Source: Pseudomonadota bacterium (GTDB lineage: Bacteria; Pseudomonadota; Gammaproteobacteria; Burkholderiales; Burkholderiaceae_C). Taken from it: 36,291 bases of DNA. The stretch covers positions 1 through 36,291 of the forward strand of contig JAFECX010000042.1 in assembly GCA_018241895.1 (NCBI GenBank), in the 5' to 3' direction. The position numbers and the translations under genes are program-made. This document shows positions 1 through 36,291 of this stretch, in pieces. The stretch's first letter is position 1. Every line of letters begins with the position of its first letter. A model generated the notes under the pieces. That model saw only the letters and a list, made by a program, of their open reading frames with translations, had not been told where the DNA came from and did no database searches.

Positions 1-372
1 CGGCGCCGGCGCGGCGGGCGTGGCGGGAATCGCTCCGGGCGCACCGGCCGGGATCGAGCCCAGCGCCGGGGCGCTCGCCGCCGTCGACGGCGTGCTCGGG
101 CGGTCGAGCACGCTCGCGCCCGGCGCGCTGCGACCGCCGCCGCCGGCGTAGGCCAGCGCGATCGTGCACAGGAAGAACACGGTCGCGGCAACCGCCGTCG
201 AACGCGAGAGGAAGTTCGCGCTGCCGGTGGCGCCGAACAGGCTGCCCGAGGCGCCGCTGCCGAACGAAGCACCCATGTCGGCACCCTTGCCGTGCTGAAC
301 GAGCACGAGGCCGATCATCGTCATCGCCGACAGCAGCTGCACGGCGAGCACGAGCGTCATCCAGATTTGCAT
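1..372 (-). CDS. secG: SecG, protein translocase subunit (3' end outside window)
   Basis: Small inner-membrane partner of SecYE that assists preprotein export. The reading frame starts at the ATG at 372 and stays open to the window edge, so the C-terminus is missing. The N-terminus begins MQIWMTLVLAVQLLSAM, a first membrane helix. The SecG-typical glycine/serine-rich loop follows (GKGADMGASFGSG, then GSLFGATGSANFLSRST), and then a second helix around residues 62-78. The visible C-terminal part is rich in Ala, Pro and Ser, as is common in betaproteobacterial SecG. It lies 44 bp downstream of tpiA on the same strand, the usual tpiA-secG arrangement that normally precedes the nuo operon in this group. 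Confidence 0.95.
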   Translation of the reverse strand, partial: MQIWMTLVLAVQLLSAMTMIGLVLVQHGKGADMGASFGSGASGSLFGATGSANFLSRSTAVAATVFFLCTIALAYAGGGGRSAPGASVLDRPSTPSTAASAPALGSIPAGAPGAIPATPAAPAP

Positions 373-416
373 GATCGAAGGGACTCCGGGAATGCGGTTG
401 CGCCGCGCGGCGACGC

Positions 417-1163
417 TCAGGACGCGGCGCGGCAGATGGCGATGAACTCGGCCGCCTTCAACGAGGCGCCGCCGATGAGCCCGCCGTCGATGTCGGGCAT
501 CGCGAACAGTAGCCGGGCGTTGTCGCCCTTGACGCTGCCGCCGTAGAGGATGCGCATCTGCGCGCCGCTTGCGCAGGCGGCGGCGAGCTGCGCGCGCAGC
601 ACGGCGTGCACGGCCTGTGCCTGCTCGGGCGTCGCGGTGCGCCCGGTGCCGATCGCCCACACCGGCTCGTAGGCGAGCACGATCTCGCTCGTGCGCGCGC
701 CCAGCCGCGCCGTCACCGCCAGGAGCTGGCGCGTGACCACCGCCTCGGTGCGCGCGCCGTCACGCTCTTCGAGCGTCTCGCCGACGCAGACGATGGGCGT
801 GATGCCGCCGGCGAGCGCGCTCTCGGCCTTGGCGGCGACGAGCTCGTCGCTCTCGGCGTGGTATTGGCGGCGCTCGGAGTGCCCGACGATGACGTAGCGG
901 CAGCCGAATTCGGCCAGCATCGACGCCGAGACCTCGCCCGTGTAGGCGCCCTGCGCATGCGCCGAGACATCCTGGGCGCCCCAGGCGACGGCGCTGCCGG
1001 TCAGTTGCGTGGCCGTCTCGCCGACGAAGACGCCGGGCACGCAGACCGCAACGTCGGCACCATAGGGCTGGGCGCCGACAAGCGCCGCCAGCAACTCCGC
1101 GTTGCCCGCGCGGCTGCCGTGCATCTTCCAGTTTCCCACCACCAGCTTGCGTCGCATCGCCAT
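417..1163 (-). CDS. tpiA: Triosephosphate isomerase
   Basis: Cytoplasmic glycolytic/gluconeogenic enzyme interconverting dihydroxyacetone phosphate and glyceraldehyde 3-phosphate. The 248-residue length is normal for the family. Active-site residues are all present: Asn11/Lys13 in GNWKMHG, His95 in VIVGHSERR, and Glu166 in [11 protein letters not shown] followed by the flexible loop. The phosphate-binding YGGSVKGDN and GGLIGGASL segments close the barrel. The start MAMRRK is used because the conserved KLVVGNWKM strand begins right after it. The gene is 9 bp downstream of the quinone oxidoreductase and 44 bp upstream of secG, so these are probably co-transcribed. Confidence 0.98.
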
Positions 1164-1172
1164 TCCCCCTGT

Positions 1173-2159
1173 TCACCAAGTCAGCACGATCTTGCCGACG
1201 TGCGTGCCCGACTCCATGAGCGCGTGCGCCGCCGCCGCCTCGGCCGCGTCGAACACGCGGTGGATCACCGGCTTCACGCGAGCGGCCTCGAGCAGCGGCC
1301 ACACGCGGGCGCGCAGCGCGCGCGCCAGCGCCGTCTTGTAGTCCACGGAGCGCGGCCGCAACGTCGAGCCGGTGATCGTGAGGCGCCGACGCAGCACGAG
1401 GCCGGCATCGACACGGCAGGCGGTGCCGCCCTGCACGGCGATGATCGCCAGCCGGCCGTCCTCGGCCAGGCACTTCAGTTCTCGCTCGACGTACTCGCCC
1501 GCCACCATGTCGAGCACGACGTCGACGCCGCGCTCTGCGCTCAGGCGCAGCGCTTCGGCGGCGAAATCGTGCGTGCGGTAGTTGATCGCATGGTCGGCGC
1601 CGAGCGCCACGCAGGCGGCGCACTTGTCGTCGCTGCCCGCGGTGACGATGACGCGGCTGCCCAGCGCCTTGGCGAGCTGGATCGCGGCGACGCCGATGCC
1701 GCTCGAGCCGCCGTGCACGAGCAGCGTCTGGCCCGGCTGCAGCCGGGCGATCGTGAACACGTTCTGCCAGACGGTGAAGAAGGTCTCGGGCAGGCTCGCC
1801 GCCTCGACCATCGTCAGGCCCCCGGGCAGCGGCAGGCACTGGCCCGCCGGCGCCACGCACAGCGGCGCGTAGCCGCCACCGGCGAGCAGCGCGCACACGG
1901 CGTCGCCGACGGCAAGACCGGCAGCAGCGAGGTCCGCCGGCGCACCCGCGGCCACCGTGCCCGCGACCTCCAGGCCCGGCAGGTCCGACACGCCCGGCGG
2001 GCTCGGATACAGCCCCTTGCGCTGCAGCACGTCGGGGCGGTTCACGCCCGAGGCCTGCACGGCGATCAGCAGTTCGCCCGCCGCCGGCACCGGATCGGGC
2101 CGCTCCGCGGGTTGCAGCACCTCGGGGCCGCCGAAGCGCGTGATCTCGATCGCGCGCAT
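1173..2159 (-). CDS. NAD(P)H:quinone oxidoreductase, zinc-independent MDR (PIG3-like)
   Basis: 328-residue medium-chain dehydrogenase/reductase of the quinone oxidoreductase/PIG3 type, predicted to reduce quinones or enals with NADPH. The start is placed at 2159 (MRAIEITRFGGPEVL), which matches the family N-terminus. The frame is open further upstream, but that stretch is only the out-of-frame reading of the repetitive pnp 3' end. Visible features are the GroES-like domain with ASGVNRPDVLQRKGLYP, and a Rossmann fold with the LLVHGGSSGIGVAAIQLAK nucleotide-binding loop at roughly residues 145-165. The cysteine/histidine set for catalytic zinc is absent, as expected for quinone reductases. It lies 10 bp after the pnp stop; the pnp-oxidoreductase-tpiA order is common in Burkholderiales. 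Confidence 0.93.
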   Translation of the reverse strand: MRAIEITRFGGPEVLQPAERPDPVPAAGELLIAVQASGVNRPDVLQRKGLYPSPPGVSDLPGLEVAGTVAAGAPADLAAAGLAVGDAVCALLAGGGYAPLCVAPAGQCLPLPGGLTMVEAASLPETFFTVWQNVFTIARLQPGQTLLVHGGSSGIGVAAIQLAKALGSRVIVTAGSDDKCAACVALGADHAINYRTHDFAAEALRLSAERGVDVVLDMVAGEYVERELKCLAEDGRLAIIAVQGGTACRVDAGLVLRRRLTITGSTLRPRSVDYKTALARALRARVWPLLEAARVKPVIHRVFDAAEAAAAHALMESGTHVGKIVLTW

Positions 2160-2169
2160 CGCCGCGTGC

Positions 2170-4536
2170 TCAGCCGCCGTGCTCGTCGGATCGGCGTGCG
2201 GGCTCGCCGGGCGCCTCGGCGGCGGCACCGCCTTGATCGCGGGATTCGCCGCGCGGCTCGCGGGCTTCACGCGGCTCGCGGGCTTCACGCGGCTCGCGGG
2301 CTTCACGCGGCTCGCGGGCTTCACGCGGCTCGCGGGCTTCGCGCGGCTCGCGCGGCTCGCGGTCACGGCGCGGACCGCGGTCCCCACGCTCACCGCGCTC
2401 GCCACGCTCGCGGCGCGGGCGCTCCTCCTCGACGTAGCCCTCGGGCCGGTCGAGCAGCGCCTTCATGCTCAGCTTGATGCGCCCCTTGTCGTCGGTCTCG
2501 AGCACCTTGACCTTGACGATCTGGCCTTCGGCCAGGTAGTCGCTCACCTGCTCGACGCGCTGGTGCGCGATCTGGCTGATGTGCAGCAGGCCGTCCTTGC
2601 CCGGCAGGATGTTGACGAGCGCGCCGAAGTCCAGCAGCTTGGTCACCGGCCCCTCGTAGACCTTGCCGACCTCGGCCTCGGCGGTGATCTCGGTGATGCG
2701 CCGGATCGCGTGCTGCGCCTTGTCGGCGTCGGTGCTGGCGATGGTGATCGTGCCGTCCTCGGCGATGTCGATCGTGGTGCCGGTCTCCTCGGTCAGCGCG
2801 CGGATCGTGGCGCCGCCCTTGCCGATCACGTCGCGGATCTTCTCGGCGTTGATCTTCATCGTGTAGAGGCGCGGCGCGAACGGGCTGATGTCGTGCTTGG
2901 CGCCGCCCACGGCCTCGACCATCTTGCCCAGGATGTGCAGCCGCGCCTCCTTGGCCTGCTCGAGCGCGACCTGCATGATCTCCTTGGTGATGCCCTGGAT
3001 CTTGATGTCCATCTGCAGCGCCGTGATGCCGCTGGCGCTGCCCGCCACCTTGAAGTCCATGTCGCCGAGGTGGTCCTCGTCGCCGAGGATGTCGGTGAGC
3101 ACGGCGAAGCGGTTGCCCTCCTTGATGAGGCCCATCGCGATGCCGGCCACGTGCGCCTCGAGCGGCACGCCGGCATCCATCAGCGACAGGCAGCCGCCGC
3201 ACACCGAGGCCATCGACGAGCTGCCGTTGCTCTCGGTGATCTCGCTCACCACGCGCAGCGTGTAGGGAAAGGCGCTCTTGTCGGGCAGCACGCCGATCAG
3301 CGCGCGCTTGGCCAGGCGGCCGTGGCCGATCTCGCGCCGCTTCGGGCTGCCCACGCGGCCCGTCTCGCCGGTGGCGAAGGGCGGCATGTTGTAGTGGAGC
3401 ATGAAGCGGTCCTCGAACTCGCCGGCCAGCGCGTCGATGCGCTGCGCGTCGCGCTCGGTACCCAGCGTGGCCGCCACCAGCGCCTGCGTCTCGCCGCGCG
3501 TGAACAGCGCACTGCCGTGCACGCGCGGCAGCAGGCCGGTGCGGATCTCGATCGGGCGCACGGTGCGCGTGTCGCGCCCGTCGATGCGCGGCTCGCCGGC
3601 CAGGATCTGGCCGCGCACGATGCGGCTCTCGATGTCGAACAGCAGCCCCTCGACCTTGACGGCGTCGAACTCGACGCCCTCGGCCTTCAAGCCCTCCATC
3701 ACCGCGGCGTAGGCGACGCGGCAGGCCTGGGTGCGCGCCTGCTTGCTGCGGATCTGGTAGGCCGCGCGCAGCTTGTCCTCGCCCAGCGCGGCGACCCGGG
3801 CGACGAAGGCCTCGTCGCGCGCCGGCGCCTGCCAGCTCCACTCGGGCTTGCCGGCGTCGCGCACCAGTTCGTTGATGGCGGCGATGGCGACCTTGCCCTG
3901 GTCGTGGCCGTAGACGACGGCGCCCAGCATCACCTCCTCGCTCAGCTGGCGCGCCTCGCTCTCGACCATCAGCACGGCCGCCTCGGTGCCGGCGACGACG
4001 AGGTCGAGCCGGCTGTCGGCGAGCTGCGTCTTGCCCGGATTGAGGACGTACTGGCCGCCGACGTAGCCCACGCGCGCGGCGCCGATCGGGCCGTTGAACG
4101 GGATGCCGCTCACCGCCAGCGCCGCGCTCGAGGCGATCAGCGCGGCGATGTCGGCCTGCACCTCGGGGTTCAGGCTGAGCACGTGCACGACGACCTGCAC
4201 CTCGTTGAAGAAGCCGTCCGGAAAGAGCGGCCGGATCGGGCGGTCGATGAGGCGGCTGGTGAGCGTCTCGAGCTCGCTCGGACGGCCTTCGCGCTTGAAG
4301 AAGCTGCCCGGGATCTTGCCCGCAGCGTAGGTCTTCTCGATGTAGTCGACGGTGAGCGGAAAGAAGTCCTGCCCCGGCTTGGCCTCGGTGCGCGCGACCA
4401 CGGTCGCCAGCACCACGGTGCCTTCGATGTCGACCAGCACGGCGCCGCTGGCCTGGCGCGCGATCTCGCCGGTCTCGAGGACGACCTGATGCGGGCCCCA
4501 CTGGAAGGTCTTCGTGACCTTGTTGAAGATGCTCAT
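2170..4536 (-). CDS. pnp: Polyribonucleotide nucleotidyltransferase (PNPase)
   Basis: Phosphorolytic 3'-5' exoribonuclease of the RNA degradosome. The 788-residue product starts [14 protein letters not shown]. Domain order is two RNase PH domains separated by a helical linker (about residues 1-540), a KH domain with the [15 protein letters not shown] loop, and an S1 domain around [21 protein letters not shown]. The C-terminal tail after about residue 695 is unusual. It is highly charged, begins with [15 protein letters not shown] sequence and then repeats the hexapeptide REPREA five times, encoded by a perfect 18-bp tandem repeat. This makes the protein about 70-80 residues longer than the E. 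coli enzyme. It follows rpsO in the conserved rpsO-pnp order. Confidence 0.98.
2252..2341. repeat. 18-bp tandem repeat, five copies, inside pnp 3' end
   Basis: Unit cgcggctcgcgggcttca on the plus strand occurs five times with an exact 18-bp period; partial copies continue to about 2360. On the pnp strand it encodes REPREA repeats in the disordered C-terminal tail. Because the unit length is a multiple of three, copy-number change would alter tail length without a frameshift. Confidence 0.95.
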
Positions 4537-4573
4537 GCGTGCAGTTCCTGGTGCGTCGGGATGCGCGCGATGC

Positions 4574-4621
4574 CATTCCAGCGCGGCCCGTGCGCCGAGC
4601 GCCCGGAGCTTCGTTGGAATG
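4574..4621 (-). promoter_or_regulatory. Candidate stem in pnp leader
   Basis: The arms CATTCCA (4574-4580) and TGGAATG (4615-4621) are perfectly complementary and enclose a GC-rich, partly self-complementary interior. They lie 38-85 nt before the pnp start. In E. coli the pnp leader folds into an RNase III-cleaved stem used for autoregulation; a similar role here is inference from position only. Confidence 0.4.
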
Positions 4622-4650
4622 ACACGGCAGCGTGCAACCCGCGGGTGACG

Positions 4651-4695
4651 AAAAGCGAAGCGCGCGGGGCCGCGCCGCGGCCCCGCCCTTCGCGC
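4651..4695 (-). terminator. rpsO-pnp intergenic hairpin, possible (partial) terminator
   Basis: Read on the minus strand, just after the rpsO stop, there is an inner 9-bp perfect stem GCGGGGCCG/CGGCCCCGC with a 5-nt loop. It is extended by an outer GCGAAG/CTTCGC stem and followed directly by TTTT. This is the position of the E. coli rpsO terminator and processing site. Partial read-through into pnp is expected. Confidence 0.6.
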
Positions 4696-4965
4696 CTACT
4701 TGCGCAGTCCGAGCTTGCCGATGAGCGCCGTGTAGCGCTCGGCGTCCCTGTCCTTCAGGTACGCCAGCAGGCGCTTGCGCTGGTTGACCAGCTTGAGCAG
4801 GCCGCGGCGGCCATGATGGTCCTTCTGATGCGTCTTGAAGTGCGGCGTCAGCTCGTTGATGCGCGCCGTGAGCAGCGCAACCTGGACTTCGGGGCTGCCG
4901 GTGTCGGCGCCGCTGCGGGCGTTGGCCTTGACGATGTCGGCCTTGACGGCAAGGGTCAGGGGCAT
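4696..4965 (-). CDS. rpsO: 30S ribosomal protein S15
   Basis: 89-residue primary-binding protein of the 30S subunit platform, contacting 16S rRNA helix 22. The family length and signature are present: [24 protein letters not shown], then [19 protein letters not shown], ending LGLRK. The start [12 protein letters not shown] is preceded by AGGAAG about 8 nt upstream. It lies between tsaD and pnp, in the usual rpsO-pnp pair. Confidence 0.98.
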
Positions 4966-4996
4966 GGGACGGTCTTCCTGTGCGTACAGTCGGAAA

Positions 4997-5012
4997 CCGT
5001 CCGCACGGACGG
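4997..5012 (-). promoter_or_regulatory. Perfect hairpin in rpsO leader
   Basis: CCGTCC and GGACGG flank a 4-nt loop, giving a perfect 6-bp stem 32 nt before the rpsO start. rpsO mRNAs are often autoregulated by S15 binding to leader structures, but no known S15-binding class is recognised here. Confidence 0.35.
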
Positions 5013-5133
5013 CCGGCGGCGGCGGCGCTCGTGCGAGGGTTTCCGGGCGGACTTGCGGTCACCGGTGAAACCGACCGGCGCCGTGCTGTTCCCCCGGCCT
5101 CTCGGCGTGACCTGCGGCGGCGGGAAGCTGCGG

Positions 5134-5139
5134 ATTATA
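5134..5139 (-). promoter_or_regulatory. Candidate -10 element for rpsO
   Basis: On the minus strand a consensus TATAAT stands about 170 nt before the rpsO start. The last three bases before its final T include the TAA stop codon of tsaD, so the promoter and the upstream gene's stop overlap. No good -35 box is visible 17 nt upstream. Confidence 0.55.
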
Positions 5140-6208
5140 GGGCCATCGGCGCCGGATGCTCCGCGGCGCCTTGCAGCGTCAACTCGGTCAGCGGCCAGCG
5201 CGGCCGCACGTCGAAGGCGCCGTCGCGCGAGGTCTGCGCCAGTCCGCTCGCCGCGCGCATCGCCGCGGCCAGCGCGATCATCGCGCCGTTGTCGGTGCAC
5301 AGCGCCAGCGGCGGGTAGTGGACGCGCGCGCCCACGCGCCCCGCGCCCGCGTCGAGCTGCCCGCGCAGACGCTGGTTGGCGCCCACGCCACCGGCGACGA
5401 CGAGGCGTTCGAGCCCGGTGCGCTCGAGCGCGCGCAGCGACTTGGCCGCCAGCACGTCGACGATCGCAGCCTGCGTCGCCGCGGCGAGATCGGCCCGGTT
5501 CTGGTAGCACACGTTCGAGCCGAGCCGCTTGACCTGGTTGAGCACGGCGGTCTTGAGGCCGGCGAACGAGAAGTCGAGGTCGCCGCTGGCCAGCAGCGGC
5601 CGTGGCAGGCTGAACGAGCTCTCGTCGCCGAAGTCGGCCAGACGCGCCAGCGCCGGCCCGCCCGGATAACCCAGCCCGAGCAGCTTGGCGGTCTTGTCGA
5701 AGGCCTCGCCGGCGGCGTCGTCGATGGTCTCGCCGAGCAGTTCGTAGCGCCCGACACCGTCGACGCGCAGGAGCTGGGTGTGACCGCCCGAGACCAGCAG
5801 CGCCACGAACGGGAACTGCGGCGCCGGCTCGGCGAGAAAGGGCGACAGCAGATGCCCCTCGAGGTGGTGCACGCCCAGCGCCGGCCTGCCCAGCGCCGCC
5901 GCCAGCGCCACCGCGACGCCGGCGCCGACCAGCAGCGCACCGGCCAGGCCCGGCCCGCGCGTGTAGGCGACGAGGTCGACGTCGGCCAGCGTCGCCCCCG
6001 CCTGGGCAAGCACCTGGCGCGCCAGCGGCAGCACGCGGCGGATGTGGTCGCGCGAGGCAAGCTCGGGCACGACGCCACCATACGCCTCATGCATGCGCGC
6101 CTGCGAGTGCAGCGCCTCGCCGAGCAGCCGCGGCCGGCCGTCGGCGCCGAGCTCGAGCAGGGCGACGCCGGTCTCGTCGCAGGACGACTCGAAGCCGAGG
6201 ACCTTCAT
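5135..6208 (-). CDS. tsaD: tRNA N6-threonylcarbamoyladenosine transferase TsaD
   Basis: Transfers the threonylcarbamoyl group to A37 of ANN-decoding tRNAs, working with TsaB and TsaE. The 357-residue length is slightly above the E. coli protein. It has the ASKHA-fold N-terminus [17 protein letters not shown], the [19 protein letters not shown] segment and the metal-binding [10 protein letters not shown] histidine pair. It also has the ATP-binding [13 protein letters not shown] and a second nucleotide-binding stretch [13 protein letters not shown]. The C-terminal half keeps [10 protein letters not shown]. It lies downstream of iscA and upstream of rpsO on the same strand, and its stop overlaps the likely rpsO -10 element. 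Confidence 0.97.
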
Positions 6209-6292
6209 CGCCCGCCGGCCGCGGTGCGTGGAGTGCCGCCGGCAGCTGTCGCGCCAGCAGGAGAAACGGCCATGCCGGATTGCCTCGGGGCG

Positions 6293-6616
6293 TCAGACGC
6301 GGAACGACTCGCCGCAGCCGCAGCGGTCCTTCTCGAGCGGGTTGCTGAACCTGAAGCCCTCGTTGAGCCCTTCGCGCACGAAGTCGATCTCGGTGCCTTC
6401 GACGAAGGGCAGGCTCCTGGGATCGACGAGCACCTTGACGCCGCGCTGCTCGAACACGAGGTCGCCGGCAGCCACCTCGTCGGCGAAGTCGAGCTTGTAC
6501 GACAGGCCCGAGCAGCCGGAGGGCTTGACGGCCAGGCGCACACCGATGCCCTTGCCGCGGCGGCCGATGAAGCTGCTGACGTGGCGTGCCGCGTTCTCGG
6601 TGAGGGTGACGCTCAT
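6293..6616 (-). CDS. iscA: Iron-sulfur cluster assembly protein IscA
   Basis: A-type carrier that takes part in [4Fe-4S] cluster delivery. The 107-residue protein has the three conserved cysteines at positions 35, 99 and 101 (SGCSGLSY and RCGCGESF), the same numbering as E. coli Isc[12 protein letters not shown] is also IscA-like rather than ErpA-like. The start at 6616 ([13 protein letters not shown]) is chosen by alignment; the frame is open upstream into non-homologous sequence. It follows iscS after only 49 bp, and there is no room for iscU between them. After iscA the operon ends, and hscB, hscA and fdx are absent. Confidence 0.95.
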
Positions 6617-6665
6617 GATGAACCTCGTGGACTCCGGTGATCGGGTGGGTCTTGCGCGGCGCAAC

Positions 6666-7871
6666 TCACGCCGACAGCGCAGTGTGCCGCGTCGGGCCCG
6701 GCCGCGCCGGGCCATGCGGTGGCGGCGGTGCGCCCGGCACGGCGAGCGCACCCTGCAGCCGCTCGAGCACGGTGTCGATGTCCTGCGCGGTCGTGTGGCG
6801 GCCGATCGACAGGCGCAGGCTCGAGTGCGCGCGCTCGTCGCTGCAGCCGATCGCACGCAGCACGTGGCTGGGCTCGCCGCTCGAGCTGGCGCAGGCGCTG
6901 GCGGTGCTGAGCGCGATGCCCTCGAGTGCGCTCGTCAGACGTTCGGCGTCGACGCCGGCAAAGCTCGCGTTGACGTTGTGCGGCACGCGGCGCTCGAGGT
7001 CGCCATTGATGTCGACCTGCCCGAGCGTCGCCAGGCCGGCGAGCAGGCGGCGCTGCAATGCGCGCACGCGCTCGACTTCGGCGTGCATCTCCTCGCCCGC
7101 GATGCGAAAGGCCTCGCCCATGCCGACGCACTGGTGCGTGGCGAGCGTGCCGCTGCGCAGGCCGCGCTCGTGGCCGCCGCCGTGCATCTGCGGCTCGAGG
7201 CGCACGCGCGGCTTGCGCCGCACGTACAGCGCGCCGATGCCCTTGGGGCCGTAGCTCTTGTGCGCGGTCAGGCTCATCAGGTCGACCGGCAGCGTCGCCA
7301 GATCGATCGCGACCTTGCCGCTGGCCTGCGCCGCGTCGACGTGCAACAGGATGCCGCGCGCGCGGCACAGGGCGCCGATCGCCGCGATGTCCTGCACGAC
7401 GCCGATCTCGTTGTTGACCAGCATCACGGAGACCAGCGTCGTGTCCGCACGCAGCGCGCCGGCCAGGCGCTCCGGATCGAGCAGCCCGCTGGCCGGCACG
7501 TCGAGGGAGGTGACTTCGAAGCCCTGGCGTCCGAGCGCGTGCATCGTGTCGAGCACCGCCTTGTGCTCGGTCTTCACGGTGACGAGGTGACGACCCTGTG
7601 CGCAGCGCGCATGGGCGGCGCCCTTGAGCGCGAGGTTGTCGCTCTCGGTGGCGCCGCTGGTCCAGACGATCTCGCTCGGCTCGGCGCCGACGAGAGCGGC
7701 CACCTGCGCGCGCGCCCTTTGCACGGCGTCCTCGGCCTCGCGGCCCCAGGCATGGCCGCGGCTGGCCGGGTTGCCGAAGTGCTCGCGCAGCCACGGCAGC
7801 ATCGCGTCGACGACGCGCGCGTCGCACGGCGTCGTCGCCGCATGGTCGAGGTAGACGGATCGATGCGGCAT
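6666..7871 (-). CDS. iscS: Cysteine desulfurase IscS with atypical C-terminal tail
   Basis: PLP enzyme that removes sulfur from cysteine for Fe-S clusters, tRNA thiolation and other pathways. Family hallmarks over 401 residues are [11 protein letters not shown] near the N-terminus, [17 protein letters not shown], the PLP lysine Lys205 in [10 protein letters not shown], and the catalytic loop Cys327 in [17 protein letters not shown]. After about residue 375 the sequence departs from the family. In place of the usual LSPLWEM-type ending there is a Pro/Gly/Ala-rich tail ending HTALSA. In E. coli this terminal region contacts IscU. No iscU follows here, so loss of the tail and loss of the partner gene may be linked (inference). 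Confidence 0.94.
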
Positions 7872-7919
7872 CGCGGCCGGGGTCGGTGCGTCAGCGTCGG
7901 CGGCAGGCGGCCACGACGC

Positions 7920-8453
7920 TCACTTGTTGAGCGTCGAGCCGAGCGCGAACACCGAGTTCGGGCCGGTGACCTTGATCGGCTTGACCACCGGCACCGTCGA
8001 GATCGCGCGCTTGACCGGCGCGCCGTCGACCGCCACGCCCTTGGCCAGCTGCTCGTCGACGAGCTTGCGCAACGACACCGAGTCGAGGTATTCGATCATC
8101 TTGGCGTTCAGGCTCGCCCACAGGTCGTGCGTCATGCACTTGCCCGCATCCTGCCCCATGCAGTCTTCCTTGCCGCCGCAACTCGTGGCATCGATCGGCT
8201 CGTCGACGGCGATGATGATGTCGGCCACCGAGACGTCCGACGCGTCGCGGCCCAGCGAGTAGCCGCCACCCGGGCCGCGCGTGCTCTCGACGAGCCCGTG
8301 GCGGCGCAGCTTGCCGAACAGTTGCTCGAGATAGGACAGCGAAATGCGCTGGCGCTGGCTGATCGCCGCCAGCGCCACCGGACCGGTGTGCGAGCGCATC
8401 GCGAGGTCGATCATCGCCGTGACGGCAAAACGGCCCTTGGTCGTGAGTCTCAT
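7920..8453 (-). CDS. iscR: IscR, Rrf2-family [2Fe-2S] transcription regulator
   Basis: 177-residue repressor of isc genes when loaded with a [2Fe-2S] cluster. The start at 8453 gives MRLTTKGRFAVTAMIDLAM, the canonical N-terminus. The winged-helix domain has the YLEQLFGKLRRHGLVESTRG recognition region. The cluster ligands are Cys92, Cys98, Cys106 and His109 (SCGGKEDC and GKCMTHDLW). The gap between the second and third Cys is 7 residues instead of the 5 in E. coli. The C-terminal tail of about 50 residues is longer than in E. coli. It is the first gene of iscR-iscS-iscA and is preceded by two matching IscR boxes, so autoregulation is expected. Confidence 0.96.
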   Translation of the reverse strand: MRLTTKGRFAVTAMIDLAMRSHTGPVALAAISQRQRISLSYLEQLFGKLRRHGLVESTRGPGGGYSLGRDASDVSVADIIIAVDEPIDATSCGGKEDCMGQDAGKCMTHDLWASLNAKMIEYLDSVSLRKLVDEQLAKGVAVDGAPVKRAISTVPVVKPIKVTGPNSVFALGSTLNK

Positions 8454-8585
8454 CGGGTTCTCCCTGGCGCAGCACGCCGGTTGAAGCATCCGCCGGACGG
8501 TTGCCGGCGCGCGCGATGGATCCCGTTGCCGACAACCTACCGGAGCCTGCCCGTGGCGGACCTGACCGCCCGTACGGGCTCAATT

Positions 8586-8602
8586 CCGAGTGAACAACTC
8601 AA
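8586..8602 (-). promoter_or_regulatory. IscR type-1-like box, proximal
   Basis: Minus-strand TTGAGTTGTTCACTCGG fits the dyad YYGAG-N7-CTCRR typical of IscR [2Fe-2S]-dependent (type 1) sites. It lies about 135 nt before the iscR start and overlaps the candidate -10 element TATAGT at 8602-8607. Confidence 0.7.
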
Positions 8603-8607
8603 CTATA
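8602..8607 (-). promoter_or_regulatory. Candidate -10 element of the isc promoter
   Basis: TATAGT on the minus strand, between the two IscR boxes. A TTGAGC -35-like hexamer lies 19 nt upstream within the distal box, so the spacing is long. If used, the mRNA would carry a leader of about 140 nt before iscR. Confidence 0.5.
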
Positions 8608-8615
8608 GCAAAAGC

Positions 8616-8632
8616 CCGAGTAATTTGCTCAA
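8616..8632 (-). promoter_or_regulatory. IscR type-1-like box, distal
   Basis: Minus-strand TTGAGCAAATTACTCGG has the same YYGAG-N7-CTCRR dyad with an AT-rich centre. It lies 30 bp (three helical turns) upstream of the proximal box, so two IscR dimers could bind on the same DNA face. Confidence 0.75.
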
Positions 8633-8658
8633 CATTGTCGCTGCCGGCGCGGCCGCAC

Positions 8659-9230
8659 TCACCTGGCAGCCTGATCCGCGGCCGGCGTACGAGGGTCGCC
8701 CGGTCCGCGTGCCAGTTCGGCGACGAAACCATCGCAGGCCGCCTCGACCAGATCGAGCACGCGCTCGAAGCCGGCCGCGGCGCCGTAGTACGGATCCGGG
8801 ATCTCGCGCTCGCCGAACTGCGGCGCGTACGACATCAGCAGCGCGGTGTGCACCGACGAGCGGGCAGGCTGCTGCCTGCGCAGCAGGCGCAGGTTGTCCT
8901 CGTCCATCGCCAGCATCCAGTGAAAGCGCACGAAGTCGGCCGGCACGACGCCACGCGCGCGCAGTGGCGCCAGGTCGTAGCCGCGCAGCGCGCCGTGGCG
9001 GATCGCGCGCGCGTCCGGCGGCTGGCCCAGTTGGTGGCCGCTCGTGCCGGCCGAGTCGACCGCCACCGCGTGGTGCAGCCCGGCGGCACGCAGCTTCGCG
9101 CGCAGCACGACCTCGGCGGTCGGCGAGCGGCAGATGTTGCCCATGCACACCATCAGCACGCGTGTCGCGCCGGGCGTCTCGAGCGTGGCGCCGGCGTCGG
9201 CGCCGCGACGTCCGAGCAGTCGCTCGAGGA

Positions 9231-9234
<4 letters not shown>
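8659..9234 (-). CDS. Low-molecular-weight protein-tyrosine phosphatase
   Basis: 191-residue phosphatase of the LMW-PTP family; the substrate is unknown. The P-loop is [13 protein letters not shown] with Cys30 and Arg36 (C-x5-R), and the general acid lies in IPDPYYG. The N-terminus carries about 24 extra residues before the conserved [10 protein letters not shown] strand, so a later start is possible, although no in-frame ATG is better placed. Its ATG overlaps the uvrB stop (ATGA), which indicates translational coupling with uvrB. It lies about 205 bp upstream of iscR. The gene is not next to exopolysaccharide genes or a tyrosine kinase, so a role in capsule control cannot be claimed. Confidence 0.93.
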
Positions 9235-11414
<2,180 letters not shown>

Positions 11415-11528
11415 CGTGGTGGCAAGGCGCCAAAAGTAGAATCGCCTAGCGTAGCCGAAGTTCCGCGCTGCGCCGGGAGCGGCGCTGCAGTCGCGCCGCC
11501 ACCCGCCCGCCAAGGAAGCCCCCTCCCC

Positions 11529-12743
11529 ATGTCCTCCAGCCTGTTTGCCGGCGTCGAACTGGCGCCGCGTGATCCGATCCTCGGCCTCAACGAGCAGTTC
11601 GCCGCCGATGCGCGGGCCGACAAGGTGAACCTCGGCGTCGGCGTCTACTTCGACGACGAGGGCAAGTTGCCGGTGCTGGCCTGCGTGGCCGAGGCCGAGC
11701 GCCAGTTGCTGGCCAGCTCGAAGCCCAGGGGCTACCTGCCGATCGACGGCATCGCCGCCTACGACCGGGCGGTGCAGGAACTGGTGTTCGGCCACTTCGC
11801 CAGCGGCCGCGCGCTGCTCGACGCCGCCCGCGTGGCCACGGTGCAGGCGCTGGGCGGCACCGGCGGCCTCAAGCTCGGCGCCGACCTGCTCAGGCGCGTC
11901 GATGCGCAGGCCACGGTGCTGATCAGCGACCCGAGCTGGGAGAACCACCGCGCCCTCTTCACCAACGCCGGCTTCGCGGTCCACAGCTACCCCTACTACG
12001 ATGCCGCGACGCGCGGCGTGCGTTTCGAGGCGATGCTGGCGGCGTTGCACACCGCTGCCAGCGGCACCATCGTCGTGCTGCACGCGTGCTGCCACAACCC
12101 CACCGGCTGCGACCTCACGGCCGGGCAGTGGCAGCAGGTGGTCGAGGCCTGCCGCTCGCGCGGCCTCGTGCCCTATCTCGACATGGCCTACCAGGGCTTC
12201 GGCGACGGCATCGCCGAAGACGCTGCGGCGCTGCGGCAGTTCGTCGACGGCGGCATGGACTTCCTCGTCGCGACCTCGTTCTCCAAGAGCTTCTCGCTGT
12301 ACGGCGAGCGCGTCGGCGCGCTCAGCGTCGTCTGCCACGATCGCGACGAGGCCGCGCGCGTGCTCTCGCAGCTCAAAGTGCTGATCCGCACCAACTACTC
12401 CAACCCGCCCACCTTCGGCGCCACGCTGGTCGCCACCGTGCTCGGCACGCCGACGCTGCGCGCGACCTGGGAGCACGAGCTCGCGGGCATGCGCCAGCGC
12501 ATCGGCGCGATGCGCGAGGCGCTGGTGGCCAGGCTGCGCGCCGCCGGCGTGCAGGGCGACCTGGACTACGTCACGCGGCAAAAGGGCATGTTCAGCTACA
12601 CCGGCCTCGGCGCCGCGCAGATGCAGCGCCTGCGCGGCGAGTTCGGCGTCTACGGTGTCGACTCCGGCCGCATCTGCGTGGCCGCGCTCAACAGCCGCAA
12701 CATCGACCGCGTGGCCGCGGCGATCGCCGCCGTGATGGCCTGA
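11529..12743 (+). CDS. Aromatic/aspartate aminotransferase (class I, PLP)
   Basis: 404-residue type Ia aminotransferase (AspC/TyrB family) moving amino groups between aromatic or dicarboxylic amino acids and 2-oxo acids. It has [22 protein letters not shown] at the N-terminus, then [13 protein letters not shown] and SDPSWENH. Further on are the substrate-binding [12 protein letters not shown], the PLP lysine in [18 protein letters not shown] and the C-terminal VCVAALN-type arginine region ([13 protein letters not shown]). A Shine-Dalgarno AAGGAAG lies at 11512-11518. TyrB versus AspC cannot be decided from sequence by eye. It is divergent from uvrB; a TAGAAT -10-like element is present at 11437. 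Confidence 0.95.
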
Positions 12744-12860
12744 TCGTCAGCGTCGCGTCGGGTCGTCGCGCCCGAACTGGGACGCGAATCACGGGTTTTC
12801 CCGATCATCGGACACCGCGTCGGCGGCGCACCATCCGTCGCCCGCACACCTTTTGCTGCA

Positions 12861-12878
12861 GTGCGGAATCGTCCGCAC
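12861..12878 (+). promoter_or_regulatory. Perfect inverted repeat upstream of phaZ
   Basis: GTGCGGA-ATCG-TCCGCAC, directly preceded by ttttgctgca. It lies 72 bp before the phaZ start. It may be an operator or an RNA hairpin. The adjacent TGCTGCAGTGC resembles TGC-rich sites bound by PHA regulators such as PhaR, but this is a weak resemblance. Confidence 0.35.
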
Positions 12879-12949
12879 TTGGCGCGCATGAGCGCGACCG
12901 GAGCCGCCGCAGGATCCGGCATGGTGCGCGACACGAGGGGCACGATCCG

Positions 12950-14296
12950 ATGCTTTACCAGATCTACGAAACCCAGCGCGCCTTGCTGGCGCCCTTTTCC
13001 GAATTCGCCGGCGCGTCGGCCAAGCTGTACCGGCACCCGCTGTCGCCGTTCGCGCAACTGCCGATGGCCCAGCGCGTGTCGGCGGCGTTCGATCTGGCAC
13101 AGCGGCTGGCCAAGGAATACGAGAAGCCGCCGTTCGGCATCGATTCGGTGCGCGTCGACGGTGTCGCCGTCGCGGTGCAGGAGCAGGTGCCGATCACCAG
13201 GCCGTTCTGCCGGCTGCTGCGCTTCAAGCGCTTCACCGACGACCCGCGCGCGCTCGAGCGCATGAAGACGCAGCCCACGGTGCTCGTGGTGGCGCCGCTG
13301 TCGGGGCATCACGCGACGCTGCTGCGCGACACGGTCAGGAGCCTGTTGCGCGAGCACAAGGTGTTCGTCACCGACTGGACGGACGCGCGCATGGTCCCGC
13401 TCGCGGCCGGTCCCTTCCATCTCGACGACTACGTCGCCTACGTGCAGGAGTTCATCCGCCACATCGGCGCGAACGTGCACGTGATCTCGGTGTGCCAGCC
13501 GACGGTGCCGACGCTGGCCGCAGTGAGCCTGATGGCCAGCGGCGGCGAGTTCACGCCGCGCACGATGACGATGATGGGCGGCCCGATCGACGCACGCAAG
13601 AGCCCGACCTCGGTCGACAACCTGGCGTCGAACAAGAGCGCGGGCTGGTTCGAGGCCAACGTGATCTTCCGCGTGCCGCCCAACTACCCCGGCGCCGGGC
13701 GGCGCGTCTACCCGGGCTTCCTGCAGCACGCCGGCTTCGTGGCGATGAACCCCGATCGCCACGTCTCGAGCCACTACGACTACTTCAAGGACCTGATCCG
13801 CGGCGACGGCGAGAGCGCCGAGGCGCACCGGCAGTTCTACGACGAGTACAACGCCGTGCTCGACATGCCGGCCGAGTACTACCTCGACACCATCAAGACG
13901 GTGTTCCATGACTTCGCGCTCGTCAACGGCACCTGGCGCGTCGACGGGCGCCCGGTGCGGCCGCAGGACATCGCCGACACGCCGCTGCTGACGATCGAAG
14001 GCGAACTCGACGACATCTCGGGCGCCGGGCAGACCGCGGCCGCGCACGGGCTGTGCACGGGCGTGCCCGAAGCGCACCATTTCCACTACGACGTCGAGGG
14101 CGCAGGGCACTACGGCATCTTCTCGGGGCGGCGCTGGCGCGAGAACGTCTACCCGGAGGTCAAGGCCTTCATCGCGCGCTACGACCATCCCGGGCAAGGC
14201 GCCACAGCGGCCGGCAAGCCCGCGCGGACGGCGCAGGCGCTGCGGCGTCCGGCGCTCGCCCGCTCGGCGCCGCGACGCGGCAGCGCCACCCGATAA
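12950..14296 (+). CDS. phaZ: Intracellular polyhydroxybutyrate depolymerase
   Basis: Mobilises native PHB granules in the cytoplasm. The 448-residue protein belongs to the PhaZ1 family (PHB_depo_C). The nucleophile is Cys182 in the lipase-box-like ISVCQPTVP, as in the Ralstonia PhaZ1 type that uses Cys in place of Ser. The downstream GELDDISG region supplies the acid and [14 protein letters not shown] the catalytic histidine. The start [16 protein letters not shown] matches the family; the frame is open upstream. The last 40 residues are a low-complexity Arg/Ala tail. It predicts that the host stores PHB, although no phaCAB genes are in the window. Confidence 0.95.
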
Positions 14297-14303
14297 TCCG
14301 GCG

Positions 14304-15122
14304 GTGCAAGGCGCCGCCACCCCACCGCCCCCGTCTCACGCATCGGCGCGCGCCGCACCGGCGGCGTCGCCCAGGCGCGAGACGCCGGATCGAGACCGGC
14401 TCGCCCAACGCATCGACGCCGCGCTGCCGCAGACGCAGTGCCGCCGTTGCGGGTATGCCGACTGCCGGCATTACGCACAGGCCATCGCCGCCGGCGAGGC
14501 CGACATCGACCGCTGTCCGCCGGGCGGCGCCGAGGGCGTGCGCCGTCTGGCCGCGATCACCGGCCGCGCGCCGCGGCCGGTGGCCGTCGCATGCGGCGCC
14601 GAGGGCCCGCGCGCGCTGGCCGTCATCGACGAGGCATGGTGCATCGGCTGCACCCTGTGCATCCAGGCCTGCCCGGTCGACTGCATCGTCGGCACGAGCA
14701 AGGCGATGCACACCGTGATCGACGCGCAGTGCACCGGCTGCGGGCTGTGCGTGCCGGCGTGCCCGGTCGACTGCATCCAGATGCGCGCCGTCACCGGCGC
14801 GCACACCGGCTGGGCGGCGTGGAGCGCCGCGCAAGCCGGGGCGGCGCGCGCACGCCACGAGCAGCGCCGCCGGCGCCTGGAGCGCCAGGCGCACGAAGAC
14901 GACGAGCGCCTGCGCGCTGCCGGGGCCCGCGCGGCGGCATCGACACCAGCGCCAGCGCCAGCGCCAGCGCCAGCGGGGTCGCCGACACCTTCGACGGCGG
15001 GCGCGTTCACCCGCGCAGACGCCCGGCAAGCCGCGGCCGCGGACCCCCGACGCGCAACCGTTGCCGCCGCCCTGGCCCGCGCGCGCGAGCGCCTGCAGCC
15101 ACGGCCTGCCGATGAAGACTGA
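14304..15122 (+). CDS. rnfB: RnfB-like ferredoxin, orphan
   Basis: 272-residue iron-sulfur protein with three cluster motifs. An Fe-S domain with CRRCGYADC and a later Cys at DRCPPGG (residues about 46-71) is followed by two ferredoxin motifs, [15 protein letters not shown] and [15 protein letters not shown]. The C-terminus is a charged, Ala/Pro-rich extension with repeated AP dipeptides. The membrane-anchoring N-terminal helix of complex-bound RnfB is missing, and no other rnf genes are present, so it is probably a soluble electron carrier. The start is GTG 7 bp after phaZ and is uncertain. It overlaps nth by 11 bp; an electron-supply role for the Nth cluster is speculation. Confidence 0.88.
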
Positions 15123-15783
15123 GGACATCGAGCCGTTCTTCGCCGTGCTGGCGGCAGCCAACCCGCAGCCGCGCAGCGAGCTGGAGTACACGAGCGTCTT
15201 CGAGTTGCTGGCGGCGGTGCTGCTGTCGGCGCAGGCCACCGACGTCGGCGTCAACAAGGCCACGCGGCGCCTGTTCGCCGAGGCGCCGACGCCGCAGGCG
15301 ATGCTCGCACTCGGGCTCGATGGCCTGCAGGAGCGCATCCGCACGATCGGTCTGTACCGCAGCAAGGCGGCGCACCTGCTCGAGACCTGTCGCATCCTCG
15401 TCGATCGGCACGGCGCTGACGTGCCGCGCGAGCGTGCAGCGCTCGAGCGCCTGCCCGGCGTCGGGCGCAAGACGGCCAACGTCGTGCTCAACGTCGCCTT
15501 CGGCGCGCCGACCATCGCCGTCGACACGCATGTCTTTCGCGTCGCCAACCGCACCGGCCTGGCGCCCGGGCGCACGCCGCTCGAAGTCGAACAAGGGCTC
15601 GAACGCCGTGTCCCCGAGCACTACCGCCGCGACGCGCACCACTGGCTCATCCTGCACGGGCGCTACGTCTGCACGGCACGCGCGCCGCACTGCAGCACCT
15701 GCGCGGTGAACGCCTGGTGCGACTACGCCGCTTCTACAATCCGCGCGCAGTCGACGACTGCAAAGCAGCGGGACGAGCGTTGA
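15112..15783 (+). CDS. nth: Endonuclease III
   Basis: Bifunctional DNA glycosylase/AP lyase for oxidised pyrimidines in base excision repair. The 223-residue protein has the catalytic Lys120 in the helix-hairpin-helix [13 protein letters not shown] and Asp138 in IAVDTHVFR. The four [4Fe-4S] ligands Cys187, Cys194, Cys197 and Cys203 (C-x6-C-x2-C-x5-C) are present. These positions are identical to E. coli Nth, which fixes the start at 15112 ([10 protein letters not shown]). The C-terminal tail is about 12 residues longer. The start lies inside the end of rnfB, and zapB starts 1 bp after the stop. Confidence 0.97.
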
Positions 15784-15784
15784 G

Positions 15785-16093
15785 ATGGCCAAACTGGAGG
15801 ATCTAGCCGAACGGGTCGATCGCCTGGTGCTGCGCCATCGGGAGCTCAAGCGCGCAACGCAGGCGATGGCTCAGCAGCTCGCGGCGCTGAGCAACGAGCG
15901 CGACAGCCTGCGTTCGCGCCTGGCCGCCGCGCGTGCGCGCATCGATGCGCTGCTGCTGCGCCTGCCGGCCGAAACCACGGCCGCTGCAGCCGCCGCGACG
16001 CACACATCCGCCGCGCCTGGCGCGCCGGCCGCGTCCGTCACGGCGACCGCACCCGACGTCCCCGATGTCGCGTCGCCACGGAGCCTGGGGTGA
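15785..16093 (+). CDS. zapB: ZapB-like coiled-coil cell division protein
   Basis: 102-residue protein. Residues 1-60 form a continuous amphipathic coiled coil (AKLEDLAERVDRLVLRHREL, then QAMAQQLAALSNERDSL), followed by an Ala/Thr/Pro-rich tail. It matches the small TIGR02449-type proteins found directly before zapA in betaproteobacteria. By analogy it acts with ZapA at the FtsZ ring; the function is inferred from family and context. Its stop overlaps the zapA start (GTGA). Confidence 0.8.
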   Translation: MAKLEDLAERVDRLVLRHRELKRATQAMAQQLAALSNERDSLRSRLAAARARIDALLLRLPAETTAAAAAATHTSAAPGAPAASVTATAPDVPDVASPRSLG

Positions 16094-16410
16094 AGCAGAT
16101 CGAAGTCTCCATCCTCGGGCAGGTCTACCTGCTGGCGTGCCCCGAAGGCGGCGAAGCGCTGCTGCGGGCTGCCGTGGGCACCGTCGACAAGGAAATGACG
16201 GCGATCCGCGAAGCCGGCAAGGTGAAGGCGCGCGAGCGCATCGCCGTGCTCGCCGCACTGAACCTCGCTTACCAGAATGCAGAGCACGGCGAAGGCGCCA
16301 GCCGGTCCGCGGCCACATCGACTGCCGCTGCCGCCGGCACGCACGTCGACCTGGACGCGTTGCTCGCGCGCGTCGACGACGCCCTGGCCGAAGACGGGCA
16401 GCTGCCCTGA
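16090..16410 (+). CDS. zapA: Cell division protein ZapA
   Basis: FtsZ-ring bundling protein, 106 residues. It has the family N-terminal domain MKQIEVSILGQVYLLACPEGGEALL (read in two parts: a beta strand EVSILGQVYLLAC, then a helix). The conserved GKVKARERIAVLAALNLAYQ helix forms the tetramer coiled coil. The GTG start at 16090 is supported by the start of the conserved strand and by the 4-bp overlap with zapB. 6S RNA follows after 110 bp, a frequent zapA-ssrS arrangement in proteobacteria. Confidence 0.93.
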   Translation: MKQIEVSILGQVYLLACPEGGEALLRAAVGTVDKEMTAIREAGKVKARERIAVLAALNLAYQNAEHGEGASRSAATSTAAAAGTHVDLDALLARVDDALAEDGQLP

Positions 16411-16508
16411 TCGGCGGCGATTGCCGTTTCGATCGATGCCGCGGCGGCCGGCGCGCACGGGCTGCGCCGCGTGACGTCCGGCACGACCCGCCGCCCGGAC
16501 CCGCGGTC

Positions 16509-16514
16509 TATACT
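16509..16514 (+). promoter_or_regulatory. -10 element of the 6S RNA gene
   Basis: TATACT ends 6 nt before the predicted 5' end of the RNA. The -35 position reads acccgc and is poor, so an activator or extended contacts may be needed. Confidence 0.6.
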
Positions 16515-16520
16515 GAAACG

Positions 16521-16698
16521 GTCCGTTGCGCGTCGCGGGCCATTTGATGTCTTCGAACCGATGCTCGTTGAGCAAGGGCTTGGAACATCTCCGGGCTGGT
16601 GCGATCGTCTCGCGTCAGATGAACCCGAGGCCCGGCTGACCTCGCCCACCTGATCCTCTGCTGAGGGTTCGGGATCCGGTCCGCGGTGCGTGGCGGAC
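16521..16698 (+). ncRNA. ssrS: 6S RNA
   Basis: About 178 nt. The 5' arm 16521-16541 pairs with 16678-16698 over 21 uninterrupted base pairs (Watson-Crick plus G-U), making the long closing stem expected of 6S RNA. The position after zapA, the length and the TATACT -10 element all fit. 6S RNA mimics an open promoter and sequesters sigma70-RNA polymerase in stationary phase. The interior can form the expected large central bulge and upper stem (for example ccgggct/aggcccgg region), but I have not folded it computationally. The next gene starts 22 nt after its end and is probably co-transcribed. Confidence 0.88.
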
Positions 16699-16720
16699 AC
16701 CTTTGCCTCAAGACGCGCGC

Positions 16721-17185
16721 ATGCCCCGCTACTGGCTGATGAAGAGCGAGCCCGACGAGGCCTCGATCGACGATCTGGCGTGCGCCCCGAAGCAGACGAT
16801 GCCGTGGAGCGGCGTGCGCAACTACCAGTCGCGCAACTTCATGCGCGACGACATGCGCGCCGGCGACGGGGTGCTCTTCTATCACTCGTCGTGCCCGCAG
16901 CCGGGCGTGGCCGGCCTGGCCGAAGTGGCGGGCGTGCCCTACGCCGACCCGACGCAGTTCGATCCGCAAAGCGAGTACTTCGACCCCAAGGCCACGCGCG
17001 AGGCGCCGCGCTGGGTCCTGGTCGACGTCAGGCTGGTGAAGAAGACACCCTTGCTGCCTCTGGCGCGCATGCGCCAGAGGCCCGAACTGGCATCGATGCG
17101 CGTGCTGCAGCGCGGCAACCGGCTGTCGATCACGCCCGTCAGCGCCGCCGAGTGGAAGGCCGTGCGCGAGCTGCTCGGCGCCTGA
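16721..17185 (+). CDS. EVE (PUA-like) domain protein
   Basis: 154 residues, a single EVE domain starting MPRYWLMKSEPDEASIDDL. Hallmarks are WSGVRNYQSRNFMRDDM, GVLFYHSS, GLAEV and SEYFDPKATREAPRWVLVDV. EVE domains bind modified bases in DNA or RNA. The cellular role of the single-domain bacterial form (YT521-B/ThyX-type PUA superfamily) is not known. The in-frame TTG at 16703 would add six residues and is less likely than the ATG at 16721. It follows 6S RNA by 22 nt. Confidence 0.92.
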   Translation: MPRYWLMKSEPDEASIDDLACAPKQTMPWSGVRNYQSRNFMRDDMRAGDGVLFYHSSCPQPGVAGLAEVAGVPYADPTQFDPQSEYFDPKATREAPRWVLVDVRLVKKTPLLPLARMRQRPELASMRVLQRGNRLSITPVSAAEWKAVRELLGA

Positions 17186-17207
17186 GGCGCCGCCGGCGCA
17201 GCACCGC

Positions 17208-18023
17208 TTGGACATCGGCCTCGCGCTCGTCGCCGAGCTGGCCGCACTCGGCGTCGCGGTGGGTTTCCTCGCCGGGCTGCTGGGCATCGGCGGCGGCATG
17301 GTGCTGGTCCCGTTCCTGACGTTCCTGCTCTCGCGCAGCGGCGTCGATTCGTCACGCGCAGTGACGATGGCGATCGCCACCTCGGGCACGACGATCCTCT
17401 TCACCTCGCTGTCCAGCCTCACGGCGCATCATCGGCACGGCGCCGTGCGTTGGGGCCTTGTCGTGCGCCTTGCGCCAGGCATCGTGCTCGGCGGCCTGGC
17501 GGCAGGCGCGGGCGTGCTGGCACTGGTGCACGGGCGCTGGCTGGCGATCGTCTTCGCCGCGGTCAACGCCGTCGTCTCGTGGCGCATGCTGCGCGGCGCG
17601 CAGACCGAGGGCGCACGACGCAGCCTGCCCGACACGCCGGCGCTGCTGGGCGCGGGTGCGGGCATCGGCTTCGTCTCCGGGCTGCTGGGCGCCGGCGGCG
17701 CCTTCCTGTCGGTGCCGTTCATGGTCTGGTGCGGCGTGCCACTGCGACAGGCGGTGGGCACGAGCGCGGCGCTGGGCTTTCCGATCGCGCTCGCCGCCAG
17801 TTCCGGCTACGTGATCGGCGGCTGGAACCTGCCGCCGGCGCTGCCCGGCGCCTTCGGCTTCATCTACGTGCCCGGCGTGCTTGCCGTGGCGCTGGCCAGC
17901 GTGACCTTCGCCCCGCTGGGCGCGCGGGCCGCGCATCGCATGCCGGTCGAACGGCTGCGACGCATCTTCGCCTTGCTGCTGATGGCGCTGGCGGCCTACA
18001 TGGCCTGGAAGGCCGTCGCCTGA
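17208..18023 (+). CDS. TauE/SafE-family (TSUP) membrane permease
   Basis: 271-residue integral membrane protein with about eight hydrophobic helices. The two-fold repeat is visible as GFLAGLLGIGGGMVLVPFL near the N-terminus and GFVSGLLGAGGAFLSVPFM near residue 150. Both are the G-rich signature of the family that exports or imports sulfite, sulfoacetate and related organosulfur anions. The start is TTG 22 bp after the EVE gene; ATG codons occur only inside the first repeat (MVLV), so TTG is preferred. The substrate cannot be deduced. It is convergent with the PAS-GGDEF gene, whose stop is 15 bp away. Confidence 0.9.
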   Translation: MDIGLALVAELAALGVAVGFLAGLLGIGGGMVLVPFLTFLLSRSGVDSSRAVTMAIATSGTTILFTSLSSLTAHHRHGAVRWGLVVRLAPGIVLGGLAAGAGVLALVHGRWLAIVFAAVNAVVSWRMLRGAQTEGARRSLPDTPALLGAGAGIGFVSGLLGAGGAFLSVPFMVWCGVPLRQAVGTSAALGFPIALAASSGYVIGGWNLPPALPGAFGFIYVPGVLAVALASVTFAPLGARAAHRMPVERLRRIFALLLMALAAYMAWKAVA

Positions 18024-18038
18024 AGCCCCGGGCCCGGC

Positions 18039-19073
18039 TCACGGCGCGGGCGAGTTGCGCTCGAAGCGGATCGCCGCCAGCGTGACGTGGTTGCCGCCGC
18101 GGCGCCGTGCCTCGGCCAGCGCGGCTTCGCAGGCGGCGAACAGCTCGACCTGCGACTGCGCGGTGTGCGGAAAGCTCGCCACGCCCATCGACACCGTGAA
18201 GCCCAGCTCCTGCCCGCCGTGCATGACGATCTCCGTCGCGCAGCGCCGGCGCAGGCCCTCCATGCGCGAATGCGCCGTGGCCAGGCCGACGCCCGACAAC
18301 AGCACCGCGAAGCGCCGCTCGTCGTAGCGGCACGACGCATCCATCGCGCGCGTGCCACCGCGCAGCAGCCGCCCCATCGCCGCCAGGATCGCCTGCTGGC
18401 CGGCCGCGCCGAGCGCGCGCATCGCGTCGTCGGGCTCGTCGAGCTCGACGAAGACGAGCGCGAACTCACGGTGCTCGCGCGTGGACAGGTCGAGCTCACG
18501 CCGCAGCTGGTCGTCGAAGTGGGCACGCGTCGACAGGCCCGAGGCCGCGTCGCGCAAGCCCTGGTCGGCAAGTTCGCCGCGCAGCGCGTCGTGCGCGCGC
18601 TGCTGCTGCTCGATCTGCTCGAGCGCATTCTTGAGCTGCACCTCGCGCGCACGCTCGGCACTGCGGTCGCTCCAGACGCTGACCAGCAAACGCCGACCGG
18701 CGGCATCGGGCGGCCCCGCGATGCGCAGGACGCCGAAGCTGCACTTCGCGCCACGCCACTCGAAGCGGTGCTCGCTGGCCACGGGTTCGGCCTGGGCGAG
18801 CGCCGCCTGCTCGGCCGTGCGCAGCGTCGCCGCCAGCGACGGCTCGAGGAACTCGGCCGCCGTGCGGCCGACGACCTGCTCGGCCGCCAGCCCGACCCAG
18901 CGCAACCACTCGACGCTCACATGCAGATAGCGGCCGGTCGCCGCATCCTGCACCGCCAGGCCGTCGCCGCGCATTGCGAGCAACCGTTCGCAGACCGTGC
19001 CCAGCAGCCAGCGCAGGGTGTCCGCCGGCGCTCCGGTGGACTGGGTGGCGGGAATGGCGGAGGTGACGGTCAT
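18039..19073 (-). CDS. PAS-GGDEF protein with degenerate GGDEF (DERRF) and intact I-site
   Basis: 344 residues. An N-terminal PAS-like sensor (about 30-137, with GRYLHVSVEWLRWVG and VGRTAAEF) is followed by a short coiled-coil linker (about 140-170) and a GGDEF domain (about 172-340). At the catalytic hairpin the sequence is RY-DERRF-AVLL at residues 249-259, where active diguanylate cyclases have RY-GGDEF-AVLL. The upstream LDxFK segment is also changed (VELDEPDD). The RxxD inhibitory site RAMD at 242-245 is kept at the normal 5-residue distance. It is therefore predicted to be inactive as a cyclase and may bind c-di-GMP as an effector. No signal peptide or membrane helix is visible. The start is 19073 (MTVTSAIPATQ). 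Confidence 0.9.
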   Translation of the reverse strand: MTVTSAIPATQSTGAPADTLRWLLGTVCERLLAMRGDGLAVQDAATGRYLHVSVEWLRWVGLAAEQVVGRTAAEFLEPSLAATLRTAEQAALAQAEPVASEHRFEWRGAKCSFGVLRIAGPPDAAGRRLLVSVWSDRSAERAREVQLKNALEQIEQQQRAHDALRGELADQGLRDAASGLSTRAHFDDQLRRELDLSTREHREFALVFVELDEPDDAMRALGAAGQQAILAAMGRLLRGGTRAMDASCRYDERRFAVLLSGVGLATAHSRMEGLRRRCATEIVMHGGQELGFTVSMGVASFPHTAQSQVELFAACEAALAEARRRGGNHVTLAAIRFERNSPAP

Positions 19074-19275
19074 GATCAGGAAGGCTGTTGATGCCCGCGG
19101 CGTGCGCACGCGCAGGCAGACTCGAACCGCGCCCTGCCGTGCGTGGGGCGCCATCTTGGTGGGCCGACAGCGGCGCGGCAAGTCCGTTCGGCGCCGCAGC
19201 CCCTAGATTGGATACCTTTGCCGCGCGTGCGCCGCCCGCTGTCACACGCCATCTGGCCGCTCCTGCCCATCGGCA

Positions 19276-19281
19276 TATAAT
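19276..19281 (+). promoter_or_regulatory. Candidate -10 element of rpsU
   Basis: Consensus TATAAT 72 bp before the rpsU start, in the 280-bp gap between the divergent PAS-GGDEF gene and rpsU. No clear -35 element is visible. Confidence 0.6.
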
Positions 19282-19297
19282 GGAGGGCTTCGTCTTC

Positions 19298-19315
19298 GGT
19301 TGGATCCGTCCAACC
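19298..19315 (+). promoter_or_regulatory. Hairpin in rpsU leader
   Basis: GGTTGGA-TCCG-TCCAACC gives a perfect 7-bp stem with a 4-nt loop, about 10-15 nt after the expected transcription start. It may stabilise or regulate the rpsU leader RNA. Confidence 0.45.
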
Positions 19316-19353
19316 AGGCCCAGATCCGCCAACTTCCGCACACCCCGCCGCCC

Positions 19354-19566
19354 ATGACCACGATCCGCGTCAAAGAAAACGAGCCCTTCGATGTGGCGCT
19401 GCGCCGCTTCAAGCGCACGATCGAGAAGCTCGGCCTCTTGACCGAACTGCGGGCGCGCGAGTTCTACGAGAAGCCCACCGCCGAGCGCAAGCGCAAGAAG
19501 GCGGCGGCGGTAAAGCGTCACTACAAGCGCGTGCGCAGCATGCAGCTGCCCAAGAAGTTGTACTGA
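19354..19566 (+). CDS. rpsU: 30S ribosomal protein S21
   Basis: 70 residues, basic, with the family sequence [21 protein letters not shown] in the N-terminal half (two parts: [11 protein letters not shown] and [13 protein letters not shown]) and the Arg/Lys-rich [21 protein letters not shown] region. S21 sits on the 30S platform near the anti-Shine-Dalgarno region and promotes initiation. It is followed by a GatB/YqeY gene, the common rpsU-yqeY order. Confidence 0.98.
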
Positions 19567-19585
19567 TCTCTCGCCGGCCTGCGCG

Positions 19586-19618
19586 ACGAGCCCGTCGGGT
19601 TCGCCCTGCGGGCTTCGT
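19586..19618 (+). terminator. Stem-loop downstream of rpsU, possible attenuator
   Basis: ACGAGCCCG pairs with CGGGCTTCGT with one bulged base, 20 nt after the rpsU stop. There is no run of T after it, so termination would be weak; partial read-through into the YqeY gene is possible. Confidence 0.4.
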
Positions 19619-19648
19619 TGTCTGCGCAGCACACCGATCATCCGCGCC

Positions 19649-20098
19649 ATGGGCCTGAAGGAGCGCATCCAGGAAGACATGAAGGCGGCCCTGCGCGCCC
19701 GGCAGTCCGATCGGCTGGGCACCATCCGCATGCTGCTGGCCGCCATCAAGCAGCGCGAGGTCGACGAGCGCATCGTGCTCGACGACGCGGCCGTCGTCGG
19801 CATTGTCGACAAGTCGATCAAGCAGCGCCGGGACTCGATCGCCGCGTTCGCCCAGGCCGGCCGCACCGACCTCGTCGACAAGGAGACGGCCGAGGTGCAG
19901 GTGCTCGAGGCCTACCTGCCGCAGCGTCTGTCGACGGCCGAAGTCGCGGCGGCCGTGCAGGCACTGGTCGCCGAACTCGACGCGAAGGGCCCGGGCGACA
20001 TGGGCCGGGTCATGCAGGTCGCCAAGACACGCCTGGGGGGCCAGGCCGAAATGGCGGCGGTCGGTGCCGCCGTGAAGCAGGCACTCGCCGGACGGTGA
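19649..20098 (+). CDS. GatB/YqeY domain protein
   Basis: 149-residue stand-alone YqeY protein. It resembles the C-terminal tail domain of GatB, the amidotransferase that makes Gln-tRNA or Asn-tRNA. Features are MGLKERIQEDMKAALRARQ, LGTIRMLLAAIKQREVDER, and a C-terminal DMGRVMQVAKTRLGGQAEMA segment typical of the family. Its precise role is unknown; tRNA-related function is inferred from the fold. It follows rpsU by 82 bp, and its stop overlaps the next start by one base (TGATG). Confidence 0.95.
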   Translation: MGLKERIQEDMKAALRARQSDRLGTIRMLLAAIKQREVDERIVLDDAAVVGIVDKSIKQRRDSIAAFAQAGRTDLVDKETAEVQVLEAYLPQRLSTAEVAAAVQALVAELDAKGPGDMGRVMQVAKTRLGGQAEMAAVGAAVKQALAGR

Positions 20099-20484
20099 TG
20101 GACGCGCGCGCGCATTCGGGCTGCGGCGCGGTGAACGCGACAAGCCTGCCGTTGCGCGCCGTCGGCCCCGACGTCTGCGTGGCGCCGCAGCTCACGCCCG
20201 AGGCGATGGCCGAGGCCGCACGGGTGGGTTTTCGCAGCGTCGTCAACAACCGGCCCGATTTCGAGCACGGCCCCGAACAGCCGACCAACGCCGCCATCGC
20301 GGCCGCGGCGCGCGCCGCCGGGCTCGAGTACCGCTTCCTGCCGGTGGACGGGGCCCGCCAGTCGCCCGAACAGATCGCCGCCTTCGCCCGGCTGATGGCC
20401 GAGCTGCCACGCCCGATCCTGGTGTTCTGCCGCTCGGGCGCGCGCTCGGCGCGGCTGTACATGGCGGCGCTCGGGCAGCGTTGA
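20098..20484 (+). CDS. DUF442/TIGR01244 phosphatase- or rhodanese-like protein
   Basis: 128 residues. It belongs to the small dual-specificity-phosphatase-fold family often annotated as a sulfur transferase or as the N-terminal part of Blh proteins. Features are VAPQLTPEAMAEAARVGFRSVVNNRPD, split here around GFRSVVNNRPD, and the active loop LVFCRSGARSARLY with a single conserved Cys. The family is linked to sulfide oxidation in some bacteria, but nothing nearby supports that here. The start overlaps the YqeY stop, so the two are probably coupled. Confidence 0.85.
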   Translation: MDARAHSGCGAVNATSLPLRAVGPDVCVAPQLTPEAMAEAARVGFRSVVNNRPDFEHGPEQPTNAAIAAAARAAGLEYRFLPVDGARQSPEQIAAFARLMAELPRPILVFCRSGARSARLYMAALGQR

Positions 20485-20539
20485 TCCGCGGCACGGCGCA
20501 TCGACCGCCGCCGGCAACACACCCTGCGCGCAGCAGGCC

Positions 20540-21775
20540 TCAGCCACGCGCCCTGCGCAGCACGTCCGGATCGGCCCAGAGTTCGTCGACATGGCCGAAC
20601 TGCCCGGCCGCGCCGGGTTCGCGCGCGACGATGCGCTCGGCGCAGTCGCGGCGCGACAGGTCGATGCGCTCGGGGCTGATGTGCAGTTGCGACTTGGTCG
20701 AGAAGAACGCACTCACCACCGGCGCCAGCAGCGCGCCGGCGGTCTGCTCCACGACCACCGCCAGCCGCCCCGACTGCAGGCGCACGACCGAACCCGTGGG
20801 GTAGATGCCCAGGCTGTGCACGAAGGCCGCGAACACCGCCTTGTCGAAGTGCCCCTGCCAGGAGGCCATGCGCGCGATCGATTCGGCCGGATCCCAGCCC
20901 GCCTTGTACGGGCGGTTGGAGGTGACCGCATCGTAGACGTCGCACACCGCGCCCATGCGCGAGAGCAGCGTCGTGTGCTCACCGTCCAGGCCGTGCGGGT
21001 AGCCGTTCCCGTCGACGCGCTCGTGGTGGTGCAGCACGACGTCCAGCGTGGTCTCGGGCACGGCGCGCGAGGCGGCCAGCAGTTCGTGACCGCGCTCGGG
21101 ATGGGTGCGCATCAGCGCCATCTCGTCGTCGGTGAGACGGCCGGGCTTCTGCAGCACCTCGACCGGGACCAGCGCCTTGCCCATGTCGTGCAGCAGACCG
21201 GCCATCCCGGCGGCGCGGCAGGCCTGCTCGTCGTGCCCGAGCTGGCGCGCCAGCGCCACCATCAGCGCGCATACGGCCACCGAGTGCATGTAGGTGTAGT
21301 CGTCGCGCGTCTTGAGCCGCGCCAGGCTGACCAGCGCGCCGGCGTTGCGCGCCACCGAGCGCGAGATGTCCTCGACCAGCGGCAGGCAGCCCTCGGCGTC
21401 GATCGTGCGGCCCATGCGCGCCTCGGCGAACATCGACGCCACGGCATCGCGGCCGCGCCGGCAGATTGCAGCCGCCTCCTTGAGCTCGAAGGCAAAGGCG
21501 CGTGACTGTTCGGGCGACGCGGCGGTGGCGGCGACCGGCACCGCGGCGGGCACGGCAGGCGGCGCTTCGGGCCGCGCACGCTCGGACTCGACGTCACGGC
21601 CCAGCCGCGGGTCGATCCAGCATTCGGCCACGCCGCTGCGCCGCACCGCATCGAGTTCGGCGTCGCTCGAGATGACGAAGCGCCGGCGCCAGAACGGGTG
21701 ATCGATCCATGCGCCCTCGAAGGCGTGCAGGTGCATGCCGACACGGAGCTGGTTGACGGGGATCTTTCTCAGCAT
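20540..21775 (-). CDS. HD-GYP domain c-di-GMP phosphodiesterase
   Basis: 411 residues. The N-terminal DUF3391-type region (about 1-110) begins MLRKIPVNQLRVGMHLHAFEG. The HD-GYP domain spans about 150-330 with the metal ligands HD at 196-197 (GLLHDMGK), HH at 250-251, and the signature ERVDGNGYPHGL that includes the GYP triad at 258-260, followed by CDVYDAVTSNRPYK. All residues needed for hydrolysis of c-di-GMP to pGpG or GMP are visible, so the enzyme is likely active. It lies 176 bp downstream of arnD on the same strand, with three 20-bp repeats between them; its own promoter is not obvious. Confidence 0.93.
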   Translation of the reverse strand: MLRKIPVNQLRVGMHLHAFEGAWIDHPFWRRRFVISSDAELDAVRRSGVAECWIDPRLGRDVESERARPEAPPAVPAAVPVAATAASPEQSRAFAFELKEAAAICRRGRDAVASMFAEARMGRTIDAEGCLPLVEDISRSVARNAGALVSLARLKTRDDYTYMHSVAVCALMVALARQLGHDEQACRAAGMAGLLHDMGKALVPVEVLQKPGRLTDDEMALMRTHPERGHELLAASRAVPETTLDVVLHHHERVDGNGYPHGLDGEHTTLLSRMGAVCDVYDAVTSNRPYKAGWDPAESIARMASWQGHFDKAVFAAFVHSLGIYPTGSVVRLQSGRLAVVVEQTAGALLAPVVSAFFSTKSQLHISPERIDLSRRDCAERIVAREPGAAGQFGHVDELWADPDVLRRARG

Positions 21776-21860
21776 GTGAATCGAGCAGCCGACGGGCCGC
21801 TGCGACCGGTATCGGCCGCCGGCACGCGATGCTTGAGGCCGAATCGCGCCCATGCGGCCG

Positions 21861-21920
21861 CGCTTGCACGCCGCACGCCACGCTTGCACGCCGCACGCCG
21901 CTCTTGCACGCCGCACGCCG
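21861..21920. repeat. Three 20-bp tandem repeats
   Basis: cgcttgcacgccgcacgcca and two near-identical copies (one or two mismatches) with an exact 20-bp period; a partial copy continues to about 21930. They lie in the noncoding gap between arnD and the HD-GYP gene. Spacing is about two helical turns, so they could be stacked protein sites, or simply a slippage repeat. Confidence 0.85.
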
Positions 21921-21951
21921 CACGCCGCGCAACCGAGCGGCCGCCGCGCGA

Positions 21952-22860
21952 TCAGCGCACGGCGCGGCCCTGCACGGCCAGCGTGCCGCTGCGTCCCGGC
22001 ACGCTGCCGGCCGACACGGTGCACGATGGCAGCAGGCCACCGTGCTCGCGCTGCGCCTGCAGCAGGCCGACGAAGCGGCGGCCCTCGGCGGCCCAGGCGG
22101 CCAGCAGACGCCCGAACGCCGGCTGCAGTGCGCCGCCTTCGAGCTCGGCGTGCAGCGTGAAGACCTGCGGCCCGCCGGCCTGCGCGGCGCGGTCGAGCAC
22201 GGCGCGCTCGACGTTGTCGCGGTCGCAACCATCGCGGCCGATCAGCTCGTCGAAGGTGGGCAGCGTGGTCGGCCATTGCGGCGGGCCGAGCACCCGGGCG
22301 CTCGCGTCCACCGGCACGAAGGGCGTGCGGCCGCGGCAGTCGGAGGCGACCGCGAAGCCGTGGCGCAGTTCGCCCGCGTAGGCATGCGCGTTCATCTGCC
22401 AGCCCGCCGCACCGTGCACGCGCGCTGGCGCGCCGAACACCTCGACGTAGCGCGCACAGGCGCGGTCCATCTCGGCGTCGGTCCAGGCCGCGTCGGCACG
22501 CGCCACACCGTCCTGCCAGCGCACGTGGTCCCAGCAGTGCACGCCGGTCTCGAAGCCGGCCGCCGCCACGGCGCGCAGGGTCGCGGCTTCGCGCCGCCCG
22601 ATGTCGGGCCCCGGCAGCAGCGTGCCATAGAGCAGCGTGCGCAGCCCGTAGTGCTCGAGCACCGAGGTGCGCGCCACCTTCTGCGCGAAGCCGGGGCGCA
22701 GCGCGCGGCGCACCGCGCGTCCGGTGTGATCGGGGCCGAGGCTGAACAGGAAGGTGGCCATCGCGCCGTGGCGCTCGAGCAGCCGCGCCAGCGCCGGCAC
22801 GCCCTCGCGCGTGCCGCGCCAGGTGTCGACGTCGACCTTGAGGACGATGGCGTCGTTCAC
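21952..22860 (-). CDS. arnD: 4-deoxy-4-formamido-L-arabinose-phosphoundecaprenol deformylase
   Basis: Removes the formyl group from undecaprenyl-phosphate-L-Ara4FN on the cytoplasmic face of the inner membrane. The 302-residue protein has a NodB/polysaccharide deacetylase fold. The metal-binding aspartates lie in LKVDVDTWRG, histidines in TGVHCWDHVRWQ, and the family-specific HGAAGWQMN and CRGRTPFVPV follow. The C-terminal FTLHAELEGG keeps the late histidine of the active site. It is the last arn gene, and its ATG overlaps the stop of the decarboxylase gene by 4 bp. Confidence 0.95.
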   Translation of the reverse strand: MNDAIVLKVDVDTWRGTREGVPALARLLERHGAMATFLFSLGPDHTGRAVRRALRPGFAQKVARTSVLEHYGLRTLLYGTLLPGPDIGRREAATLRAVAAAGFETGVHCWDHVRWQDGVARADAAWTDAEMDRACARYVEVFGAPARVHGAAGWQMNAHAYAGELRHGFAVASDCRGRTPFVPVDASARVLGPPQWPTTLPTFDELIGRDGCDRDNVERAVLDRAAQAGGPQVFTLHAELEGGALQPAFGRLLAAWAAEGRRFVGLLQAQREHGGLLPSCTVSAGSVPGRSGTLAVQGRAVR

Positions 22861-23909
22861 GCGCCGCCGTCGACGAGCTGGCGCGCCGCCTCGACCTCGC
22901 CGCGATAGTGGTCGAACAGGCGGGCGAGCGCCTCGCGCATCGACACGCGCGGCGTCCAGCCCAGCGCCGCCTGCGTGTTGGCGATCGCCGGCACGCGCCG
23001 CTCGACGTCCTGGTAGCCGCTGCCGTAGTAGGCCCCGGCCGTGGTCTCGAGCAGGCGCACGCGGCGTGCCTGCTCACGGAACTCGGGACGCTCGAGCGCC
23101 ATCGCCAGCATCAGCTCGGCCAGCTCGCGCACCGACAGGTCGTTGGCCGGGTTGCCGATGTTGAAGATGCCGCCGTCGGCGCGCCCGCCCTCGTTGTCGA
23201 GGATGCGAAACAGCGCCTCGATGCCGTCGCTCACGTCGGTGAAGCAGCGCCGCTGCGCGCCGCCGTCGACGAGCTGGATCGGCTCGCCGCGCACGATGTG
23301 GCCGAGGAACTGCGTGATGACGCGGCTCGACCCTTCCTTGGCCGCGTGCAGGCTGTCCAGGCCGGGGCCGATCCAGTTGAACGGGCGAAACAGCGTGAAC
23401 GCGAGCCCGTGCTGCTGGGCGTAGGCGTGGATCACGCGGTCGAGCAGTTGCTTGGAGCAGGCGTAGATCCAGCGCGGCTTGTTGATGGGGCCGTAGACGA
23501 GCGGCGAGCTTTCGGGGTCGAAGGCGTCGTCGCGGCACATGCCGTAGACCTCGCTCGTGCTCGGGAAGACGACGCGCTTGCGGTACTTGACGCACTGGCG
23601 CACGATCGCCAGGTTGGCCTCGAAGTCGAGCTCGAAGACGCGCAGCGGATCGGTGACGTAGGTGGCGGGCGTCGCGATCGCCACCAGCGGCAGCACGACG
23701 TCGCACTTCTTGACGTGATACTCGATCCACTCCTTGTTGATCGTGATGTCGCCCTCGAAGTAGTGAAAGCGCGGATGCCCGAGCCAGGGCGCGACGCGCT
23801 CGGCTTGCATGTCCATGCCGAAGACGTGCCAGTCGCCGGCCTCGACCAGCCGCTGCGTGAGGTGGTGACCGATGAAGCCGTTGACACCGAGGATGAGGAT
23901 CTTGCGCAC
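22857..23909 (-). CDS. UDP-glucuronic acid decarboxylase (ArnA C-terminal domain as separate gene)
   Basis: Oxidatively decarboxylates UDP-glucuronate to UDP-4-keto-pentose for L-Ara4N synthesis. The 350-residue protein is a short-chain dehydrogenase with NAD loop LGVNGFIGHHL, FPSTSEVYGMCRDD (Ser and Glu of the ArnA active site) and the YxxxK pair in IYACSKQLLDR. FRPFNWIGPGLDSL and RRVPAIANTQAALGW also match the ArnA C-terminal half. In enterobacteria this is fused to the formyltransferase; here it is a separate gene 44 bp downstream of it. This is the only non-overlapping junction inside the arn operon. Confidence 0.94.
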   Translation of the reverse strand: MRKILILGVNGFIGHHLTQRLVEAGDWHVFGMDMQAERVAPWLGHPRFHYFEGDITINKEWIEYHVKKCDVVLPLVAIATPATYVTDPLRVFELDFEANLAIVRQCVKYRKRVVFPSTSEVYGMCRDDAFDPESSPLVYGPINKPRWIYACSKQLLDRVIHAYAQQHGLAFTLFRPFNWIGPGLDSLHAAKEGSSRVITQFLGHIVRGEPIQLVDGGAQRRCFTDVSDGIEALFRILDNEGGRADGGIFNIGNPANDLSVRELAELMLAMALERPEFREQARRVRLLETTAGAYYGSGYQDVERRVPAIANTQAALGWTPRVSMREALARLFDHYRGEVEAARQLVDGGA

Positions 23910-23953
23910 AGCGTGGATTCCGAGGTGAGGTGTGTGGGCGGAAACGATGGGGC

Positions 23954-24931
23954 TCAGCGGTCGGGGTGCAGCCGTGCGTCACCCCAGCGCGCGCGAAAGG
24001 CGCGCGCGTCGAGCGGCTCGGCGTTCACGGTGGCCTGCAGCACCTGCAGCAGCCCGCCGTCGGCCGCGGCGATCCACAACGCGCCGTCGCGCGCGTACAG
24101 CGCCAGGCGGGCGTCGGCCGAGCCGGCCTCGCCCCCGGCCCGGGTCGCACCGGGCCCATTGCCCCGCCCCGCGCCATCGCGCACGACGCGCGTGCGCGCG
24201 ATGCCGATGCGCGCGCCGGCGGCGTCGAGGAAGGCGCCCGGATACTCGGGCGGCGCGACCGCGCGCACCAGGTCGTGCAGGCGCCGCGCCGGCCAGCCGG
24301 CGCCCAGCCGCCCGTCCTCGGGCTTGCGGCCGCCGAAATACTGGCCGCCCAGATGCTGCTGCGGCGTCAGGCGAGCCGTGCCGGCGACCAGCCGGGGCAC
24401 GCTGCGCGCCACGACGCGTGCCGCGGCTTCGGTGACGCGGTCGAACACCTGGCGCGCCGTGTCGTCCGCGCCGATCGGCACCGCCTCCTGATCGACGATC
24501 GCGCCATGGTCGGGCTTGACATCCATCACGTGCAGCGTGGCGCCGCTCTCGCGCTCGCCGTTCAGGATCGCCCAGTTCACCGGTGCACGCCCGCGGTAGC
24601 GCGGCAGCAGCGAACCGTGCAGGTTGTAGGCGCCGCGCGGCGCCAGCGCAAGCAGCGCCGCGCCGAGCATGCGGCGGTAGTAGAACGAAAAGAGGAAGTC
24701 CGGCGCGGTCGCGCGGCAGGCGGCGAGCACCTCGTCGGTGTTCGGATCGTCGGGCATGATGCACGCGATGCCGCGCGCGCGCGCCAGTTCGGCGACGCTC
24801 GCGAACCAGATCGTCTCGCCCGGCTGGTCGCGGTGCGTGACGACCAGCGGCACCTCGACGCCCGCGTCCAGCACGGCCTGCAGGCAACGCACGCCGACAT
24901 CGTGGTAGGCGAAGACGAGCGCGCGCGTCAC
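23954..24931 (-). CDS. UDP-L-Ara4N formyltransferase (ArnA N-terminal domain as separate gene)
   Basis: Formylates UDP-L-Ara4N using 10-formyltetrahydrofolate. The 325-residue protein has the catalytic Asn and His in YNLHGSLLPRYRGRAPVNWA, the late Asp in HVMDVKPDHGAIVDQ, and an Fmt-like C-terminal domain (about 205-320). The C-terminal half contains a Gly-rich insertion (DGAGRGNGPGATRAGGEAG) not typical of the E. coli domain. The start MTRALVFAYHDVGVRCL overlaps the arnC stop by 4 bp. Confidence 0.94.
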   Translation of the reverse strand: MTRALVFAYHDVGVRCLQAVLDAGVEVPLVVTHRDQPGETIWFASVAELARARGIACIMPDDPNTDEVLAACRATAPDFLFSFYYRRMLGAALLALAPRGAYNLHGSLLPRYRGRAPVNWAILNGERESGATLHVMDVKPDHGAIVDQEAVPIGADDTARQVFDRVTEAAARVVARSVPRLVAGTARLTPQQHLGGQYFGGRKPEDGRLGAGWPARRLHDLVRAVAPPEYPGAFLDAAGARIGIARTRVVRDGAGRGNGPGATRAGGEAGSADARLALYARDGALWIAAADGGLLQVLQATVNAEPLDARAFRARWGDARLHPDR

Positions 24932-25929
24932 GGCCGTCGCTCCAGCACGGCGCTGATGACGTAGCGCGGCCGCGCGCGCACCTCCTGGTAGATGCGCCCG
25001 ATGTATTCACCGAGCAGCCCGATGCCGAAGAGGGCGAGGCCGATGAGCAGGAAGGCGATCGCGAACAGCGTGAACAGGCCTCCCTCTTCCGGCCCGAACA
25101 CCACGCGTCGGGCCACCAGCAGCACCACCAGCGCCGCTGCGCCCACCGAGACCGCCATGCCGAGCATCGAGAACCACTGCAGCGGCACCACCGAGAAGCC
25201 GGTCACGAGGTCGAAGTTGAGCCGGATCAGGCTGTACAGCGAGTATTTGGATGTGCCCGCCGCGCGCTCCTCGTGGGCGACCTCGATCTCGGTCGGCGTG
25301 CGTGCGAACTGGAAGGCGAGCGCCGGGATGAAGGTGTTCATCTCGCCGCACCGATTGACGAGCTGCACGATGTTGCGGCTGTAGGCACGCATCATGCAGC
25401 CCTGGTCGGTCATGCGGATGCGCGTAATGCGGTGGCGCAGGCGGTTCATCGCCCGACTCGCCCAACGCCGCCATATCGAGTCCTGCCGCATGCGGCGGAT
25501 GGTGCCGACGTAGTCGTGGCCCTGGTCCATCGCCGCCAGCAGCCGCCCGATCTCCTCCGGCGGGTTCTGCAGATCGGCGTCGAGCGTCACCACGCGCTCG
25601 CCGCGGCTGTACTCGAAGCCGGCCAGGATCGCGCGGTGCTGGCCGAAGTTGCCGTTGAAGAGGACGACGCGCGTGACATCGGGCCGCGCCTCGAACTGCG
25701 CGGCCAGGATCTGCGCCGAGCGGTCGACGCTGCCGTCGTTGACGAAGACGATCTCGTAGTCGATGCCCAGCGCGTCGAGCGCCGGATACAGGCGCGCGAA
25801 CAGCAGCGGCAGCGTCGGCTCCTCGTTGTAGACGGGGATCACGACGCTCACGGCGACGGCCCCCGGTCGCGGCGCGTCGGCCACGGTGACGCCGTGGTGC
25901 CGCAGGTCGACGCCGTCGCGCCCCGTCAT
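24928..25929 (-). CDS. arnC: Undecaprenyl-phosphate 4-deoxy-4-formamido-L-arabinose transferase
   Basis: Moves L-Ara4FN from UDP to undecaprenyl phosphate at the inner membrane. The 333-residue protein is a GT2 glycosyltransferase with VSVVIPVYNEEPTLPLL, FVNDGSVDRS, TLDADLQNPPEEI (metal-binding DAD) and the QGCMMRAYSR region. Two C-terminal membrane helices (about 245-270 and 280-305) end in GEYIGRIYQEVRARPRYV. The N-terminus is about 25 residues longer than E. coli ArnC. It overlaps arnB and the formyltransferase gene by 4 bp each. Confidence 0.95.
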   Translation of the reverse strand: MTGRDGVDLRHHGVTVADAPRPGAVAVSVVIPVYNEEPTLPLLFARLYPALDALGIDYEIVFVNDGSVDRSAQILAAQFEARPDVTRVVLFNGNFGQHRAILAGFEYSRGERVVTLDADLQNPPEEIGRLLAAMDQGHDYVGTIRRMRQDSIWRRWASRAMNRLRHRITRIRMTDQGCMMRAYSRNIVQLVNRCGEMNTFIPALAFQFARTPTEIEVAHEERAAGTSKYSLYSLIRLNFDLVTGFSVVPLQWFSMLGMAVSVGAAALVVLLVARRVVFGPEEGGLFTLFAIAFLLIGLALFGIGLLGEYIGRIYQEVRARPRYVISAVLERRP

Positions 25930-27056
25930 GCGCCACCTCGGCGCAGCACGCGCTCGAGGGCGGCGCAGACGCGGTCGACGTCGGCATCGGCCATCGCCGG
26001 AAAGAGCGGCAGCGTCACCGTGCGCCGGCCGATGTCCTCGGCGTGCGGGAACTGGCCTTCGCGGTGGCCGCGCGCGCGATACAGCGTGAACAGGTGCAGC
26101 GCCGGGTAGTGCACGCCGACGCCGATGCCCTCGGCGCGCATCGCCTCGATGAAGCGGCCCCGGTCGCTGCCGGCCGGCAGCAGCGGCTGGAACATGTGCC
26201 AGTTGCTCTGTTCGAAGTCCGCCACGGGCAGCTCGAAGCCGAGCGCGCGCGGAAAACGCTCGAAGTAGCGGCGCGCGAGCTGGTGGCGCCGCGCGTTGAA
26301 CGCGTCCAGGTGGCGCAACTGCCCGAGGCCCACCGCCGCCGCCACGTCGGTGAGGTTGCTCTTGCCGCCGAGCACGTCGACGTCCATGCCGCCGTCGGCA
26401 TGCCGCGTCACGCCCTGCAGGCGCAGCTTCTCGAAGCGCCGCGCCTCGGCCTCGTCGTTCATGACCAGGCATCCGCCCTCGATGCTCGTCATGTTCTTGT
26501 TCGGATGGAAGCTGAACGAGACGAGGTCGCCGAAGCTGCCGATCTCGCGAGCGCGCCAGCGCGCCCCCATCGACTGCGCCGCGTCCTCGATCACGCGCAG
26601 CCCGTGGCGCGCTGCCAGCGCATGGAGGCGGTCGCGGTCGACGGGCAGCCCCGCGAGGTCCACCGGCAGCAGCGCGCGCGTGCGCGGCGTGACGGCCGCC
26701 GCGGCCTGCTCGAGATCGATGTTGCGCGTCGCCGCATCGACGTCGACGAACACCGGCGTCGCGCCGACCTCGAGGACGACGTTGGCCGTGGCCACCCACG
26801 ACAGCGGCGTCGTGATGACCTCGTCGCCGGCTCCGATGCCGGCCACGCGCAGCGCGATCCCGAGTGCGGCCGTGGCCGAGCTGGCGAGCCGCACCGGGCG
26901 CCCGCCGTAACGCGCCGACAGCGCCGCCTCCAGTTCGCTGCAGCGCGGCCCGGTCGTGATCCAGCCCGAGCGCAGCACGTCGGCGACGGCAGCGATCGTC
27001 TCCTCGTCGATCGAAGGCCGCGTGAAGGGAAGAAAGGGCGAAAGGGGTGCGTTCAT
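25926..27056 (-). CDS. arnB: UDP-4-amino-4-deoxy-L-arabinose aminotransferase
   Basis: PLP enzyme converting UDP-4-keto-pentose to UDP-L-Ara4N with glutamate. The 376-residue protein is of the DegT/DnrJ/EryC1 family. It has FLPFTRPSIDEETIAAV at the N-terminus, the ITTPLSWVATANVVL loop, EDAAQSMGARW, and the PLP lysine Lys187 in SFHPNKNMTSIEGGCLV. The start is placed at 27056 by family alignment and the one-base overlap with the upstream flippase stop; the frame is open further upstream into an unrelated reading of that gene. Confidence 0.95.
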   Translation of the reverse strand: MNAPLSPFLPFTRPSIDEETIAAVADVLRSGWITTGPRCSELEAALSARYGGRPVRLASSATAALGIALRVAGIGAGDEVITTPLSWVATANVVLEVGATPVFVDVDAATRNIDLEQAAAAVTPRTRALLPVDLAGLPVDRDRLHALAARHGLRVIEDAAQSMGARWRAREIGSFGDLVSFSFHPNKNMTSIEGGCLVMNDEAEARRFEKLRLQGVTRHADGGMDVDVLGGKSNLTDVAAAVGLGQLRHLDAFNARRHQLARRYFERFPRALGFELPVADFEQSNWHMFQPLLPAGSDRGRFIEAMRAEGIGVGVHYPALHLFTLYRARGHREGQFPHAEDIGRRTVTLPLFPAMADADVDRVCAALERVLRRGGA

Positions 27057-27433
27057 CAGGCCTGTCCCGAGCGTGCCACCAGCGTCACGCCGACCAGGAT
27101 GATGCCGATGCCCAGCCAGCGCTGCGCGCTCACCGCCTCGCCGAACAGCCACATCGCCAGCAGCGCGTTGACGACATAGCCCACCGACAGCAGCGGATAC
27201 GCGATGCTCACATCGACGCGCGACAGCGCCACGATCCACACCACCACCGACACCGCATAGCAGACCAGCCCGCCGAGCACGCCCGGGTGCAGCGCCAGCG
27301 TCGGCAGCGCGCCGCGCAGCGATGCCCAGCCGCCGATCGGGCCGACCGCCGCCGCGCCGCTCTTGAGCAGCAGTTGCGCCACGGCATTGAGCAAGACGCC
27401 CGCAAGGACGATGACGAGGTCGGAGGTTTTCAT
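27056..27433 (-). CDS. Small multidrug-resistance-like flippase subunit of the arn operon (ArnE/ArnF-like)
   Basis: 125-residue membrane protein with four hydrophobic helices, MKTSDLVIVLAGVLLNAVAQ at the N-terminus and the family motif DVSIAYPLLSVGYVVNALLA in the third helix. In E. coli, ArnE and ArnF together flip undecaprenyl-phosphate-L-Ara4N to the periplasm. Here only one such gene is present, so it may work as a homodimer (inference). It overlaps arnT by 4 bp and arnB by 1 bp. Confidence 0.88.
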   Translation of the reverse strand: MKTSDLVIVLAGVLLNAVAQLLLKSGAAAVGPIGGWASLRGALPTLALHPGVLGGLVCYAVSVVVWIVALSRVDVSIAYPLLSVGYVVNALLAMWLFGEAVSAQRWLGIGIILVGVTLVARSGQA

Positions 27434-29073
27434 GGCTTGACGATGACGATGCGCCGCGGATCGGTGAACACGACCCGGCCATCGACGCCGCGCCGGCGCA
27501 GCTCGGCCAGCGTGTCGCGGGAAAGGTAGGCGGCGGCGCGCGGCATCTGCCGCCAGCGTTCGACGAAACCCTCGAGCGTCGGGATCCAGCGCGCCGGCTC
27601 GAGACGCTCGCCGAGATCGAACTCGTCCACTATAGCCACCAGCGTGACGTCGCGACGCAGGTAGAACGGCAGCGTCTGGTCGTACTCGCCGACGGCGAAC
27701 ACCGGCGTGTCCGGGGGCACGAGGCGCGCGAGCGCGTCGCTGCTCTTGAGCTGTCCGAAGGGGTCGTGCGCCGCGAGTGCCACGAACAGCGCCAGCAGAT
27801 GCGCGACGGCCATCGCCGCCACCGCGCCGGCACGCGCGCCACGGCGCAGCGCCAGCGCCGCCACCAGCGCGCCGACGAGGAACACCAGCGCTGCCGCGCC
27901 CAGCCCGCGCGCCAGCGGCTCGATGACCGCAGCGGGCGTCTGCGCGCTGGTCCAGCGGGCGGCGAACGGCGTCGCCGCCAGCAGCGCCAGCCAGGCCAGC
28001 GCGGCGACGGCGAGCCAGCGTGCCAGCCGGCGCGCGCCGGCGGCCTGCAGCCGCGGCGCCAGCAGCAGCACCAACGGCGGGAACATCGGCAGGATGTACG
28101 AGGGCAGCTTCGAACTCGAGGCGCTGAAGAACACGAACACAAAGCCGGCCCAGGCGAGCATCAGCCGCTCGGCGCGGTCGCGCGGTCGCAGCAGCGCAGG
28201 CAGCGCCGCGGTCCACGGCAGGAAGCCGACCAGCAGCACCGGCACGAACGACCACCAGGCACCCTCGCGCCGGTGCACCGGCGTCAGGAAGCGCTCGACG
28301 TGCTCGTGGACGAAGAAAAAGCGCGCGAACGCGGGCTCGCGCCACGACACGACGACGAACCAGGGCGCCGCCACCAGCAGCAGGACCGCCAGCCCGCGGC
28401 GCCACTCGAGCCCGCGCCAGAAGCCGCAGTCGCGCTCCCACGCCGCGCGCAGCAGCAGCGCCGCGGCGGGGATGACGATGCCGATCAGGCCCTTGCTCAG
28501 CACGGCCAGCGCCACTCCCAGCCAGGCCAGCAGCATCCAGCGCCGCCGCGAGCGCACCTGGCCCGCCTGCTCGGCCAGCAGCAGCGCGCACAGCGCGAGC
28601 GTGAGCGCTGCGGTGAGCCCGGCGTCGAGCGACAGGAACTGGCTGTTGACGACGATCCAGGTCGTCGAGCCGCCCGCCGCGAGCGCGTGCCAGCCCGTCT
28701 CGCGCCCGCGCAGCCGCGCCGCCGTGAAGGCCAGGCATGCCACGCAGAAGAGCCCGCTCAGCCCGGGCCACAGGCGCGCCGCGAACTCGTCGACGCCGAA
28801 CAGGGCCATCGCCGCCGCGCCGGCCCAGTACTGCAGCGGCGGCTTCTCGAAGTACAGCAGGCCGTTCAGGCGCGGCACGATCCAGTCGCCGCTTTGCAGC
28901 ATGCCCAGCGACAGCGTCGCGTAGCGTCCCTCGTCGGGGCCGGCGAGCGAACGCGCGCCGAGCATCGCAAGCCACAGGCAGGCCAGCAGCGCGAGCGCCG
29001 CGCCACGCGCGAGCGTGAGCGGGCCGAACAGGGAGGTCCGGGCGTTTCGACCGGCTGGCGAGTCAGCCTGCAT
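27430..29073 (-). CDS. arnT: Lipid A L-Ara4N transferase
   Basis: Periplasmic-side GT-C/GT83 glycosyltransferase that attaches L-Ara4N to lipid A phosphates and confers resistance to polymyxin and cationic peptides. The 547-residue protein has about 12 hydrophobic segments and a C-terminal soluble domain. First-loop catalytic acids are in GPDEGRYATLSLGML, followed by LYFEKPPLQYW. It also has SKGLIGIVIPAA and SSSKLPSYILPMFPPL, both typical of ArnT. It is the first gene of the arn operon; the promoter must lie in the 130-bp gap shared with egtD. No PmrA or PhoP box is recognised there. Confidence 0.94.
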   Translation of the reverse strand: MQADSPAGRNARTSLFGPLTLARGAALALLACLWLAMLGARSLAGPDEGRYATLSLGMLQSGDWIVPRLNGLLYFEKPPLQYWAGAAAMALFGVDEFAARLWPGLSGLFCVACLAFTAARLRGRETGWHALAAGGSTTWIVVNSQFLSLDAGLTAALTLALCALLLAEQAGQVRSRRRWMLLAWLGVALAVLSKGLIGIVIPAAALLLRAAWERDCGFWRGLEWRRGLAVLLLVAAPWFVVVSWREPAFARFFFVHEHVERFLTPVHRREGAWWSFVPVLLVGFLPWTAALPALLRPRDRAERLMLAWAGFVFVFFSASSSKLPSYILPMFPPLVLLLAPRLQAAGARRLARWLAVAALAWLALLAATPFAARWTSAQTPAAVIEPLARGLGAAALVFLVGALVAALALRRGARAGAVAAMAVAHLLALFVALAAHDPFGQLKSSDALARLVPPDTPVFAVGEYDQTLPFYLRRDVTLVAIVDEFDLGERLEPARWIPTLEGFVERWRQMPRAAAYLSRDTLAELRRRGVDGRVVFTDPRRIVIVKP

Positions 29074-29168
29074 GGATGCGAGCGCGGGCAGTGCGAGGCG
29101 GCCATGCTACACAGAGACCCGGTCGCATCCGAGGACACCCCGGTCGACGCGGGCCGCGCCGCGCCCTA

Positions 29169-29199
29169 CAGTGGCTGGCGCAGCACTCGTCAGCCACTG
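29169..29199 (+). promoter_or_regulatory. Perfect 9-bp inverted repeat just before egtD
   Basis: CAGTGGCTG (29169-29177) and CAGCCACTG (29191-29199) are perfect complements with a 13-nt spacer and end 4 nt before the egtD ATG. Half-site centres are 22 bp apart, about two helical turns, and the left arm overlaps a TACAGT -10-like element. It may act as a DNA operator, or as an RNA hairpin hiding the ribosome-binding region, where no Shine-Dalgarno is visible. Confidence 0.6.
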
Positions 29200-29203
29200 C
29201 CCG

Positions 29204-30172
29204 ATGAACTCGCCCCGCCTGCTGCAACTGCACCATGATGCCGACGACGCCGCCGAGGCCGCGGCCGGTCTGCTGCGCCCGCACGCCGCGCTTGCACCCA
29301 AGTTCTTCTACGACGCGCAGGGCTCGGCACTGTTCGACGCCATCACCCGCCTGGACGAGTACTACCCGACGCGCACCGAGGCCGCCATCCTCGCCGAACA
29401 CGGCACGGCGATCGCCGACGCGGTGCGCGGGCACACCGGGCCGGCGCCGGTCATCGTCGACCTGGGTGCCGGCAACTGTGCCAAGGGGGCGGCGCTGTGT
29501 GCGCTGCTGGCACCGCAGCGCTACGTCGCCGTCGACATCTGTGCCGAGCATCTGGCCGGCGCACTCGCGCCGCTGCAGCGCGAGCACCCGGCACTCGAGC
29601 TGGTCGGCGTGGGGCTGGACTTCTCGCGCCGGCTCGAACTGCCCGCCGGACTGGCCGGCACCCGGGCGCTCGTCTTCTACGCCGGCTCCAGCATCGGCAA
29701 CTTCGATCCCGTCGCGGCGCTCGAGCTGCTGCGCCAGGCGCGCGCGCTGGCCGGCAGCGGCGCCTTGCTGATCGGGGTCGACCTCGTGAAGGCAAGCGAC
29801 GTCCTCGAGGCCGCGTACGACGACGCGCTGGGGGTGACGGCGGCCTTCAACCTCAACGTGCTGCGGCATCTGAACACCCTGCTGGGTGCGGACTTCGATC
29901 TGCGCCAGTGGCGGCACGTGGCGCACTACGAGCGCGCCGCCTCGCGCATCGAGATGCACCTCGAAGCGCGCGCGGCCTGCCTCGTGCGCTGGCGCGGCGG
30001 CCAGCGCGCCTTCGCCGCCGGCGAGCGCATCCACACCGAGAATTCCTACAAGTGGACGCGCGACGCCTTTGCCGCGCTGCTGCGCGAGGCCGGCTTTGGC
30101 GAGCCGCGCCACTGGAGCGATGCGCGCGGCTGGTTCGCACTCTTCGTGGCCGGCGGCCGAGGCCGGGCTTGA
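29204..30172 (+). CDS. egtD: L-histidine N-alpha-methyltransferase (hercynine synthesis)
   Basis: SAM-dependent enzyme that trimethylates histidine to hercynine, the precursor of ergothioneine and selenoneine. The 322-residue protein belongs to the EgtD/DUF2260-type family. It has PKFFYDAQGSALFDAITRLDEYY, split here at GSALFD, then YPTRTEAAIL, the SAM loop IVDLGAGNCAKG and FYAGSSIGNFDP. Near the C-terminus are FNLNVLRHLN and ENSYKWTRDAF. The start at 29204 is fixed by the conserved LLQLHHD region. The next gene, senB, is 64 bp downstream. An egtB-type gene for ergothioneine is not in the window; the only EgtB-like gene is senA. Confidence 0.95.
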   Translation: MNSPRLLQLHHDADDAAEAAAGLLRPHAALAPKFFYDAQGSALFDAITRLDEYYPTRTEAAILAEHGTAIADAVRGHTGPAPVIVDLGAGNCAKGAALCALLAPQRYVAVDICAEHLAGALAPLQREHPALELVGVGLDFSRRLELPAGLAGTRALVFYAGSSIGNFDPVAALELLRQARALAGSGALLIGVDLVKASDVLEAAYDDALGVTAAFNLNVLRHLNTLLGADFDLRQWRHVAHYERAASRIEMHLEARAACLVRWRGGQRAFAAGERIHTENSYKWTRDAFAALLREAGFGEPRHWSDARGWFALFVAGGRGRA

Positions 30173-30236
30173 CTCGGGAGCGGCTGCCGCCGACTCCCCC
30201 ACGCAGCGTGAGCGAGCACCGCGCGAGGCCCGCCGC

Positions 30237-31217
30237 GTGAGCCGTCTTTCCCTGGCCATCGTGACACCGGCGCTGGCGGCGGCCAACAACGGCAACTGGC
30301 ACACGGCCCGGCGCTGGGCGCGCATGCTCGGCAGCAGGTATCGCGTGCGCCTCGCCGACGCCTGGGACGACGGCGACGAGGCCGGCATGATCGCCCTGCA
30401 CGCGCGGCGCTCGGCGGCTTCGATTGCCGCCTGGCACGCGAGGCACCCCGGGCGGCCGCTGGTTGTCGTGCTCACCGGCACCGACCTGTACCGCGACATC
30501 GACTTCGACGCCGCGGCGCAGCGCTCGCTCATGCTCGCCGACGCGCTGGTGGTGCTCAACGAACTGGGCGCGCACCGTCTGCCCGCGGCGCTGCGCGCCA
30601 AGGCGCAGGTGGTGCTGCAGTCGAGCCCGGCGCGCGCTGCGCTGGCGCGCACGGCGCATCATCTGCGCGCGCTGATGGTCGGGCACCTGCGCGACGAGAA
30701 GGACCCGCGCACCTACTGGCGCGCGGCCGAGCGGCTGGCGGCGCGGCGCGACATCCGGCTCGACCACATCGGCAGCGCGCTCGAGCCCGCCCTCGGCGCA
30801 CAGGCGACGGCGCTGGCCGCAGGCCGGCCGCAGTTCCGCTGGCTCGGCGGGCGGCCGCACGACGAGGTGCGCCGCCGCGTCCAGCGCGCACACGTGCTGG
30901 TGAACGCGAGCCGCATGGAAGGCGGCGCGCAGGTCGTCATCGAGGCCATCCGCAGCGGCACGCCGGTGCTGGCCTCGCGCATCGACGGCCACCTGGGGCT
31001 GCTCGGCGACGACTACGAAGGCCTGTTCGCGCCCAGCGACGACGCGGCCCTGGCCGCCCTGCTCGCACGTGCGCGCGACGATCGCGATATGCTGCCGCGC
31101 CTTGCTGCCACCCTGGCCGCGCGATCGCCGCGCTTCGCACCCCAGGCCGAGCGCGCCGCGCTGCTGGCCCTGGTCGGCAGGCTGCTGGCACGCGCACCCG
31201 ACGCATCAACGCCATGA
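30237..31217 (+). CDS. senB: Selenosugar synthase SenB (GT-B glycosyltransferase)
   Basis: 326-residue glycosyltransferase matching the TIGR04348-type family since identified as SenB, which uses selenophosphate and a UDP-sugar to form a selenosugar. Features are RLSLAIVTPALAAANNGNWHTA at the N-terminus (in two parts: LAIVTPALA and NNGNWHTARRWA), VLTGTDLYRDIDFD, VVLNELGA, VGHLRDEKDP, and the C-terminal nucleotide-sugar site VNASRMEGGAQVVIEAIRSG. The start is GTG at 30237; no ATG fits. Its stop overlaps the senC ATG (ATGA). Both neighbours are genes of the same pathway, which makes the assignment strong. Confidence 0.92.
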   Translation: MSRLSLAIVTPALAAANNGNWHTARRWARMLGSRYRVRLADAWDDGDEAGMIALHARRSAASIAAWHARHPGRPLVVVLTGTDLYRDIDFDAAAQRSLMLADALVVLNELGAHRLPAALRAKAQVVLQSSPARAALARTAHHLRALMVGHLRDEKDPRTYWRAAERLAARRDIRLDHIGSALEPALGAQATALAAGRPQFRWLGGRPHDEVRRRVQRAHVLVNASRMEGGAQVVIEAIRSGTPVLASRIDGHLGLLGDDYEGLFAPSDDAALAALLARARDDRDMLPRLAATLAARSPRFAPQAERAALLALVGRLLARAPDASTP

Positions 31218-32332
31218 ACACCGTTCCTTCGTCTGCCGCGGCTCCTGCGTCCACCGCGTCTGTCGCGTCGCTCGCCGCCGGCGCCGGCGCCGAACCCCGC
31301 CTCACGTCGCTGTCGCACGGCGGCGGCTGCGGCTGCAAGATCGCCCCCGGCGTGCTGTCCGAGGTGCTGCGCAGCACCGTGTCGCTGCCGGTGCCCAGGG
31401 AACTGCTGGTCGGCATCGAGACCGCCGACGACGCCGCCGTCTACCAGCTCAACGACGAGCAGGCGCTGATCGCGACCACCGACTTCTTCATGCCCATCGT
31501 CGACGACCCTGCCGACTTCGGCCGCATCGCCGCCACCAACGCGCTGAGCGACGTCTACGCGATGGGCGGGCGCCCGATCCTGGCGCTGGCCCTGGTGGGC
31601 ATGCCGATCTCGGTGCTGTCGACCGCGACCATCGCGCGCGTGCTCGAAGGCGGCGCCTCGGTGTGCCGCAGCGCCGGCATCCCGATCGCCGGCGGCCACA
31701 GCATCGATTCGGTCGAGGCCATCTACGGCCTGGTCGCGCTCGGCCTCGTGCATCCCAAGCAGGTCCGGCGCAACGCCGACGCCCGGCCCGGCGACCTGCT
31801 GGTGCTGGGCAAGCCGCTGGGCGTGGGCGTGATGAGCGCGGCGCTCAAGAAGGATCTGCTCGGCGCCGACGGCTACGCGCAGATGATCGCCACCACGACG
31901 CGGCTGAACACGCCCGGCCCCGACCTCGCGGCGCTGGCCGGCGTGCACGCGCTCACCGACGTCACCGGCTTCGGCCTCGCCGGGCACGCGCTCGAGATGG
32001 CGCGCGGCGCGCGCTGCACGATCGAACTGCAGTGGCCGTGCGTGCCGCTGCTGCCGGGCGTGCGCGAACTGGCCGCACGCGGAATCGTCACCGGCGCCTC
32101 GGGCCGCAACTGGGCGGCCTACGGCGGCGAGGTCGAACTGCCGGCGGACTTCGCCGCCGCCGAGCGCGCGCTGCTCACCGATCCGCAGACCAGCGGCGGG
32201 CTGCTCGTGTCGTGCGCGCCGGCCGCGCTGGACGCGGTGCGCGCGGTGTTCGCGCGCCACGGCTTCGACGCGGCGGCGGTCGTCGGCCGGGTGCTTGCAC
32301 GCAGCGGCGCGGCGCTGCACGTCATCGGCTGA
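31214..32332 (+). CDS. senC: Selenophosphate synthase (SelD homologue, SenC)
   Basis: Makes selenophosphate from selenide and ATP. The 372-residue protein has about 25 extra N-terminal residues, then LSHGGGCGCKIAPGVL with Cys39, Cys41 and Lys42, matching the active-site Cys17/Lys20 of E. coli SelD. The nucleophile is Cys, not selenocysteine. GIETADDAAVYQLND, TTDFFMPIVDDPADFGRIAA (ATP/Mg ligands), GGHSIDSVEAIYGL and DVTGFGLAGHALEMA are all typical. Translational coupling to senB shows dedication to selenoneine. It could also feed selenoprotein or seleno-tRNA synthesis, but no selA, selB or selU is in the window. Confidence 0.95.
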   Translation: MNTVPSSAAAPASTASVASLAAGAGAEPRLTSLSHGGGCGCKIAPGVLSEVLRSTVSLPVPRELLVGIETADDAAVYQLNDEQALIATTDFFMPIVDDPADFGRIAATNALSDVYAMGGRPILALALVGMPISVLSTATIARVLEGGASVCRSAGIPIAGGHSIDSVEAIYGLVALGLVHPKQVRRNADARPGDLLVLGKPLGVGVMSAALKKDLLGADGYAQMIATTTRLNTPGPDLAALAGVHALTDVTGFGLAGHALEMARGARCTIELQWPCVPLLPGVRELAARGIVTGASGRNWAAYGGEVELPADFAAAERALLTDPQTSGGLLVSCAPAALDAVRAVFARHGFDAAAVVGRVLARSGAALHVIG

Positions 32333-32350
32333 AGCCGCCTGCGATGGCCT

Positions 32351-32368
32351 GCGATTGCTCGCAATCGC
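32351..32368 (+). promoter_or_regulatory. Perfect hairpin after senC
   Basis: GCGATTG-CTCG-CAATCGC forms a 7-bp stem with a 4-nt loop 19 nt after the senC stop. No T-run follows, so it is more likely an RNA-stabilising or weak-termination element than a classical terminator. Next to it is a small direct repeat (gcactcggccgcattcggcc). Confidence 0.4.
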
Positions 32369-32444
32369 CCGCACTCGGCCGCATTCGGCCGCACTCGCCA
32401 GGGAGCGTGAACGGTCGCCGCGTCTTCGAAGGAGTCAGCGAACG

Positions 32445-32669
32445 ATGATGGAACCTGCAGCCCGCACGCCTCGCGACAGCGCGGCCAGCCGCGCCGACAT
32501 CTCGAACCGCCACTGCGGCAGCAACGGCTTTCGACGCAACCTGCGCCGCTGCGACATGCGCAAGAGCGCGGGCGCGGCGGGCGCGCCGCCGGACTCCCGC
32601 CTCGCCCCGGGCGGGATCGTGCGCCTGCCCGACGCCTGCCGGCCCAAGGCCTGCGGCCACGACTCATGA
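32445..32669 (+). CDS. Unknown 74-residue Cys/Arg-rich small protein
   Basis: I do not recognise the family. The ORF starts at a tandem ATGATG preceded by a good GAAGGAG about 10 nt upstream. It stops with TGA overlapping the ATG of the acyl-CoA dehydrogenase gene (ATGA). About 90% of its codons end in G or C, much higher than its first and second positions, which is the pattern of a real gene in this genome. The product has four cysteines (RHCGS, RRCD, DACR, KACG), many arginines, no membrane helix and no signal peptide. It could be a small regulator, a metal-binding protein, or a leader ORF coupling translation of the next gene. Confidence 0.55.
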   Translation: MMEPAARTPRDSAASRADISNRHCGSNGFRRNLRRCDMRKSAGAAGAPPDSRLAPGGIVRLPDACRPKACGHDS

Positions 32670-33877
32670 GCGCGTTCGACCGCGAGTTCACGGCCATCGA
32701 CGCCGCCACGGCCGCACGGCTGGATTACGGCGACGAGTACCGCGCGTTGCGCACCGCGGTGCGGCGCTGGGCGCGCGAGCGCATCGCGCCCGAGCTCGAT
32801 GCCTGGGAGGCGGCGGGCCGCCTGCCGCGCAGCTTCTTCACCGACGCCGGCGCGCTGGGCATGCTGGGCTTTGCGGTGCCCGAGCGCTACGGTGGGCCGG
32901 GGCTGCGCGACTACCGCTGCCACGCCATCGTGGTCGAGGAGATCGCGCGCATCGGCGCCGCCTCCTGCGCGGTGGCGGTGTCGCTGCAGAACGACGTCGT
33001 GCTGCCCTACCTCACCGACCTGGCGAGCGACGAGCAGCAGGCGCGCTGGCTGCCCGGCGTCGCCAGCGGAGAGCGGGTCCTTGCCATCGCCATGACCGAG
33101 CCCGGCGCCGGCAGCGATCTGGCCGGCATCCGCACGCGCGCGCGCCGCGAGGGCGACCACTACGTGATCGACGGCGCCAAGACCTTCGTCTCGAACGGCC
33201 AGAACGCGGACCTTTTCGTCGTCGCCGCGCGCACCGCGGCGGCCGACGAGGCTGGCGCTGCCGACCGGCGCGGCGGCCTGACGCTGTTCGTCGTCGACGG
33301 CCGCACGCCGGGCCTCGTGCGCGGGCGCAACCTGGCCAAGCTGGGCTTGCATGCCCAGGACACGAGCGAGCTGCAGTTCGACGCCATGCGCGTGCCGGCG
33401 GCCGACCGCCTGGGCGCCGAAGGCGAAGGCTTCGGCCAGCTCGTGCACCACCTGCCGCAGGAGCGGCTGTCGCTGGCCGCCGGTGCGGTGGCCGCCGCCG
33501 AAGGGGTGCTCGTCTACACGCTCGAGTACGTGCGCGGGCGCACCGCGTTCGGCCAGCCGCTCGCGAAGTTCCAGAACACGCGCTTCGTGCTGGCCGAGCT
33601 GGCCACCGGGCTCGACCTCGCGCGCACCTACCTCAACGACTGCATCGCCGAGCACCTGCGCTCGGCGCTCACCCCGGCGCGTGCGGCGCGGCTCAAGTGG
33701 TGGACGACCGAGCTGCAGACGAAGGTCGCCGACCGCTGCCTGCAGCTGCACGGCGGCTACGGCTACATGCGCGAATACCGCGTCTCGCGCGCCTTCGCCG
33801 ATGCGCGCATCCAGACGATCTACGGCGGCACCACCGAGATCATGAAGACCATCGTCGCGAAGGATCTGGATCTGTAG
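32666..33877 (+). CDS. Acyl-CoA dehydrogenase
   Basis: 403-residue FAD enzyme that introduces the alpha-beta double bond in an acyl-CoA and passes electrons to ETF. It has the two family signatures, AMTEPGAGSDLAGIRT near residue 140 and QLHGGYGYMREYRVSRAFAD near 360. The FAD/substrate segment GAKTFVSNGQNADLF and the end IYGGTTEIMKTIVAKDL, whose Glu is at the catalytic-base position, are also present. Chain-length preference cannot be told. It sits between senC and senA on the same strand, translationally coupled to the small ORF. No link to selenium metabolism is known for this family. Confidence 0.95.
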   Translation: MSAFDREFTAIDAATAARLDYGDEYRALRTAVRRWARERIAPELDAWEAAGRLPRSFFTDAGALGMLGFAVPERYGGPGLRDYRCHAIVVEEIARIGAASCAVAVSLQNDVVLPYLTDLASDEQQARWLPGVASGERVLAIAMTEPGAGSDLAGIRTRARREGDHYVIDGAKTFVSNGQNADLFVVAARTAAADEAGAADRRGGLTLFVVDGRTPGLVRGRNLAKLGLHAQDTSELQFDAMRVPAADRLGAEGEGFGQLVHHLPQERLSLAAGAVAAAEGVLVYTLEYVRGRTAFGQPLAKFQNTRFVLAELATGLDLARTYLNDCIAEHLRSALTPARAARLKWWTTELQTKVADRCLQLHGGYGYMREYRVSRAFADARIQTIYGGTTEIMKTIVAKDLDL

Positions 33878-34445
33878 GTCATCCGGCAACCCGGCACGCT
33901 GCAAGTCATTGCGCGCGTCGCGGCATGACCGAGGAGGCGCCGGCGGGCGACGCCTGCGCAGCGGCCAACCACGCCGCCCGCCTCGCCCCACCGGCGCCGC
34001 GCGATGCCGGGAATTGCGCCGATGCTTCGTGCCCGCGGGCGCCAGCGCTGCGGCCGCGTGGCCGGCACGGCAGGGCACGACCGGGGGCACGACCGGGCAC
34101 GACGCGCCTCGGGCCTGCGGCAGGGCATCGATGCGCGCCGCCATGCGTTGGCGCATGGGCCAGGTGCTGCAGGAATTGCCGGCGCTCGTTCTTACCAGGC
34201 GGCGCTCGCGCAGCCTCCTGGGCCTCGCGGGCATGCCCGCGAGGGGAGCGAGCGCCTTCACAACGGCCGTGCATCGCTCGTAGCCTGGCCTCGTGCCGCG
34301 CGCGGCCTCGCGCGGCTCGTGCAATCGTGCGACGATGCGGCAAGAGGCACGGCGCCACGCTGTCCGCTGCATTCGCGGTGGAGCGCGCGCAACGTATCGC
34401 GTGGCGCCGCATGCGCGCTGCGAGCCGGACCGCAGACGCAAGAAA
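33878..34445. other. 568-bp gap without a convincing gene, upstream of senA
   Basis: ORFs exist on both strands but show no codon-position bias and no recognisable protein. The gap holds a triple repeat of gggcacgaccgg-like sequence (about 34073-34103) and a perfect 20-bp palindrome CTCGCGGGCATGCCCGCGAG at 34224-34243. The senA promoter should lie here; no strong -10/-35 pair is visible. Confidence 0.6.
34224..34243. repeat. Perfect 20-bp palindrome
   Basis: CTCGCGGGCATGCCCGCGAG is its own reverse complement, in the noncoding region 202 bp before senA. It may be an operator, a hairpin, or a remnant of a repeat element. Confidence 0.8.
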
Positions 34446-35843
34446 ATGAACGCAATCGACGACAAGCACCACACATTGCCCGCAGCGCAACTGGCGACCA
34501 TGGTGCAGGAGGCGCACGAGCGCACGCTCGAATGCGTGGCCGACCTGCACGACGCGCAGCTCGAGGTGCCGTTGCTCGAGATCGTCAACCCGTTGCGCTG
34601 GGAGCTCGGGCATTGCGCGTTCTTCTACGATGCGTTCGTGCTGCGTCCGCGGCGCGGACGCCCGGCTGTCATGGCGCACGCCGGCGACCTGTACGACTCG
34701 TTCGGCGTCGACCACGACGAGCGCTGGCATCTCGATCTGCCCGAGCGGCGCGCAACGCTCGACTACATGGCGCGCGTGAAGGACGCCGTGCTCGAGGATC
34801 TGGCGCGCGGCACCGAGGGGCCCGAGCAGACCTACCTGCACCTGCTCGCGCTCATCCACTCCGACATGCACTGCGAGGCATTCACGTACATGCGGCAGAC
34901 GCTGGGCTATGCGGCGCCGGCCTTCGTCGGGCGCCATGCAGCGGCATCAAGCGCGCACGCAGGGCCACTGGCCGGGGACGTGGCGTTCGCGGGCGGACGC
35001 TTCCTGCTCGGCACCAGCCCCGACGCGCCCTTCGTGTTCGACAACGAGAAGTGGGCGCACCCGGTCGAGCTGGCGCCCTTCAGGATCGCACGTGCACCCG
35101 TGACGCAGTCCGAGTTCGCGGCCTTCGTCGACGCTGGCGGCTATCTCGCGCGCGCGCTCTGGAGCCGTCAGGGCTGGGGCTGGCGCACGCGCACCGGCCT
35201 GCAGCATCCGCCGTACTGGCAGCGTGCCGGCGGTGGCTGGCTGCGGCGCGATTTCGACCGCATGGTGGCGCTCGAGCCGCATGCGCCGATGGTGCACGTC
35301 AGCTGGTACGAGGCCGAGGCCTGGTGCCGCTGGGCCGGCAGACGGCTGCCGACCGAAGCCGAATGGGAGCTTGCGGCCAGTGCGGCGGGCGCAGATGCCG
35401 ACGTCGCTGCCGGCAGCGACGTGCCGACTCTCGCGGCCAAGCGCCGCTACCCCTGGGGGCAAGGCGAGCCCGACGACACGCGCGCCAACCTGGACGCGGG
35501 CGCCGCCGGCTGCGTCGACGTCGCCGCGTTTGCCGCCAGCGACAGCGCCGCGGGTTGCCGCCAGATGATCGGCAACGTCTGGGAGTGGACCGCGAGCCCC
35601 TTCTATCCCTACCCCGGATTCGTCGTCGACCACCCGTACAAGGAGTACTCGGCGCCTTGGTTCGGCTACCGCAAGGTGCTCCGAGGCGGCTCGTGGGCGA
35701 CGCGCCCGCGCTTTGCGCACAACGCACTGCGCAACTTCTTTCCTCCACACCGCAACGACGTCTACGCCGGGTTTCGCACCTGCGCGCTCGCGCAGCCACC
35801 TCACAGCGCGCCCGCGCAGCCACCTCACAGCGCGCCCGCGTAG
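34446..35843 (+). CDS. senA: Selenoneine synthase SenA (EgtB-like)
   Basis: 465-residue nonheme-iron enzyme of the EgtB/SenA family that joins the selenosugar from SenB to hercynine. The N-terminal DinB-like domain carries the likely iron triad His56 (WELGHCAFFYD), His138 and His142 (ALIHSDMHCEAF). The C-terminal formylglycine-generating-like domain (about 175-450) has GGRFLLGT, PVTQSEFAAFVDAGGY, HVSWYEAEAWCRWAGRRLP, GNVWEWTASPFYPYPGF, YKVLRGGSWATRP and FFPPHRNDVYAGFRTC. Choosing SenA over ergothioneine synthase EgtB rests mainly on senB and senC in the same cluster. The C-terminus ends in two copies of the QPPHSAPA repeat. Confidence 0.88.
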   Translation: MNAIDDKHHTLPAAQLATMVQEAHERTLECVADLHDAQLEVPLLEIVNPLRWELGHCAFFYDAFVLRPRRGRPAVMAHAGDLYDSFGVDHDERWHLDLPERRATLDYMARVKDAVLEDLARGTEGPEQTYLHLLALIHSDMHCEAFTYMRQTLGYAAPAFVGRHAAASSAHAGPLAGDVAFAGGRFLLGTSPDAPFVFDNEKWAHPVELAPFRIARAPVTQSEFAAFVDAGGYLARALWSRQGWGWRTRTGLQHPPYWQRAGGGWLRRDFDRMVALEPHAPMVHVSWYEAEAWCRWAGRRLPTEAEWELAASAAGADADVAAGSDVPTLAAKRRYPWGQGEPDDTRANLDAGAAGCVDVAAFAASDSAAGCRQMIGNVWEWTASPFYPYPGFVVDHPYKEYSAPWFGYRKVLRGGSWATRPRFAHNALRNFFPPHRNDVYAGFRTCALAQPPHSAPAQPPHSAPA

Positions 35844-35864
35844 CCACCTCACCGCGCACCCGTG
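35793..35864 (+). repeat. Three 24-bp tandem repeats across the senA stop
   Basis: Unit cagccacctcacagcgcgcc plus cgcg; two copies are coding (QPPHSAPA) and the third starts at 35841. In the third copy the initial CAG is TAG, which is the senA stop codon. Confidence 0.9.
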
Positions 35865-35985
35865 CAGCCGCTGGGCAAGACGGGTTCGGTGCGGCCCCAG
35901 GCGCGCGCGTCGCCGCCACCGGGTGCGCGACGTTCGCGGCGCCGGCATGCATCGGCGCCGCAATGCATCGGCGCCCAAACGCATT

Positions 35986-36007
35986 GCGGCACCCCCGAGG
36001 GTGCCGC
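35986..36007 (+). terminator. 9-bp hairpin downstream of senA, possible terminator
   Basis: GCGGCACCC-CCGA-GGGTGCCGC forms a perfect 9-bp stem with a 4-nt loop about 140 nt after the senA stop. No T-run follows. The rest of 35844-36131 has short direct repeats (atgcatcggcgcc twice, 35947-35975) and no gene. Confidence 0.45.
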
Positions 36008-36131
36008 CATCACTTGCAAACGCTGGCGGAGTGGACGATGGGCCAACCTGTGTCCCATGCCCCTTCATGTCGTCTCGGATAGCAGCATTGTCGCAGTCAA
36101 CAACGTTATTGATCCGGCAAGATGAAGTTTT

Positions 36132-36291
36132 CACGCCGCGTACTTGACGATCGGGTCTTGGAAGTAGGCCCGAACGCGATCGCGGTTGGCGGCGATGAAT
36201 TGCATGTGCTCGTCGGCAGCGGCGCGCAGCTTGGCCTTCGTGCGCACCGGCACCTTTGTGCCGATGGCCTGCTTCAAGTCGGCGTTGAGCC
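36132..36291 (-). CDS. IS630-family transposase, C-terminal part (5' end outside window)
   Basis: The visible 52 codons end at TGA (36132-36134). They contain VPVRTKAKLRAAADEHM and YFQDPIVKYAA, the characteristic C-terminus of IS630-type DDE transposases. The N-terminal part with the catalytic residues is beyond the window, so activity cannot be judged. The DNA just downstream of the stop, from about 36060, is clearly more AT-rich than the neighbouring genes, consistent with the terminal sequence of an insertion element; the exact end and TA target duplication are not determined. Confidence 0.82.

Follow-up and report, generated by a model that had tools for sequence, protein, structure and literature searches.

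The locus described here, from a Rubrivivax-group bacterium, raises the question of whether selenoneine genes in which senA lies apart from its partners constitute one complete pathway, and from which lineage this senA derives. In the window, i.e., the entire 36,291-nucleotide stretch of DNA that was analysed, egtD (29204-30172), senB (30237-31217), senC (31214-32332) and senA (34446-35843) all lie on the forward (+) strand at the positions given in a preliminary description, and each encoded protein scores above the cut-off of its NCBIfam profile. EgtD, an L-histidine N-alpha-methyltransferase predicted to supply hercynine, reaches 344 bits against TIGR03438 (cut-off 291) and shares 84% identity with EgtD of L147, the nearest relative compared. 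The selenosugar synthase SenB, for which a search against TIGR04348 had been proposed, obtained 420 bits (cut-off 300), and solved SenB structures are its best matches in the PDB (327-335 bits). TIGR04348 is matched above its cut-off once in the window's genome and in none of 14 control genomes, and the occurrence of SenB is thus beyond chance. Alignment with PDB entry 8k5u shows that N20, T23, K158 and E231 are kept, while the motif reads EGGAQV instead of EGGAHV (H to Q; five of six places kept); the residue list is that of PMC10891094. SenC, a SelD-type selenide, water dikinase, scores 418 bits against TIGR00476 (cut-off 125) and 526 bits against PRK00943 (cut-off 299). Its translation contains HGGGCGCK, and we take GCGCK to be the selenophosphate synthetase motif.

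The most likely start of senB is the GTG at 30237, leaving a junction of 64 bp (30173-30236) behind egtD, and the ATGA at 31214-31217 is common to the stop of senB and the start of senC, i.e., the two genes overlap by 4 bp. egtD, senB and senC likely form one operon. The selenoneine synthase gene senA follows only 2,113 bp beyond senC, and the gap holds a gene for an acyl-CoA dehydrogenase (32666-33877, + strand). SenA itself reaches 494 bits against NF041186 (cut-off 420). Profiles, tree and active-site columns support the family assignments of the preliminary description and, with them, the prediction that every step leading from histidine and selenide to selenoneine is encoded.

SenA shares its family with EgtB and OvsA; both identities were considered for it and rejected on profile cut-offs and active-site columns. 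H56, H138, H142, Y398, Y401, N430, F431 and F432 are the same as in SenA of Variovorax paradoxus (PDB 8k5i), and we assume the three histidines to be the iron-binding triad and the Y, Y, N, F and F residues to form the SenA-type pocket. The AlphaFold model of the protein has a mean pLDDT of 63, with much of the C-terminal part below 50. If the enzyme were an EgtB, the cell would make ergothioneine. Such a reading could draw on the common family and a match of 318 bits to the EgtB profile TIGR03440, on close homologs named EgtB in some source records, and on genome G104, which holds a member of the same clade and in which (at 92% completeness) no SenB, SelD, SelA or SelU was found. We nevertheless consider it extremely unlikely, as the match stays below the cut-off of 360, SenA falls outside the EgtB group in the EgtB/SenA tree that the preliminary description had called for, and senB and senC adjoin. 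Moreover, of the two arginines and one aspartate by which EgtB presumably binds gamma-glutamyl-cysteine, one arginine is replaced by histidine and the aspartate by phenylalanine, the other arginine being kept. The SenA of G104 is 58% identical, lies inside the window's clade and also has the YKEYS and RNFF residues; either the genome is incomplete or such enzymes may act without selenium. Two FGE-domain proteins were found in the window's genome, neither of them above the EgtB cut-off, and the absence of EgtB from the genome is based on this FGE-domain search. The second of the two lacks one iron ligand and remains under both the SenA and the EgtB cut-offs.

OvsA, a selenoxide synthase with a role in ovoselenol formation, is an EgtB-family enzyme of the neighboring clade and provides the best PDB matches to SenA (chains 8u41 and 8ux5; 289-299 bits, compared to 240 bits for V. 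paradoxus SenA). An OvsA-like selenoxide synthase yielding ovoselenol or another C5-selenated histidine is therefore worth weighing, and the adjacency of the two clades (99/97 in a tree of 67 rows; SH-aLRT 85 with two rows added) speaks in its favor. So does chain 8ux5, which has Y, N and F in three of the four alignment columns separating SenA from OvsA; our guess is that 8ux5 represents an engineered variant. At these four columns, however, the window's Y401, N430, F431 and F432 agree with V. paradoxus SenA, whereas OvsA 8u41 and the natural protein of G074 have M, Q, A and Y. Furthermore, egtD adjoins senB in the window, as a hercynine route requires, and we regard an OvsA-like activity as very unlikely. 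The NF041186 cut-off by itself is weak in this respect and does not exclude OvsA, since the OvsA-type protein of G074 also passes it (427 bits). Read from profile and residues, the window's protein is a SenA, albeit of a separate clade, and selenoneine is the likely product of the locus.

To place this clade, 120 genomes were used as relatives, 72 of them in the window's genus (its own included), and a gene without a listed match was counted as absent. The fetched loci gave 123 SenA-like matches, from which 103 proteins were kept for trees; 19 are listed as dropped because they were cut, short or contained a stop, including those of G104 and G117, and the protein of G104 was put into a later tree. 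A tree of 127 rows combined 75 distinct proteins, minus a few, with references and a sample of 120 homologs, and the 67 rows of the more careful tree were taken out of it. One clade of 39 rows (100/99) unites the SenAs of the genus present in this tree with that of V. paradoxus and two belonging to other families, and the window's SenA is not among them. Forcing the latter and a 98% identical twin into the genus clade cost 101 log-likelihood units (p-AU 2.7e-5, for groups that were named after the tree had been seen). The record of this twin is named Rubrivivax and possibly stems from the window's own genome or a close one. The window's SenA clade also includes records from Tectomicrobia, Verrucomicrobia, Acidobacteria and Binatia. 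Genomic context for the clade was seen in three genomes, i.e., the window's own (G000), G050 and G104.

We then compared the locus with those of its relatives. Of the 53 senB loci compared in the genus, 41 have a divergent senA next to senB. In L147, too, a divergent senA of the native type is present; it separates egtD from senB at the point occupied by the 64-bp junction in the window: by blastn, positions 1-5045 and 6379-8495 of L147 match 25151-30147 and 30231-32338 of the window, respectively, while 5046-6378, containing the native-type senA, has no counterpart. In a tree of SenB and SenC, the window groups with L147 within the genus (SH-aLRT 100). G050 also combines an egtD-senB-senC run lacking the native senA with a senA of the window's clade on another contig; its neighbor in the SenB and SenC tree, G060, keeps the usual layout. 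The preliminary description had spoken of a senA displaced by 2.1 kb. The gap is there, but no native senA occupies the position usual for the genus, and the copy that the window does carry belongs to another clade; a gene that merely moved is rejected by the SenA trees, the AU test and the collinearity with L147. That the inclusion of egtD is a less usual layout did not hold up either, as egtD is present in 12 of the genus's 25 SenA-anchored loci that have ~1.5 kb of flanking sequence, though the same check found it in only one of ten loci on named contigs.

Collinearity with L147 stops at 32338, right past the senC stop, and the stretch from 32339 to 36291 was likely acquired. None of the eight relatives compared shows a match of more than 200 bp to the window downstream of this point, nor do these relatives among each other; the non-collinearity, being common to all relatives compared, is thus weak evidence of import. 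The acyl-CoA dehydrogenase gene, which the preliminary description had not named, encodes Pfam acyl-CoA dehydrogenase domains and reaches no NCBIfam cut-off. All of the 48 matches carrying an organism name, among 120 listed, are actinomycetes (counted by hand), and the two closest other matches among those listed have 77% identity. A role as a pathway gene was considered and rejected, as the only homologs among the loci compared are one of 45% beside senA in G016 and one of 28% near the OvsA-type gene of G074; the gene is probably a passenger outside the pathway. On the other side of senA, the contig end truncates an IS630-family transposase gene (36131-36291, - strand). Over its 52 C-terminal residues, identity reaches 69% with an Acidovorax temperans transposase of the IS630 family and 65% with IS1471-type transposases, and a Pfam search of the fragment gave no significant domain.

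From these data we consider it probable that EgtD, SenB, SenC as the only SelD found, and a SenA of another lineage make selenoneine, and that this SenA was imported and replaced the native enzyme. Two other histories have to be weighed. Both SenA clades could be old in the group and have been sorted by differential loss, the second kept and the first lost without recent import. Proteins named Ideonella and Rubrivivax (P0030 and P0001) share the small clade of the window and G050, which implies that the clade is not a recent arrival in the group; the composition of senA differs only slightly from that of its neighbors (GC3 of 0.87 compared to 0.90-0.95), and the lack of collinearity past senC is not peculiar to the window. 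However, of all SenAs from the genus that the trees include, just those of G000 and G050 fall into this clade, and a gene of actinomycete type and an IS630 end adjoin senA, which makes differential loss alone an unlikely explanation. Alternatively, the assembly might have wrongly joined a native egtD-senB-senC to foreign DNA carrying the acyl-CoA dehydrogenase gene and senA, given that the genome consists of 249 contigs, this contig terminates in an insertion sequence and the similarity to L147 breaks off directly after the senC stop. Such a chimera is highly improbable in our view: the absence of the native senA is seen within continuous egtD-senB sequence, a search of the genome turned up no further complete SenA, its listed contamination is 0.01, and G050 has the same combination. 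The 98% identical Rubrivivax record also argues against it, though this record may belong to the same genome or one close to it.

Known systems share parts of this layout. The sen cluster of V. paradoxus DSM 30034 (senA, senB and senC) has three enzyme families in common with the window, and the active-site columns of its SenA are alike, although the clade differs. In the window, unlike in V. paradoxus, egtD stands immediately before senB, and senA follows 2.1 kb downstream of senC in the same orientation, separated from it by an unrelated gene. SenA of the Methylorubrum populi plasmid pMPOP01 is 54% identical over 84% of the window's protein and falls outside its clade. On this plasmid, which contains insertion sequences, senA adjoins senB but is divergent, unlike in the window; the listed gene ends at an IS6 transposase and lacks the C-terminal active-site motif, so that it looks cut short, and the fetched plasmid stretch showed neither egtD nor selD. 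Within the window's genus, G030, G036 and G016 have egtB-egtD-selD loci in which egtD adjoins selD on one strand, as in the window, and an EgtB-type enzyme takes the place of senA and senB. In G016, a senA and a senB are additionally found on a different contig.

SenC is the only SelD above cut-off in the genome, with two weak matches (59 and 42 bits) below it, and selA, selB, selU and tRNA-Sec are all present. It would thus also serve selenocysteine and selenouridine, and is likely the general selenophosphate supply of the cell. The coupling of senB and senC proposed earlier accordingly stands as a 4-bp overlap, but not as a dedication of senC to selenosugar synthesis. The tRNA-Sec of this genome has a Cys anticodon; the 20 selB stretches examined were picked by hand and are a non-random set. 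ARAGORN predicted no tRNA in the window, nor in the stretches holding selA and selU. In the genus, senC would likely be the housekeeping selenophosphate synthetase, and its deletion should hit all selenium traits together. If so, the reading of senC mutants as selenoneine-specific would be affected.

In the proposed pathway, EgtD would trimethylate histidine to hercynine, SenC would make selenophosphate and SenB would transfer its selenium onto a UDP-sugar. The resulting selenosugar would then be coupled with hercynine by SenA, predicted to be an iron enzyme with three histidine ligands, and selenoneine would remain once the sugar is lost, while SenC may also feed selenocysteine and selenouridine synthesis. 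The ancestral locus may have read egtD> <senA senB> senC>. With the native senA lost, egtD, senB and senC would have been left together, likely as a single operon; a senA whose clade spans several phyla would have entered on foreign DNA on their downstream side, adjacent to an IS630 element. A foreign SenA could plug in because the product handed over by SenB is a free small molecule.

The pathway itself is already known; the new aspect is a SenA from another lineage. More tentatively, and with a confidence that stays just short of even, we propose that SenA is a plug-in module. The egtD-selD locus of the genus would be a fixed hub at which the chalcogen-inserting enzyme is exchanged, be it EgtB, the native SenA or one brought in from the clade adjoining OvsA, with at least two exchanges (G000 and G050), chimeric pathways in which SenB of one lineage feeds SenA of another, and a single cluster SelD supplying selenoneine, selenouridine and selenocysteine. 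If this is true, lineages could swap the last step of selenoneine synthesis and retain the first ones; this in turn would make the selenosugar a freely passed intermediate, and SenA-SenB pairs would not need to co-evolve. The locus would then offer a natural chimera for testing what separates SenA, OvsA and EgtB.

The four genes of the preliminary description, egtD (29204-30172), senB (30237-31217, GTG start), senC (31214-32332) and senA (34446-35843), were all confirmed on the forward strand by translation and by profile scans, in which each product exceeded its curated NCBIfam cut-off. An acyl-CoA dehydrogenase gene (32666-33877) was detected by profile between senC and senA. The window is one of 249 contigs of a 3.98 Mb genome with a given completeness of 100%. 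We call its source a member of the "Rubrivivax group": a Rubrivivax sp. protein in the collection is 98% identical to its SenA, and close SenB proteins occur in named loci that include Roseateles, Pelomonas, Rubrivivax rivuli and Piscinibacter. A repeat spaced by 24 nt (35782-35869, three copies, the last extending beyond the stop) lies at the 3' end of senA, so that the conserved domain is followed by a short repetitive tail (QPPHSAPA). Upstream, at 23954-29073 on the reverse strand, four genes resemble the lipid A aminoarabinose set; the formyltransferase scored above its cut-off and the other three below theirs.

The SenA of the window scored 494 bits with the SenA profile NF041186 (cut-off 420), versus 318 bits with that of EgtB (cut-off 360). 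This SenA profile also labels some OvsA enzymes as SenA, since an OvsA-type protein of another genome (L194, G074:C6:41494-42771) passes it with 427 bits, and we therefore compared residues. Columns H56, H138, H142, Y398, Y401, N430, F431 and F432, which we take to be the iron histidines, a catalytic-type tyrosine and the pocket, are the same as in the Variovorax paradoxus SenA structure (8k5i). In an alignment of the window protein with 44 of the 120 homologs listed, H138, H142, Y398, Y401 and N430 are invariant, and H56, F431 and F432 nearly so. Mycobacterial EgtB carries W and D in place of F431 and F432, while M, Q, A and Y replace Y401, N430, F431 and F432 in OvsA (8u41) and in the G074 protein. 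A second OvsA chain (8ux5) has Y, N and F at three of the columns separating SenA from OvsA; our guess is that it represents an engineered variant. The best PDB sequence matches of the window SenA are OvsA chains (289-299 bits), with V. paradoxus SenA behind at 240 bits. Our trees reconcile these matches with the profile and the residues, because the clade of the window lies next to OvsA (support 99/97 in a 67-row tree and 85 in a later tree) yet keeps the SenA residues.

Within the genus, senA lies divergently and directly beside senB in 41 of 53 senB loci; the remaining 12 comprise the window, two further genomes (G050 and G013, see below) and nine loci that are second copies, are cut by contig ends or had no senA found. 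SenB and SenC of the window are 60-81% and 75-87% identical to the genus copies over long matches, versus about 34-42% for SenA. In the 67-row tree, the genus SenAs form one 39-row clade (100/99) with that of V. paradoxus and two from other families. The window protein falls outside, grouping with the G050 protein and others that bear the names Rubrivivax and Ideonella; other named members of the surrounding clade are Tectomicrobia, Acidobacteria, Verrucomicrobia, Binatia and one betaproteobacterium. Forcing the window protein and its 98% twin into the 39-row clade was rejected by 101 log units (p-AU 2.7e-5, a value that flatters as the groups were named after the tree was seen). In the SenB+SenC tree, the window lies inside the genus, beside L147. 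Judged from these sequences, the SenA of the window is not the usual one of its genus.

L147, from MAG REEB370, is the nearest of 43 other rows in that tree. Its DNA is 85-86% identical to and collinear with window positions 25151-30147, which takes in part of the aminoarabinose-like set, and 30231-32338. In L147 the two blocks are separated by 1.33 kb containing a native-type senA. In the window, only 64 bp without a native senA separate egtD from senB, so that egtD, senB and senC are now consecutive. Thus senA does lie apart from the other three genes as described before, but it is not the displaced native gene: that one is missing from its place, and the present copy comes from another clade. 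Collinearity with L147 stops right after senC, downstream of which the window has no match longer than 200 bp with any of eight relatives; as these share no such match among themselves either, the breakpoint alone says little about import. Among the 120 matches listed for the acyl-CoA dehydrogenase, 48 name an organism, and by hand count all 48 are actinomycetes; the two closest other matches listed (77%) are not among them. By these matches the gene is of actinomycete type, and the contig ends within an IS630 transposase. Both argue for import more strongly than the breakpoint, and we therefore infer that senA was carried in by an acquired patch of DNA.

The same combination is found in G050, where egtD-senB-senC lacks the native senA and a senA 66% identical to that of the window lies on another contig. 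G050 pairs with G060 in the SenB+SenC tree (SH-aLRT 97), and G060 retains the usual layout. G050 is a case independent of the window, and on this gene tree native senA appears as lost separately at least twice. In G013, native senA is also gone from its usual place, with a native-clade senA on another contig. Three genus genomes (G030, G036 and G016; loci L182, L183 and L184) carry egtB-egtD-selD loci without senB, G016 having senA and senB elsewhere; selD adjoins egtD and the EgtB-type gene there, as if the egtD-selD neighborhood were older than the sen genes at these loci. Two plasmids also carry related genes. The senA-senB pair on Methylorubrum populi pMPOP01 (L247) encodes a SenA outside the clade of the window, and this senA looks cut short: an IS6 transposase marks its end, and the C-terminal motif is missing. 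Hydrogenophaga pBPS33-1 (L248) has senB and a divergent EgtB-family gene within an arsenic/chromate/copper resistance region.

G104 speaks against selenium use throughout the clade of the window: its SenA-family protein (L176, contig C4; 58% identity, 484 bits) lies within this clade (support 98) and carries both YKEYS and RNFF. No SenB, SelD, SelA or SelU was found in that genome (92% complete); SenB and SenC are present in G050 and in the genome of the window. No ergothioneine route was seen in the latter, where a domain search found two FGE-domain proteins. The second protein (contig C33, L162, 4989-6170, reverse strand) is a diverged paralog of the SenA family that clusters with the G021 and G061 copies. 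It scored below both cut-offs (SenA 243 bits, EgtB 109) and lacks one iron histidine, both tyrosines, one of them that of the pocket, and the pocket asparagine.

The overlap of senB and senC, a shared ATGA, is real, but the proposed coupling of selenophosphate supply to selenosugar synthesis holds only in part, as senC is not a dedicated copy. It encodes the one SelD above cut-off in a genome that also has selA, selU, selB and a tRNA-Sec gene scoring 67.9 bits; the other two hits, barely above threshold, are tRNA-Ser. Among the 72 genus genomes examined, that of the window included, senB is present in 50. In 44 of these 50, the sole SelD is the senC directly after senB, and 16 of the 44 also have selA and selU. 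Genus members without senB have a SelD 78-82% identical to SenC in five loci. SenC is thus likely to be the general SelD of the genome. Three further SelD genes (G076:C28, G117:C20 and G083:C2) have one in-frame TGA and probably encode selenocysteine.

The tRNA-Sec lies beside selB on contig C162 (L222; selB 5861-7759, tRNA 7806-7902), divergent from a formate dehydrogenase gene (2424-5282, reverse strand). Its anticodon is GCA, as in 10 more of 20 hand-picked selB stretches; eight have UCA, and no tRNA was seen in one. Where the anticodon is GCA, 10 of 11 loci hold a formate dehydrogenase gene whose selenocysteine position is a TGC codon, with a GGUGU-looped hairpin downstream; on the short contig of G004, the eleventh, no such site was located. 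Over eight full-length genes, the 14 codons from this site keep one codon in 10 of 13 invariant-residue columns, versus 196 of 583 columns elsewhere in the gene, with a GC3 of 0.73 versus 0.91. Among 770 windows, 32 equal this stretch in codon keeping and 21 in GC3, and similar values (6 of 9 columns, GC3 0.72) hold for the 14 codons immediately before it. A Cys codon is likely used naturally for selenocysteine in this group; such reading is known in Aeromonas salmonicida (PMC10778597).

The pathway is already known, as had been stated, and so are all its families. In the openly licensed literature searched, we found no report of a SenA replacement, of the present layout or of senC as sole shared SelD. 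SenB of the window keeps N20, T23, K158 and E231 and has EGGAQV where EGGAHV is expected from PMC10891094, which also summarizes the V. paradoxus pathway. Modeled on that pathway (PMC9814287), EgtD would form hercynine, SenC would provide selenophosphate, SenB would make the selenosugar, and SenA would join the latter to hercynine to yield selenoneine.
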